Of a stretch of 49,837 nucleotides of DNA, positions 1-49,837 are shown one piece after another; within the stretch, counting starts at the first letter, position 1; each line of letters begins with the position of its first letter. The stretch is taken from positions 1-49,837 of IMG/VR virus record IMGVR_UViG_3300028044_001505; one strand, written 5' to 3'. The position numbers were made by a program, and so were the translations under genes. The notes below the pieces were generated by a model. That model made no database searches. It was not told where the DNA came from and worked only from the letters and a program-made list of their open reading frames with translations. Origin of the DNA: a virus.

Positions 1-657
1 CTAGCCAGCGATCACAGGCTGCCCAGGAGGCGGCAACTCATAGTCTTTCGCTCCTTTGGTCATGTTTTCGCGAGAGGTTGTCACTCTCAAGTTGCTTGGG
101 TGATGCTGCCCTCCGAGCGCCAGCGGCTTGATGTGGTCAACGTGATAGGCGATATGGCCTGCGGCCTGATTGAGCGAGTCCCTGAGTTGATAGAGATCTG
201 AAATAATTTCTTTTTCTTCCTCTGTCAGCAAAGGTGTCTGGGCTCTCAGCCGTGTTTTTCTTCGCTCGAGATATTGCGCCGTCTTCAAGCGGTTAGGCTC
301 ATGAACGGCCTCGGGCTCAGGGCAGCAGTGCTGGCTCACATCCACAACTGGCTCTGTCATCTCCCACATTTGCAGCCGCAGCTGCTGAGAGCACCACTGG
401 TGAAAGCGGGTGTCACCTTGAAGATCAATGACGTCTCGAAAGCGCGTCACCTCATAGATGAAGTCACGTTCGAGCTTCTCTCCTGTCCAGCGGGTCCAGC
501 AGCGAGCCACGAGACGCGTGGGCTTGTTCGACCAGATGAACAGAGTTGGCAGCTTCCAGTCTTCCTCCCCCTTTGCTGGGCCGCTGCGAGCGTAGGTCCG
601 ATCTCCCGCTCGGGTAACAAGTCCTCGATTGTTCGATTGGATGAGCCTGAACTTCAT
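1..657 (-). CDS. HNH endonuclease
   Basis: The C-terminal third carries an HNH nuclease signature: HVDHIKPLALGG followed by PSNLR and a late Asn (ENMTKG), which matches the metal-binding and catalytic His-Asn-His layout. The N-terminal 130 residues are not recognised. I chose the ATG at 657 because GGGGAG sits six bases upstream; a TTG at 675 in the same frame is less likely. The gene lies 20 bases after a PD-(D/E)XK-type gene on the same strand, so the two are probably one operon. It could be a homing-type, packaging-associated or restriction nuclease. Base composition is less GC-rich than the virion genes. Confidence 0.75.
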   Translation of the reverse strand: MKFRLIQSNNRGLVTRAGDRTYARSGPAKGEEDWKLPTLFIWSNKPTRLVARCWTRWTGEKLERDFIYEVTRFRDVIDLQGDTRFHQWCSQQLRLQMWEMTEPVVDVSQHCCPEPEAVHEPNRLKTAQYLERRKTRLRAQTPLLTEEEKEIISDLYQLRDSLNQAAGHIAYHVDHIKPLALGGQHHPSNLRVTTSRENMTKGAKDYELPPPGQPVIAG

Positions 658-677
658 AGCTGTCTCCCCGAGCAAGA

Positions 678-1199
678 TCAGCGATTCTTCCTTGGCAGAG
701 GAATGCCAAGGTCGATTGCGATCAGCTCAAAGCCCCTCTCATTCTTGAACGGCTCAATCTCTTCTTGAAGGCGTTTGAGCTTGACCTTTTCCCAGGTCGA
801 GCTTGCATCGTGATGCTCCCTGATGAACTGCTGGGATAGGGTGTAGAACTCTGGCTGTTCAGCGCCAGTGCTGCCGTCGTTCTTGCCGTAGAAGCTTCCG
901 ATGTTTAAGAAGGCGACGATCAAGTAATCGAAGGCATTCAGGCTTTTCTCTTTGACAGGAAACCCTCGGTCGCAGTCGGTCGCGTAGCGACTTTTCACCT
1001 GCACGCGAATCTGCGCTTTCTCTGTTGGTCCTGGCTGGTGACGTGGATCTGGATGAAGGCAGATCAAGTCATACCCTTCATTCCCCGGTGGGGCCTTGTA
1101 GGTGAGGATGTTGCGCCGCATCAGGTGCCCCATCACCAGGTATTCGGAGCCGGCGGTGACAACCGGCAGCCGTAGCCAGTCTCGTACCGCCTCGCCCAT
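678..1199 (-). CDS. PD-(D/E)XK-fold nuclease-like protein
   Basis: A 173-residue protein whose first half reads like a small PD-(D/E)XK nuclease: an N-terminal helix ([14 protein letters not shown]), then GYDLICL supplying the acidic residue, then RVQVKS supplying the E/Q-x-K strand. This arrangement is seen in restriction-like and DUF4365-like enzymes. The C-terminal half is charged and not recognised. It sits directly upstream of the HNH gene with a 20-base gap, so the pair could be a two-nuclease restriction or defence module. The fold assignment comes from motif spacing only. Confidence 0.55.
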
Positions 1200-1294
1200 C
1201 AGCCATCAGCTTCTGGTCACATGATCCGCCAGGTCGGCTGCAGAAACCAGGCTGTCCGGGGGTGGGAATGCTTTGCAACAGATCCCGAGCCTCC

Positions 1295-1486
1295 ATGGAT
1301 AAGCGCCACTACCGCGTGGTTGAGCTGCTCTTTCAGCTCGCCGTTCTCAATGCCCTGGGTCAGATGACCCAGCCAGGCACTCCAGAGCAGGGGGCAGTAA
1401 TCGCTGAGCTGGAGCCTCTGCTGGGTGCGGTCCTCGCTCTGATCGAGGAGCTGGAGGTCGACCCGTTCATCCCCGTGATCGCTTGA
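1295..1486 (+). CDS. Small helical protein of unknown function
   Basis: A 63-residue reading frame with an amphipathic, leucine-rich pattern (VVELLFQLAVLNALG, then LLGAVLALIEELEVD). It has no recognised domain. The ATG at 1295 lacks a clear ribosome-binding site, and a GTG at 1319 is an alternative. It lies between the nuclease pair, read away from it, and the sigma factor gene. A longer frame on the opposite strand overlaps it but is compositionally poor, so the plus frame is preferred. Confidence 0.4.
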   Translation: MDKRHYRVVELLFQLAVLNALGQMTQPGTPEQGAVIAELEPLLGAVLALIEELEVDPFIPVIA

Positions 1487-1738
1487 CAGGGCCCAGTTGT
1501 GGCGCAAGCCATGGGCTTGGCTGCCGTTGCCGCAGCGATGCCCCAGTTCAGAGCGGTCGTATGCCGGCTCCGGCAGCGGGGGAGGAGTAGGCCCCACAGG
1601 GCCGGCACACACCCACCGCATCACTCGGCCAGTCCTCACGCCGCGTCAAGGATCAGGCCGTGCGCTCTCCTGCGTCGGGCGTCCTTGCCCCGGCGCTGCG
1701 GCCGGCCGGTGGGGGTGGGGTTCTCCGCCGTCTCCCAG
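1487..1738. other. Noncoding stretch before sigma factor
   Basis: No convincing gene was found. The frame of the downstream sigma gene stays open through this stretch, but its translation here is rich in Arg, Pro and Ser without domain-like pattern, so I take it as leader sequence. Confidence 0.4.
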
Positions 1739-2362
1739 ATGGCTCCCCTCGCCTCCCCTTCCTGCCAGCAGCCGCAGGCCCTTAGTCGTTCTGCCCTCAA
1801 GGCCCGTGATCTCCTGGTGCTGGAGCACCTGCCCCTGGCTGATGCCATCGCCTCAGCCACCGCCCGGCGTCTGTTCCCGCTGGTGGAGCGGGAGGATCTG
1901 ATCCAGGTGGCCCGTGAGGCCCTGGTTCGCTCCGCCTCCCGCTGCAGAGCGGGCGAGCCGCCGGCTCCCTATCTGCGCCGCTGCATCTCAGGCGCTCTGC
2001 AGCATCACCTGCGCGATCGGGTGCGGCTGGTCCGCATTCCCCATCGCCTGCATGAGCAGGGCCAGTGCCCGCTGGGGCACTTCAGCCTCGATGCCAGCGC
2101 TGATGGCGAGCCGTGCCTGCTCGATCAGCTGGCCTCTCCTGAGCCCGAGCTGGCCTCCAGCGAGGCCGAGCAGCAGCTGGCGCTGGAGCAGTTGGTGGAT
2201 CAGCTGCCCGCCGCCCAGGCCACGGCCCTGAGGCTCACGCTCCTGGAGGGCCTGTCGCTCCGCGCTGCAGCCGAGCGGCTCCAGATCAGCGCCATGTCGG
2301 TGCAGCGGGCCCAGAAGAAGGCCATCGCTGCCCTGCGCCAGCAGCTTGCAGGTGGGGGCTGA
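1739..2362 (+). CDS. Sigma-70 family RNA polymerase sigma factor, short form
   Basis: A 207-residue protein with a sigma-70-like layout. Residues about 25-95 resemble region 2 (an EDLIQVAREAL helix, then an APYLRRCISGALQHHLRD segment). RVRLVRIP is like the start of region 3. A C-terminal helix-turn-helix (GLSLRAAAERLQISAMSVQ) fits region 4, which reads -35 elements. Region 1.1 is absent, as in group 3 factors. It would redirect host RNA polymerase. It precedes the membrane/lysis genes on the same strand. The ATG at 1739 is chosen because the upstream in-frame sequence looks noncoding; no strong ribosome site is visible. Confidence 0.8.
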   Translation: MAPLASPSCQQPQALSRSALKARDLLVLEHLPLADAIASATARRLFPLVEREDLIQVAREALVRSASRCRAGEPPAPYLRRCISGALQHHLRDRVRLVRIPHRLHEQGQCPLGHFSLDASADGEPCLLDQLASPEPELASSEAEQQLALEQLVDQLPAAQATALRLTLLEGLSLRAAAERLQISAMSVQRAQKKAIAALRQQLAGGG

Positions 2363-2394
2363 GGCCCTCCCTGCAGCTGGGCTGTGGGCCGGCC

Positions 2395-2404
2395 TGGCAA
2401 AAGC
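2395..2404 (+). promoter_or_regulatory. Late-promoter-like motif, plus-strand copy
   Basis: TGGCAAAAGC lies 40 bases before the ATG at 2445. It matches, with one changed base, the TGGCAAKAGC motif found before five minus-strand virion genes. This is the only plausible plus-strand copy I found, and it lacks the flanking GTGACGC-like block, so it is the weakest member. Confidence 0.4.
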
Positions 2405-2444
2405 CCATGGAGGGCTGGCCGATCTGCCTGCGGCGGCCCCACTG

Positions 2445-2834
2445 ATGCCGATGGCACCACCGCAACTGAGCAGTAACACCGCTCCAATCCTGGCCCTGGT
2501 GGGCGCTGAGATCCTCTCGCTCATGGCCTTTGTGGGGGTCTGCGAGGTCCGCGCCAAGGACATCGCCCTCTGCGAGAGCCGTTGGGCGTTGGCCCTCCCG
2601 GCGATTGCTCTGGCAGGGCAGTCGGCCGCCACCTACTTCATGGACTCCGGCCGCACCGGGGCCAGGGGCCCAGGGGGCCAAGGCCCTGTGGGGCAGGGCC
2701 CTGGCCCGGGTGGCGGCGGCCCCGATGGCGGCATCCCGTCTGCCGTGGTGCGGCACCTGCCGCCCAGGAACCGGCTTGGGCAGTTCCGCAGTGGCGCCAA
2801 CGATGAGGACGGGGACGATGCGCTGGCTGGTTGA
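2445..2834 (+). CDS. Small membrane protein with Gly/Pro-rich tail
   Basis: A 129-residue protein with two hydrophobic segments (APILALVGAEILSLMAFVGV and WALALPAIALAGQSAA) separated by a short charged loop, then a Gly/Pro-rich stretch (GARGPGGQGP). The two-helix hairpin ahead of a peptidase gene is what a phage holin could look like, but no family is recognised. An in-frame ATG at 2346 would overlap the sigma gene; 2445 is preferred since it follows a promoter-like motif. The end overlaps the next gene by 17 bases. Confidence 0.55.
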   Translation: MPMAPPQLSSNTAPILALVGAEILSLMAFVGVCEVRAKDIALCESRWALALPAIALAGQSAATYFMDSGRTGARGPGGQGPVGQGPGPGGGGPDGGIPSAVVRHLPPRNRLGQFRSGANDEDGDDALAG

Positions 2835-3189
2835 TCTGGCCATCGCCTTCCTGGGCCTTGGGGTGCTGGAGGCCGTAGTGAAACCACTGGCCCGGCGGTT
2901 TGTGCAGCGCCGCATCCTGAGCGTCGCGCCGGTGCTGTTTCGCCAGCTCGATCCGCTGCTGCCGGGGCTGCTGCAGCGCTGCTCCGGCGCCGAGCTCGAG
3001 CGGGTGGTGCGCCAGAAGCTGGAGGCCCGCACCGGTGAGAGCTGGGCCACAGACGACCTGGGGCCGCTGTTTGAGCTCTTCGACCCACGGGCTGCAGCGG
3101 ATCACGCCCTGGGGCAGATGGGGGATGAGGCCTTCGCGACCTGGTTGGACGGGGCGTCGCCGGACGATCTGGAGCGGTGGCAGCCATGA
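2818..3189 (+). CDS. Single-pass membrane protein, hypothetical
   Basis: A 123-residue protein starting at the ATG at 2818, which follows a GAGGACGGGG stretch. The N-terminus has one hydrophobic segment (LVDLAIAFLGLGVLEAVV) followed by basic residues, which predicts a cytoplasmic C-terminal domain rich in Leu, Arg and acidic residues. It overlaps both neighbours, the last four bases being shared with the peptidase start (ATGA), so the three genes are likely translated together. It may be a lysis accessory protein; no family is recognised. Confidence 0.6.
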   Translation: MRWLVDLAIAFLGLGVLEAVVKPLARRFVQRRILSVAPVLFRQLDPLLPGLLQRCSGAELERVVRQKLEARTGESWATDDLGPLFELFDPRAAADHALGQMGDEAFATWLDGASPDDLERWQP

Positions 3190-3989
3190 GCAAAACCACC
3201 AAGCAGGGGAAGCCTGCAGTCCCCACCAGCAACTACGTCAGCCACTACGACCCGGCCAAGAGCCATCACCGCGCCTGGCTGCAGGCGGTGCTGGACCTGT
3301 TGGTGCTGCACGAGCCCCAGGCGCTGGCTGAGGGCAGTGAGCTGCGGGACCTATGGAAGGCCGCAGTGGAGACCAAGGCGCCAGCACGGCTGCCGGCTAC
3401 TGCCGTTCTGCGCCACCCCAACCCGCTGGTGGGTGTGCCCCGGTTCAGTCAGCGCGATTCCGCCCAGCTCTCTCAGCGGGACCGCACCTGCTTCTCCTCC
3501 AGTTGCGCGATGCTCCTGGAGGCCATCAAGCCCGGCACGCTCAAAGGCGCCAATGGCGACGACCAGTACCTGGCGGTGGTGCAGCGTTTTGGCGACACCA
3601 CAGACGCCAGCGCCCAGCTGCGCGCCCTCGCCTATTTCGGCGTCACCGCCCGGCTGGAACAGAGCGCTGACTTCCAGCTGATCGAGCGGCTGATCAACCG
3701 CGGTATCCCCGTCCCCTGCGGCTACATCCATCGGGGCCCGGTCGAGCGGCCCACCGGCTCAGGCCATTGGCTGATCATCTACGGCCACACCCCCACCCAT
3801 GTGGTGGTGAACGACCCCTGGGGGGAGCCCGACCTGATCAGTGGCGCCACCCTCAATGCTAATGGCATGGGATTGCGCTTCTCGCGTCTCAATTTCGGCA
3901 AGCGCTGGATGGTGGACCCCATCGGCGGCGGTGCCTACCGCTATGCACCCGGCAGGGGCTGGGCGGTGGTGGTGGACAGCTTCCGCTGA
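3186..3989 (+). CDS. C39-like papain-fold peptidase, candidate endolysin
   Basis: A 267-residue protein with a peptidase C39_2-like core. RDRTCFSSSCAMLL supplies the nucleophilic Cys region, and GHWLIIYGHTPTHVVVNDPWG supplies the His and Asp/Asn region in the spacing typical of papain-fold hydrolases. No signal peptide is seen. C39-fold domains are used by some phages as cell-wall endopeptidases, and the two small membrane genes directly upstream would fit a lysis cassette. It overlaps the upstream gene by four bases. The endolysin role is inference; a head-maturation or host-modifying protease is also possible. Confidence 0.65.
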   Translation: MSKTTKQGKPAVPTSNYVSHYDPAKSHHRAWLQAVLDLLVLHEPQALAEGSELRDLWKAAVETKAPARLPATAVLRHPNPLVGVPRFSQRDSAQLSQRDRTCFSSSCAMLLEAIKPGTLKGANGDDQYLAVVQRFGDTTDASAQLRALAYFGVTARLEQSADFQLIERLINRGIPVPCGYIHRGPVERPTGSGHWLIIYGHTPTHVVVNDPWGEPDLISGATLNANGMGLRFSRLNFGKRWMVDPIGGGAYRYAPGRGWAVVVDSFR

Positions 3990-4084
3990 GGCCCAGAAGA
4001 GCGCTTCTTCTGTGGACGCAGCCGCAATCAACACCTCAGCAACAACAGAGACTTTTCACTGCATGGGTCCCACACCACAGAGCC

Positions 4085-4351
4085 ATGGGCCCCTACGAAA
4101 CCGGTTTCTTCCTTGAGGCCTGCCGCCTGCGCGGCAGCAGCTTCCAGCCCTATCGCCCCCTTCACCCGGAGATCACTGGCGCGGTTCGCGCGGTCAGCGA
4201 AGAGCTGGCTGCAGAAGGCCTCCCCAATTCCGTCCGTGCCGAGTTGCTGGAGCGCATCGCCAGCCGCATCCACGCCATGGAACCCGAGCTCGATGACCAG
4301 AGGCGCCGTCGCCGCGTCGAACGCCAGCTGCAGCGGCTGCTCAACAGCTGA
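4085..4351 (+). CDS. Hypothetical helical protein
   Basis: An 88-residue, Arg/Glu-rich, all-helical protein (a repeated RRRRRRVERQLQRLL-type C-terminus). No domain is recognised. It sits between the C39-like peptidase and the cyclotransferase on the same strand, with short spacers on both sides, so it probably belongs to the same transcript. A role in nucleic-acid or protein binding is possible from the basic tail but cannot be shown. Confidence 0.55.
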   Translation: MGPYETGFFLEACRLRGSSFQPYRPLHPEITGAVRAVSEELAAEGLPNSVRAELLERIASRIHAMEPELDDQRRRRRVERQLQRLLNS

Positions 4352-4410
4352 GCAACAGCACAGCATTCACCATCCGTTCCTGCGGTCAATCCCCCTCTCC
4401 ACCCACAGCC

Positions 4411-5253
4411 ATGCCCACGTCAATGCAACCCACCTCCCGCAACAGTCACAGCGTCTTTGTGTATGGCACGCTCAAGCGCGGCCAGGTCAACCACAGCTGC
4501 CTGAGCGGCAGCACCTACCTGGGCCGGCGGCGTGTGATCGGCGCCCAGCTTCACGACCGGGGCCCCTACCCGATGACCCTGCTCACCGGCGGCAGTGATG
4601 CCGTGATCCATGGCGAGCTCTTCCGCGTCAGCGATGCGGGCCTGCGCCGCCTCGACCAGCTGGAGGGCTATCCCGGCTTCTACGACCGCAGTGAGCTGCA
4701 GCTCAGCGATGGCAGCACCGCCTGGGTGTATCACGGCACCAGCGAGCAGGTGGCTCCTTATCCCGTGATCCCCAATGGGGATTGGGACACCACCCCGGTG
4801 CTGCACTACGGCTCCAACCTCAACCCCAAACGCCTGCAGGAGCGCTGCCGAGACTGGGACGGCGAGGGAATGGTGGTGCAGCTGGATGGCTGGAGCTGGG
4901 CGATCGACAAGCAGGCCTGGGGCAAGTCCACCAACGGCTATGCCGGAATCCAGCCCTGCAGCGGCGCCGTCACCTGGGGGGTGGTCACACACCACTCAGC
5001 TGCCGACCTGGCCGAGCTGGATGAGGCGGAGGGGGTCGACTACGGGCACTACCGCCAGGAGCGGGTGATGGTTCGCAGCCACTGCGGCGCCATGTTTGAG
5101 GCGTTGGCCTACGTGCCCTGTGATCACAGGCGCCGTTCAGGCCTACGGGCAGAAGCGTCCTACAAGCGCCACATCCTTTGCGGCATTGATCACTGGGATC
5201 TGCCGGTTGCCTGGCGCACCGCAGTTGCCGAATCCCTCAGCACCACCACATAG
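4411..5253 (+). CDS. Tandem gamma-glutamylcyclotransferase-fold protein
   Basis: A 280-residue protein with two cyclotransferase-like halves. The N-terminal half opens with VFVYGTLKRGQ, the substrate loop of GGACT/AIG2-like enzymes, and has a QLEGYPGFY segment with the likely catalytic Glu. The C-terminal half opens with HYGSNLN, typical of the GGCT branch, and has DEAEGVDYGHYRQE with a second candidate Glu. Such enzymes release 5-oxoproline from gamma-glutamyl compounds. A single domain is usually about 120-150 residues, so this is a fusion. Its 3' end overlaps the convergent gene by 64 bases. Confidence 0.75.
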   Translation: MPTSMQPTSRNSHSVFVYGTLKRGQVNHSCLSGSTYLGRRRVIGAQLHDRGPYPMTLLTGGSDAVIHGELFRVSDAGLRRLDQLEGYPGFYDRSELQLSDGSTAWVYHGTSEQVAPYPVIPNGDWDTTPVLHYGSNLNPKRLQERCRDWDGEGMVVQLDGWSWAIDKQAWGKSTNGYAGIQPCSGAVTWGVVTHHSAADLAELDEAEGVDYGHYRQERVMVRSHCGAMFEALAYVPCDHRRRSGLRAEASYKRHILCGIDHWDLPVAWRTAVAESLSTTT

Positions 5254-6248
5254 GGAGGCTCCAGCCGCCAGGTGTTCCATGCCCGCTCACGGCAAATCAC
5301 CTTCCTGTCGGGATGCTCTTTGAGCACCCCACTGGTCACGTACTCCCAGCGGGGCTCTTTGTCGGGCTTGACCAGATGACCATCGTCGCGCGTCAGAAAT
5401 CGATCCTGGACTGCCGCAGAAGAAAGCCCCCTGTTGCCTCCGAGAGGCACTGTCGCGGCATCAGCCAGCACCTGCGCCAAGCCCATGAGCACAGCCACGG
5501 GGAAGTTGGAACAGAACAGTTCGCTGCCCCGGCCCTGCTCGCCGATGCTCTCCACCGTGCTGTCCACCACCAGCCAGCCCTCCTGGGCCAGTTCGTCCAG
5601 GTGGGCCTGGGCCAGCCATTCGCTCAACACCACGGTTTTGCAGCGCTCGCCCTGGGGCTGGATGAACAGCTTCAGGCCAGTGGTGCGGTGCCGGCCCTGG
5701 TCTTCATAGAGCTGATCCAGCAGCTGAGGCTCGCTGCCTTGGCAGAGCAGCAGCAGCTCCAGCAGGCATGTGGTGGGCTCCTGCACCAGCACATCCAGCG
5801 ATGGTGCACCTGGCCGCTCCATGCCGTCCTGCCGGTAGCGCTGCACCAGCTCCCGCAGGGCCTCATCGTCGATGCGGCCCTCTCCCCTCAGCCTGCAGAC
5901 CGTGCGGTAGAGCCGGGCCCGGGTCAGCTCACCGCTGCCCTGCAGCACCACATCCAGCAGCCTTAACGCCTGCTGCCATTGCTGGTTGCGCATCGCCACA
6001 TGGGCCAGCCGGTAGCGGAAGCGATCCAGAACCACCGCTCCAGCAGCCGACAGCCCCTTGGCGTTGGTCAGCGCGGTAGCCGTCAGCTCATCCAGCCCGC
6101 TGGTCGCCGTCAGCGAATGGCGCACCTTCGCATCCAGCAGCTCCTGAATCCAGCTCTCCAGCTGCCGTTCGGCCTCGCGGCGGGCATCGGCAACGGGTCC
6201 CGAGGCCATCGCCTCCAGCACAGCCTTCAGCTGCTCGGCTTCCACCAT
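5190..6248 (-). CDS. Hypothetical protein, about 352 residues
   Basis: I do not recognise this family. The first 190 residues are helical with a TPR-like feel (FRYRLAHVAMRNQQWQQALRLL). A mixed C-terminal part contains a VVDSTVES/SELFCSNFPVAVL region and ends with WEYVTSG and YVVVLRDSAT. No signal peptide or membrane segment is seen. The ATG at 6248 is chosen over one at 6296, because the extra residues are atypical and the next gene reads in the opposite direction from nearby. It is the only minus-strand gene in this block. Confidence 0.6.
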   Translation of the reverse strand: MVEAEQLKAVLEAMASGPVADARREAERQLESWIQELLDAKVRHSLTATSGLDELTATALTNAKGLSAAGAVVLDRFRYRLAHVAMRNQQWQQALRLLDVVLQGSGELTRARLYRTVCRLRGEGRIDDEALRELVQRYRQDGMERPGAPSLDVLVQEPTTCLLELLLLCQGSEPQLLDQLYEDQGRHRTTGLKLFIQPQGERCKTVVLSEWLAQAHLDELAQEGWLVVDSTVESIGEQGRGSELFCSNFPVAVLMGLAQVLADAATVPLGGNRGLSSAAVQDRFLTRDDGHLVKPDKEPRWEYVTSGVLKEHPDRKVICRERAWNTWRLEPPYVVVLRDSATAVRQATGRSQ

Positions 6249-6357
6249 CGCGTCCGCACCTTGCTTGCAGTCAGCCTGCCCCAACGGGCCGCGCAACTCA
6301 ATTCAGGTCTCGCCATGGGGCTGTTCGCATAGATTCGATAGCAGTCGCAGCGGAAGA

Positions 6358-6906
6358 ATGATGGTTAATTTATGCAGAAACCGCATAGTTCTCGTTGCCC
6401 TTGCTCTGATCGCATCGGCGGGTGCGGCGATCGGTGCTCCTCGAGAAGAGCTTGCGGCTCCCAGAGGCAATCCAGCCAATGTGGATCTGGAGGGCGTTGG
6501 CTACTCCGCCGATCTCAAGGGCAAGATCGTGGTCTACAAGGTGAAGCTTTCAGGCGGTAATGCCTGGGTTTCAGGCGCGCCCAACAGCTGGGCCATCTTT
6601 GATGTGGTGGATGGCCGCAGTGTGATCATCAAGCAGAGCACCTTGATTGTGAATGGCTGGACTGGCTACTCCAAGTGGTGGGATCACAGCGTCATTGCGG
6701 CTCGAGCATGCAAGCAAACCCAGTCCGGCTGGGATGACCCTGCCAGCTGCGTGATTGGTAACGGCAATGTTGTCAAGCTGCCAGAGGGAGAGTCGATCTT
6801 TGATTACTTCTTTGAATTCAAGTGGGAAGAGAACGGCGGCGTGCAGGTCGGGAAGACAGCCATCGATCCCAAGGCCAAGCCCACCGACGTTCGGTCCATG
6901 AACTGA
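6358..6906 (+). CDS. Secreted protein of unknown function
   Basis: The N-terminus is a classic signal peptide: basic residues, then IVLVALALIASAGAAIGA, with probable cleavage after an Ala-x-Ala site. The mature part has about 155 residues, is rich in Trp, Lys and Gly, and has two Cys residues that could form a disulfide. No family is recognised. A GGAAG sequence precedes tandem ATGs at 6358/6361. It lies ten bases before a second secreted protein, so the two form a likely operon. Base composition is less GC-rich than the neighbours, which suggests cargo. Confidence 0.7.
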   Translation: MMVNLCRNRIVLVALALIASAGAAIGAPREELAAPRGNPANVDLEGVGYSADLKGKIVVYKVKLSGGNAWVSGAPNSWAIFDVVDGRSVIIKQSTLIVNGWTGYSKWWDHSVIAARACKQTQSGWDDPASCVIGNGNVVKLPEGESIFDYFFEFKWEENGGVQVGKTAIDPKAKPTDVRSMN

Positions 6907-6915
6907 GAAACGCCA

Positions 6916-7395
6916 ATGAGCTTTCGCCGCACTCTTCCCGTCCTACTGGCGACCCAGTTGCTTTTCATCCCCTTGGCGGTCCAGGCGGGCTCCTATGAAG
7001 CTCGTTGCTCCAGCAAACGCGACTGCGTGGTCAAGATCCTTGGTGATCGCTTGATCGTTGATGGCAAGACCGTGCCCGTTGATGCTGTCACCAGCTGGGC
7101 AAAGGGAGGGCCAGGTAGCCAATCCAATGCCGTACTAGGTGCAGGTGCCACCCTTCTCTTTGGGGCACCAGGGTTGCTCGCCTTCGGGCTGCGCTCCTTT
7201 AAGTCGACGTTTTCGATTGCTTATTACACACCGGAAGGAGAGGTCGCTGAGCTCGCATTCGCATTCGACAACGGGGACGCCAGCCGCTTCTTTGAAACTG
7301 AGATACAGGCTGCAACCGGTTTGCCACTCGGCAAGGTCAGACGCGAGGCAAAGGACTTCAAGTGGAAGGAGTCTGATTTCCCTGCGGTCAGATAA
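6916..7395 (+). CDS. Secreted/membrane-associated protein of unknown function
   Basis: A 159-residue protein with a signal peptide (LPVLLATQLLFIPLAVQA). A Cys pair follows (ARCSSKRDC), then a compact strand-rich region with KILGDRLIVDGK and a hydrophobic segment (AVLGAGATLLFGAPGLLAFG) that may insert in a membrane. No family is recognised. It follows the previous secreted protein by ten bases. The two may work together in the periplasm of the lysogen. Confidence 0.7.
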   Translation: MSFRRTLPVLLATQLLFIPLAVQAGSYEARCSSKRDCVVKILGDRLIVDGKTVPVDAVTSWAKGGPGSQSNAVLGAGATLLFGAPGLLAFGLRSFKSTFSIAYYTPEGEVAELAFAFDNGDASRFFETEIQAATGLPLGKVRREAKDFKWKESDFPAVR

Positions 7396-7822
7396 CGAGT
7401 CAGGCCGCCCGAGGCTCCGGCGATGTTTTGCCATGGGGGCGTTCTCTTTGTGGCCTGCCCCACAAGCCGCTTTGGCCTTCCCCTCTGTGCCCAGGCCGAT
7501 CGTCCCTTGGTGATTCCCTTCTCGGCCCATGGCCCCGGGCGGCAGCGGCCCACTGCAGCTGAGGGGCGCGGCCCTAACGGGTGCGCTTGTGATCTCTTCG
7601 CAGAATCTCTGAGGTTTGAGACCTCTTGCGCCAACCAGTTGGCGGAGATGCCTGCAACGCAGGGCTGTATTAGGGCCAGCTTATGGCGAAAGCCAGGCGT
7701 TTTCGCCGCCCAGTGGTCTCTGCCGCCGCTGGGCCTCTGTCATCTCCAGGGCTGCAGCAGCCGGGAGACAATGAACCTCCAGGCGCTCGCCGGGGGAGGT
7801 GTTCCCCATCCCGGAGGCCCTG
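7396..7822. other. Intergenic region without a supported gene
   Basis: Neither strand shows a reading frame with protein-like composition here. It holds an inverted repeat near 7685-7707 (GGCGAAA ... TTTCGCC with a nine-base loop) and a TTTTGCCATGG sequence near 7427 that resembles the late motif in reverse but has no minus-strand gene behind it. Confidence 0.5.
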
Positions 7823-8161
7823 ATGACCAATTCCTTCGTCTATTACGCCAAGGAGGATCCCTGGCAGGATGACCTCGACGGCAACCACGGTCTGCCGGTG
7901 CTGCTGGCTCGACGTAGCGGCGAGCCAGGCAGTGAGGCCCTCTGGAGTGGCATCCGCGGTGCCTGGGAGCCGTTCCCGGATCTCTTTGCGCGGTTGATGG
8001 GTGGTGATTGGTGGGATCAGATCCCGGAGCAGCGTGCCCGCCAGTATTTCGATGCGGCTGCTTTTGACGATGGACCGATTGAGGAGCCGCTGCCACCAGA
8101 GGAGTGGGAGCGCCTGCTGCAGGAGCACCGGCAGCGGCAGCAGGCCCAATCCCAGCTGTGA
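7823..8161 (+). CDS. Hypothetical acidic protein
   Basis: A 112-residue acidic protein rich in Trp, Asp and Gln with a Gln-rich C-terminal helix. The ATG at 7823 is well supported by GGAGG six bases upstream. No domain is recognised. It sits 40 bases ahead of the alarmone-hydrolase-like gene and probably shares its transcript. Confidence 0.6.
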   Translation: MTNSFVYYAKEDPWQDDLDGNHGLPVLLARRSGEPGSEALWSGIRGAWEPFPDLFARLMGGDWWDQIPEQRARQYFDAAAFDDGPIEEPLPPEEWERLLQEHRQRQQAQSQL

Positions 8162-8201
8162 ACTACCCGCTTGATGAGAGACACCACACCACAGGAGAGC
8201 C

Positions 8202-8900
8202 ATGACTGAGAACCAAGCGCAGCAGGCCCACAGCCAGCGCTACATCGATGCCCTGGGATGGGCTGGTGAGCTGCATCGCCGCCAGCATCGCAAGGGGAAA
8301 CCTGTGCCCTACATCTCTCACCTGATCGGCGTGAGCTCCCTGGTCTGGGAAGACGGTGGCGATGAGGACCAGGCCATCGCGGGCCTGCTCCACGACGCCA
8401 TCGAGGATGCCGGCGTGAGTGATAGCCAGATCGCCGCCCGCTTTGGTTTGCGGGTGGCCCAGATCGTCCGCGATTGCACCGACACCACCGGTGCGGTGGA
8501 AGCGGGAGGGGAGAAAGAGCCTTGGCTGCTGCGCAAGACCCGCTACATCGAGCACCTGCAGAGCGCCTCACCCGAGTCGCTACTGGTGAGCGCCGCCGAC
8601 AAGGCTCACAACGCCCGCGATATGGTGCTCGATGCCCGCAGGGACGCGGGGATGTGGACCAAGTTCAACGCTGGTCTGGAGGGCTCGGCCTGGTACCTGC
8701 TGCGGCTGCAGCAGACCTTCTCCCATCGGCTGACGGGCAGCCGCTCAGTGGAGCTGCTGGGCGAGTCCGTGCAGGAGATCCTGGCCAGCGAGACCTACCG
8801 CGCCTGCGTGCCAGAAGGCATCGCCCCAGCGGTTTGGGCTGCGGGCTACGCCGAGCGGCGTCAGGCGGCTGACCCCAGCGAAGCCGGAGCTGTCGCATGA
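8202..8900 (+). CDS. HD-domain small alarmone hydrolase-like protein (MESH1/SpoT type)
   Basis: A 232-residue HD protein with the residue set of the SpoT/MESH1 hydrolase family. His40 is in PYISHLIGV, His64-Asp65 and Glu68-Asp69 are in LLHDAIEDAG, and Asp133 and Asn137 are in SAADKAHNARD. These coordinate Mn2+ and ppGpp in characterised relatives, which remove the 3' pyrophosphate of (p)ppGpp. No synthetase, TGS or ACT domain is present, so it would be hydrolase-only. In a prophage it could lower the stringent response during infection. A GGAGAG precedes the ATG. Other HD substrates cannot be excluded. Confidence 0.75.
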   Translation: MTENQAQQAHSQRYIDALGWAGELHRRQHRKGKPVPYISHLIGVSSLVWEDGGDEDQAIAGLLHDAIEDAGVSDSQIAARFGLRVAQIVRDCTDTTGAVEAGGEKEPWLLRKTRYIEHLQSASPESLLVSAADKAHNARDMVLDARRDAGMWTKFNAGLEGSAWYLLRLQQTFSHRLTGSRSVELLGESVQEILASETYRACVPEGIAPAVWAAGYAERRQAADPSEAGAVA

Positions 8901-9018
8901 GCTCCCTGCTGGATCGCTGAGTGGAGCTTGCTCCGGGCCTCTCCAGTTTGAGGCCCTCCTGGCGTCGGGCCTCCGCTGGGATCGGTCCCGTCGCTGCGCC
9001 GCTCTCGGCGCCGAGTCC

Positions 9019-9342
9019 ATGGCCATGCTGTCCGCCGCTTCCTCGCCGTTCTGCCGCCCAGAAGAGGATCCGTTTCTGCTGCTCGAGTCCACGCTGCGCT
9101 CAGTGGAGGAGATCCTGGTGCGCCGGCGGGGGCTGCCGCTGCGCCGCACCTGGATCGAGCAGCCCTATGGAGAAGAGGAGATCACCCTGCTGGAGGAGGA
9201 GGTGCTTCCGGCGATCCAGCAGTGTCTGGCACGGGTGGATGAGCTGGATGAGCGGCTGCTGGCCCAGCAGGAGCTGCTGCAGCGCTGCCAGCTGGAGGCT
9301 GATCGTGAGGCGCTGGCTGAGCTCAGGCTGCAGATGGCCTGA
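9019..9342 (+). CDS. Small coiled-coil protein
   Basis: A 107-residue protein whose second half is a long Leu/Glu/Gln helix (LLEEEVLPAIQQCLARVDEL, then further heptads), predicting a coiled coil. No catalytic motif is seen. An ATG at 9025 is an equally good start. It is the last gene of the plus-strand block before the virion genes begin on the other strand. Confidence 0.55.
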   Translation: MAMLSAASSPFCRPEEDPFLLLESTLRSVEEILVRRRGLPLRRTWIEQPYGEEEITLLEEEVLPAIQQCLARVDELDERLLAQQELLQRCQLEADREALAELRLQMA

Positions 9343-9669
9343 GGGCCAGGGCCCGCCGGGAGCCCTGATCCCGGCATTTCACTCCCCTGATGTGCCTCTC
9401 CGCCAGTGGGCTGGGCCAAGTCCGGAGGCGAGGTCCAGGGCGGGTTGCTCATGCCGGCGGTGGCGGAGCGCAGCGGTAGGGCAGTGCGGGGTTGGCGGTG
9501 GTCCACGGCGCAGGAGAGCACCTCCCCGATGGTCCGCCCCGCGGCCAGCAGCCACCAGTTGCGGTGGGCTGGCAGCGCCCCAGCGTCAAGGCCAAGGCGA
9601 GCACCTGAGCGGTGGCCTTGACCCCGGGGCTCAGGGGCGTGGAGGGGGGCGTTTCTTCTCCCGTTCGCC
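9343..9669. other. Intergenic region, no supported gene
   Basis: Frames on both strands are open but have the Arg/Ala/Pro-rich composition of shadow frames in GC-rich DNA. A short GC-rich dyad (GGGCCAGGGCCC) follows the preceding stop codon. Nothing else is supported. Confidence 0.4.
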
Positions 9670-9855
9670 ATGGAAGCCACCACCACCACCACTACCTGCC
9701 GTTCCCGCCAGCGCAAGCCACAGCGCCGTCACCCAGTGCAGGTCGCCCGGCAGCTGGTGCTCTTCTCCCTGCCGGTTCCGCAGCCGATCGGCTGCTGCTG
9801 GGATCTGATCTGCCCAGAGGCCGGCTGGGAGGAGCCGCTGCGCTGGAGCGTGTAG
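9670..9855 (+). CDS. Possible small basic protein
   Basis: A 61-residue frame beginning with a run of Thr, then a basic region and a Trp/Cys-containing C-terminus. There is no clear ribosome-binding site and no family is recognised. It is convergent with the Nif11-like gene, and the two stop codons are 13 bases apart, which is compatible with a real gene. Treat as tentative. Confidence 0.3.
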   Translation: MEATTTTTTCRSRQRKPQRRHPVQVARQLVLFSLPVPQPIGCCWDLICPEAGWEEPLRWSV

Positions 9856-9868
9856 AGCCAGCCGGCTC

Positions 9869-10096
9869 TCAGCGCCGCGCGCCCGTGGCGGGCTTGAGCG
9901 CGCTGGGCTCCTGGGCCTCGGCGGCCTGGAGGTGCTGCAACCAGGCATGGCGCAGATCGTTGTGGGTCACCCGATACCCCAACCGCCGTGCCGTCTGCAG
10001 CAGGTTGGTGCGGCTGCTGCAACGGCGCAGGACGCCCTGGAGTTGGGCACTGGCTTCTGCATCAACCACCAACCGCTCCAGATCCGACCAGCTCAT
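9869..10096 (-). CDS. Nif11-like domain peptide
   Basis: A 75-residue protein whose first 55 residues fit the Nif11 fold: an N-terminal amphipathic helix (WSDLERLVVDAEASAQL), a variable middle, then RLGYRVTHNDLRHAW, which matches the conserved A..GY.(I/V)T..EL segment. In cyanobacteria such domains serve as leader peptides of ribosomal peptide products as well as other roles. Here the tail is short (about 20 residues), without Cys and without a clear Gly-Gly cleavage site, so a precursor role is doubtful. It lies downstream of the tail-fibre genes on the same strand. Confidence 0.6.
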   Translation of the reverse strand: MSWSDLERLVVDAEASAQLQGVLRRCSSRTNLLQTARRLGYRVTHNDLRHAWLQHLQAAEAQEPSALKPATGARR

Positions 10097-10224
10097 CTCT
10101 CAGCGCTCGGGGGATCTGGTCACCATCGCGCAGGTAGCGAAGTTCATCAGGTTCAGCGCGGCACGCTGGGCGCGATCCGTTGCATTCAGCGGGGAGAGCC
10201 TGAGGTGCTCTTTGATTCCGCGGA

Positions 10225-11457
10225 TCAGATCCCCCGCGGCCAGAGCAGGCCTGTTGTAGGTCGCGTCGGTCCGCCTCCTGACTCCCCTCCACCACCGGTT
10301 CCTCCTCCCCCACCAGCGGAGCCGGAGAGCAGCGGTCCCTGCTGCGGGTGCTGGCGGGCGCCCACCGCACTCATGGGCGGGAAGTGGCGGATGAAGTCCG
10401 CCGTGCTGGTGATCAGTTGCAGCCCCTCAGGTGGCAAACCAGTGATGAAGTGCAGCTCGTTGCATTCCCGCCAGTGGCTGAGGGTCAGCGGTGAGCTCCA
10501 GGGGCTGGGCTGGTTGTGGCTGGTGCCTGCTGGCACCCACAGCCACACATCCCGCTCGCTGGAGCGCTGCCCCAGTTGCAGCATCACCCCATCGGGACGG
10601 GTCACCTTGCCGAAATGGGTGCTGGCGCCGCGGATGGTTGTGGAGCCGATGAACAGCGGCGCCGGCAGCTGGATCAGCGGCGGCGGCGAATCAAACAGCC
10701 CCTGGGCCTGGAGCACGAAGTCGTAGTGGCCCAGGGCGATGCCGCTGCGCAGCTGGTGGCCGTTGGCGGTGATGCTGGAGCCGATGGCCGAGGGGAGACC
10801 GCCAAAGCGGTTGCCCGAATAGCCGTGCAGCACCACCTGCCCGTAGAACTGCTTGCTGGTGCGGGGGAAGATCGCAATCGAGTTCCAGCCCGTGGTGCCC
10901 GGGCTCTTGTAGAGGGCATGGCAGCTGTCGCGGTGCAGGTCATCGTTGCCGCCATGGGTCTTGAGGGCCCAGCAGAAGAACTCCTTACCAGGAGTGGTGT
11001 CCTGGGCGATCAGCAGGATCGCGCCGATCGACGTGGCCCCGGTGAGGGTGCTGTCGACGTAGGCCAGCGCGGTGCTGTTGCCGGTGGAGCTGCTGTAGGA
11101 GCCGTAACCGCCGTTGCTGGTGTTGTTGGTGAAGGTGCTCGCCAGCGCGTTCCCAAAGACCGCACTGCTGCTGGATTGGGTCTCCCCCTGGGCGGTAGTG
11201 CTTTCAGTCAGAAACCAGAGATGCGCAGGTTCAACGGGGTGGCCCAGCTGCCAGGTGTAACCCCAGCGGTTGGCGGTCGCATCGGCATGGGAGCGCACCA
11301 CACTCAGCGGTGTGGTGGCGTTGCCGGGCAGGGCGTTCACCACAGCGGCAAAGGCGCGGAAGGCGGCATCGAGCTGCATGCCGATCCCAGCGGGATCCTT
11401 GCTGGTCCACTTCCAGCTGCCGGGGGCAAAGCTCTGGCAGAACACCTGGTAGGTCAT
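10225..11457 (-). CDS. Tail/fibre structural protein with Gly-rich C-terminus
   Basis: A 410-residue protein rich in Ser, Thr, Gly and aromatic residues in beta-type patterns, typical of phage tail-fibre or tail-surface proteins; no named family is recognised. It ends in a flexible Gly-rich tail (SAGGGGGTGGGGESGGG). The ATG at 11457 overlaps the upstream gene's stop by four bases, so a longer upstream frame is rejected. It is the last large gene of the virion operon and may mediate host contact. Confidence 0.7.
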   Translation of the reverse strand: MTYQVFCQSFAPGSWKWTSKDPAGIGMQLDAAFRAFAAVVNALPGNATTPLSVVRSHADATANRWGYTWQLGHPVEPAHLWFLTESTTAQGETQSSSSAVFGNALASTFTNNTSNGGYGSYSSSTGNSTALAYVDSTLTGATSIGAILLIAQDTTPGKEFFCWALKTHGGNDDLHRDSCHALYKSPGTTGWNSIAIFPRTSKQFYGQVVLHGYSGNRFGGLPSAIGSSITANGHQLRSGIALGHYDFVLQAQGLFDSPPPLIQLPAPLFIGSTTIRGASTHFGKVTRPDGVMLQLGQRSSERDVWLWVPAGTSHNQPSPWSSPLTLSHWRECNELHFITGLPPEGLQLITSTADFIRHFPPMSAVGARQHPQQGPLLSGSAGGGGGTGGGGESGGGPTRPTTGLLWPRGI

Positions 11458-12356
11458 GGCCCTGCGCCTCCCTGGGGAGCAGACGCGTCCTTGGTGCGCA
11501 GCAGTAGGCCGTGGCCGCCGATCGCCAGCCACTCGTTGCCATCGGGCGACTTGTAGTAGCTCATCGCCGCGCTGCTCACGTTGAGGGCCGCGAAGTCGGG
11601 CGGCAACAGCAGTGGCTCCCAGAACTGGGCCGGTTCGTTGGCGCTCTCGTAGTAGCTCCAATCGGTGGTGGCGATCACCAGCTCGCCCGGCCGGCGGATC
11701 ATCACCGGTGCCGAGAAGCTCTCGCGCAGCAGGCCGCGCGAGCCCGAGGGTTGGCCGGAGCGGGCGTTCCAGCTCACCGCACGCAGAGCATCGCTGGTGC
11801 TGGTGGGAGGCGTGCCCGCCAGGATCCAGTGGCCGGACACCTGGTCGCGAGCGATCAGCAGCGGCACCGCCTGCCTGTTCGTGAAGCGGTGCTGGCTGTA
11901 GGCGAACACGAAGTATTCAGCTCCTGGCGCCAGCGACCAGCCCACCTGCGCGTTGAACGGCAGCGGCGTGGTGCTCCAGGTGCCATTGCTGTAGCCGACA
12001 TCGCCGGCGGGGTACACCCAGCCCTGTTCGGTGTCGGCCCCCACGTAGGGCTCGGTGTTGCCGATGCCCGGCTTGATCTGCAGGGTGGTGCCGGTGAGGA
12101 ACACCTCCAGCAACAGCACCGCCGGCTCCCCGCCAGGGGTGAGTTGGGCGAGGGTCGCCTCGATGCGCCAGCCGCAGGGGTCCGTGGCAGTGGCCTCGGG
12201 GTTGGGTGCGGTGGCGATGCGCAGCTGGTGCTGGCTCACCTGGGCGTTGGCCGCGGCGATCCAGTTCTGCAGATAGCCGTTCACCTCCACCGCCACCGAG
12301 GGCCAGGAGGTGTCGGTGCCGAGGCGGCTGATGTCGATCAGGGTGCGGCTGCTCAT
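11454..12356 (-). CDS. Tail structural protein, hypothetical
   Basis: A 300-residue Ser/Thr/Pro/Trp-rich protein with beta-strand patterns (GWSLAPGAEYFVFAYSQHRF, ELVIATTDWSYY). It has no signal peptide and no enzyme motif. By position between the collagen-like fibre and the Gly-rich fibre gene it is likely a tail or baseplate-associated protein. It overlaps the next gene by four bases. Confidence 0.65.
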   Translation of the reverse strand: MSSRTLIDISRLGTDTSWPSVAVEVNGYLQNWIAAANAQVSQHQLRIATAPNPEATATDPCGWRIEATLAQLTPGGEPAVLLLEVFLTGTTLQIKPGIGNTEPYVGADTEQGWVYPAGDVGYSNGTWSTTPLPFNAQVGWSLAPGAEYFVFAYSQHRFTNRQAVPLLIARDQVSGHWILAGTPPTSTSDALRAVSWNARSGQPSGSRGLLRESFSAPVMIRRPGELVIATTDWSYYESANEPAQFWEPLLLPPDFAALNVSSAAMSYYKSPDGNEWLAIGGHGLLLRTKDASAPQGGAGP

Positions 12357-12371
12357 CGGGTGGGCCTCATC

Positions 12372-12791
12372 TCAAGGCGCCAGCACGACGGCGGTCACGG
12401 TCACGGCGATGGCGGCCTGGCTGGTGCCGGTGTTGCGCACCAATGCCCGCAGCAGCGGCATGGCCGCCGCGGTATCGGTGGAGAAGTAGGTGCCGCCTGG
12501 CGGGGCGGTGACCGTGAGGGAGGCGGTGGTGGTGGCTAGATCGAGCAGCACCCCGCTGCCCGGGGCCGGGTCCTGGGTGATCGGACGACTGCCATCGGAT
12601 TCCCGCGCCGCCAGCGAGCTGTAGAAGCTCACCCAGCCCGGCGCATCGGTGCTGACAGCCAGGAAATGGCCGAGCCGCCCCAGACCGGGCAGGTCGAGTA
12701 GGGCGCTGGCCCCGGGGAGCAGGGGCGTGGTGGTGGCGCTCACGCTCAGCCGCTGGCCAGGGATCTGGGTGCGCGGCAGCCAGCTGGCCAT
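12372..12791 (-). CDS. Small virion-associated protein, beta-rich
   Basis: A 139-residue protein dominated by short strands with Ser/Thr/Ala and Gly (LLDLATTTASLTVTAPPGG, AIAVTVTAVVLA). Such patterns are common in phage decoration or fibre-tip proteins. No family is recognised. It is spaced 15-40 bases from both neighbours on the same strand. Confidence 0.6.
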   Translation of the reverse strand: MASWLPRTQIPGQRLSVSATTTPLLPGASALLDLPGLGRLGHFLAVSTDAPGWVSFYSSLAARESDGSRPITQDPAPGSGVLLDLATTTASLTVTAPPGGTYFSTDTAAAMPLLRALVRNTGTSQAAIAVTVTAVVLAP

Positions 12792-12830
12792 CAGCCCATC
12801 ACCCTCAGCAACAGACGGTCGGACGAAGCA

Positions 12831-14075
12831 TCAAGGCAGCACCTGGATGCGGCGGATGGCGCGCACCTGGGTGGCGGAGGCGATCGTCTTGCTCTCGGCG
12901 AACTGATCGCCCATGTAGGTCATCCGCTGGTAGGCGGTGCCGCTGGCGACCTGGGTGGAGGTCCAGTGCAGGAAGGGATCGTCGCCGTAGGCCTCGTCGA
13001 AGTGCTTGAGCGTCTCCGCCCCACCAGCGCGGAAGGCGAGCACCGAGGTGAGGGCCGGGTTGCTGTCGGTGTAGTTGCCGCCCGCCGGCACCGCATAGGG
13101 GTTGGCGCCATAGCCCGCCCCCGAATAGGTGCCGTTGGCCGTCGCCTCCGGCTTGAAGGACCGATACAGCACATCCCACTCCTGGGTGGCCGGCAGATAC
13201 CAGTCGTCGTAGCCGCCGATCGAGAGCGAGCGGCAGAACTGCGCCGCCGGATGGCTGGCGTTGTTCATCGCCTCGCTGTTCGCCCAGCCGTCGAACACGC
13301 TTGTGGTGCCCGTGGTGGAGGTGTTCGCCGTCTTCCAGGCCACGTTCAGCAGCGAGCCAGAAGCCTTGGGCGAAATGATCAACGCATGGGTGGCCACCCC
13401 ATTGGCGGTGTGGCTGATCAGACCGGCGTAGTAGCCGCCCTGGAAGGAGCTGCCGATGGCGGGCAGATCGGCCACGCGAATCGGGCCGAGCTGGTAGACG
13501 GTGCCGGTGAGCAGGTCGAGGTAGAGGTCGCCATCCACCGCACCAGGGATGTTCAGCGGTGGAGCACCGCTACCGGTGAACCAGCCCGTGCCGCGGGGGC
13601 CGATCAGGCCATCGATACCGGCAGGTCCCTGGATGCCTTGCGGACCTTGAGGGCCGGCCGGGCCTTGGGGACCAGCGGCACCTGCGGGGCCCGCCACACC
13701 GGCTGGTCCCTGGGGCCCCTGGATGGAGCCGCCATTCACCCAGCTGCTGGTGCCGCTGTCCCACACCCGCAGTGAGTCATCGGCCTGCACCAGGTAGGCA
13801 TCGCCCTGGGCGGCATTGGCGGGCAGGTTGGCGAGTGCCGCCACCGAGCCCTTGAAGTTGATGCCGATCCCGGCTGGGCCCTGGATGCCCTGCGATCCGG
13901 TCGGACCAGCCGGGCCAGAAGGGCCAGCGGGACCTTCTGGACCCTGCAAGCCAGCAGGCCCTTGGGCCCCCTGGGGACCAGCAGGCCCCTGGTTGCCCTG
14001 AACGCCGGGAGAGCCCTGCGGGCCGGCGGGTCCCTCAGGACCGCGGATTGAACCGGTGGAATTCCAGGACCCCAT
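12831..14075 (-). CDS. Collagen-like tail fibre with DUF1566-like C-terminal domain
   Basis: A 414-residue protein. Residues about 11-70 and 117-165 are Gly-X-Y collagen repeats (for example [13 protein letters not shown]), which form triple helices and are common in phage fibres. The two repeats flank a short domain that includes DGDAYLVQ-like turns ([18 protein letters not shown]). The C-terminal domain contains [18 protein letters not shown], close to the DUF1566/Lcl pattern of bacterial and phage adhesins, and is the likely receptor-binding tip. A late-promoter-like motif lies 28 bases upstream of the ATG. Confidence 0.85.
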
Positions 14076-14096
14076 GGCAGCCAGACGGGTGTTGCG

Positions 14097-14375
14097 TCAT
14101 CGGCTATTGCCATGGAGCGGGATTGTCCCCATCGGGGGACGGTCGGGGCCTGCGGGGTCTGGATAGAGGTGGAGTGTTGCCGAGGCAGGCAGCGCCACCC
14201 CGGCCACCTGCTGAACAAGACCGGCGACGCCGGGCGCGTGCAGTTCCGCGCCCCAGCTTTCCCAGCCCGGCCCAGCCTCCTGTCTTCCCTTCCGGAAGGC
14301 AGGAGTCCTTACTGCATCGCGATCGAAACCGTCAGTACCGCCGGTGAGCCAGAGGCAGTAGTGATCTGCAGCCAC
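14097..14375 (-). CDS. Possible small virion gene overlapping its neighbour
   Basis: A 92-residue frame overlapping the end of the upstream tail gene by 67 bases in another frame. The part after the overlap (about 65 residues) is plausible protein, but no alternative ATG, GTG or TTG start with a ribosome site was found, so the start is uncertain. No domain is recognised. It may be expressed by coupling with the upstream gene, or be noncoding leader for the fibre gene. Confidence 0.35.
   Translation of the reverse strand: MAADHYCLWLTGGTDGFDRDAVRTPAFRKGRQEAGPGWESWGAELHAPGVAGLVQQVAGVALPASATLHLYPDPAGPDRPPMGTIPLHGNSR
14103..14112 (-). promoter_or_regulatory. Late-promoter-like motif before collagen fibre gene
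   Basis: Read on the minus strand the site is TGGCAATAGC followed by CGATGACGC. It lies 28 bases before the ATG of the fibre gene and matches the copies before the capsid, scaffold, portal and 14309-14695 genes. Confidence 0.6.
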
Positions 14376-14695
14376 AGCCAGTGACCTGCGGGGATTTCTG
14401 GGACCTGAAAACTCGTGCTCGCACTGCCGGTCGTGGTGCTGGTGACGGTGATCGGATCCGTCGTGGCAGCTGTGCCTGTGGCGGAAACATCGGCGCCATG
14501 GCGCAGTGAGAAGGAGACACTGGGGCTGGTGCCGCCGCTGAGCACGGCATCGACGCGGCTGATGGTCAGGACCTGGGGTGCCCGCAGCAGGATGCGCCGG
14601 TCATTGGCCTGGGGGCTCGCCAGCAAGGCCAGCTGGGGCGGCATCGGTCCAGCGGGTCCGAGTAGCGAGGCGAGCTGACGCCAGGAGAGGGGCAT
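14309..14695 (-). CDS. Tail-associated beta-sandwich-like protein
   Basis: A 128-residue protein. The first 40 residues are helical and Leu/Pro-rich; the rest alternates Ser/Thr/Val strands (TDPITVTSTTTGSASTSFQ, then WLWLQITT), compatible with a small carbohydrate-binding or fibre beta sandwich. No family is recognised. A late-promoter-like motif and a 10-base inverted repeat lie just upstream, which suggests its own transcription start. Confidence 0.6.
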   Translation of the reverse strand: MPLSWRQLASLLGPAGPMPPQLALLASPQANDRRILLRAPQVLTISRVDAVLSGGTSPSVSFSLRHGADVSATGTAATTDPITVTSTTTGSASTSFQVPEIPAGHWLWLQITTASGSPAVLTVSIAMQ

Positions 14696-14719
14696 CGAGT
14701 GCAGGTGGCGGCATCACTG

Positions 14720-14729
14720 GCTCTTGCCA
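14720..14729 (-). promoter_or_regulatory. Late-promoter-like motif before 14309-14695 gene
   Basis: The minus strand reads TGGCAAGAGC followed by CAGTGATGC, 25 bases before the ATG at 14695. It belongs to the five-member minus-strand set of this motif. Confidence 0.6.
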
Positions 14730-14741
14730 GCGCGGGATGCA

Positions 14742-14783
14742 CAACTCCAAACCAACTCCTAATCGACGCCAAATTTGGAGTTG
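14742..14783. repeat. Inverted repeat, 10-base arms
   Basis: CAACTCCAAA at 14742-14751 and its exact reverse complement TTTGGAGTTG at 14774-14783 are separated by 22 bases, in the gap just after the stop of the upstream gene and just before a late-promoter-like motif. It could be a terminator-like hairpin or an operator. Confidence 0.55.
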
Positions 14784-14786
14784 CGC

Positions 14787-15485
14787 TCAGCGCTGCGCCA
14801 GGAGCTGGCCGAGTCGCTGGGAAATCAGCTGCAACTGCTTCTGCTGCCGCTCGTGCAGGCCACCAGAGGACTCTGGTCGTTCTTGGTCGTAGAGCGCCAG
14901 CAGCAGTCCCTGGCTGCGCCCTGCACTGCTGCAACCCACAGGACAGACCAGGATCACGCCGTTGCTGCCTGCCGGCGAACGCACCGCCATCGGCAGGGCC
15001 GCGGGCCCCTCAGTGGCACAGAGGCCCAACGCCACATGGCCCAGGGCCTCGGCCATCTCCACACCCAGCAGCGGTTGTTGTCCCGGCGTCAGAGCCAGCT
15101 GGCCGTGGCGCCCATCGACCGCCAGCACGGTGACGCTGCCGCCGCCCTCCCACTGCAGCAGAGCCAGGGTGTGGAGACCATCGCCGCTGCTCTCGATCGA
15201 GCTGCGCAGGAGGGTTTGCACCTGCCCCTGATGCGCGCTCACCTGTTCCTGCAGGGTGGCGGCGGTGGTGGTGCTCATCCGCTTGGCCAGGTCCGGTTGA
15301 AGGGTGATCAGCAGCCAGGCGGTGTAGAGCACCAGCCCCAGCAGCACGATGCGCGAGAGCCGGTAGAGCAGCTGCCAGGGGTTGCGGGCATCAAGAACCT
15401 CGCCGACGGCTTTCTGCAGGGCATCGCTGGTGGCACGGGTGAACACCTCCACCCGCTCGGCCAGCCCCTTGTTGAGCTCAGGCAC
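14787..15485 (-). CDS. Membrane-anchored coiled-coil protein, hypothetical
   Basis: A 232-residue protein. I place the start at the GTG at 15485, eight bases after the upstream stop; the in-frame sequence before it is a shadow of the upstream gene. A single hydrophobic segment around residues 45-65 (IVLLGLVLYTAWLLITL) follows an amphipathic helix and precedes a helical, Gln-rich region. A domain with repeated Leu/Val strands follows, and the C-terminus is a Gln-rich helix. No family is recognised. A membrane protein inside a tail operon is unusual and could be an injection or host-envelope factor. Confidence 0.6.
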   Translation of the reverse strand: MPELNKGLAERVEVFTRATSDALQKAVGEVLDARNPWQLLYRLSRIVLLGLVLYTAWLLITLQPDLAKRMSTTTAATLQEQVSAHQGQVQTLLRSSIESSGDGLHTLALLQWEGGGSVTVLAVDGRHGQLALTPGQQPLLGVEMAEALGHVALGLCATEGPAALPMAVRSPAGSNGVILVCPVGCSSAGRSQGLLLALYDQERPESSGGLHERQQKQLQLISQRLGQLLAQR

Positions 15486-15492
15486 AGGGAGA

Positions 15493-16269
15493 TCAGGCAG
15501 AGAGTTCGTAGACCTGCCCGCTGAGGCGGTCCAGATAGAAGTCCCCCACCGCTGGCGGGGGCTGCAGGGTGGATGGCGGCGGCCCATCGCCGGAGTACCA
15601 GCGGGTGGCGCGGCTGCCGACACCTGATTCCTGCACCACAGCGAGGGCCGGCTCACCACTGCTCGGGTCCGGCATGAAGCCCAGGCCGCCATTGGGATGG
15701 AGCCGCAGGCGCCAGACCACGGTATGGCGGCCGTCGTAGGGCTCGCCGGTGATGCCGCCGCTGGGGATCAGCGGCTGGATCACACCACCGGTGCCGCCGC
15801 CACCATCGCGGTTGTTCAGCAGCTGCTGGGGCGGCACCGGACAACCCACCAGGGCCACTCGCAGCGTGGCGATCAGCATCCCCAGCTGCACCTGCACGGT
15901 TACATCGGCCCGCTGGGCGTAGACGTGCCGCAGCCGCGGGGCCTGCCTGGAGACCGCGGGGCAGGGCACCACGTTGCTGCTGCCGTCGCCCCAGGTCACC
16001 GAGATCGGTGAGGGGATGGTCTGCCGCGGGTTGATCAGCAGCTCGATCGCAGCTGAGCCGACCGGTTCATTCCAGCGGCTGTCGGCCGGCAGCCAGAACA
16101 GTTCGAGGTCATCGGCCGGGATGGGTCCCTTGCGGTAGCCCAGCTCGGCCCAGCGACTGAACTCCATCGGCAGCACCCACTGCTCTACCCCTGGGCAGCC
16201 GATCGGTGGAAGCAGCCGTACCCGTTGGCCGCCCACGGTGCTGGGTTGCTGGGGCAGGGGGTAGGGCAT
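15493..16269 (-). CDS. Tail/virion structural protein, hypothetical
   Basis: A 258-residue Pro/Gly-rich protein with beta-type patterns and a Gly-rich linker near the middle (NNRDGGGGTGGV). The C-terminal half ends with GDFYLDRLSGQVYELSA, which resembles the [15 protein letters not shown] segment in the collagen-like fibre, so the two share a short recurring fibre motif. No enzyme motif is present. It lies between the capsid and fibre genes. Confidence 0.65.
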   Translation of the reverse strand: MPYPLPQQPSTVGGQRVRLLPPIGCPGVEQWVLPMEFSRWAELGYRKGPIPADDLELFWLPADSRWNEPVGSAAIELLINPRQTIPSPISVTWGDGSSNVVPCPAVSRQAPRLRHVYAQRADVTVQVQLGMLIATLRVALVGCPVPPQQLLNNRDGGGGTGGVIQPLIPSGGITGEPYDGRHTVVWRLRLHPNGGLGFMPDPSSGEPALAVVQESGVGSRATRWYSGDGPPPSTLQPPPAVGDFYLDRLSGQVYELSA

Positions 16270-16282
16270 GGCCAGCAGGGGA

Positions 16283-16807
16283 TCAGATCAGCGGGTCGTC
16301 GAAGAGGTCATCCGGCAGGGCGGTGAGAGCCAGCTCTGCATCAGGCGATGGATCAGCAGCAGAGTCGGGATCTGGATCCGGCTCTGCGCCGCCAGCAGCA
16401 GGGGGTTCAGCGTCCTGCTCCTGTTTGCTGAGCTCATTGCCGCTGGCATCGCTGTCGCTGCTGTCGTTGACGGTGCCGGCACCGGTGTCAGCAGGTGCCG
16501 CGAGTTGCTCGGGCTCTTCCTTGCGGCGCCTGCCGCGCCGGCCGCGGGGTGATGCAGGTTTTGCATCGTTCGGCTCAAGCAGCTGGCATACATCTGCGGC
16601 GATGGGAGCCGGCGGATCTGCAGCGGCGACCCCAGCTGATGGGGCTCCAGCTGATGCCTCGGCCCCAGCAACACGCCAGCCGAGCCCCAGCCAGCCGGGC
16701 AGATGCACCGGCCAGACGTAGCGCTCCTGACTGCCCAGGCGGATGCGCAGCATCCCGGCCGGAAGGGGCCCCTGGGCAGCGAGCCCGGCCATGGGGGAGT
16801 GGTTCAT
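16283..16807 (-). CDS. Acidic, low-complexity virion-region protein
   Basis: A 174-residue protein with a short folded N-terminus (residues 1-50), a basic patch (PRGRRGRRRKEE) and a long Asp/Glu/Pro/Ala-rich disordered tail. No family is recognised. The layout, a small head followed by an acidic tail, is seen in phage assembly chaperones and linkers. It is two bases from the upstream gene and in the same operon. Confidence 0.55.
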   Translation of the reverse strand: MNHSPMAGLAAQGPLPAGMLRIRLGSQERYVWPVHLPGWLGLGWRVAGAEASAGAPSAGVAAADPPAPIAADVCQLLEPNDAKPASPRGRRGRRRKEEPEQLAAPADTGAGTVNDSSDSDASGNELSKQEQDAEPPAAGGAEPDPDPDSAADPSPDAELALTALPDDLFDDPLI

Positions 16808-16809
16808 GT

Positions 16810-17247
16810 TCAGGCCGGCAGGGTGGCAGTCAGGCCGACGACCATCCCCTCCGGGGTCGAAGGGGTGACGACGGCCTTGGCAAAGCAGAGCGCCGGCAGG
16901 TCAGCGTTATCCACATCGGCGGTGTCCAGCAGGATGTCGTGGCCGGAGATGTAGGCCTCGACCCGACCGCCTTCCGCCGGGACGGCGACGGTGGCGACGG
17001 GGACGAAGGTGCCCATGGTTCCGTCGCGGAGTTCAGGCGCCAGGTGCAGCACCACGGTCACCGCATCGCTGTGGCCCGGATGGGAGACCAGCAGGGAGAA
17101 GCGGGCAGCGGCGTCGAGCTTGGTGTTGAGCTTCACCACCTCACCGCTGGTGAACACCTTCTCGGTGTCGCGGGTGGCGGAGCGGTTGGTCCAGCCCACC
17201 AGCACCGTGGCGGCATCCAGCAGGGCGTTGGCTTTCAGGCGAGTCAT
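16810..17247 (-). CDS. Small head/decoration-like protein
   Basis: A 145-residue beta-rich protein (TVVLHLAPELRDGTMGTFVPVATVAVP) directly downstream of the major capsid gene. Position and size fit a head decoration or head-tail joining protein. No named family is recognised. Confidence 0.6.
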   Translation of the reverse strand: MTRLKANALLDAATVLVGWTNRSATRDTEKVFTSGEVVKLNTKLDAAARFSLLVSHPGHSDAVTVVLHLAPELRDGTMGTFVPVATVAVPAEGGRVEAYISGHDILLDTADVDNADLPALCFAKAVVTPSTPEGMVVGLTATLPA

Positions 17248-17329
17248 CGGTCGGTCTCAAAGACGAAAAGAAGCAGTGGTTGTTGGGCCGAGAGCAGTAC
17301 CGCAAAGCGCAGCCCCAGCCCCATTGAGA

Positions 17330-17346
17330 AGGGGCCCCTGGCCCCT
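17330..17346 (-). terminator. GC-rich hairpin after capsid gene
   Basis: AGGGGCC and GGCCCCT arms with a three-base loop abut the stop codon of the capsid gene. There is no U-tract, so it may be an RNA-processing or attenuation hairpin rather than a standard terminator. A hairpin with identical arms follows the Gp157-like gene at 46237-46253. Confidence 0.4.
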
Positions 17347-18263
17347 CAAGAGATCGGGGCAATGGAGTGCAGCCGGCCAGCAGCGCGGGGGTGCATGACG
17401 CCAAAGCCCACGTACCAATCGATCCGGGTGCGGAACACCGGGGCATCAGGCACCTCGCCCAGATCCCGCACCGAGATGCCGTAGCGGCCCTGGAAGGGGC
17501 CCTGCAGACCGGTCACTGCCTGATCCCCGAAGGTGCAGCAGTAGATCGAGCTGGTGCCCCCTGCCTCGCCGTAACCCAGCACCTCCAGGCCCTGGGCGTC
17601 GCGATCAACTGTGAGGATCTGGCACTCCTGGTAGTGATGCACCATCACGCCCAGATTGTTGGTGCTCACGTTGTAGACGCCCTGGCCCACGGTCTGGCGG
17701 GCGAGGGCATTGAGCTGGCGGCGCATCGCCTTGCTCATCACCAGATACTTCCGGCCGCCGTAGGAATTGACCGAGTCGATCAGCTCATCGAGCTTGTCGA
17801 AATCCAGCGCCCCGCCGCCGTTGTTCAGCGCCATTTCGCTGCCCGGGGCGAGGCGTTTGGCCAGGCCGTCAAAGCCCCGGCCCTGGCTGGCGGTGGCATC
17901 ACCGTTGATCAGCGCCGCCTCCAGCGTCAGCCGCATCGAGCGAACCTTCATCTCGGTCTGCGCCGCCCGGGCCTCGGGGCCCTGCAGATCAACGATCGAG
18001 CGGTCCACATCCACGTCGCCTCCAAACAGGTGCACGGCTTCTGACTGGGGGTCGACGACGCCGTAGCTCTGCTTGTAGCCCTCGTTCACCGCCCGGAAGC
18101 CCACCGAGGGGAGCTCCTTCTCAACGGAATAAAAGAGGCCGCCGCCGGCGATGTTCATGAACGGCAGCCAGCTGAGCAGTTCGCCCTCAGCGAAGGTCTT
18201 GATCACCGCCAGGTGCTCCAGGCGGGTCTCGTACTTGGCTGCCTCGATCAGGGTGAGGCCCAT
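17346..18263 (-). CDS. Major capsid protein
   Basis: A 305-residue protein with features of HK97-fold phage major capsid proteins. The N-terminal helix (MGLTLIEAAKYE) is followed by GELLSWLPFMNI and a beta region with FYSVEKELPSVGFRAVNEGY. Further on come EMKVRSMRLTLEAALINGD and the conserved LVMSKAMRRQLNALAR helix, and a C-terminal strand region with VTGLQGPFQGRYGISV. Length suits the family. It follows the scaffold gene and small head genes on the same strand and has its own late-promoter-like motif 43 bases upstream, as expected for the most abundant virion protein. Confidence 0.85.
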   Translation of the reverse strand: MGLTLIEAAKYETRLEHLAVIKTFAEGELLSWLPFMNIAGGGLFYSVEKELPSVGFRAVNEGYKQSYGVVDPQSEAVHLFGGDVDVDRSIVDLQGPEARAAQTEMKVRSMRLTLEAALINGDATASQGRGFDGLAKRLAPGSEMALNNGGGALDFDKLDELIDSVNSYGGRKYLVMSKAMRRQLNALARQTVGQGVYNVSTNNLGVMVHHYQECQILTVDRDAQGLEVLGYGEAGGTSSIYCCTFGDQAVTGLQGPFQGRYGISVRDLGEVPDAPVFRTRIDWYVGFGVMHPRAAGRLHSIAPIS

Positions 18264-18305
18264 CGGTGCTGCACTCCCGGGGCCCGGCCCCAGATCACGT
18301 CACTG

Positions 18306-18315
18306 CCTATTGCCA
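18306..18315 (-). promoter_or_regulatory. Late-promoter-like motif before major capsid gene
   Basis: The minus strand reads TGGCAATAGG followed by CAGTGACGT, 43 bases before the capsid ATG. It differs at one base from the consensus TGGCAAKAGC. Confidence 0.65.
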
Positions 18316-18517
18316 TGGGCAGAAGCAGCGCAGCGGTGATGTGGCTGAAAGGTCGCTGTTGGGACTCCGCTCCGGCCCTCCTCATGGTCGGGGGGCGCCT
18401 CAAGGGTGATACGAGCCCGCCGCTGGGACGTTGGCTGCGCTGCGCTCCGCATCTCAGTTGTGGACGGGCCCTTGACCCGCCCCCCGCCGGCTGAGGGGTC
18501 CTACGCGGAGCCCTCCC

Positions 18518-18703
18518 ATGGCCCCTCTGTCCCGCAAAGCTCAGCTGCAGCAGTTCTCCTGGCAGGTGCTGGAGGATCTGGCGTTCTGCAGCGGGCGCTG
18601 GCCACGGCTGGCTGAGCTGGCAGCCCAGGTGCTGTGCGAGCAGCAAGCAGCCGCGCCAGCCATGCCGGTCGATCCAGAGCTGGAGGCACTGCTGCCCTTC
18701 TGA
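18518..18703 (+). CDS. Possible small protein
   Basis: A 61-residue frame with an amphipathic helical pattern (QFSWQVLEDLAFCSGRWPRL) and an acidic C-terminus. It reads opposite to the flanking virion genes in the gap between the capsid gene and an AT-richer cargo gene. No clear ribosome-binding site and no family. Confidence 0.4.
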   Translation: MAPLSRKAQLQQFSWQVLEDLAFCSGRWPRLAELAAQVLCEQQAAAPAMPVDPELEALLPF

Positions 18704-18744
18704 AGCCAGGCAGCCAGGCGGGCCTCCTGCAGGAGGGGGCTCAC

Positions 18745-19350
18745 CTAAAAAGAAGGCTGACGCTTCGGATCGTAGACATCCAGCTCTTCCCTGACGAAGT
18801 AGAGCTTGTAATCTCCTGCAGTTAGACCGAGTGCTTTGTATCCACGACGCTCGTATTTCCCTGAAGAGGAGAGAACGCATCCTCGAACAGGGGAATGAGA
18901 CTCCCAGTCCTCGTCATAGTCATTGAAGGCTTGGCCGATCTTATCCGTTATCTTCCAGTCTGTCTCAGGAATCGTGCCGCCGGTCAGCGCGCAGATTGCA
19001 CGGTTGCTTGAATCGCTTCCGTACTTCTCTTGAGTGGTACATAGTCGGTCCTTGGTCGTTCCTACGGCTCGAAGACCGTTAGAGCAGGCCAGCAGCTCAG
19101 TTCTCGCCGCTGGCCTGGTATGCCTGCAGTCAATTCCTCCGCCAGCATCGACGACGCGCTTTATATCATCATATCCAAAAGCATATTGGCTTGAGACATG
19201 TAGGCGGACAGCCCCAGTGATGGTCCTTGGGATTCCCTCTGTTACATCGTGGCACCACTCGCTGGCGCGCGAAGATGCCCCAACGAATGACAGCAGAATG
19301 ATTCCGTAGCGACAAATTTTATGGATCACAATAAATAGCTTCCAGTTCAA
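18745..19350 (-). CDS. Secreted Cys-containing protein, AT-rich cargo
   Basis: A 201-residue protein with an N-terminal hydrophobic segment (IHKICRYGIILLSFVGASS) that predicts export. The mature part has eight or more Cys residues spread through it (WCHDV, GIDCRHT, LLACSNG, RLCTTQ, AICALTGG, RGCVLSS), which suggests disulfides. No family is recognised. The DNA is clearly more AT-rich than the virion genes on both sides, and its upstream region is AT-rich as well, so it is probably a recently acquired gene expressed from its own promoter in the lysogen. Confidence 0.6.
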   Translation of the reverse strand: MNWKLFIVIHKICRYGIILLSFVGASSRASEWCHDVTEGIPRTITGAVRLHVSSQYAFGYDDIKRVVDAGGGIDCRHTRPAARTELLACSNGLRAVGTTKDRLCTTQEKYGSDSSNRAICALTGGTIPETDWKITDKIGQAFNDYDEDWESHSPVRGCVLSSSGKYERRGYKALGLTAGDYKLYFVREELDVYDPKRQPSF

Positions 19351-19617
19351 TTATATAGCATGCTGCCAAACATTAAACTCTTCCAGGCTGCTGTGTGAGC
19401 TGCGGGGGGGAAGAACCGCCAGAGCAGGCAGCCCTTTGATGAAGGGGTTCAGCACGCGCGGGGGCCGGAGGCCTCACGGTCGGCGAGGGGGAGAAAGGGG
19501 GCACCGCTGCCCCAGCCGTCTCGCCCTGGCAAGGATCGGGCCAGGCGCCTCTGCGAGGCGTCCTTGCCAGGTCGCTACAGCCGGGGCCTGACGCGGGTGT
19601 CCCTCGCCTCCTTCGTG
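19351..19617. other. Intergenic region with large hairpin
   Basis: No gene is supported. The region holds the hairpin at 19525-19571 and the leader of the small gene at 19618. Confidence 0.5.
19525..19571. repeat. Nested hairpin with 11-base arms
   Basis: CCTGGCAAGGA at 19525-19535 pairs exactly with TCCTTGCCAGG at 19561-19571. Inside, CGCCTC (19546-19551) pairs with GAGGCG (19555-19560) around a TGC loop, leaving a ten-base bulge. The arms contain a TGGCAAGG sequence in both orientations, which resembles the late motif. It may be an operator, a bidirectional promoter element or a structured RNA. Confidence 0.6.
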
Positions 19618-19830
19618 ATGGCCTCCTCTTTCCCCCGCTGCGAGATCCGCCAGCTTGCGGTGTTCGTCTATCCCGGCGGGATCAAGGCGCCCGATGCTGA
19701 GCGCCTCACGGTCTTCTATGGCCGCCGCGGGCTGCCGGTCAAAAAGCCCCGCTTCATTCCGGCGCAGCTGGCCCATCAGCTGGCCCGCAAGCTCCAGGCC
19801 AAGCGGCTGGGCACCGTGGCGGTGCTGTGA
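19618..19830 (+). CDS. Small basic protein of unknown function
   Basis: A 70-residue protein with clear alternating strands and helices (CEIRQLAVFVYPGG, RLTVFYGRRGLP, then LAHQLARKLQAKRLG). No family is recognised; the compact alpha/beta pattern and basic surface suggest nucleic-acid or protein binding. It reads opposite to the surrounding virion genes. A GC-rich hairpin follows its stop codon. Confidence 0.55.
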   Translation: MASSFPRCEIRQLAVFVYPGGIKAPDAERLTVFYGRRGLPVKKPRFIPAQLAHQLARKLQAKRLGTVAVL

Positions 19831-19835
19831 GCCGC

Positions 19836-19853
19836 CAGGGGCTGCGGCCCCTG
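19836..19853 (+). terminator. GC-rich hairpin after small gene
   Basis: CAGGGGC and GCCCCTG arms with a TGCG loop begin six bases after the stop codon at 19830. There is no U-tract. Candidate terminator. Confidence 0.4.
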
Positions 19854-19892
19854 CCCCGGCGGGCCTGCGGGCCCCCGGGGCTTTCGGCTGAC

Positions 19893-20069
19893 TCAGCTCA
19901 GCGACTGATTCCGCTGCCAGTTTCGCTCCAGCCCAGCTCGGAACGGTTCCACCCCCCAGGCACTCCTGCGCAGCTGATGGTTGATCAGCCGAGTCACCTT
20001 CCAGGTCTTGAGCCCCATGCCGATGGAGAAGACCAGCCAGGGCACCAGGAGCCAGAACGGATGGTCCAT
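19893..20069 (-). CDS. Small membrane protein
   Basis: A 58-residue protein with one N-terminal hydrophobic segment (HPFWLLVPWLVFSIGMGL) and a basic C-terminus. Its ATG overlaps the stop codon of the upstream Zn-motif gene by one base (TGATG), good evidence for coupled translation. No family is recognised. It is one of several small genes between scaffold and capsid. Confidence 0.65.
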   Translation of the reverse strand: MDHPFWLLVPWLVFSIGMGLKTWKVTRLINHQLRRSAWGVEPFRAGLERNWQRNQSLS

Positions 20070-20362
20070 CAGACCGGCAGCGGCGTCCTCGACCTTCTAC
20101 AGCGCTGGCTCTGCTGGTGTTGGCGGACGGTCCACTGGTTGCCCTTGATCGCCGCACCGCAGTGCTCGCAGATCGTCACCGGCCGACTTCTGCACCACTG
20201 CTCGGGTCGCTCACCCACCAACTCGCGGCGGCTGGGGTCGATGCCCCGGCCCTGCTGATAGCGGGTGAGGGCTGGTGCCGTGGTCACGAAGCCCGTCTCC
20301 AGACAGCGAAACAGCAGGGACTGGCCCCGCAGGTTCTGGACGTTGAAGGTGGTGGCCGTCAT
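20069..20362 (-). CDS. Small protein with CxxC...H zinc-binding motif
   Basis: A 97-residue protein. The first half is unrecognised (TFNVQNLRGQSLLFRC); the C-terminal part has ICEHCGAAIKGNQWTVRQH, a Cys-x-x-Cys followed by His and later Cys, which could bind zinc. It sits in the head-gene region, so it may be a head-completion or regulatory protein. The ATG at 20362 is chosen over one at 20398. Confidence 0.55.
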   Translation of the reverse strand: MTATTFNVQNLRGQSLLFRCLETGFVTTAPALTRYQQGRGIDPSRRELVGERPEQWCRSRPVTICEHCGAAIKGNQWTVRQHQQSQRCRRSRTPLPV

Positions 20363-20736
20363 CAGCGCAGGGTCCGCTGCCACTACCAATGGTGGCACGA
20401 GCTCCCTGTCTCCACTACCGGTGGAGGAGGATCAGCGGCTGGCGCGGGAGCCGATCAGGACAGCAGGGCCTGAGAAGGGGATTTCCCAGAACCTGAAAAA
20501 TTTCCGAGGCACGCTGCACCGCTCCCGGAAACAGGGGGAATACCCCCAGGTTTGCGTTCTTCTACGGCGATCTGCGGGGATCTACAGGGAGCTGCAGGGA
20601 GCTGATTTTGAAACGCAAATTATGAGGAGAATTCGCGATTTTTTTCGCGTCAGTTTCTCCCCTTTTGAGCCGTTGATCGTTTGGCTGGTTGTGTTTTCCA
20701 GGCTCCGGGCGGTTGCCGGGTTGATCGACCCGCGCG
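20363..20736. other. Structured noncoding gap in the head-gene region
   Basis: No gene is supported. Visible structure includes a GGGGG-AATA-CCCCC hairpin at 20534-20547, about four tandem copies of a ten-base unit like TCTRCRGGGA at 20571-20607, and a CGCGA-T6-TCGCG dyad at 20634-20649. Two CCACTACC sequences occur near 20380-20430. This is the longest clearly untranslated gap within the virion region. Confidence 0.5.
20571..20607. repeat. Tandem ten-base repeat
   Basis: Three to four imperfect copies of a ten-base unit (TCTGCGGGGA, TCTACAGGGA, GCTGCAGGGA, then a partial copy) follow each other in phase with the helical turn, as expected for protein-binding sites. Confidence 0.55.
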
Positions 20737-21123
20737 TCAGCGGCGGCGGGGTGGATTGGTTGAGCGCTGAGCTGCTTGCTCTGCTGCATCCATCCGCCGG
20801 GCGACAGCCGTGGCCCAGCGTCGGCCGGGGTCACCGCCCCAGCCATCCCAGGCCTGGCGGCCCTTGCCGTAGGCATCCCAGCTGGAGCCCAGCTTGTCGA
20901 CCTCGTGGCGAGCGAAATAGCTCACCATGCGATCGATGGTGGTGGGCGAGAGCTGCTGGCGGTTGAGCAGCTGCCGGGCTCGCGCCAGGCCTACTGGCGT
21001 CATGCCCCGGTTGGAGGGTGGCTGCTGGGCCCGGCGCTCCAGGGCACGGCGGGCTGCTGCAGCCACCGGCTCGGGCGGCCGGAAGGAGAGGGATGCGTAG
21101 AAGCTGCGGGGTCGCCGTGCCAT
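20737..21123 (-). CDS. Phage head-region protein with ARHEVDK/WGGDPGRRWA motif
   Basis: A 128-residue protein. Residues about 45-110 contain MVSYFARHEVDKLGSSW and then AWDGWGGDPGRRWA, a conserved pair I associate with phage proteins encoded near head protease or scaffold genes; the function is not established. The ATG at 21123 is preferred over 21171 because the latter overlaps the scaffold gene. It lies directly downstream of the scaffold. Confidence 0.6.
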   Translation of the reverse strand: MARRPRSFYASLSFRPPEPVAAAARRALERRAQQPPSNRGMTPVGLARARQLLNRQQLSPTTIDRMVSYFARHEVDKLGSSWDAYGKGRQAWDGWGGDPGRRWATAVARRMDAAEQAAQRSTNPPRRR

Positions 21124-21139
21124 TGGGTGAGCAGAGGCC

Positions 21140-22036
21140 TCAGCGACGAGCCCCGCGACCACTGACCGCAAAAGACGCCCGGTAGAGCTCCGATGCCGAC
21201 ATGGCCTGCGGATTGATCGGCTCGCCGTTGCTGCCGATGCCTGATGCCGTCAGTGCTCCAGCGGCCTGCATGCCGGCCGGGCCGCGCTGCTGGAACAGGA
21301 AGCCGTAGACGGGATGCACGCGCATCTGATCGAGGAACTCCGTGGTCGTCATCGGCCGCCCGTCATCGCCGAGCAGGGGCTTGCCCTGGGAGTCGAGCGG
21401 TTCGAGCACGTCCTTGCCGTCCCCACCGGTGCTGAGACGGAAGCAGGTGCCCAGCTGCCCCTTGAAGATGTCGAAGAATGTGCCGCGGGTGTCGCCGCCG
21501 GTGCGGCCCTCGGCCTGGGAGAAGGCACGCTCCAGCAGACGGTCCTTGCGGAGCTGGAGGATCTGCTGCTTGGCCTCGTCGCGCTCAGCGGCGACAGCGG
21601 CCACCTTCTGGGCGGAGGCCTCCTCCATTTGGCGCTCGCGCAGCTCCATCTGCTGCTCGAGGATCTGCTTCTGCCGTTCGGCTTCCTGCAGGCGGGCGTA
21701 CTCCTCGGGATTGATCTCTGAGAAGCGGTTCAGCTGCTGGCGGAGGGTGCGGATCTCTTTCTCGAGCTGGTTGCTCTTGCGCCGCTCGGCCCGCAGGGGC
21801 TCGGTGAGGCGGCTTTCGTCAGTGAGGGGAGCACCGCCTTCGGTTTGAGCAGCGCCGGAGTTGTCGCCGCCGCTGGCAGCAGTGCCGCCCTGGCCGCCGA
21901 TGCCGTTGGGATCGCCCGAGGGGCCTCCGGCTGTCGTGGCCTCACCGGGCTGGCCCGTGGCGGCGTAATTGTCGTCAGCGCCCTGGCCGCTGGTGGCGGT
22001 GGTGCTGGAGGTGGAAGAAGCAGTGGCAGTGGCCAT
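21140..22036 (-). CDS. Scaffold-like protein
   Basis: A 298-residue protein with a Gly/Ala/Ser/Thr-rich disordered N-terminus (about 70 residues). It is followed by a long charged coiled coil (residues about 80-170, with LEKEIRTLRQQLNRF and LEQQMELRERQMEE) and a folded C-terminus that includes TTEFLDQMRVHPVYGFLF. This layout and the position upstream of the capsid gene fit a capsid scaffold. No protease motif was seen. The ATG at 22036 is preceded by a late-promoter-like motif at 52 bases. Confidence 0.7.
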   Translation of the reverse strand: MATATASSTSSTTATSGQGADDNYAATGQPGEATTAGGPSGDPNGIGGQGGTAASGGDNSGAAQTEGGAPLTDESRLTEPLRAERRKSNQLEKEIRTLRQQLNRFSEINPEEYARLQEAERQKQILEQQMELRERQMEEASAQKVAAVAAERDEAKQQILQLRKDRLLERAFSQAEGRTGGDTRGTFFDIFKGQLGTCFRLSTGGDGKDVLEPLDSQGKPLLGDDGRPMTTTEFLDQMRVHPVYGFLFQQRGPAGMQAAGALTASGIGSNGEPINPQAMSASELYRASFAVSGRGARR

Positions 22037-22087
22037 GACCCATCGCGGCTGTCGTGGAGGAGCACCCCGTCCGGGCTGTGCTCTCCA

Positions 22088-22097
22088 GCTATTGCCA
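22088..22097 (-). promoter_or_regulatory. Late-promoter-like motif before scaffold gene
   Basis: The minus strand reads TGGCAATAGC, an exact consensus match, 52 bases before the scaffold ATG. The downstream GTGACGC-like block is poorly conserved in this copy. Confidence 0.55.
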
Positions 22098-22142
22098 GCC
22101 ATCGATCTGTGAGGAGACGACAGCGGAGAGAGAGCGGAAGCC

Positions 22143-22313
22143 GTGGAGCTGCCTACGGTCAACCTCAGATGCCTGCCCCCCGTGAAGCGCCTGCTCTCGA
22201 TTGCGTTGCTCGCCGCGGCAGTGCTGGGAGGCAGCGGTGCCATGGCCTGCGAGAAACACCTGAACGGCCACCAGAACAGCAGCGACACCAACACCGAAGG
22301 GGCCAAGAAGTAG
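22143..22313 (+). CDS. Small secreted protein
   Basis: A 56-residue frame from the GTG at 22143, or 43 residues from the GTG at 22182, the start I prefer. It has a textbook signal peptide (KRLLSIALLAAAVLGGSGAMA) followed by a short polar tail beginning CEKHLNGHQN. The tail resembles small exported peptides common in marine Synechococcus genomes, from memory only. It reads opposite to the scaffold and LysM-HTH genes and fills most of the gap between them, so it may be a host-derived gene carried by the phage. Confidence 0.6.
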   Translation: MELPTVNLRCLPPVKRLLSIALLAAAVLGGSGAMACEKHLNGHQNSSDTNTEGAKK

Positions 22314-22338
22314 GGCCTCTTTCCTTCTGAGCAGTTAG

Positions 22339-23247
22339 TCAGCCCCGCGAGAGCTCCAGTTGCCTGGCCAGCCAGAGCTCCACGTCCTCGTAGGTGTAGC
22401 GGACGAGGTTGCCCAGCTTCACGAAGGGAGGGCCGTAGCCGCTGGAGTTCCAGCTGTAGATGGTGGAGAGCGACACCCCCAGGTAAGTGGCCAGGGTTTC
22501 GGGCGTGTAGAAGCCAGCCGGCAGGCTGGTGGTGCTGGTGTCGGCGTTGGTCGCGGCGCGGCGCTTGGGCAGAAACAGCCAGCTCCCCAGCGGCAGTTGA
22601 TCCGATGGCCGAGCAGTGATGGTGGGGTTCAGGCCGCGCAGGGTGGTGACGGTGGTGCCGTGGCGCTCCGCCAGCACGTTGAGGCTGTCGCCGGTGCTGA
22701 CAACCACCACCCGGTTGGGCTTGAGCGCCGATTGGATCCGTTCGCCCAGCAACGGCTGGGTCAAGGAGCCGATGCCACCGGCGCCGTAGATGCCACCGAA
22801 TTCAGTCACCGAGAACGCCGCGAACTGGCCGCGGCTTGGCGACGGCAGCACCCCCGCTGGGGTGAGCTCGGCAAGCGGACCCAACCAGACAGCCCCGAAA
22901 CAGGGGGTGAGCAGCGCCGGTGTGGTGGCAGACACCGGTCGGATGCCGCTGGTGCTCCAGGCGATGTCCGTGGCCAACCAGTCCCAGGGTTGGGACGGTG
23001 TCAGCGGCAGCACCGCCCCGCGGGTGAGGTAGCCCTCGTAGGTGAAGTCCCCTGTGTCCAGCCCCGGGGCGTTCTCCTTGCTGGAGATCCCCCGCAGGCG
23101 CTTGAGAAACCCCTCGAACAGGAAGCGGCCGGTGCGCTCGGAATCCAGCACGCCAGCGATGGCGTTGGAGAACAGCAGGATGCGGGCGTTGGCGTAGGGC
23201 TGCAGCGCCGACGGAGGCAACGCCCCATGGGCGGGACTGCTGGTCAT
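22339..23247 (-). CDS. Virion-region protein fused to LysM and excisionase-type HTH domains
   Basis: A 302-residue protein in three parts. Residues 1-165 resemble a phage tail or baseplate protein (EGFLKRLRGISSKE, VTEFGGIYGAGGIG). Residues about 180-227 are a LysM-like unit, VVVSTGDSLNVLAERHGTTV through the WLFLPKR end, which usually binds peptidoglycan or marks baseplate hubs. Residues about 246-297 read as an HTH_17/excisionase-type DNA-binding domain (YTPETLATYLGVSLSTIYSW ... VRYTYEDVELWL). No stop or frameshift separates them. The order is unusual. Confidence 0.7.
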   Translation of the reverse strand: MTSSPAHGALPPSALQPYANARILLFSNAIAGVLDSERTGRFLFEGFLKRLRGISSKENAPGLDTGDFTYEGYLTRGAVLPLTPSQPWDWLATDIAWSTSGIRPVSATTPALLTPCFGAVWLGPLAELTPAGVLPSPSRGQFAAFSVTEFGGIYGAGGIGSLTQPLLGERIQSALKPNRVVVVSTGDSLNVLAERHGTTVTTLRGLNPTITARPSDQLPLGSWLFLPKRRAATNADTSTTSLPAGFYTPETLATYLGVSLSTIYSWNSSGYGPPFVKLGNLVRYTYEDVELWLARQLELSRG

Positions 23248-23250
23248 GGC

Positions 23251-23769
23251 TCAGCCCCGCTCCAGCGCTGCGGTAAAAGCACCGCCGTTGCCGCTCAGCT
23301 GCGAATCGCGGCTCCAGTTCGCCAGGGTGGGGAGCATCAGCAGCAGGGCCTGGGCATGGCTGCCCCGCTGGCGGCGCAGCGCCTGCTCGATCGAGAGACC
23401 CTCGCCGTAGCGGGTGATCGTCTCCTCCCGCAGCAGCTCGGTGTCGTACTCGATCACATCCGCCTTCTTGACCGGCAGGGTGCCGTCCTCCGGCAGGGCA
23501 TCTGGGCTGACGGCCTTGCGGCGGCTCTCGATCGGCGCCTGGAGTTGATCTGGCCCCAGCCCCGCCAGCTCGGTGTCGATGGCGGCGATGGCATCCAGCT
23601 CCCGTCGGGCTGTGGGGATGGCATCGGGGTAGAGCTGCTCGAGATCCGCCATCGCGTCGTTGATGGCGCGGATCGCGGGCAGGCGGGCCGGGATCGAGAG
23701 GGCGACACGAATCCCCTCCAGGTCAGCAGCCCGCCAGCGGTAGGGCGAGTCGGTCGGGGTCTGGCTCAT
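23251..23769 (-). CDS. Head-tail connector-like protein
   Basis: A 172-residue helical protein directly downstream of portal with a four-base overlap (stop and start shared at 23766-23769). The position suits an adaptor or head-assembly protein. The sequence (ADLEGIRVALSIPARLPAIR, later LREETITRYGEGLSIEQALR) has no enzyme motif and no recognised family. Confidence 0.55.
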   Translation of the reverse strand: MSQTPTDSPYRWRAADLEGIRVALSIPARLPAIRAINDAMADLEQLYPDAIPTARRELDAIAAIDTELAGLGPDQLQAPIESRRKAVSPDALPEDGTLPVKKADVIEYDTELLREETITRYGEGLSIEQALRRQRGSHAQALLLMLPTLANWSRDSQLSGNGGAFTAALERG

Positions 23770-25361
23770 GCAGCGGAGGGCGCGGCTGACTCCTCTTGCC
23801 TGAGGGGCACCGGGGCCGAACTCACGGGAAAGCTGGGATCTGGGGTGTTGCTCCCCTCCCCCGCCCTGGTGGCCGGGCTGTCATCCAGCGTCGGACTGCT
23901 GATGGCGTTGGCCGTGGCCAGGGCCAGCTGGTGGCGCAGCTCCTCCCGGCTGATCACCCCCTTGTCGAAGAGCTCGATCCACTCCTTCACCTGGGGCTGG
24001 GGCTGGTTCGGTGGGGTGAGGGGGCTCACCGTCACCTGCAGGCCGGCGCCTGGATCGAGGGGTTCACCGGTCAGGGCACACCAGTGCTGGAGGAGCGTGG
24101 AGAACAGCGAAGCCTTCTGGATCGCCATCGCCTGCAGCAGCGCGTAGCTCTGCGAGGCCGTCAGACTGATCTCCATCTCGGTGCGGGCAGCACCTCGGTT
24201 CTGAGAGGGGATCAGGGCATCGCGGCGCATGGTGTCGTCGAGAATCTGTAGCCAGGCCCGGTGCTCGGCAAGGGACCGCGCTCTGATCTCCACGAACTCG
24301 AAGGACGCATCCGAGGGCAAATCCATGCAGGTGTTCGGGCCCAGCACCACCGGGCCGGCCTGGCTGTTGCCCATGGCGTCCACCATCCCCTTGCGCACCC
24401 CCACCGGCAGGGCAGTGCGGGAGAGCAGCTCCTCGTACTCGCTCTTGCAGCGGAAGTGGTTCAGGTACTGGTGCGCCAGGCCCAAGTGCGGCAGGTCCCC
24501 CTCCCCGAAGGCAGAGCCATCGGAGGTGTACCAGCAGGCCGGCAGCCTATGGATCCCCTCATAGGTCGTGACCACCGGCTCGTCGCAGCGCCAGCCGCTG
24601 GCGGCCTGGGGGTCAGCGCAGACAGGGTGATGGGCCAGCTGCAGCCCGGTGACAGCGTCGCCAGCAGTGAGCAGCTGCAGGCTGCGGTAGTGCCAACGGT
24701 CTGGAGCATCGGCATCGCCTAGTAGGGCGTTGATCTGCTCGGTGACTGCCCCCTCGGCTCCAGAGGGCTCCGCGCTGATGGGCCGGTTCACAGGCTCACG
24801 CCAGATGATCCGTCCCGGCAACCCGTAGGAGACCGGCAGCTCCCAGTTCAGGCAGTTGGAGCGAGGCACCAACTGCAGCCGGGGGAGGGACAGCCGATCC
24901 CCACGGCGCAGGGCCTCCTGCCGGTCGCCCTCGCTGGGCCAGCTGTGCTCGGGGGGGAGCACCAGCACCAGGGCAGCCCCGTCCCGCAGCACCAGCAGGT
25001 CGGCAGCAGCGAGGAAGACACCCAGGTCCGTGCCCCGACCGTCCACGTCGGTGAGCACCGAGCTCAGGCTGGCCGGGAGGCAGATCCAGCTACCCCGGCT
25101 GAGCATACCGGCGTAGGTGCGCAACGCATCGCGGAAGAAGCCTGATGGACGGGCTGCATCGAGGCGCTTGCGGTAGGCGGTATCCGGTTCCCGCTCCCCC
25201 TTGGGGAGGTAGTGCTCCTTGCGGCTGGTGCCGTCAGGGGCAGCAAGCAGGGCCCAGCAGTCGGCGGTGATCTGCAGGGAGGGCTGCAGAGCGATCAGGG
25301 TGGTGTGCTGGGCCCAGAAGGCTTGGGCTTGAGCAGCTTCCGACTGGGCGGCTGAGAGCAC
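23766..25361 (-). CDS. Portal protein, DUF4055-like
   Basis: A 531-residue protein with features of DUF4055-type phage portals. These are an N-terminal segment with YLPKGEREPDTAYRKRLDAA, FFRDALRTYAGML, a DVDGRGTDLGVFL segment, then an RDGAALVLVLPP strand, and a long helical C-terminus ending in a Pro/Ser/Ala-rich tail. The portal forms the dodecameric DNA channel at the capsid vertex and anchors terminase. It is the first gene of the virion operon, and a late-promoter-like motif lies 22 bases upstream. Terminase is unusually separated from it by the AT-rich cassette and a sigma gene. Confidence 0.8.
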   Translation of the reverse strand: MLSAAQSEAAQAQAFWAQHTTLIALQPSLQITADCWALLAAPDGTSRKEHYLPKGEREPDTAYRKRLDAARPSGFFRDALRTYAGMLSRGSWICLPASLSSVLTDVDGRGTDLGVFLAAADLLVLRDGAALVLVLPPEHSWPSEGDRQEALRRGDRLSLPRLQLVPRSNCLNWELPVSYGLPGRIIWREPVNRPISAEPSGAEGAVTEQINALLGDADAPDRWHYRSLQLLTAGDAVTGLQLAHHPVCADPQAASGWRCDEPVVTTYEGIHRLPACWYTSDGSAFGEGDLPHLGLAHQYLNHFRCKSEYEELLSRTALPVGVRKGMVDAMGNSQAGPVVLGPNTCMDLPSDASFEFVEIRARSLAEHRAWLQILDDTMRRDALIPSQNRGAARTEMEISLTASQSYALLQAMAIQKASLFSTLLQHWCALTGEPLDPGAGLQVTVSPLTPPNQPQPQVKEWIELFDKGVISREELRHQLALATANAISSPTLDDSPATRAGEGSNTPDPSFPVSSAPVPLRQEESAAPSAA

Positions 25362-25382
25362 AGGTGCTGGGCGTGACTGCTT

Positions 25383-25392
25383 GCTCTTGCCA
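25383..25392 (-). promoter_or_regulatory. Late-promoter-like motif before portal gene
   Basis: The minus strand reads TGGCAAGAGC, then AAGCAGTCACGC, 22 bases before the portal ATG. It is one of the clearest copies and heads the virion operon. Confidence 0.65.
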
Positions 25393-25640
25393 GCGGGGCT
25401 CTACAGAGCAGTCGAGTCCTGCGTGGTTCTGTGATCAGCTGGTTCTCGGACCCGCGAACCATGGCTACATCTGGAAGAGTTGACAGCGAAGCCCATGTGT
25501 GTGTCGGGATCTCAGATTCCACTCATGAGAGGCCCGAGATGGTTCTCGGGAAAGGGCAGTATGGGTTCCGTAGTTCAGAGAACCCGAGAAGAAGTAGCTG
25601 GACTGGCCTGAGGCATTGTCATGCTTTGCAGCCGTGTGCT
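25393..25640. other. Divergent intergenic region between portal and peptide cassette
   Basis: Shared upstream region for the minus-strand portal and the plus-strand three-gene cassette. The cassette's first frame is open from 25431, but the translation before 25641 lacks protein-like pattern, so I treat it as promoter and leader. Base composition changes from GC-rich to AT-rich across this stretch. Confidence 0.45.
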
Positions 25641-25949
25641 ATGAACAGAATAAAATCACTCTATTTCTTGGAGAGTTTCGTGAACAATTTAACAGGGCAG
25701 CGTTTCACGGATAACACTAAGCCTGAAGCGCTTCCGGCTCCCACATGCTTGCTTGAATGCTATTTAGAGAAAATGCCAAGATCTTGTTCGTCTTCAAGTG
25801 AAACGCAGACTCAAACGCGCCAAGATCGCGAATCTCCCGATACACATATTTTAAGCATAAAAACCAAGCCATCTCGCTCCACAAAGACGATAACAGAAGT
25901 TGCCAAAGAGCATCCTGATAGGTCGCTCGTCAAGCTAGGCCTTCCATGA
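25641..25949 (+). CDS. Candidate RiPP (graspetide-like) precursor
   Basis: A 102-residue polar peptide directly upstream of an ATP-grasp peptide ligase; the two share four bases (ATGA at 25946-25949). The N-terminal half has a short amphipathic segment (KSLYFLESFVNNL) that could act as a leader helix recognised by the ligase. The C-terminal half is dense in Ser/Thr and Glu/Asp (SSSSETQTQT, TKTITEVAKEHPD), the two residue classes joined by ATP-grasp ester or amide formation. No known core motif such as TxKxPSD is present, so the assignment rests on position and composition. Confidence 0.5.
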   Translation: MNRIKSLYFLESFVNNLTGQRFTDNTKPEALPAPTCLLECYLEKMPRSCSSSSETQTQTRQDRESPDTHILSIKTKPSRSTKTITEVAKEHPDRSLVKLGLP

Positions 25950-26839
25950 ACCTTGTTATTTGGAGCAATTCCTCCGATGCTACTGCTGCCTATATTATCG
26001 AGCGAGCGCCTAGCTGGCTTTCTTGCCAGCAAGTAAATACAGACGTCGAGCATCTGTTCACGATTGGAAGCGATATTGTTCCCATTTTTTCAAATATTGA
26101 TATAATTTGGTATAGAAGACCTTTTGAAAATAAAGCATCTCCTGTCACGGTTGGCGAGAGGCTTAAGTCTGCTGAGCTCGAAGAAGCTCTTTGGAATCTT
26201 ATGTTGCAGGTGCCATTCGAAAAGTGGATGAACTTCCCAACATGTAATTGGCTGGCTGACAAGAAAGCCCACCAATTAATGACAGCAGATGAGTGTGGCC
26301 TCCGTACTCCTGAGTGGATTATTACGAATGAAGTCAATAGGGCGACAAGCTTCCTCGTGGAGCACGATTGGGACTGCATCGTAAAACCAATAGACTGTGG
26401 CTACATCAAGCACAAAGGTGGCATATATCACATTTACACAAACAAGCTGGAGAGAACAGATGTTGACCTATCTCTAATCAGCTTATGCCCATCATTAATC
26501 CAAAAAAAGATAGATAAGTCTTATGATGTAAGAACTGTTTTTCTCAACGGTCAGTCTATATTCATTGGATTATACGGTGGATCACTAGACGTCAGAAGGG
26601 ATGAAATGAAAGGCATAGATTACAAAGTTATTGTTCCGCCTGCTTGTATTCTCGATGGATATCATAGTCTCATGAAAAGGGCTAAGCTAAGGTTTTGTAC
26701 ATCAGATTTTGTTGTGGACAAAGATGGATCGTGGTTTTTCCTGGAGAATAATGCGAATGGACAGTGGGTATGGATGGATGAATTTGTCAAATATAGAGTA
26801 TCTGACTTTTTCTTTGAGAATCTGAGATCTGGACAATGA
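25946..26839 (+). CDS. ATP-grasp peptide ligase (MvdD/grasp-with-spasm type)
   Basis: A 297-residue protein with the layout of graspetide ligases. IIWYRRPF (residues 53-60) matches the YRRP motif of the pre-ATP-grasp domain. NWLADKKAHQLMTADECGLR and TPEWIITN are the usual lid region, and CIVKPIDCGYI supplies a nucleotide-binding Lys147. QKKIDKSYDVRTVFLNG follows, and DFVVDKDGSWFFLENNANGQ supplies Asp, Glu267 and Asn269 for Mg2+. The family joins Ser/Thr/Lys side chains to Asp/Glu in a precursor peptide, using ATP. It overlaps both neighbours by four bases. The DNA is markedly AT-rich. Confidence 0.8.
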   Translation: MNLVIWSNSSDATAAYIIERAPSWLSCQQVNTDVEHLFTIGSDIVPIFSNIDIIWYRRPFENKASPVTVGERLKSAELEEALWNLMLQVPFEKWMNFPTCNWLADKKAHQLMTADECGLRTPEWIITNEVNRATSFLVEHDWDCIVKPIDCGYIKHKGGIYHIYTNKLERTDVDLSLISLCPSLIQKKIDKSYDVRTVFLNGQSIFIGLYGGSLDVRRDEMKGIDYKVIVPPACILDGYHSLMKRAKLRFCTSDFVVDKDGSWFFLENNANGQWVWMDEFVKYRVSDFFFENLRSGQ

Positions 26840-27438
26840 ATAAATTTATCACCAGATTATCAGACGTTGCGGTTTTTATTATTCTCTCTATTTTTATGTT
26901 TCCGGTAGAACCGAAGCTTACAATGTCAGAGGTAAAGAAATGCAGGTATGATAATGACAGGCTCTATGCCAATAAATTTAGCTCTTGGGACGTCGCCATT
27001 TTCATGCATGATCAAGCTAATCAGCGAATTGCATTGCTTCAATCAAAACTTAGCGGCTTGTTGTCTCTGCAGTCCATCTTAGCAGGCTTCTATAGCCTTG
27101 CTGGCATCATTTCGTCTCAATATCCAAAGGGCGTTCTCCTTGCGGCCTTTGCAATTACCATCTTTGGCATTCTTCTCTCTTTGCAGCCTTTATCCATATC
27201 AACTTCCAAAGTTCTGGACTTAGGTATTGGCTTTAATCCAAATTCCTTCGACTACAGGGCTCAAAAAGAGTTTCGTGATGTGGTTACAGATTTGTGCTGC
27301 AGGGCCGACTTCTATGCTGATTGCCTTAAAGGCGCAAAGACAGCAATTACGCTATCAATCTTAGTTTTTACTCTCGGCTTAATAGTGTCATTTTGGTGCT
27401 CTAGCTCGACGGCTTATCTTGCATCCCAGCAAGCGTGA
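26836..27438 (+). CDS. Multi-pass membrane protein of the peptide cassette
   Basis: A 200-residue protein with four hydrophobic segments: residues about 9-23, 75-93, 98-118 and 167-188. A soluble helical stretch (35-75) lies before the central hairpin and another (120-165) after it. The helix-hairpin-helix-TM layout recalls SLATT-type membrane effectors of defence systems, but no sequence motif proves it. It shares four bases with the ligase gene, so it should be co-translated. It could be an export or immunity protein for the modified peptide, or a membrane target or effector. Confidence 0.6.
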   Translation: MNKFITRLSDVAVFIILSIFMFPVEPKLTMSEVKKCRYDNDRLYANKFSSWDVAIFMHDQANQRIALLQSKLSGLLSLQSILAGFYSLAGIISSQYPKGVLLAAFAITIFGILLSLQPLSISTSKVLDLGIGFNPNSFDYRAQKEFRDVVTDLCCRADFYADCLKGAKTAITLSILVFTLGLIVSFWCSSSTAYLASQQA

Positions 27439-27615
27439 CAAGGTAGCCCAGCAACCGGTTCCAGGGGTCAAGGCTGCGCGCCGCCGCTAAACCGGAGCGT
27501 TCCTGCTGGATCTGACAAGTTGAATCCGCTGTTTTTGCCAAAGAACTAGCAGCGAGTGTCGCTGAAGCAAACAAAGCTGGTTTGGAGCAGATGCCGCCTT
27601 CGCAAAGCGGCCAGA

Positions 27616-28272
27616 TCACGCAGACTCGTTCTCCTCCCCAGCCACATCAAGCGCGACCACCCGCTGACTGCATGCCGCCACAATCTCCCTCCACCTCTCC
27701 GCGCTGACCCCCAACCGCTCTGGAGCCTCTGCAGATGCCATCCCCAGCCTGAGCAACTTCTGCCCCCGCGCATGCAGCTCCCGCCAAGAGGCCGGCACCT
27801 TGATCAGGAATCCCTTGTCCCGGAGGTAGTGATACACCTCCCCGTTGGCATAAGTGCGCGCATAGGGCCGAAAGGATCCCCGCTCCGGTGAATAACGACG
27901 GGCGGCTTGGATGATGCCGAGCATGGCGATCTGCTCCAGATCTTCCTTCGGGTGGCCGGTGCGGCGGGAGATGTTGCCCGCCACGGTGGCGGCAATGTCT
28001 CGGTGCTGCAGAGCCAGAGCATTGGCGGTGGCATGGGGGTTCACCGGTCGATGCCGCCGCGGCTTGGCCGGGAAGGCGATCACCAGCTGGACGGCATCGC
28101 CCTGGTGCCGAAGTCGCGGACTCGGTCGATGACCGATTCGCACTCGCTGAGCACTGCTGGGCCGAGGCAGGCACGTCGCCACCACCGGGGGCCGCAGCGG
28201 AAGATCCAGCTGGCCCATTGCCGCAGCGCGGCAGGCGGGAGTTCGCAGGGGCCGAGCGATGGCGACCGTCAT
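27616..28272 (-). CDS. Sigma-70 region-2-type protein, terminase-linked
   Basis: A 218-residue protein. After a basic N-terminus, residues about 85-150 resemble sigma region 2 (AATVAGNISRRTGHPKEDLE, then MLGIIQAARRYSPERGSF and YANGEVYHYLRDKG), the part that opens -10 DNA. FLIKVPASWRELHARGQKLL resembles the start of region 3. A small C-terminal helical part (APERLGVSAERWREIVAA) may be a reduced helix-turn-helix; a standard region 4 is not evident. The ATG lies three bases after the terminase stop, so it is made with the packaging enzyme. It is a plausible late-transcription factor. Confidence 0.65.
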   Translation of the reverse strand: MTVAIARPLRTPACRAAAMGQLDLPLRPPVVATCLPRPSSAQRVRIGHRPSPRLRHQGDAVQLVIAFPAKPRRHRPVNPHATANALALQHRDIAATVAGNISRRTGHPKEDLEQIAMLGIIQAARRYSPERGSFRPYARTYANGEVYHYLRDKGFLIKVPASWRELHARGQKLLRLGMASAEAPERLGVSAERWREIVAACSQRVVALDVAGEENESA

Positions 28273-28275
28273 CGC

Positions 28276-29976
28276 TCAGCGGCTGAACACCATCGGCACC
28301 GGTGAGCTGCCGTAGCCCCGGCCACGCCAGAACTGCGCCTCGATCCAGAGCACCCCCTGGCAAAAAGCATCCACCTGGTCGTCGACTCCGCCACGGGGCG
28401 AGAAGGCCAGCAGTTCTTCCACCAGCGAGTCAGCCTTGCGGGCAAAGCGCACCTGGCCGGCTTCCACCAGGGGGGCGACGGCATGGGCGCGGGAAGCCTT
28501 GCTGCCCTTGGGCGGGATGGCGATCAAGCCCGGCACCTGGCGCCTGAGCAGTTGGCAGACGGCTGGGCCGTTCGCCGCGTCTTCGATCAGGACGGCATTG
28601 GGCCGCAGGCCCTGGCGCTCCAGCGAGGCCAAGGACGCCAGCAGGAACTTGATCACCCCCGGCAGATCCAGCCGCTGACAGTGGGCCCAGAGCGCCTCGA
28701 TCTGCAGTTCGGCCCATGGGTCCGGGCCGCCAGCAAGGAGGTGAGTGACATTCACACCCCTGGGAGCCCCTTGAGCTCCGGCGGCATTGGCGGCCAGCGC
28801 CAGGCCCTGCCGTCTTGCCTCCACCGCCGGGTGGCGCTGCGGCTCCAGCAGACCGAGCAAGGCGAAGCCGCAGGCGTCGTTGTCCTTGCCGTCCTTAAAG
28901 CTCAGGTCGCAGCTCAGCACCAAGGGCGCATACCTCCAGGGCTGGCCTGGAGCGGTTGGCAGCGGCGGCTGAATCCAGCCCTTGCGGAACAGCAGACCCT
29001 CGGCCGGGCTGGGCCGCTGCTGATAGAGGGCGTTCCACCAGTAGGAGCCCAGGCGGGTGCGGATGCGCTGCAGCACCGCCAGCGGCACCCGTTCGGGGCA
29101 GAGCGGCTCTCCCGGCTGACGCCAGTCGACGACCTTGGTGCAGGTATGCGGAATCCGCATCGAAATCGCTTCCGGCTCTGCGATGGCGGGGAGGTTCAGC
29201 ACCGTCCAGTGCTCCGGGTTCTCCTCGGCCTCCTGCTCCAGCAGCCACGCGGTCATGTCGTGGTGGTCCCAGCGGGTCTGCACCACCACCTGGGCTGCCG
29301 GAAGCAACGACCCCTCTGCGGTGAGGCCCGGTTCGGCCCTGGTGAACCAGACGCTCTTGAGCCAGTCGATCAGGCGCTCGCGCTGCAGCGCCGACTTGGC
29401 GTCCTCCGGGCCCTTGTAGGGGTCATCGATGATCCCGAGGTTGTAGCCCTTGCCCGTGAACGGCCCCCTCACGCCGGCGGCGATGCAGCCACCGCGCTGG
29501 GGAGTCAGCCAGTTCCCCACAGCAGCCGAATCCTTGGAGAGGGCGTGACCGGTGATCCGGTAGTAGTGGCGGGCCTCGCGGGAGTGGGCGTAGGCCAGCT
29601 CACCGGAGTAGCTGGCGATGGCGCAGAACAGCTCCGGGTGCCGGCTCACCCAGTAGGCGGGGAAAAGCCGCGACACCAGCTGGCTTTTCCCGTGGCGCGG
29701 CGGACAGCAGACGATCAACCGAGTCAGCTGGCCATCGGCCACCTGCTGCAGCAAGTCGATCAGGAGCTCAGAGAGGCGGTGGAACTGGAAGCTCGGGAAG
29801 GCGGAGCGGATGAAGTCGCGAAACAGCAGACCTTGGCGGGTAATTGACGCCTGGTCGGGATCGGGAACGCCCAGCAGTCCCCAGTCGGCCCAACGGTCAG
29901 TGGCGGGGTCGAGCAGCAGGCCGCCATCAGTCGGGACGCTCGCTGTCGGCCGCAGGGTGGAAGCGATGCGGCCCAT
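28276..29976 (-). CDS. terL: Terminase large subunit
   Basis: A 566-residue packaging ATPase-nuclease. The N-terminal ATPase has a Walker A-like CPPRHGKSQL (residues about 91-100), an aromatic helix FPAYWVSRHPE, GIIDDPYKG as the Walker B/acidic motif, and QTRWDHHD as a motif III-like segment. The C-terminal RNase H-like nuclease opens with LSCDLSFKDGKDNDACG. It pumps DNA through the portal and cuts it. The start shares one base with the small-subunit stop (TGATG). Length is somewhat above the 450-500 average. Confidence 0.9.
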   Translation of the reverse strand: MGRIASTLRPTASVPTDGGLLLDPATDRWADWGLLGVPDPDQASITRQGLLFRDFIRSAFPSFQFHRLSELLIDLLQQVADGQLTRLIVCCPPRHGKSQLVSRLFPAYWVSRHPELFCAIASYSGELAYAHSREARHYYRITGHALSKDSAAVGNWLTPQRGGCIAAGVRGPFTGKGYNLGIIDDPYKGPEDAKSALQRERLIDWLKSVWFTRAEPGLTAEGSLLPAAQVVVQTRWDHHDMTAWLLEQEAEENPEHWTVLNLPAIAEPEAISMRIPHTCTKVVDWRQPGEPLCPERVPLAVLQRIRTRLGSYWWNALYQQRPSPAEGLLFRKGWIQPPLPTAPGQPWRYAPLVLSCDLSFKDGKDNDACGFALLGLLEPQRHPAVEARRQGLALAANAAGAQGAPRGVNVTHLLAGGPDPWAELQIEALWAHCQRLDLPGVIKFLLASLASLERQGLRPNAVLIEDAANGPAVCQLLRRQVPGLIAIPPKGSKASRAHAVAPLVEAGQVRFARKADSLVEELLAFSPRGGVDDQVDAFCQGVLWIEAQFWRGRGYGSSPVPMVFSR

Positions 29977-30497
29977 CAGCTCTTCGCCTCGGGGGGCTTG
30001 ATCGGGGCTCGCAGCAGCCCGCCGATCTCGGCGATCACCCGGAAGGCGCCGACGGCGGCGTTGAACTGGCCCGCATCCATCGCCCGGCGGGCGCAGTCGT
30101 TCAGCGCAAAGATCTGCTCAGCCTGATGCCGGCGGCGGTCAGAGATTAGCTCCTGAACCATGCGCTCACGCGCAAGATTCAGGTAGCGGTTGACCGTCTG
30201 GGTGTTGTGGATTCCCCAATTATCACGAGCATTTTCAATGATCTGCACCAGAGGGAGGCGTTGAGCCACCCAGAGCTGTGCCTGAGCAATGCGCCGTTCC
30301 ACCTCAAGTCGCGAGGGCCTGGGGGGCCGATGAGCCGCCACGCCCTTGGGGCGGCGCGGTGGATTGGCATGCCCGATCGGCCGGGCCGGATCGGTGGGCT
30401 CATACAGCGGCTGGCCGTTGTCGTCCTCCGCGCTGGCTGCAGCGCGCAGCTCCTCCACTGGATCGGCTGGAGGCAGGGCGTGGGGACGCTGCGGCAT
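29976..30497 (-). CDS. Terminase small subunit-like protein
   Basis: A 173-residue protein directly upstream of, and overlapping, the large terminase gene. After a Pro/Arg-rich N-terminus, the central part contains a helix-turn-helix-like segment (LEVERRIAQAQLWVAQRLPL, then NWGIHNTQTVNRYLNLARER) and a long helical C-terminus (QIFALNDCARRAMDAGQF), as expected for a DNA-recognising oligomer. Family membership is inferred from position and layout. The ATG at 30497 is preferred; a longer frame to 30572 overlaps the upstream gene. Confidence 0.7.
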   Translation of the reverse strand: MPQRPHALPPADPVEELRAAASAEDDNGQPLYEPTDPARPIGHANPPRRPKGVAAHRPPRPSRLEVERRIAQAQLWVAQRLPLVQIIENARDNWGIHNTQTVNRYLNLARERMVQELISDRRRHQAEQIFALNDCARRAMDAGQFNAAVGAFRVIAEIGGLLRAPIKPPEAKS

Positions 30498-30501
30498 CAG
30501 C

Positions 30502-30894
30502 TCAGAACGGTTGGTCCTGGGCCTTCGGGGGGCGGATGGTCCAGAAGGGCTTGCCGCGCTTCTCCGTCGCACTCCCCTGCTGGATCGCCACGTCCTTGGC
30601 GGCCTTGAGCTGCTGCTCGATCTGCTGCACCGCCGGCGGGAACTCGTAGCTCAGCCGCCCACTGCTGTGGGCAAAAGCCCAGTCGTTGTGGGAGAAGGAG
30701 GGATCCAGCTGACCGGCGGCCATCGCCTCGCTGAGGGCCTCCAGCAGTGGTTCGAGCTGCTGTTCCAGCTGCTTCTGCTGTGCCTTGAGGGCCGTGATCG
30801 CATCAAGCAGCGCATCGATGGCGTCCACCGCATCCGTCGCACCGTCAGCTGCGCCCAAGGGCACCGAGGCAGCTTCAGCAAGGGCAGCAGACAT
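30502..30894 (-). CDS. Coiled-coil phage protein with FWTIRPP C-terminus
   Basis: A 130-residue protein. It begins with an acidic helix, followed by a coiled coil (ITALKAQQKQLEQQLEPLLE) and a C-terminal part with RLSYEFPPAVQQIEQQL and KPFWTIRPPK. Similar C-termini occur, to my memory, in phage proteins near recombination genes; the function is unknown. The ATG at 30894 lies 75 bases after a duplicated regulatory box and heads the terminase operon. Confidence 0.6.
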   Translation of the reverse strand: MSAALAEAASVPLGAADGATDAVDAIDALLDAITALKAQQKQLEQQLEPLLEALSEAMAAGQLDPSFSHNDWAFAHSSGRLSYEFPPAVQQIEQQLKAAKDVAIQQGSATEKRGKPFWTIRPPKAQDQPF

Positions 30895-30968
30895 CACTAT
30901 GAGCAGGGCGTTCAGAGGCCAGCAGGCCAGAGCCCGCCAGGACTTCACTGTATGGGCTCTGTCCTGAG

Positions 30969-31002
30969 AGCCGCAATCACAGGGGCTGTTAATTCCTAAC
31001 CA
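30969..31002 (-). promoter_or_regulatory. 34-base regulatory box, copy A (minus strand)
   Basis: Read on the minus strand it matches the box at 38531-38564 with three differences in 34. It contains AGGAATTAACAGCC and a dyad (AGCCCC ... GCGGCT, one mismatch). An AGAGCCC block and a possible -10 follow in both copies. It lies 75 bases before the coiled-coil/terminase operon, so it is a candidate shared promoter/operator. Confidence 0.7.
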
Positions 31003-31016
31003 GTCTCTCCCTGTGC

Positions 31017-31766
31017 TCAGAAGGGTCTTTGGGCGAGGCAGTAAGCGCTCCAGGCCGCGGCCCAGGCCGCCAGGCACTGCTCACGGCTGTAGAAGGTGCT
31101 GGTGAATGCTTCTCCGGGCTTGCTCCAGATCGTCTGGCCCAGCTCGTAGTGGTTCCCCTGGGCCGCCTCCAGCACCATGTAGCCCCCCAGCTGGGCGGCG
31201 GTGGAATAGGGCCGGCCATGGGCCGAGAGGGTCTTGAGGTCGTAGAGCACCCGCACCTCACGGCCGCGCCGCTCGCTCAGTGCCGGTGAGACGTAGGCGC
31301 CATCGAAAGCACCGGCGACATTGCGGGTGAGGCAGCAGGTGAGCCGTTCGCAGGCGATCACCTGAACTTCATCCCAGAGCGGCAGCTGCAGCAGCGGCAG
31401 GATCCAGTCGCGGTACTGGTGATGACCCGGCAGCTGCTCCACATCCAGCAGGGCATCGGCGGCGCTCCGGCCCACCAGGAAGCGGGCCTGGGCGTAGTGC
31501 TCCAGAGCCGCGTGCACCGTGACGCCGCGCGGCTCCCAGATCGGCCGCTTGGTCTCGATCGAGCGCTTGGCGATCTCGCTCAGGCCATGGGCCAGCACGC
31601 CGGTGATCGACACCGGGAACAGGTGATTCCCCAGCCAGTAGCGGTGGGCCACCTCATCCCGCCAGAGGCCGGTGATGGGCTCCAGCCAGGAGATGGCGGG
31701 GTGAACGGCCATGCGGTCAACCCACTCGGGTGCAGGTGGTGCGGCCGTCTTCTCGCATGAAGCCAT
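31017..31766 (-). CDS. RecB/Cas4-like PD-(D/E)XK exonuclease
   Basis: A 249-residue protein with nuclease motifs in RecB-family order: VTVHAALEHYAQARF (N-terminal His), GAFDGAYV (acidic), LYDLKT (D-x-K), then STAAQLGGYMVLE, matching the QxxxY motif. Such phage enzymes usually process DNA ends for recombination or replication. It lies between the terminase operon and the primase and overlaps the small gene upstream by 50 bases. Confidence 0.7.
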   Translation of the reverse strand: MASCEKTAAPPAPEWVDRMAVHPAISWLEPITGLWRDEVAHRYWLGNHLFPVSITGVLAHGLSEIAKRSIETKRPIWEPRGVTVHAALEHYAQARFLVGRSAADALLDVEQLPGHHQYRDWILPLLQLPLWDEVQVIACERLTCCLTRNVAGAFDGAYVSPALSERRGREVRVLYDLKTLSAHGRPYSTAAQLGGYMVLEAAQGNHYELGQTIWSKPGEAFTSTFYSREQCLAAWAAAWSAYCLAQRPF

Positions 31767-31890
31767 AACCAGTGCCGGGGTTCTCTCGGATGTAGGCCCT
31801 GGCCAACCGCATCACCAGCTCACGCGGCAGGTCGACGGCGAACTGCTGGCCCACGGCCAGGCAGTCAAAGGACAGGTCGTGATGTGTCAT
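31717..31890 (-). CDS. Small hypothetical protein
   Basis: A 57-residue protein (TVDLPRELV-like core: AVDLPRELVMRLARAYIREN) with no recognised domain. The ATG at 31890 is chosen over 31920, because the longer form would run into the repeat array. Its 3' end overlaps the nuclease gene by 50 bases in another frame, which lowers confidence slightly. Confidence 0.5.
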   Translation of the reverse strand: MTHHDLSFDCLAVGQQFAVDLPRELVMRLARAYIRENPGTGYGFMREDGRTTCTRVG

Positions 31891-31913
31891 CTCAGCAGGG
31901 TAAGCGGGATCGG

Positions 31914-32176
31914 GATCCAACGATCCAACACGGATCTAACGGTCGAGTGTTAGATCGAAATCGCTTTCCACCACTACGGCCTGACCACCCCTCTAACAAT
32001 CAAACATCTATTTCAATAGAGATAGATATGTGAGGGGGTCTCTCTGGTGCGCACACGCGCTATGTGTCTATGGGGGTGTATCGGCCAGGACAAGCGTTAG
32101 ATCGTTAGATTCCCTCAGATCCCCTGTGCCGCAATCGTTTTCGGGCCAACGGTCGCTGTTGGGAGCCTGTTGGATC
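31914..32176. repeat. GTTRGATC repeat array, candidate origin or operator
   Basis: Copies read on either strand: GATCCAAC at 31914-31921 and 31922-31929, GATCTAAC at 31933-31940, GTTAGATC at 31949-31956 and 32096-32103, GTTAGATT at 32104-32111 and GTTGGATC at 32169-32176. A partial TCTAAC lies near 31992. The pair at 31933/31949 forms a perfect eight-base inverted repeat with an eight-base spacer. An AT-rich stretch (near 32005-32030) lies in the middle. The array sits just downstream of the primase-helicase gene. It contains no gene. Confidence 0.7.
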
Positions 32177-34889
32177 AAACGTTTTCCAGGTCAGCGGCAT
32201 CAATGGGCACCATGACGCAGCGTTTGGTCCCGATCCCTGCGAAGTGGACCACACGCTTGGGGAGATAGGCCCCGTCGATCCGTCTGAGCGCGGAGCGGTG
32301 GGCGCCGCCGCTCCAGGGGGTGCTGCGCAGCACGTGATCGAGCTGGGCGTTGGCGTTGGCGACTGCCAGGAAATGCCCCTCGGTGCGCTCTCCATCCGGC
32401 AGGGGCTGGCCAGTGCGAAACACCCGCAGGCCGTAGCGGCCGAGCACCGGCACCAGCCGGTCCCAGAGGGTGCCGGCCAGCGACTCCTGCAACGCGACGC
32501 AGCGAACCATCTCCCCGAAGGAGGCCTCGGCCCCGACGTCGTGCCGCACGATCTGCTGGAGGATGGTGTCGCGGCACTTGATCTCATCGGCCTCGGTGTT
32601 GTCAGGCTGCTGGTGCTGCCAGTCCATCTGGTCCAGCCACTGATCCGCCATCACCAGGTTGAGGTGTCCGCCGCCTGCTGCCTCCAGGCTCCACGCCCCG
32701 GCCAGCAGGGTGCCGTGCTGGTCCCCGAAGCGCTGGCCAAAGCGCCGGCCGAGGGCCTGGGCCAGGACGCGGGCGTTCTCGATGATGACGGGCAGATGTT
32801 GCAGGGTGCGATGGATCAGCGCCCTGCCGTTGTCGATCGTGGCAACTGTTGCGATCTCGCGCTCGAAGTCCAGCCACTCGCTTTTGTCCATCGGGTCCTT
32901 GCGCAGGCCGAGCACACAGAACCGATCGATGTCGGCCTTCTGGATCAGCGAGACGTTGATGGAGGAGACGCAGAACATCGAGCGGATCTCGAAGCTGTTC
33001 GCGCCGCCGGAGGTGGTGCCCTTGTAGATCTTGCCTCCTTCTGAGCTGGCGATGCGGGCCAGGGCCAGGACGTTTTGAACGATCAGCTTGTCCTTCTGCT
33101 CGTTCTGCTCAAACTCATCAAAAACCACCGGAATGGCGTCGGACTTGAGGGTGCCGCGCAGGCCGGCCTCGGTGGTGCCGCCCGTGGCGGATTGGACAAC
33201 GCCACCCAGCAGGGGGCGGAGGAACAACTTGAGGATGGTGGTCTTGCCGGTGCCGGCCCCACCGGTGAGCCAGATGTGGGGACGCCAGTTCAGGGCGCCG
33301 CAGACGGGGGCCAGCACCAGCCATCCGAGGAGGAAGTGCGCGGAGGCCGGCATCTCCCAGCGGAAGCGCTCGGCGATGTAGCGGATCTGCATCGCGTCGG
33401 CATCGGGCAGGGGCAGATCGCCAGGGCCGTCGAGGTGCCGTGCCTGCTCGTAGAAGTAGCGGGACGCTGGCGGCTGCAGAACGGAGCAGGGCCGGCCGTC
33501 CACATTGAGGCGATCGCCGAGGTGAAAGATGACGCGACCTTCATCCAGCCAGGCGCCGCGGCCGCGCACCCGCTCGGGGTCGTAGACGCCGATGCTGGCC
33601 TGCTGCTCGAACAGATCCGAGGCGGCAGCAGCCCAGTTGATGCCGGTCCTGCTGGGGTAGAGCGTCTCCCAGTAGCTGAGGGCGGCGAGAGCAACGAGGT
33701 TGGTGGCGGTGTGGGCGCTGCGCGAGAGGCGCATCACCTGGCCGGTGTTGTGCGGTTGGTAGTAGTAGGAGTCGCCGTCAAAACCCAGGCAGAGAAAGGG
33801 CGCTGCCGACCTGGGTGCTGCAGGTTGAGGCGGTGGCGGTGGTGGAGCGTCATCACCACCGCCATCAGCGCCGGTGACTGGAGGAGTCCATGGCTGGGCT
33901 GCTTTCGCCAGCTGCCTTGCGGCCTGCTGGGCCGTCCAGTCGGCATCGGCCAGGTCCCAGCCCTGCGGCAGATCCGCCGGCAGGGCCACCAGTTGCAGCT
34001 GGCAGTCGAGTGGGTGCAGCAAGGCGGCCAGGCTCTGCATGGCCGCCACCCCGGCGGTATCGGCATCAGGCCAGAGCGTCACCGAACGGGCGGCCAACGG
34101 CTGCCAGTCGGCCTTGGCGATGGCGTTGGAGCCGTTGGCCCAGCTGATCACCGCGTGTTGCGGGAACAGGCGTGCGGCCGCATCGGCGGTGCCCTCCCCC
34201 TCCACCACCAGTACCGGAGCCTCGGGCCGTTCGCTCAGGCCCGGCAGGCCGTAGAGCGGCCGCGGCGCTGGCCACTCGCAGGAGAAGGGATCACGGCGGC
34301 TGGGCCGATGCCAGCCGCCATCAAGCCACACCCGATGCAGAAAGGCCTTGCGGCCCTTGCCGCCCAGGCAGAGGCGCTGGATCCAGAACAGCTGGTTCCC
34401 CGCTGCATCGCGGTAGCACCACTGGGCGATGGCGCCTTGATCCAGTGCGGGCGGTGAGGCGTCAGGGGGCGGGAGCTCGGGTTGGCGCCAGGGCCGGCCG
34501 CCGTGGCCCGGCAGACCTGTGGCGTCAGAGGGCTTGCCGCCGTTGCCGTTGCCGGTGCTCACCGGCTGGGGCCGATGCCGCCCGCTCCCACCTGGCTCCA
34601 GGCCCAGGTGGCGCTCCACCTCCTCGCAGGCCTGGCGAAAACTCCAGCGCCGCACCCGCATCAGCAGGTCCATCCCGGTTCCACCACCACCGAGGTGGTC
34701 CTTGCCGCCGCACTGGTTGCAGAACCAGGAACCGTTGCCGTCCCGGTCGTCAAAGCGGAAGCGGTCCCGCCCGCCGCAGGCCGGACAGGGCTGGTGGCGA
34801 TTGCTGAGCTGCTCAGGGCGCAGCCCCGCCAACGCCTCGAGGATCTCCCGCCAGCGGCCTGAGGCCGCCGTGAGTGCGTCGGTTGTCAT
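32175..34889 (-). CDS. Primase-helicase fusion
   Basis: A 904-residue replication protein. Residues about 34-62 form a zinc ribbon (CPACGG ... FCNQCGG), as in CHC2/DnaG-type primases. A Toprim-like segment follows (PVLVVEGEGTADAA, later VTLWPDADTAG, residues about 225-290). A Pro-rich linker leads to a C-terminal ATPase with a P-loop at WLTGGAGTGKTTILK and a Walker B-like IPVVFDEFEQNE. It would prime and unwind phage DNA. The stop codon falls on the edge of the GTTRGATC array, supporting a nearby origin. Confidence 0.85.
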   Translation of the reverse strand: MTTDALTAASGRWREILEALAGLRPEQLSNRHQPCPACGGRDRFRFDDRDGNGSWFCNQCGGKDHLGGGGTGMDLLMRVRRWSFRQACEEVERHLGLEPGGSGRHRPQPVSTGNGNGGKPSDATGLPGHGGRPWRQPELPPPDASPPALDQGAIAQWCYRDAAGNQLFWIQRLCLGGKGRKAFLHRVWLDGGWHRPSRRDPFSCEWPAPRPLYGLPGLSERPEAPVLVVEGEGTADAAARLFPQHAVISWANGSNAIAKADWQPLAARSVTLWPDADTAGVAAMQSLAALLHPLDCQLQLVALPADLPQGWDLADADWTAQQAARQLAKAAQPWTPPVTGADGGGDDAPPPPPPQPAAPRSAAPFLCLGFDGDSYYYQPHNTGQVMRLSRSAHTATNLVALAALSYWETLYPSRTGINWAAAASDLFEQQASIGVYDPERVRGRGAWLDEGRVIFHLGDRLNVDGRPCSVLQPPASRYFYEQARHLDGPGDLPLPDADAMQIRYIAERFRWEMPASAHFLLGWLVLAPVCGALNWRPHIWLTGGAGTGKTTILKLFLRPLLGGVVQSATGGTTEAGLRGTLKSDAIPVVFDEFEQNEQKDKLIVQNVLALARIASSEGGKIYKGTTSGGANSFEIRSMFCVSSINVSLIQKADIDRFCVLGLRKDPMDKSEWLDFEREIATVATIDNGRALIHRTLQHLPVIIENARVLAQALGRRFGQRFGDQHGTLLAGAWSLEAAGGGHLNLVMADQWLDQMDWQHQQPDNTEADEIKCRDTILQQIVRHDVGAEASFGEMVRCVALQESLAGTLWDRLVPVLGRYGLRVFRTGQPLPDGERTEGHFLAVANANAQLDHVLRSTPWSGGAHRSALRRIDGAYLPKRVVHFAGIGTKRCVMVPIDAADLENV

Positions 34890-34904
34890 GGTTGTGGCTG
34901 CAGC

Positions 34905-35099
34905 TCAACGACGCTCAGCAGCTGCCGACAACACAGGTCCTGGCACAGCCGAAGCGCGCGTCTCTGCCGCGATCGCGGCGTCGATCACCTGGCGCAACAC
35001 CGCCGAGCGGCTGAGGGTGCCGTGGGAACGGCGCTGGTCAAGCCAAGCCAGCTGCGCCTCAGTGATGGAGACGCTCAGGGGCGGCGCAAAGGAGGCCAT
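34905..35099 (-). CDS. Ribbon-helix-helix-type small regulator
   Basis: A 64-residue protein reading PPLSVSITEAQLAWLDQRR followed by LSRSAVLRQVIDAAI, the strand-helix-helix pattern of Arc/CopG-type repressors. The ATG at 35099 is preferred over 35141. It lies 15 bases before the primase gene on the same strand, and a palindrome in the divergent region at 35127-35146 is a natural operator for it. Confidence 0.65.
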   Translation of the reverse strand: MASFAPPLSVSITEAQLAWLDQRRSHGTLSRSAVLRQVIDAAIAAETRASAVPGPVLSAAAERR

Positions 35100-35126
35100 A
35101 GATACCTGGAGTTCTGAGCACACTCT

Positions 35127-35146
35127 AAGCCTGCCCGGCAAGGCTT
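35127..35146. promoter_or_regulatory. Palindromic operator in divergent region
   Basis: AAGCCT and AGGCTT arms enclose GCCCGGCA, giving a near-perfect 20-base palindrome between the divergent starts at 35099 and 35198. TTGATAAGT just after it may be part of a plus-strand promoter. It is a likely repressor site. Confidence 0.55.
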
Positions 35147-35197
35147 GATAAGTTGAACATTGCAGAGACCCCTCTGCTCGGCGCCAAGCCTGTCGTT

Positions 35198-36637
35198 ATG
35201 TCCATGGCCCCGATCGTCCTGCGCGACTACCAGCAGCAGCTGCTGGCCGATCTCCGCGCCGCCCTCAAAATCCACCGCCGGGTCTGTGCCGTGATGCCCA
35301 CCGGTGCGGGCAAGGGCCAGACCATCGGCGCGATCGTTCAGGGCGCGACCGGCAAGGGCCGGCGGGTGCTGGTGCTCGCCCACCGGGCTGAGCTGATCGA
35401 GCAGCTCACCTGCACCGTGCGGGCGTGGGGACTGGAGCCGGATGTGATCGCTCCTGGCCACAGGCTGCAGGGCCAGCAGGTCGCCGTGGGCTCGGTGCAG
35501 ACCGTGGCCCGGCGGCTGGAGCAGCTGCCACCGCCGGATCTGATCATTCAGGACGAGGCCCACCACCTGGTCGCCGGCAACGTCTGGGGGCGAATCATCG
35601 AGGCCTGGCCTGGCGCCCACCTGATCGGCAAGACCGCCACCCCCGAACGCCTCGATGGCAAGGGACTCGGCGTGGAAGCAGGCGGCTATTTCGAGGCCCT
35701 GGTGCTCGGCCCCTCAGCGGCCTGGCTGGTGGAGCAGGGGTGGCTGGCCCGGCCCAAGGTCTTCTCCTGGCCAGGAGCCCGCAACAGCAAACTGCGTCGC
35801 CGCATGGGCGAGTTCGACTTGGAGCAAGCGGCCCAGGCCTTTGGGGACCGGGCCGCCATTGGCGATGCGGTGTCGCACTATCGCCGCCGGCTTCACCCCG
35901 GCACGGCCATTGTTTTTTGCTGCACGATCGAGCACGCCGAGCAGATGGCCGCGGCCTTCCGCACTGCGGGAATCCGGGCCGCCTCGGTGAGCGGCAGCAT
36001 GCCGGCTGAGGAGCGCAAACGCCTGATCGCCGGGATCGGCACCGGCGAGGTGGAAGTGCTCAGCAGCTGCATGATCATTTCCGAAGGCACCGACATCCCC
36101 TCAGTCGGCGGCGCGATCCTGATGCGCCCCACCGCGAGCCTCTCGCTCTACCTGCAGATGGTGGGGCGCGCCCTGCGTCCCGCACCTGGGAAGCAGGAAG
36201 CGGTGATCCTCGATCACGTCGGCAACGCCCATCGCCACGGGCTACCCACCGATGAACGCGAGTGGAACCTGGCCGGCCGCCGCCGGCGGGAGGGCGTCTC
36301 GATTCCGATCAAGGACTGCCCGGCCTGCTTCTGCAGCTGTCCCAGCGCTGCGCAGGTGTGTCCTGACTGCGGCCACCTGTTCCTGGCCGAGGAACGCGAT
36401 GAGCAGCGGCGCGTGCTGCAGCAGCTGGAGGGCGAGCTGGTTGAAGTCACGGGTGCCGCCCGCCACCGGCCCAAACCCAACCAGCAGCAGAGGCCCCGGC
36501 GCACGCACCCAGCAGCCGGCTGCCGCACCTTCGAGCAGCTGCTGCAGCGCGAGCAGGAACGTGGGTACAAGCCCGGCTGGGCGAGGCACGTCTGGGCCGC
36601 AAGGCAGCACAACAAGCCAACTGGCAGTACGCTTTGA
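35198..36637 (+). CDS. SF2 DEAD/DEAH-box helicase with zinc-finger-like tail
   Basis: A 479-residue helicase. Motif I is MPTGAGKGQT, motif Ia is LVLAHRAELIEQL, motif II is QDEAHH, motif III is GKTATPERLDGKG, and the second RecA domain has TIEHAEQMAAAF, GTDIPSV and QMVGRALRP (motif VI). A Cys cluster near residues 395-415 (CPACFCSCPSAAQVCPDCGH) likely binds zinc. Phage relatives act in replication or recombination. A TTG at 35153 would extend it by 15 residues, but the ATG at 35198 is preferred. Confidence 0.85.
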   Translation: MSMAPIVLRDYQQQLLADLRAALKIHRRVCAVMPTGAGKGQTIGAIVQGATGKGRRVLVLAHRAELIEQLTCTVRAWGLEPDVIAPGHRLQGQQVAVGSVQTVARRLEQLPPPDLIIQDEAHHLVAGNVWGRIIEAWPGAHLIGKTATPERLDGKGLGVEAGGYFEALVLGPSAAWLVEQGWLARPKVFSWPGARNSKLRRRMGEFDLEQAAQAFGDRAAIGDAVSHYRRRLHPGTAIVFCCTIEHAEQMAAAFRTAGIRAASVSGSMPAEERKRLIAGIGTGEVEVLSSCMIISEGTDIPSVGGAILMRPTASLSLYLQMVGRALRPAPGKQEAVILDHVGNAHRHGLPTDEREWNLAGRRRREGVSIPIKDCPACFCSCPSAAQVCPDCGHLFLAEERDEQRRVLQQLEGELVEVTGAARHRPKPNQQQRPRRTHPAAGCRTFEQLLQREQERGYKPGWARHVWAARQHNKPTGSTL

Positions 36638-36642
36638 CGTAC
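36627..36642. promoter_or_regulatory. Inverted repeat before YefM-YoeB pair
   Basis: GTACG and CGTAC arms with a six-base spacer overlap the helicase stop codon and lie 17 bases before the antitoxin ATG. Toxin-antitoxin operons of this family are autorepressed through palindromes at this position. Confidence 0.5.
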
Positions 36643-36658
36643 GGGTGAAGGCCATGTC

Positions 36659-36901
36659 ATGACCACTGTGTCCGCCACAGAAGCCCGCAAGCGGCTCTAC
36701 GCCCTGATCGACGAGGTGGGGCAGTCCCACGAGCCGGTGCAGATCACCGGCAAGCGGAGCAACGCTGTGCTGCTGTCCCAGGACGACTGGCGCGCCATCC
36801 AGGAGACCCTGCATCTGGTCTCGATCCCTGGCATGCGTGAATCGATCATCGAGGGGATGGCGACCGATGTCTCCGAACTGAGCACCGAACCGGGCTGGTG
36901 A
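36659..36901 (+). CDS. yefM: YefM/Phd-family antitoxin
   Basis: An 80-residue protein with the family signature: SATEARKRLYALIDEVGQSH, EPVQITGKRSNAVLLSQDDW, then AIQETLHLVSIPGM. The N-terminal half dimerises and binds DNA; the acidic C-terminus neutralises the toxin. Its stop overlaps the toxin GTG by four bases. It stabilises the element or guards against competing phages. Confidence 0.85.
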   Translation: MTTVSATEARKRLYALIDEVGQSHEPVQITGKRSNAVLLSQDDWRAIQETLHLVSIPGMRESIIEGMATDVSELSTEPGW

Positions 36902-37167
36902 GCTGGACGGTCCTCTTCACCAAGCAGGCCCAGAAGGACGCTCGCAAACTCGCTTCCGCATCCCCTGCTCTCAAGCAGAAAGCTCAGGTCCTGCTGGACA
37001 TCCTTGCCGTCGACCCCTATCAGCAGCCCCCTCCCTATGAGGCCCTGGTCGGCGATCTGCGAGGGGCCTGCTCAAGGCGCATCAACATCCAGCACCGCCT
37101 CGTGTATCAGGTGCTGGAGGAGGAGCAGATCGTGAAGGTGCTGCGGCTCTGGAGCCACTACGAGTAG
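36898..37167 (+). CDS. yoeB: YoeB/Txe-family toxin
   Basis: An 89-residue ribosome-dependent mRNA interferase by family. The pattern WTVLFTKQAQKDARKLA at the start and the C-terminal SRRINIQHRLVYQV ... LRLWSHYE carry the catalytic Arg, His and Tyr region. One commonly acidic position before HRLVY is Gln here, which should be checked but need not disable it. It starts with GTG inside the antitoxin stop (GTGA), so the genes are coupled. Confidence 0.85.
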   Translation: MSWTVLFTKQAQKDARKLASASPALKQKAQVLLDILAVDPYQQPPPYEALVGDLRGACSRRINIQHRLVYQVLEEEQIVKVLRLWSHYE

Positions 37168-37188
37168 CCCCGCCCGGCAACAGGAGGC

Positions 37189-37566
37189 ATGGCCTCCTCC
37201 CCCAGCGAACACGAGATCCAGCAGCGCATCCGCCTGGCCTGCGGCCGCGGGGCGGTGCGGCTCTGGCGCAACAACACCGGTGCCCTGGTCGACCAGCAGG
37301 GACGCTTCGTGCGCTTTGGGCTGTGCAAGGGCAGCAGCGACCTGATCGGCCTGCGCTCGCTGGAGATCACGCCTGAGCTGGTCGGCCTGCGGCTCGCCCA
37401 GTTCGTCGCTCTGGAGATCAAGACAGCCCAGGGCGTGCTCAGCCCTGAGCAGCGGGCGTTCCTGCGCCTCGTGCAGGAGCTCGGTGGCGTGGCAGCGGTC
37501 TGCCGCTCTGTGGAGGAAGCCGAGCAGCTGCTTGGCAGCCCGAGGCAAGTGCTGCTGGGACACTGA
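37189..37566 (+). CDS. VRR-NUC domain nuclease
   Basis: A 125-residue stand-alone VRR-NUC protein. SEHEIQQRIRLACGRGAVRLWRNN, GSSDLIGL (catalytic Asp) and VALEIKTAQG (Glu-x-Lys) followed by FLRLVQELGGVAAVCRS match the phage branch of the PD-(D/E)XK superfamily, thought to cleave branched DNA. It is three codons behind the toxin gene's end region, and the next small gene starts on its stop codon. Confidence 0.85.
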   Translation: MASSPSEHEIQQRIRLACGRGAVRLWRNNTGALVDQQGRFVRFGLCKGSSDLIGLRSLEITPELVGLRLAQFVALEIKTAQGVLSPEQRAFLRLVQELGGVAAVCRSVEEAEQLLGSPRQVLLGH

Positions 37567-37730
37567 TGGATCCGGCAGAACTGCAGCAGCGGCTGAGGCG
37601 TCTCGCCAAGGCCAACCCAGGCGAGCACCCCTACACCATTGCTCTGAGATTGCAGGCAGAGACAGGGAAGGTGATCACTGGGCAGCTTGCCAAGCAGATC
37701 CTGCAGAAGCTCGGACAGGATCAGACCTGA
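37566..37730 (+). CDS. Small helical protein
   Basis: A 54-residue protein (MDPAELQQRLRRLAKANPG, later TGQLAKQILQKLGQ) with two helices that resemble a minimal helix-turn-helix. Its ATG overlaps the VRR-NUC stop by one base (TGATG), so it is probably translated. No family is recognised. Confidence 0.6.
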   Translation: MDPAELQQRLRRLAKANPGEHPYTIALRLQAETGKVITGQLAKQILQKLGQDQT

Positions 37731-37777
37731 TATGCCAGGAGGTGTCAGGAAGTGACTAGGAGTGCCAAGTTTGCCGT

Positions 37778-38530
37778 ATGGTTCGGGAAATCCCATTCAG
37801 GATCCTGAACGTGGCCATCACCTACGCGGAGCTGCTTGAGCGCCAGGAGGAGAACCGCGCAGCGTTCGGTCGGATGCTGCTGAACTGGCGAAGAACCAAC
37901 GGCTGGACCCAGTACACCGCCTGCAGCTGGGCGGAAGAGGCCGGCTTCGATGCGATCTCTTACGGCAACCTCTCGGTGATCGAGCAGGGCAAGGCCGGCG
38001 AGCTGCGCCAGAAGGCCTTCTGGCAGTTGGGCGAGCTGAACCGCCGCATCGCCGAGCAGGACTGGGGCCCGGTCAAGAGTCAGGCGATCAAGGACAAGCT
38101 CGAGAACGCCATCCCGCTGGGTGACGACGAGTGCCCGGCCTGGACGCCCCTGGAACTCTGGGCCTGCTACTGCGGCCTGCGTGACGTGCCGGAGGCCTTC
38201 CGCACGACGCCGGCACCGACCGTTGGCCAGCGCAAAGCGACGGAGCTCTCGGCCAAGTGGCGCAACCAGATGCGCCGGGTGGTCGATGAATGCGGCCTTG
38301 AGCCCAGCGACGCCCTGAATTCCCTGGCGGTCGAGGCCAGCGAAGAGCACCGCAAGCGCTTCTTTGCCGTGCTCACGGGCTTCGGCGACTACAAGCCGGA
38401 GGAGCTGGCCCCGCTGTGGATCGAGGGCGACCTCTACCTGCCCAAGCGCTGGCTGGACCAGTGGGAGGCCGCCAACAGAAAGGGCAGCAAGCCCAGCGGC
38501 CGCAAAGGAAAGAAGCCAGTCACGGCCTGA
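37778..38530 (+). CDS. Phage regulator-like protein, unknown family
   Basis: A 250-residue protein. The N-terminal third has an HTH/Cro-like feel (GRMLLNWRRTNGWTQYTACS, SYGNLSVIEQGKAG), where XRE-type domains keep the Gln/Thr turn and the Glu-Gln-Gly end. The rest is helical and ends in a Lys/Gly-rich tail (KGSKPSGRKGKKP). A repeated motif AGGAG/AGTGAC precedes the gene. Its stop codon abuts the regulatory box at 38531-38564, so it is a candidate regulator of that box. Confidence 0.5.
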   Translation: MVREIPFRILNVAITYAELLERQEENRAAFGRMLLNWRRTNGWTQYTACSWAEEAGFDAISYGNLSVIEQGKAGELRQKAFWQLGELNRRIAEQDWGPVKSQAIKDKLENAIPLGDDECPAWTPLELWACYCGLRDVPEAFRTTPAPTVGQRKATELSAKWRNQMRRVVDECGLEPSDALNSLAVEASEEHRKRFFAVLTGFGDYKPEELAPLWIEGDLYLPKRWLDQWEAANRKGSKPSGRKGKKPVTA

Positions 38531-38564
38531 TGGCTAGGAATTAACAGCCGCTGTGAGTGCGGCT
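38531..38564 (+). promoter_or_regulatory. 34-base regulatory box, copy B (plus strand)
   Basis: It matches the minus-strand box at 30969-31002 at 31 of 34 positions. It contains AGGAATTAACAGCC and a perfect dyad AGCCGC-N7-GCGGCT. AGAGCCCTAAGAT follows, with TAAGAT as a possible -10. It lies 57 bases before the ATG at 38621 and begins at the first base after the upstream stop codon. Confidence 0.7.
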
Positions 38565-38620
38565 TCCAGCAAAGAGCCCTAAGATCCGGACCAGCGGGCA
38601 ACCGCCCGATTCGATCCGTC

Positions 38621-39391
38621 ATGGCTCCACCCCTCAGGCCTCCAGAGGCCGACATTGAGGCGCCGCCGGCCGTCCCGGCCGACGCCACACCCGAGCAACA
38701 GCTCACCCATGCCCTGGCCAGCTTTCAGGCCGAGGTGTCCCCCATCACCGCTGCTGACCTGGCGGAGGTGGTTCACTCAGCCCGCCCCGCCTTCCGCCGC
38801 GGGATCGGCTGGTCCGCTCACCTGCGCGAGCAGCAAGGGCGCTCCCGGCTACAGGTCACGGTGATGCACGTCGCCGGGGCCGAGCTTTGCAGCGAGTCCT
38901 GGGCTGATGAGGCAAGCGATCTGGCCGAAACCACCGGCCTGATGTTGGCCATGCTGCTGGGCATTCCTGTGTCTGCCCAGGCTCGGGCTGTACAGCCCTA
39001 TGCAGCCCCTGAAAAGCAGACAGCCGAAGAGCCTGAAGTAGATCCTAAGCAGCAGGCTTGCCTCGATCAACAAGCCGACGATCCTGCTGCTGAGGAGCCA
39101 GTCCCCTTGGCTCACACCAGCGATGACGGCACTTCTGCAGACGGTGATCCAGCACTGGCTCCCCTCACCCCTGAGGAGGTCAGCGAGGTCCGCCGCCGTG
39201 TGCTCGACCTGTCCCAGGCCGCCCGTCAGGAGCTGACCAAGGCCTTCCGCGAGCACTTCCAGGTGCCGCGCAATGCCCGCTCCATCGGTGATCGCATCAC
39301 CCAGCGCCAGCACAGCGACTTCATCGCGCTCTTCCTCGAAGAAGCGCAGGGTCAGGTGCAGCCCGAGCCTGCTGCGGAGCCAAGCCCATGA
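38621..39391 (+). CDS. ERF-like single-strand annealing protein (tentative)
   Basis: A 256-residue protein. The first 120 residues (THALASFQAEVSPITAADLA, SRLQVTVMHVAGAELCSES, then ETTGLMLAMLLGIP) resemble a reduced ERF-type annealing core. A Gln/Glu/Pro-rich linker follows. The C-terminal 60 residues (RRRVLDLSQAARQELTKAFR, IGDRITQRQHSDFIALFL) closely resemble the tail of the Rad52-like protein at 46343-47320. The operon also carries an SSB-like gene, supporting a recombination role. Four-base overlap with the next gene. Confidence 0.5.
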   Translation: MAPPLRPPEADIEAPPAVPADATPEQQLTHALASFQAEVSPITAADLAEVVHSARPAFRRGIGWSAHLREQQGRSRLQVTVMHVAGAELCSESWADEASDLAETTGLMLAMLLGIPVSAQARAVQPYAAPEKQTAEEPEVDPKQQACLDQQADDPAAEEPVPLAHTSDDGTSADGDPALAPLTPEEVSEVRRRVLDLSQAARQELTKAFREHFQVPRNARSIGDRITQRQHSDFIALFLEEAQGQVQPEPAAEPSP

Positions 39392-39642
39392 GCGAGAGCC
39401 ATCGCCCCCGGCCGCCACGCCGCTACGGCGAGCAGCCCCGTTCTCTGGCTGGTCGCCATTTCATCCAGACCCAGGTGCGCACCGACGTCTACCTGCGGGT
39501 GCGCGAGCTGATGGAGGCCCGCAACCTCTCGGCCAGCGGAGCGGTGCATCACCTGCTGCGCGAGCGATTTGGTCTGCCGCCCCTTCCCCCGTTCGATCAA
39601 CAGCCCAGTTCCACCGTTCACCCCGATTCAGCCCATGGCTAA
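39388..39642 (+). CDS. Small ribbon-helix-helix-like protein
   Basis: An 84-residue protein. IQTQVRTDVYLRVRELMEAR followed by LSASGAVHHLLRERFG has the strand-helix-helix pattern of CopG/Arc-like proteins, flanked by Pro/Arg-rich ends. It starts within the previous gene's stop (ATGA) and overlaps the next gene by eight bases. It may regulate the recombination operon. Confidence 0.55.
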   Translation: MSESHRPRPPRRYGEQPRSLAGRHFIQTQVRTDVYLRVRELMEARNLSASGAVHHLLRERFGLPPLPPFDQQPSSTVHPDSAHG

Positions 39643-40222
39643 AGACATCTTCCGCACGCCCCTCGCCGAAGTGCGCTGGGCCCACCTGATCACCCCAAGG
39701 CACCAGCTCGACAAGAGCAAACCCAAGGCCTGGACTGCCGATCTGCTGCTGGCCAATAGCGACGAGAAGGCCCAGTCCTTCCTGTTGGCGATGGAGGACC
39801 AGTTCATCGCTCTGCACGGCAGCCGCAAGCGCCGTGCCGAGAAGGGCTTCCCCTGGAAGCCCGACAGGGAGAAGCCCAGCGAGATCACCGTGGTGCGCTT
39901 CAAGGTGCCGCAGTTCCAGCGGCGCGATGGCTCTCTTTCTGAGGGGCCCCGCATCGTCGATGCCAGGAAGCAGCCCTGGGACGGGGCCGCCATCGGCAAC
40001 GGATCCAAGGTGGTTGTCGCCTTCGACATCTACGACTGGGACGGCGAAAACGGCTGCGGCATGACCTTTCAGCCGCGTGCCGTTCAAGTGGTCGACTTTG
40101 TGCCCTACGAGCAGGTCGACCCCACCGACGGCTTTGAAGAAGTCGAGGGCTACACCACCACCGGCGGTGGCGCCGGTGATTGGAGCACTGGCGCTGCCGA
40201 CGACAGCGAGGAGTTGTTCTGA
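39635..40222 (+). CDS. SSB-like/DUF2815-like protein
   Basis: A 195-residue protein starting MAKDIFRTPLAEVRWAHLIT with strands throughout (SKVVVAFDIYDWDGENGCG, FQPRAVQVVDF) and an acidic C-terminal tail ending DDSEELF. The acidic tail with terminal Phe is the usual partner-binding tail of T7 gp2.5-like and other phage single-strand-binding proteins. The position next to recombination genes agrees. Identification is by layout. One-base overlap with the next gene. Confidence 0.65.
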   Translation: MAKDIFRTPLAEVRWAHLITPRHQLDKSKPKAWTADLLLANSDEKAQSFLLAMEDQFIALHGSRKRRAEKGFPWKPDREKPSEITVVRFKVPQFQRRDGSLSEGPRIVDARKQPWDGAAIGNGSKVVVAFDIYDWDGENGCGMTFQPRAVQVVDFVPYEQVDPTDGFEEVEGYTTTGGGAGDWSTGAADDSEELF

Positions 40223-40530
40223 TGCCGCTCGATCGTCAGGGCATCAACTCCGGGGCCTGGAGCGGCAGGCCCCCGCACCGGCCCGGTCCCCAGCTGCCTG
40301 CTTTCTGCCGCACCCGCCGGCCCACCACCGTCGCGGTCACGGCCTCCAGCCTGGCTTGCCTGCGCGGGCTGGTGCTGCTGGGGCTGGCATTTCAGCTCAG
40401 CACCCTGCTGCTCGTGCTCTCCGGGCCCGTGCCGCCGCGGCCGATGGCCAGCACCAACACCGTCTTCCGCCCCGATGCCGGCACGGATGCCGGTGAGGTT
40501 CACCCCGTCACACCGCGTTTAGACCGATGA
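40222..40530 (+). CDS. Small membrane protein
   Basis: A 102-residue protein with an Arg/Pro-rich N-terminus, one hydrophobic segment (LRGLVLLGLAFQLSTLLLVL) and a polar C-terminus. TGATG coupling to the SSB-like gene and a four-base overlap with the BRO gene place it firmly in the operon. Function unknown. Confidence 0.6.
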   Translation: MPLDRQGINSGAWSGRPPHRPGPQLPAFCRTRRPTTVAVTASSLACLRGLVLLGLAFQLSTLLLVLSGPVPPRPMASTNTVFRPDAGTDAGEVHPVTPRLDR

Positions 40531-41312
40531 ACAACACGACTTCAAGCGCCCTGGTTCCATTCGACTTCGAAGGCAGCCAGATCCGCGTCTTCACCGATGA
40601 GCAGGGTGATCCCTGGTTTGTCGCCGCAGATGTCTGCTCAACCCTCGGCATCGGCAACGTCAGCCAGGCACTCAGCCGTCTGGACGGGGACGAGAAGACC
40701 CTCATTTCAAATGAGGGTGCCCCAGCAGGCGGGCCGCCGAGCCTGAACCTGATCAATGAACCTGGGCTCTACACCTTGGTCCTCGGCAGCCGCAAGCCAG
40801 AGGCCAAGCGCTTCAAGCGCTGGGTGACGCACGAGGTTCTGCCTGCGATCCGCCGGACTGGGCGCTACGCATTACCAGGGCTCGCGCCTGCGCCGGCATC
40901 CTTGCCCTCAGACAAGCAAGACAGCGTCGGCGCCCTGTTGCTGATTGGTCAGGCCGTCGCGCAGGTCCCCGGCGTGAAACCCGGCATCGCCATGGCCGCG
41001 ACGCTCACCTGCATTCAGGAAAACACCGGCCTGGCGACCGAAACCCTGCGCCGAGCCCTGCCGGCTAAGGAGGACCCGATCTGCTCACTCAATGCCACGG
41101 GACTCGGGCAGCTGTTGGGGATGAAGGCCAAGGACACCAACCAACACCTCGCAGCCTGCGGGCTGCAGATCCGCAATCAGCGGGGGGAATGGGAGCTCAC
41201 CAATGCCGGCCTGCATTGGGCAGAAGCCCTGCCCTATTGCCGCGGCGGCCACAGCGGGTACCAGATCCTCTGGAATCCCGCCGTGGTCAGCGTGCTCCGG
41301 GAGCTGGCCTGA
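40527..41312 (+). CDS. BRO-N domain antirepressor-like protein
   Basis: A 261-residue protein. The N-terminal 110 residues are a BRO-N domain: IRVFTDEQGDPWFVAADVC, LDGDEKTLIS, NLINEPGLYTLVLGSRKPEA and RWVTHEVLPAIRRTGRYAL. The C-terminal half has a KilA-C/phage-regulator-like part (LGQLLGMKAKDTNQHLAACG). Such proteins are typical phage antirepressors. It starts within the previous gene and ends on the start of a small HTH gene. Confidence 0.85.
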   Translation: MNNTTSSALVPFDFEGSQIRVFTDEQGDPWFVAADVCSTLGIGNVSQALSRLDGDEKTLISNEGAPAGGPPSLNLINEPGLYTLVLGSRKPEAKRFKRWVTHEVLPAIRRTGRYALPGLAPAPASLPSDKQDSVGALLLIGQAVAQVPGVKPGIAMAATLTCIQENTGLATETLRRALPAKEDPICSLNATGLGQLLGMKAKDTNQHLAACGLQIRNQRGEWELTNAGLHWAEALPYCRGGHSGYQILWNPAVVSVLRELA

Positions 41313-41557
41313 TGGAGAACCAGACGACCCCACCCCCATCCGGACGTCACCGCGTCTGGGTCACAACGGCAGAAGCCTGTGCAGCACTTGGGATGAGCCG
41401 CGAAACCCTCCGCCAGCTGCGGCTGCGGGGGGTGCTATCCCCAGGCAAGCACTACCGCCGCTGGGGCTGCACCCAGGGCCGGGGCCCCCTGCAGTGGCAC
41501 CTGGAAAACGTGGAGGCCACCATCACGGGGTGGAGTCGGCGGCACCTGCAGCACTGA
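41312..41557 (+). CDS. Small HTH (excisionase/MerR-like) protein
   Basis: An 81-residue protein with VWVTTAEACAALGMSRETLR as a winged-helix recognition region and a Trp-rich C-terminus (CTQGRGPLQWHLENV). It resembles excisionase-type DNA-binding proteins; being near the integrase, it is a candidate Xis. TGATG coupling to the BRO gene. Confidence 0.6.
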   Translation: MENQTTPPPSGRHRVWVTTAEACAALGMSRETLRQLRLRGVLSPGKHYRRWGCTQGRGPLQWHLENVEATITGWSRRHLQH

Positions 41558-41572
41558 AAGCCACAACTCGGA

Positions 41573-41592
41573 CGTAGAGTCATGTCTCTACG
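41573..41592. promoter_or_regulatory. Palindrome at VapBC-type operon start
   Basis: CGTAGAG and CTCTACG arms flank a TCATGT spacer. The ATG at 41582 lies in the spacer, so either the antitoxin starts further downstream or the operator covers the start codon. A related GTCTCTAC sequence recurs after the toxin gene at 42360. Confidence 0.5.
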
Positions 41593-41917
41593 GGTGGCCG
41601 TGAACGGTCGAAGGCGTTCCTTGACACAGTCCAGGCCTCAAGATCGTTCGGCTGACGCCAGCCAGCACTTCCCGCAGGCGATCCGCCGCTGGGGGAACAG
41701 CCTGGCGGTCAGACTCCCGGCCGATTGCCTGCGTCAGGCCGGACTGCAGGAAGGCGATCAGATCGACATCGTCGTTGGTCCTGATGGCCGCCTGAGCCTG
41801 GAGCCTCTGCGCAAGCTGGATCGCTCTGCCCTGGCCGCTGATCTGCGTCAGCTTCAGGCCACCATGCCTCTCACCCCTTCGGTGATCGAGGACTGCCGCG
41901 GCGGTGAACGCTGGTGA
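41582..41917 (+). CDS. AbrB/VapB-type antitoxin
   Basis: A protein of up to 111 residues. The AbrB/MazE swapped-hairpin core reads QAIRRWGNSLAVRLP, AGLQEGDQIDIVV and GRLSLEPL. The first 30 residues are not typical, and the true start may be a GTG at 41594 or 41600. The acidic C-terminus (SVIEDCRGGERW) would bind the toxin. It ends 13 bases before the PIN toxin. Confidence 0.75.
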   Translation: MSLRVAVNGRRRSLTQSRPQDRSADASQHFPQAIRRWGNSLAVRLPADCLRQAGLQEGDQIDIVVGPDGRLSLEPLRKLDRSALAADLRQLQATMPLTPSVIEDCRGGERW

Positions 41918-41930
41918 CGCACACCCATCG

Positions 41931-42353
41931 ATGATCTACCTCGACACCAGCGTGGTGGTGGCTCTGCTGACCCCGGAAGAGCGCAGTGCCCAAGCGCTCG
42001 ACTGGTTTGGGCAATCTCGGGACCCCCTGATCAGCAGCGACTGGCTGATCACCGAAACCCACAGCGCCCTGGGAATCAAGCAGCGCCACCACGGCCTCAG
42101 TTCTGAGGCGCGCCAGGCGGCTGGGGAGCAGTTCGAGCGCCTGCTGCAGGGCGGAGTGGAACTGCGCTCGCTCGATCGCGACCGCTTTCGCCAGGCAGCC
42201 GAGCTGCTCCATGATCCAGCACTCGGTCTACGGGCCGGTGACGCCTTGCATCTGGCCGTAGCGCTGCACAGCCGCTGCACCCGGCTGGCCAGCTTCGATG
42301 TGCGAATGCAGCAAGCCGCAAAGGTCCTGGGCCTGACGCCGGCGCTGAACTGA
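41931..42353 (+). CDS. VapC-type PIN-domain toxin
   Basis: A 140-residue PIN ribonuclease with the acidic quartet in place: MIYLDTSVVVAL (Asp4), DWLITETHSAL (Glu), GLRAGDALHLA (Asp) and LASFDVRM (Asp). The family cleaves structured RNA, often tRNA. It forms a pair with the AbrB-type antitoxin, the usual arrangement for addiction modules near an integrase. Confidence 0.85.
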   Translation: MIYLDTSVVVALLTPEERSAQALDWFGQSRDPLISSDWLITETHSALGIKQRHHGLSSEARQAAGEQFERLLQGGVELRSLDRDRFRQAAELLHDPALGLRAGDALHLAVALHSRCTRLASFDVRMQQAAKVLGLTPALN

Positions 42354-42524
42354 GACGCGTCTCTACAGCTGGCGTGAGCAACCATCACCGCGACCCACTG
42401 AGCTCACAAGCCAGCCACCTCTGCATGGCGATGGAGTAGCGCCCGGGCCAGCCTCAGAAACCCAACCAAGACAGTCGATGAATATCTGGCAACGCTTGAG
42501 CAGGTTCTCGCAGGCCCTGCGGCA

Positions 42525-43802
42525 TTACGCCGCTGAGCTCTGAGCTCGGTGGCCATGGGCCAGCCGTTGCTCCGCCTTGGCGAAGGCGTCATCCACAACG
42601 TCATCCCCGCACCAGCGACTGTAGGCAGCCAGGTGGGTTTCTACTGAGTGACCCATGGCTGCAGCAACCACCTTGGGCGGAAGCTCGCAAGTGACATGAG
42701 CGCGGTGGGCATAACCATGGCGGCAGGAATAGAGGACCAGCTTTTCGCCCTTCTCTTCGTACTCCCGCCGTAGCTGTTGCCAGAGCGGTCGACGCCGCAT
42801 GTAAGTCCCAAGGTCCTCAGCCCCATGACCTGGTCGCATCGGCGGCATACGGTCAGGTCGAAATGCTTTCTCGAGCTGCCATTCCTGTGCCCAGTTGTCG
42901 CAAGGCAACAGTCGCAGGACTCTTGAGCGGGTGCGCCCCCGACTGGAAACTTTCTGATAGGTCGTCCAGAGCTGCCCTTTTTGAATCTCCAGGTGTTGCA
43001 GTTCTTCTGGACGGAGGCCGTAGGCAGCCATCAGCTGAAAGGCCAATCGCCAGCGCGGATCGGATATTGCCTCTACCAGGTCGAGCACGTGGCTGACATC
43101 AATCGGAGTTGTGACCCCTCGTTCATCACGCTTTCGACCAACGTAGATCGAGAGATCAAGTGGGGGTGCCCAGGATGACGGCAGCCGCTCCGAATCGACG
43201 CCCCAACGCAAAAGCGCTGCTGTGAATTGAACCTGCAGCTGACGGCCACGAGATCCTGGTCTGTCCTTCCATGACTCGATCACGGCCTCCAGAAGTTGCT
43301 TGGATGAGGTCGGTCGCCGCTTGCCACCAATGGCATCTAGAATCACAGACATTCGCCGCCAATACATATCATCCCAGGTGCTCTGCTTGATGGCTCCACT
43401 ACTCAGCTTGTGATCCTTGAAGCCCTGAATCAGCTGTGACCAATTGATTGCCTCACTAACGGTGACTCCATTGGAGCTTGATTCCGTTGAAGGAACTCGC
43501 GCATGAGTTTCGATAGCGAGGTCAAGGGGGACACCATCATTGAAATCAGCATGGATAGCAAGCACTGCGGTATGAATCGCCTGCCTATCGGATGCGGACC
43601 AATCGAAGGGGAGCACCCGCTGCTGACGGGCACCCCCCGCGGCTGAAGCGGAGACATTGAGGAGAACACGTCCGCGCATTTCTGACACAGTCCAGCCACT
43701 ACGAGGCCCGAGGTCTGATGTCAACGAAAGCCGCAGAGCTGCTACCCAGCCACGGTCTTTCGCTGCTCGTGCTTGTCGGGGGGCGGGGGTGGTCTTCGGC
43801 AC
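42525..43802 (-). CDS. int: Tyrosine recombinase (prophage integrase)
   Basis: A 425-residue integrase. The catalytic domain shows AAYGLRPEELQHL (first Arg), a Lys-containing beta hairpin region, SCRHGYAHRAHV (His-x-x-Arg type box), AAMGHSVETHLAAYSRW (His and nucleophilic Tyr). The N-terminal half contains a core-binding helical region (LLEAVIESWKDRP). It lies about 180 bases from the tRNA-Pro attachment core and reads away from it. Tandem 12-base repeats in the gap are likely arm sites. A truncated relative lies at 47313-48128. Confidence 0.9.
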   Translation of the reverse strand: MPKTTPAPRQARAAKDRGWVAALRLSLTSDLGPRSGWTVSEMRGRVLLNVSASAAGGARQQRVLPFDWSASDRQAIHTAVLAIHADFNDGVPLDLAIETHARVPSTESSSNGVTVSEAINWSQLIQGFKDHKLSSGAIKQSTWDDMYWRRMSVILDAIGGKRRPTSSKQLLEAVIESWKDRPGSRGRQLQVQFTAALLRWGVDSERLPSSWAPPLDLSIYVGRKRDERGVTTPIDVSHVLDLVEAISDPRWRLAFQLMAAYGLRPEELQHLEIQKGQLWTTYQKVSSRGRTRSRVLRLLPCDNWAQEWQLEKAFRPDRMPPMRPGHGAEDLGTYMRRRPLWQQLRREYEEKGEKLVLYSCRHGYAHRAHVTCELPPKVVAAAMGHSVETHLAAYSRWCGDDVVDDAFAKAEQRLAHGHRAQSSAA

Positions 43803-43835
43803 GGCACCAGGGAATCAGGCACACACGACACCCCT

Positions 43836-43859
43836 TGCAAGAGAATCTGCAAGAGAATC
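43836..43859. repeat. Two tandem 12-base repeats between integrase and att core
   Basis: TGCAAGAGAATC occurs twice head-to-tail (43836-43847 and 43848-43859) just upstream of the integrase gene. Directly repeated short sites beside an attachment core are typical integrase arm-binding sites. Confidence 0.55.
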
Positions 43860-43985
43860 GCCCCTTCAGCTTGGCACGCCCGGCCAGAGACGGCCACAGC
43901 CTGCAAGCCTAAAAGCCAGTAACAGCACGGGGCTCAGGGGCAGAATCCAGCTGCGGCAGTCGATCTGACAGACTCTATTTCAAGG

Positions 43986-44029
43986 GCTTTGGGAGCACTA
44001 GGTCGCAGGTTCGAATCCTGTCGCCCCGA
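43986..44029 (+). other. attR: 3' part of tRNA-Pro(UGG)
   Basis: The sequence runs from the anticodon loop (CTTTGGGAGC, anticodon TGG) through the variable loop, the T arm (GGTTCGAATCC) and the acceptor strand (CGCCCCGA). The 5' half does not match a tRNA: the bases before GCTTTGGG cannot complete the anticodon stem. It is therefore an attachment-core fragment left by integration, not a functional gene. The matching intact tRNA should be at the left end of the element. Confidence 0.85.
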
Positions 44030-44052
44030 TTGACTTTTCAGGGATTGGCCAG

Positions 44053-44140
44053 GGGAGATGGGAGAGATTTGGGGAGAGATTCCCTCTCCCGTCCTCGCCC
44101 GGTGGTCTCTCCCGCCCGAAGTGGGAGAGGGTCTCTCCCC
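44053..44140. repeat. Cluster of GGGAGAG/CTCTCCC repeats after attR
   Basis: At least six copies of GGGAGA(G) or its complement CTCTCCC follow the tRNA fragment and can form several alternative hairpins. They may be a terminator region of the tRNA, host repeat DNA or protein-binding sites. Confidence 0.5.
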
Positions 44141-44228
44141 TTCACCCTCAGGATGGAGTCCTCAACACCGCTCCAACGACTGACGGACTCCAGGATGGAG
44201 GTGCTGATCCTCCAAGGGCTCTGAGGCC

Positions 44229-44615
44229 GTGTCCAGCCGTCTGATCGTCTCCGAAAACCGTGACGACCCGGGCAACCCGCTGGTGCTCGGCGGTGAGGCC
44301 ATCGATGCCGCAGCGCAGGACCCAGTCGCCATCGGCAAGCTGATGGTCGACCAGGCCTGGGCGGAGGGAGGCGATCCCACCGGTGGAGGCCTGTACTACG
44401 AGCGGAACAGCAACCAGCAACGACGGCTGCAGGCCTTTGAGACGGGCAGCGAGGACTTCATGACCGGTGGCTGGGTGCGGGTGCTCGCCAGCGCCGAGCA
44501 GGTGCGCAAGGAGCGGGCCGGCATGGAGCAGGCCGCCAAGGCAGGCCTGGTGAAGATCCACGGCACCCACCGGGGCGTTCTGCTGGTGGAGTTCCTCGAC
44601 GTTCACTGGGGCTGA
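44229..44615 (+). CDS. Hypothetical protein
   Basis: A 128-residue protein starting at a GTG at 44229. The pattern is compact and protein-like (IGKLMVDQAWAEGGDPTGGG, then GWVRVLASAEQVRKERAGME and a C-terminal VLLVEFLDVHW), but no family is recognised. It is the first gene beyond the attachment site and could be host or part of the older remnant. Confidence 0.55.
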   Translation: MSSRLIVSENRDDPGNPLVLGGEAIDAAAQDPVAIGKLMVDQAWAEGGDPTGGGLYYERNSNQQRRLQAFETGSEDFMTGGWVRVLASAEQVRKERAGMEQAAKAGLVKIHGTHRGVLLVEFLDVHWG

Positions 44616-45049
44616 GCAACCGCCGCAGGGCTCCGGTCGGCGACGGCCGTCCTGAGCGTGCCACGGCTGTGCCGTGGCGTGCATCGGCCAGCCGCCGCCG
44701 CCCTCCGCTCCGGGGCCGGTGTTGGGGTTGCTGGCAGGGCCGCTCTCCCGCGGCTGCGGTGGCCGGGCGGCTGCCAGCCGGCGGGGTGTTGGGGTGAGGC
44801 CCCGGATTTCCTCGCGCGGCTGCGCGGGCGGTGGCTTTTTTGTGCTGAATTTGGCTGCATTGGTTATCAAGCTGCCTAGCTCATCGTGGGTGGGTGCGTT
44901 TCGGGCAGATCGCTTGCCCCGCGGCCGCCCTGCTCGCTCATTAGTGTGTTTGTACTGCTAGAATAAGAGTCGCGCCAAAGGCCACGAGCCCATCGCCTGC
45001 GGCAATGAAATTCTCGGACAACTTGCCCCGTTCGTTTGCTCTGTAGCCC
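44616..45049. other. Intergenic region with hairpins and promoter-like sequence
   Basis: No gene is supported. GCCACGGC-TGT-GCCGTGGC forms a perfect eight-base hairpin near 44659-44677. A CGCGC/GCGCG dyad near 44813-44826 is followed by a T-run at 44836-44841, a possible terminator. TAGAAT at 44959-44964 in an AT-richer stretch may be the -10 of the next gene. Confidence 0.45.
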
Positions 45050-45571
45050 ATGAGTCTGTCCTCTGCTGCAGTGGCCCAGGCCGCTGCATTGCCTCTTCCT
45101 GGTCTCCTGCCGCCGCCGGTTGGAGTTCATCGCTCGGTCGTCATCGTCGCTGCCGGTGGCCGTGATCTCGTCTGGCCCCAAGAGCGCATCGCCTCCGCCC
45201 TCCTGCAGCGCAGTTGCGGTCGTCCGGTCCATCTGCTGCTTCACGGCGGTGCCCGTGGCGCTGATCAGGCCATCGGCCGTGCTGCCCATCAGCTGGGTTG
45301 GAGGGTCCAGTCCCTTACCGCCGAGTGGGGTCGCTATGGCCGCAGCGCCGGGCCGATCCGCAATCGCCGCCTCCTCGAGCAGGCCCTGGTGGAAGCCCAG
45401 GCCCATACCTCCCCGGCCTTCTCCGCCTCGGTGCTGGTGATCGCCTTTCCCGGTGGCCCCGGCACGGCCTCGCTGGTGCAGCAGGCCCGCCGCTGCTCCG
45501 CCCGTTCGCCGGTGCCGGTGGTGGTGATGGAAGTGCCGCCGCCGTTCTCACCGGAGCCCCTCGCCGCCTGA
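45050..45571 (+). CDS. SLOG/DUF2493-family protein
   Basis: A 173-residue protein with the Rossmann-like SLOG pattern. RSVVIVAAGGRD opens the fold, LLLHGGARGADQAIGRAAHQ is the glycine-rich nucleotide loop, and a GRSAGPIRNRRLLEQ segment and a VLVIAFPGGPGTASLVQQA strand-loop close the site. The family binds nucleotides or sugar-nucleotides and is common in phages and defence islands. It leads a short plus-strand operon with Gp157- and Rad52-like genes. Confidence 0.75.
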   Translation: MSLSSAAVAQAAALPLPGLLPPPVGVHRSVVIVAAGGRDLVWPQERIASALLQRSCGRPVHLLLHGGARGADQAIGRAAHQLGWRVQSLTAEWGRYGRSAGPIRNRRLLEQALVEAQAHTSPAFSASVLVIAFPGGPGTASLVQQARRCSARSPVPVVVMEVPPPFSPEPLAA

Positions 45572-45620
45572 GCGGCAATCGCCGTCCCGTTCTTCTCGTT
45601 CCCCTCCGCTCCACGTCCCC

Positions 45621-46238
45621 ATGTCTGTTCTCACCGCCCTCGCCGCTCCTCTCTCCGCGGTTCTCCCACAAGTCGCCGGGCCGGCCTGCTCCCTGCAGCG
45701 CACCGGCTCCCTCTGGCAGCTGGGCATCGAGGCCCAGGAGCTCACCACCGCCATCGCTCAGCTGGCTGAGCAGCTGGAGGCCGACGACGACACCCGCGCC
45801 CAGGCCCTCGCCGAGCTCGAGGCTGCCCTGCTGGCCGAGGAGGGCAACAAGCAGGCCCTTGCCGCCAAGGCCGATGCCACCTGTTGGGTGATCGAGCACC
45901 TCCGCGGCCAGGCGGCCTACCGCCAGCAGCAGGCCAAGCGCCTCACCGAGCTGTCGCGCTCCGATGCCTCCCGGGCCGATGCCCTGGAGGACTCCCTGGT
46001 CCTGGTCCTCACCCGCCTGCAGCCCACCGCCACCCGCTTCTCCTTCCCGAATCACGAACTCACCTCCCGTAAGTCCCAGGCCGTCGAAATCGACGACGAG
46101 GACGCCCTCGATCCCCAGTGGCTGAGCTTCACCACCACCAGCAAGCCGGACAAGGCCGCCATCAAGGAAGCCCTCAAAGCAGGCAGAGAGATCACCGGCG
46201 TCCAGCTGATCTCCCGCCGCTCCTGGCGCATCCACTAG
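45621..46238 (+). CDS. Siphovirus Gp157-like protein
   Basis: A 205-residue protein with the Gp157 layout. A long helical N-terminal region (ELTTAIAQLAEQLEADDD, LAAKADATCWVIEHLRGQAA) leads to a C-terminal core with TRFSFPNHELTSRKSQAVEI, an acidic DDEDALDPQWLS segment and KAAIKEALKAGREITGVQLI. The family often lies beside single-strand annealing genes in phages, as here. Confidence 0.75.
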   Translation: MSVLTALAAPLSAVLPQVAGPACSLQRTGSLWQLGIEAQELTTAIAQLAEQLEADDDTRAQALAELEAALLAEEGNKQALAAKADATCWVIEHLRGQAAYRQQQAKRLTELSRSDASRADALEDSLVLVLTRLQPTATRFSFPNHELTSRKSQAVEIDDEDALDPQWLSFTTTSKPDKAAIKEALKAGREITGVQLISRRSWRIH

Positions 46239-46253
46239 GGGCCAGAGGCCCCT
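46237..46253 (+). terminator. GC-rich hairpin after Gp157-like gene
   Basis: AGGGGCC and GGCCCCT arms with an AGA loop start inside the stop codon. The arms are identical to those after the capsid gene at 17330-17346. There is no U-tract. Confidence 0.4.
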
Positions 46254-46342
46254 CACAAATGGGGTTTCGGTGGTGTAGCCGGGGCCCCCTCCTTGACCCA
46301 ATCCCTTCCGCAGCTCACCTCGCTCCATCGCTTCCCATCGCC

Positions 46343-47320
46343 ATGACCGTCGCCGCTCCTTCCTCCAACGGGGCCAGCACCATCAGCCGCGCCGCAGCTC
46401 CTCGATCCAGCCAAAGGCCGCCATCGGCCCTGGAGTTGATCCGCACCGCTGATCGAGTGGAGGGCCCTCCAGCAGCAGCCATCGAATCCGTCACGACAGT
46501 GCAGGCCAACCAGGCCCAGCCCAGCGGCTTCTCCCCCGAGCAGCTCGCTGCCCTCGCCGCCCCCCTCAATCGGGCCAACGTCCGCCAGCGCGAGCAGGGC
46601 CGCGGGAAGGTGGCCTACCTCGAAGGCTGGCAAGTCATCGCGGAGGCCAACCGCATCTTTGGCTTTGACGGCTGGCAGCGGCAGACCATCGCCATGCGCT
46701 GCGTCGCCCAGGCCGAACGACCCATCGGCAGGGAGCAGAAGTCCGGCTGGGGCGTCACCTACACCGCCCGGGTGCGCGTCACCGTTACCGCCGGAAGCCT
46801 GATTCCCCTGGTCCGGGAGGGCAGCGGCGCTGGCCATGGCATCGATGTGGACCTCGGCCAGGCCCACGAGTCCGCTCTCAAGGAAGCCGAGACCGACGCC
46901 ATGAAGCGGGCCTTGATGACCTTTGGCAATCCCTTCGGCCTCGCGTTGTACGACAAGCGCCAGCGGGAGGTAACCAGCTCAGCGGCACCAGAACGTCCAA
47001 CGGCCCACCCCCGTCAGGCAGAGCCAGCGCCGCAGCACCAGGAAAGGTCAGCGACAGCAGCAGAGCACCCGGCTCAGGATGCAGCCCCTGCATCCCAGCA
47101 GGATCCGGGGCTGCTTCCCCTTGATACGGACACGATCCGCCAGCTGCACGGCGCCATCCGCCAGCTGCCTCGCCCACTGCTGGAGGCCCTCACCCAGGGC
47201 TTCCGCAAGCGCTTCTCCATCCCGGAAGGGGCCGCAACGATCGCCGATCGAATCGTGCAGAAGCGTCACCACGATTGGATCGAGGCGTTTCTGGTGCAGC
47301 ACTCAGGCTTGACGAGCTGA
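46343..47320 (+). CDS. Rad52-like single-strand annealing protein
   Basis: A 325-residue protein. Residues about 65-210 fit the Rad52/22 fold: NVRQREQGRGKVAYLEGW, ANRIFGFDGWQRQTI, VTYTARVRVTV, GHGIDVDLGQAHESALKEAE and TDAMKRALMTFGNPFGLALY. A disordered linker leads to a C-terminal helical domain (RPLLEALTQGFRKRFSIPEG, IVQKRHHDWIEAFL) shared with the protein at 38621-39391. It anneals single-strand DNA in phage recombination. Its 3' end meets a truncated integrase. Confidence 0.85.
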   Translation: MTVAAPSSNGASTISRAAAPRSSQRPPSALELIRTADRVEGPPAAAIESVTTVQANQAQPSGFSPEQLAALAAPLNRANVRQREQGRGKVAYLEGWQVIAEANRIFGFDGWQRQTIAMRCVAQAERPIGREQKSGWGVTYTARVRVTVTAGSLIPLVREGSGAGHGIDVDLGQAHESALKEAETDAMKRALMTFGNPFGLALYDKRQREVTSSAAPERPTAHPRQAEPAPQHQERSATAAEHPAQDAAPASQQDPGLLPLDTDTIRQLHGAIRQLPRPLLEALTQGFRKRFSIPEGAATIADRIVQKRHHDWIEAFLVQHSGLTS

Positions 47321-48128
47321 CAGCAGGCCTGCCGATTCAGCTTCGCTGCTGGATGCCTGCCTGCGGGGCTGGGCGCCTGGGAGCCGGGCCCGGCAGATCC
47401 GGGCGCAGTCGCTGGCGCAGTTCCTGCGGCATTGCGTGGAGCGCGAAAAATTCCCCGATAGCTGGCGGCCACCGCTCGATCTGCGACCGCACATCGGTGT
47501 CCCGGCCGCTGAGACGGCTGCCGGCCACCGCAAGGGTGATCCCTTCACCGATCTGCAGGTGCTGCAGCTGCTCGATTCCCTGCCCACCGATCAACCTGGC
47601 CGCCGCTGGGCTGATGCGCTGCGGCTGCTGGCGGAGCTGGGCCTGCGGCCGATCGAATTGCAGCACCTGGGGGTGCGCAACGATCCGGGCAGCGGCCAAC
47701 CGCTGTGGTGGTGCACCTACCGCAAGCGCAGCGGCGGCGGCATGACCGCGCCGCGCTGGGTGCATCCGCTGCCGCTGACGGATTGGGACGGCCGCCGGCA
47801 GGACTGGCAATTGCTGGAGCGCTGGCGCTCGGGTGCCATTCAGCTTCCGCCCCTGGGCGGCGGGCCGGGAGCGGCCGATGCGATCGGCACCTATCTCAAG
47901 CGCCAGCGGTGCTGGATGGAATTGCGTGAACGAATGGCAGCACGAGGAGAGCGCGCCGTGCCGTACTCGTTCCGGCATGGCTACAGCCTCCGAGGCCATC
48001 AGCTGGGGATCGACCCTGGGAGCATGGCCCTGAGCATGGGGCACTCGCTGGAGGTGCACCTGCGCAGCTATCCATGGGCCTCGGGCCAGGGCGCGGCCGC
48101 AGCGTTTGCGCGGGCGTTGGAGGGATGA
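47313..48128 (+). pseudogene. Truncated tyrosine integrase
   Basis: The open frame aligns with the catalytic half and part of the core-binding domain of the intact integrase: LLDACLRGWAPGSRARQ and SWRPPLDL versus LLEAVIESWKDRPGSRGRQ and SWAPPLDL. It keeps GLRPIELQHLG, SFRHGYSLRGHQ, SMGHSLEVHLRSYPWA. The N-terminal domain is missing, no ATG precedes the homology, and the frame begins inside the Rad52 stop region, indicating a deletion junction. A GTG at 47436 could make a shorter product. It is a relic of an older element. Confidence 0.75.
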
Positions 48129-48562
48129 GGTACGACAGGAAATGGCGATGAGGAGTTGTAGGCATGCCCGACGAGCTTTGCTCACTGGGCCGGGGCGGGA
48201 CACCCCTGAGCGGTGCTGCGCTGAGCCGCGTTCGCCCGCGGCTGCAGGTGATCAGGGTCGGTGGTGATCACGCCGTGCAGGGTGCCGGGCTGTCCGTGCC
48301 TGCTGAAGCAACAGCCCGGCCAGGAGCAGGCCCCAGGAGAACGGTCCCGTGGGCCCTCAGCGGATCAAGAGTGAGCTTTCGCCCCCGAAAAACCGCTGCA
48401 ACTGCTGCCAGCGCAGCTCGGAAACCTGGTCGGTTTCATTCGTCAGGGCAGGCCGCCTTGGTGGACGGGTCCGGCCGAGCGGACTGGCTAGCTGCCAGTT
48501 GGGGGTCCTGCGGCAAGAGGAACGCCAAGACACAGGACCAACGAGGCGGAAGCCCAACCCAA
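48129..48562. other. Intergenic region, no supported gene
   Basis: A frame reading through on the plus strand continues as antisense of the DUF3122 gene and has an Arg/Ser/Gly-rich, non-protein-like composition. No tRNA fragment like the attachment core was seen here. Confidence 0.45.
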
Positions 48563-49108
48563 TCAGGTAGCAAGGTTCGGTGGCAACTCGTGGAGCGCTT
48601 GCACGACTTCAGGTTGCAGCATGACCATGATCGTGCCCTCTGGATTGTTGGTCGGCACCTCCAGCTGCAGCGGCAGCACTTCGCTGGGCCTGGGGTCCAG
48701 GGCGTTGGCGTCGAACTGGGCCGATGACTCGGGGACCACCTCCTCCCCTTGTCGCACCAGTTCCTCACTGCGGTTCGGCAGCTCCCAGGCGCCGCCGAGG
48801 CCATCGCTCAAGAGCAGTGGGCTTTGGTGATCGACTATCTGCCCGGGTGAGCGGGCAGTCAGGCGCACTCGCCAGCCGTCTGGGTAGGCGGGATCAGGTT
48901 GCTCGAACAGGGTCAGGCCCCAGGAACGACCTGAGGAATCCGTGAGGGTCCAGCGTTGTGGATCGGCTGCTGCCTGGGCCTGGAGCGGTAGAAGCATCAG
49001 GGTCAGGGCAAGCAGAACAGCGGCGAAGACGGGCCGCCAGTTGGGTCGATGCAGCCGGTGCGCAGCTGGGCGGAAACCCGCACCAGCCCCTTGAGAAAGA
49101 ATGCTCAT
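48563..49108 (-). CDS. DUF3122 family secreted protein
   Basis: A 181-residue protein with an export signal ([21 protein letters not shown]) and the DUF3122 pattern: [65 protein letters not shown] and LPLQLEVP. The family is known almost only from cyanobacteria; its function is unknown. It is host chromosomal DNA and reads divergently from psbA. Confidence 0.85.
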
Positions 49109-49240
49109 AACGTCTCTCGCGTCATAGAAGGCTTCAACGCTACTGTTTTATTGGGAAGAGCGGGTGCTCGGCTGTCCATCCACCACGATGGGCCGCCCTC
49201 GCCTTCGCAGCTCTCCCCAGTCCCGTCTTCATTCCTCGCC
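49109..49240 (+). promoter_or_regulatory. Divergent psbA/DUF3122 promoter region
   Basis: The 132-base gap holds the promoters of both genes. An AT-richer stretch (CTACTGTTTTATTGGG near 49139-49154) is the most likely psbA promoter area, but I cannot assign -10 and -35 boxes with confidence. Confidence 0.4.
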
Positions 49241-49837
49241 ATGACGACAACCATCCTCAAGCGTTCCTGGGGCAACCCATGGAACAGCTTCAAGGACTGG
49301 GTGACCAGCACCGACAACCGCCTCTACGTGGGCTGGTTCGGCGTGCTGATGATCCCCACCCTGCTGGTGGCCACCTGCTGTTTCGTGATCGCCTTCATTG
49401 GCGCCCCGCCCGTCGACATCGACGGCATCCGCGAACCCGTCTCCGGCGGCCTCCTCTACGGCAACAACATCATCACCGCCGCGGTGGTGCCCAGCTCCAA
49501 CGCCATCGGCCTGCACTTCTACCCGATCTGGGCCGCCTCCAGCCTCGATGAATGGCTCTACAACGGCGGCCCCTACCAGCTGATCATCTTCCACTTCCTC
49601 ATCGGCATCTTCTGCTGGATGGGCCGTGAATGGGAACTCAGCTACCGGCTAGGGATGCGTCCCTGGATCGCCGTGGCCTATTCCGCTCCGGTGGCTGCCG
49701 CCACCGCCGTGCTGCTGGTGTACGCCATCGGCCAGGGTTCCTTCTCCGACCCCATGCCCCTGGGCATCTCCGGCACCTTCAACTTCATGCTGGTGCTCCA
49801 GGCCGAGCACAACGTGCTCATGCATCCCTTCCACATG
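49241..49837 (+). CDS. psbA: Photosystem II D1 protein, 5' part
   Basis: The first 199 codons of D1, truncated by the window edge. Core motifs are present: [58 protein letters not shown] and [14 protein letters not shown]. Tyr161 (TyrZ) and Asp170, a ligand of the Mn cluster, are kept. Position 130 is Glu, as in high-light D1 forms. Unusual residues next to TyrZ are Ala162 and Pro171, where Pro and Gly are the common residues as I recall. It acts in the thylakoid membrane as a reaction-centre subunit. Confidence 0.95.

Follow-up and report, generated by a model that had tools for sequence, protein, structure and literature searches.

Genes and features at the right end of the window

The window, by which we mean the whole stretch of 49,837 nucleotides analysed here (virus record IMGVR_UViG_3300028044_001505), was found to be Cyanobium sp. 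Cruz-8D1 DNA, matching two contigs of that strain (genome G001) at 100%. Positions 37436-49837 are identical to contig C62, and positions 1-36753 correspond to contig C32 reversed, with 0 mismatches; the 682 bases separating the two matches are spanned by the window sequence itself. Past window position 1, C32 continues to an intact tRNA-Pro(TGG) gene at about C32:60202. With this gene and the tRNA fragment at 43986-44029, the att core, as its two ends, the element that fills most of the window, element A, measures 67,478 bp (67.5 kb). It consists, in order, of tRNA-Pro, ORFX-SLOG-Gp157-Rad52, a stretch encoding BREX-type proteins, phage genes (tail, head, portal, terminase, primase and antirepressor, all within the window), an integrase at the right end and the tRNA fragment. 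The integrase lies on the 5' side of the core, at -844, as at other loci. Element A thus has the marks of a tRNA-targeted element, namely an intact tRNA and a same-oriented 3' fragment at its ends and, further, an internal tyrosine integrase together with phage structural and packaging genes.

A sequence-only reading of this DNA had reported SLOG, Gp157-like, Rad52-like and truncated integrase genes to the right of the attachment site, and open reading frames with Pfam or PHROG matches were found there (Table 1). The SLOG/YAcAr match to PF10686 (E 2e-6, 28.0 bits) falls just under the gathering cut-off of 28.2. Gp157 matches PF05565, Sipho_Gp157, at E 7.6e-24 (85.0 bits; gathering 28.6), and the Rad52-type protein, whose gene lies inside a longer listed frame (46118-47320), matches PF04098, Rad52_Rad22, at E 4.1e-43 (147.4 bits; gathering 20.3). 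No Pfam family was found for the integrase relic, which matches the PHROG integrase family phrog_1 (E 2.3e-4).

Table 1. Features of the window from the integrase of element A to psbA.
Feature	Position	Strand	Remarks
Intact tyrosine integrase, element A right end	42525-43802	-	phrog_1, E 5.3e-16
att core, 3' 44 bp of tRNA-Pro(TGG)	43986-44029	+	Right end of A, left end of B
Conserved spacer, core to ORFX, element DNA	44030-44228		Similar DNA directly 3' of other cores
ORFX, 128 aa, without known family; first gene of left end	44229-44615	+	About +410 from cores
Module leader, conserved	44616-45049	+	In copies without ORFX, similarity begins at 44608-44630
SLOG (YAcAr-type), 173 aa	45050-45571	+	PF10686
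Gp157, 205 aa	45621-46238	+	PF05565; PHROG: Mu Gam-like end protection
Predicted Rad52-type annealase, complete, 325 aa	46343-47320	+	PF04098
Joint, module to integrase relic	47304-47327		Identical in window and L090
Decapitated integrase, distal core-binding part and whole catalytic domain	47328-48128	+	Homology start at about 47328
DNA also following the intact integrase of L087	48129-48184		48102-48184, 78%
Stretch without match among compared loci	48185-48533
Host DNA	48534-49837		Collinear with G021, G006, G039, G026
DUF3122 gene	48563-49108	-
psbA	from 49242	+

The segment beyond the core resembles the left end of an element

The distances of the genes from the core were compared at 26 cores, from loci picked for carrying these genes. 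Module genes were present on the 3' side of 18 cores, every one pointing away, with approximate positions of +410 (in most cases) for ORFX, +1300 for SLOG, +1900 for Gp157 and +2800 for Rad52. The window follows this register (+412, +1300, +1919 and +2821, respectively). Integrases on the 5' side of the surveyed cores stood at about -770, also pointing away, and at nine of the 26 cores the module lay behind such an integrase, instead or in addition. At one locus (L308) a SLOG piece faces its core. The spacer of about 200 bp after the core is conserved too (95.7% over 211 bp at L100), and the same four genes follow the tRNA-Pro of element A itself.

On a third Cruz-8D1 contig, C31, SLOG-Gp157-Rad52 comes after a core, with tail and head genes 4 kb further on; here the module forms a prophage's left end. 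Synechococcus sp. SynAce01 has tail and head genes both after its intact tRNA-Pro and after a second core 83.7 kb from it. What lies past a core can thus be a further element. The order C32, C62, C31 in Cruz-8D1 is suggested jointly by draft contigs and the window record.

The sequence-only reading had placed the segment in host DNA. Homology to the host locus starts, however, only at 48534 (G006 and G039), 48544 (G021) or about 48570 (G026), and element DNA reaches about 48184. That the four genes are residents of the psbA neighbourhood with no relation to mobile elements is hardly credible: they do lie past attR and adjoin DUF3122-psbA, but a tblastn search around DUF3122-psbA in G021, G006, G026 and G039 returned no module protein, the genes recur at att cores in many genomes, and this Rad52 was found in only two of 244 cyanobacterial genomes taken from the phylum, with a limit of nine scored candidates in each. 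We conclude that the ORFX-SLOG-Gp157-Rad52 segment is, as far as its sequence tells, not host DNA and represents a recurrent left end of elements at tRNA-Pro.

The second decayed phage-type element that had been proposed past attR was therefore upheld, as the left end of an element in tandem with A. This element B has collapsed to about 4.2 kb and survives as a remnant only. Its left end is in register at the core shared with A; a closing tRNA fragment and an intact integrase of its own are absent, and no late genes of B survive. A scan of the whole window at up to three mismatches returned the single core of Table 1 and no second tRNA-Pro core closing B on the right. A second tRNA or core fragment had been expected near 48.1-48.5 kb; this interval held no convincing tRNA piece, with Rfam matches far below threshold and matches of only 10-16 bp to a set of 59 tRNAs.

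The integrase relic has lost its head

The frame of the relic is open from 47313 to 48128 (271 codons), with a first standard start at GTG 47436 (47436-48128, 230 aa). Homology to full-length integrases starts at about 47328, 8 nt past the Rad52 stop, so that the relic begins at residue ~150 of 416. It is 42% identical to the intact integrase of element A (E 3.9e-37) and 92-94% identical to integrases of other genomes. This similarity lies far beyond chance, and the relic belongs to another integrase lineage than the intact gene of A and is not a copy of it. The claim that the relic aligns with the intact integrase across both its core-binding and catalytic parts holds for the catalytic domain, which is whole; of the core-binding domain only the distal part is present (taking the usual domain limits), and the relic lacks a complete core-binding domain and the N-terminal arm. 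Residues R257, K283, R366, H367, H389 and Y398 (L087 numbering), which we take to be catalytic, are invariant across the alignment, relics included.

Among 29 related loci, 19 carry a full-length frame with ~150 more N-terminal residues. The other ten comprise one whose head is cut by a contig end, one with a head and a frameshift, and eight headless loci, including the window locus (L086) and L090. A full-length homologue starting naturally at GTG 47436 had been named as the observation that would speak against truncation, and no intact gene at the 29 loci starts at the equivalent position. Because the full-length relatives carry the additional ~150 residues, the relic is genuinely decapitated, in agreement with the sequence-only reading, and the idea that it is a natural short integrase was rejected. 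A tRNA-Pro core lies within 250 bp upstream at 16 of the 19 full-length loci. The loss comprises the integrase head plus the att core that normally precedes it. The relic points in the wrong direction for B's own right-end integrase. A comparable case is seen in G017 at 931-934 kb, where a broken module is followed by a C-terminal integrase piece of the same orientation.

The start of the relic at the Rad52 stop had been read as the mark of a deletion. The position was borne out by the homology from 47328. The stop itself, however, coincides with the usual edge of the module: Rad52 homologues diverge at one common C-terminal point, with short variable tails, and similarity between module copies mostly stops at 47302-47308. 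Since copy-to-copy similarity normally ends there, the Rad52 gene is complete and its side of the joint bears no scar.

The joint is present at two loci of one strain

The joint between module and relic occurs in two places, both in Cruz-8D1 (C62 and C31), with 98% identity over 389 bp. A search of 300 genomes of the family, 77 of which gave any match, revealed the joint in no other genome among the candidates scored (at most two per genome). Positions 47287-47392, joint included, are identical between the copies; the flanks of the shared tract are unlike on both sides.

The relic copies differ from each other with dS 0.33 and dN 0.044, giving a dN/dS of 0.13, as compared with 0.06-0.07 for three full-length genes. 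Over 47415-47588, the window relic is 99-100% identical to a full-length gene, while the two relics fall to 82-83% identity with each other at 47763-48023. The alignments thus indicate that the relic copies are mosaics with full-length alleles, and dN/dS is therefore no measure of selection on the headless form; it was set aside as proof of relic function.

These data bear on the idea that the headless integrase is maintained as a small protein in its own right, acting for instance as a regulator or as dominant-negative partner to full-length integrases. Both copies keep an open frame, they retain the invariant catalytic residues, and a ratio of 0.13 might at first suggest constraint. However, mosaicism makes the ratio uninformative, it is higher than that of the full-length genes, no ribosome-binding sequence was seen by eye before GTG 47436, and the joint is confined to one strain within the search described above. 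We consider a maintained protein very improbable.

The SLOG-Gp157-Rad52 module is multicopy

Cruz-8D1 contains about 12 copies of the module (13 Gp157 matches, of which two belong to a single copy), and of the 42 genomes searched as the genus of G001, 21 gave Gp157 matches. In the 16 genomes searched for both features, 16 of 55 Gp157 copies lay within 5 kb of a core, where 0.45 were expected, and 39 had no core within that distance; conversely, 14 of 43 cores had a Gp157 copy within 5 kb. In the Gp157 tree the Cruz-8D1 copies were scattered (10 changes over 12 rows, one row being a duplicate, against a shuffled mean of 10.6), and the Rad52 tree was similar (8 changes over 11 rows, shuffled mean 9.6). 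These scattered positions suggest separate arrivals for most Cruz-8D1 copies, whereas the window copy groups as sister to the C31 joint copy.

Plasmid and phage records were considered as a source of the module and rejected, with three plasmid records giving weak Gp157 matches and 18 phage records partial Rad52 matches; the nearest phage record was the Rad52 of a Microcystis phage (68% over 46% of the query). A literature search found nothing joining Gp157, Rad52 and cyanobacteria.

An alternative is that SLOG-Gp157-Rad52 is an independently spreading cassette that recombined beside an integrase relic, with no large element B ever present here. Similarity between copies starts sharply (Table 1, module leader) and ends at the Rad52 edge, with differing flanks; the 39 copies remote from cores, the scattering in the gene trees and the unlike flanks of the tract common to the joint copies point the same way. 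An independent cassette would not, however, need to stand in exact att register with ORFX and the conserved spacer, and inspection of the ends by eye revealed neither terminal repeats nor a recombinase belonging to the cassette. We regard this alternative as unlikely, and favour the collapse of a tandem element.

The right boundary and psbA

The DUF3122-psbA locus of the window type occurs in four other genomes (G021, G006, G039 and G026). Related strains had been proposed as a source of an empty site, but no clean empty psbA site was obtained among the compared loci, because the DNA left of DUF3122 differs between them. In G006 the DNA left of DUF3122 resembles DNA found downstream of Rad52 elsewhere.

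Repeated invasion of the psbA-adjacent region had also been suggested. Repeated invasion was observed at tRNA-Pro, which is the landing hotspot. The G017 array has cores in both orientations, three plus and one minus. As for psbA, inspection of 13 intact tRNA-Pro loci found it beside none of them, and it was rejected as the landing site. In G017, a more distant DUF3122-psbA pair (DUF3122 53%) lies ~12.6 kb past the last core of the array, which lends slight support; repeated invasion beside psbA, and with it a psbA hotspot, is conceivable at best.

Discussion

The history that we consider likely is that two related phage-type elements integrated serially at the 3' end of tRNA-Pro(TGG), and that B then collapsed, its left-end module becoming fused to the integrase of another array member. 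Elements A and B would have integrated one after the other. Serial integration would put the newer element beside the tRNA; B, which lies beyond A, should therefore be the older, so that the word 'older' in the sequence-only reading follows from this logic alone. An illegitimate deletion or recombination would then have joined the end of Rad52 to codon ~150 of an array member's integrase, with loss of the remainder of B, one att core and the first third of the integrase. As arrays can carry cores of both orientations, an inverted neighbour can supply an integrase with the direction of the relic. The wrong direction of the relic for B thus points to an inverted or other array member as its source; no such source was seen, nor any intermediate of the deletion between array members by which the joint probably arose. 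The identical tract and the mosaics suggest that the joint reached the second Cruz-8D1 locus by recombination within the strain. The relic presumably no longer recombines att sites, and B would be unable to leave alone.

Tycheposons are mobile islands of picocyanobacteria that carry tyrosine recombinases and sit at tRNA genes. Element A would differ from them in its head, portal, terminase and tail genes. The module resembles phage annealing modules in combining Rad52_Rad22 with Sipho_Gp157/Gam-like proteins, and differs from them in its many chromosomal copies and its link to SLOG and, in many cases, to ORFX together with an att end.

The arrangement also resembles the islands and arrays of Islander as outlined in the array passages of its description (PMC4383910), with an intact tRNA at one end, a 3' fragment at the other, an integrase inside and several members per tRNA. 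In those passages an array member must have its own integrase and fragment, and the accompanying table lists 125 under tandems of at least two. Unlike such members, B lacks both a closing fragment and a working integrase, and so is a remnant that an Islander-type search would pass over. In SynAce01, tRNA-Pro and a fragment, at 11,186 and 94,892, bound an 83.7-kb island, and the published phiSynAce1 (65,524-73,790; PMC6337551) sits inside it. The passages on phiSynAce1 in that paper give no tRNA-Pro boundary, whereas the present analysis delimits the whole island and finds late genes past the second core.

A collapsed tandem element at a tRNA hotspot is known in kind, and B is an informative yet fairly ordinary trace of repeated insertion and decay. 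The unusual by-product of the analysis is the multicopy annealing module. Rad52-type annealing with Gam-like end protection would favour exchange between loci. We can imagine, as a speculation with a small chance of being right, that SLOG-Gp157-Rad52 is a self-promoting cassette. This short recombination operon of phage origin would spread from one Cyanobium genome to another and seed many chromosomal copies near tRNA-Pro arrays and elsewhere, and its own annealing would drive the mosaicism that gave rise to the Rad52-integrase joint and carried a copy of it to a second locus.

A boundary is corrected by these results: where the virus record appears to pass into host DNA, at 44 kb, a second element in fact occupies the next 4 kb. 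The locus shows array members collapsing into fused remnants, and tRNA-Pro(TGG) to be a heavily used prophage landing site in freshwater picocyanobacteria. With a multicopy SLOG-Gp157-Rad52 operon at hand, whether phage annealing genes shape the tRNA-Pro arrays becomes testable.

Gp157 copies and integrase debris in Cruz-8D1

The Gp157 gene of the ORFX-SLOG-Gp157-Rad52 module, found at the left end of elements at tRNA-Pro, was present in approximately 12 copies in the single genome of Cruz-8D1 (G001), and these were dispersed across the gene tree. Among the 42 genomes searched, 20 others had 1 to 8 matches each. No Pfam or PHROG family was found for a 256-aa protein of the window, whose C-terminal part is common to the Rad52 of the module (31-49% over short stretches).

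The right flank of the second Rad52-integrase joint (L090:13585-18418, contig C31) contained short matches to DNA downstream of tRNA-Pro in genomes G012 and G021, in an order reversed relative to those genomes. This reversal suggests that the array was rearranged. A broken integrase piece (residues 321-397; L258:10681-10913, contig C32) was located immediately upstream of the intact tRNA-Pro of Cruz-8D1.

In element A, the 67,478-bp tRNA-Pro(TGG) prophage, BREX-type proteins are encoded after the left-end module and ahead of the late genes of the phage. A PglXI methyltransferase and BrxC/PglY were identified among them; a 676-aa neighbour looked PglZ-like by eye and is a candidate only.

Coordinates of BREX-type, Rad52-related and Gp157 features
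Feature	Location
BREX-type region, element A	L350:2346-5153 (-), 5389-9120 (-) (G001:C32, ~42.3-49.1 kb)
Further frame of this region	L349:17494-19524 (-)
256-aa protein without Pfam or PHROG family	window 38621-39391
Gp157 copies, Cruz-8D1	G001:C15, C20, C21 (two), C22, C23, C31 (two), C32, C38 (two), C62

tRNA-Pro arrays and islands in other records

Two records titled Bifidobacterium breve MAG (L097 and L104) contained cyanobacterial element DNA, with integrases 60-61% identical and ORFX, the 128-aa gene without a family; they are probably mislabelled or from a mixed bin. A 101.6-kb run in G017 (C1:864959-966591; L250-L255) held four tRNA-Pro cores, one of them inverted, together with modules, integrases and broken phage genes. 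On the SynAce01 chromosome, positions 11,186-94,920 (L256, L257) form an island limited by tRNA-Pro and a tRNA-Pro fragment, with phage late genes downstream of both. The prophage phiSynAce1, as published (PMC6337551), falls within this island.
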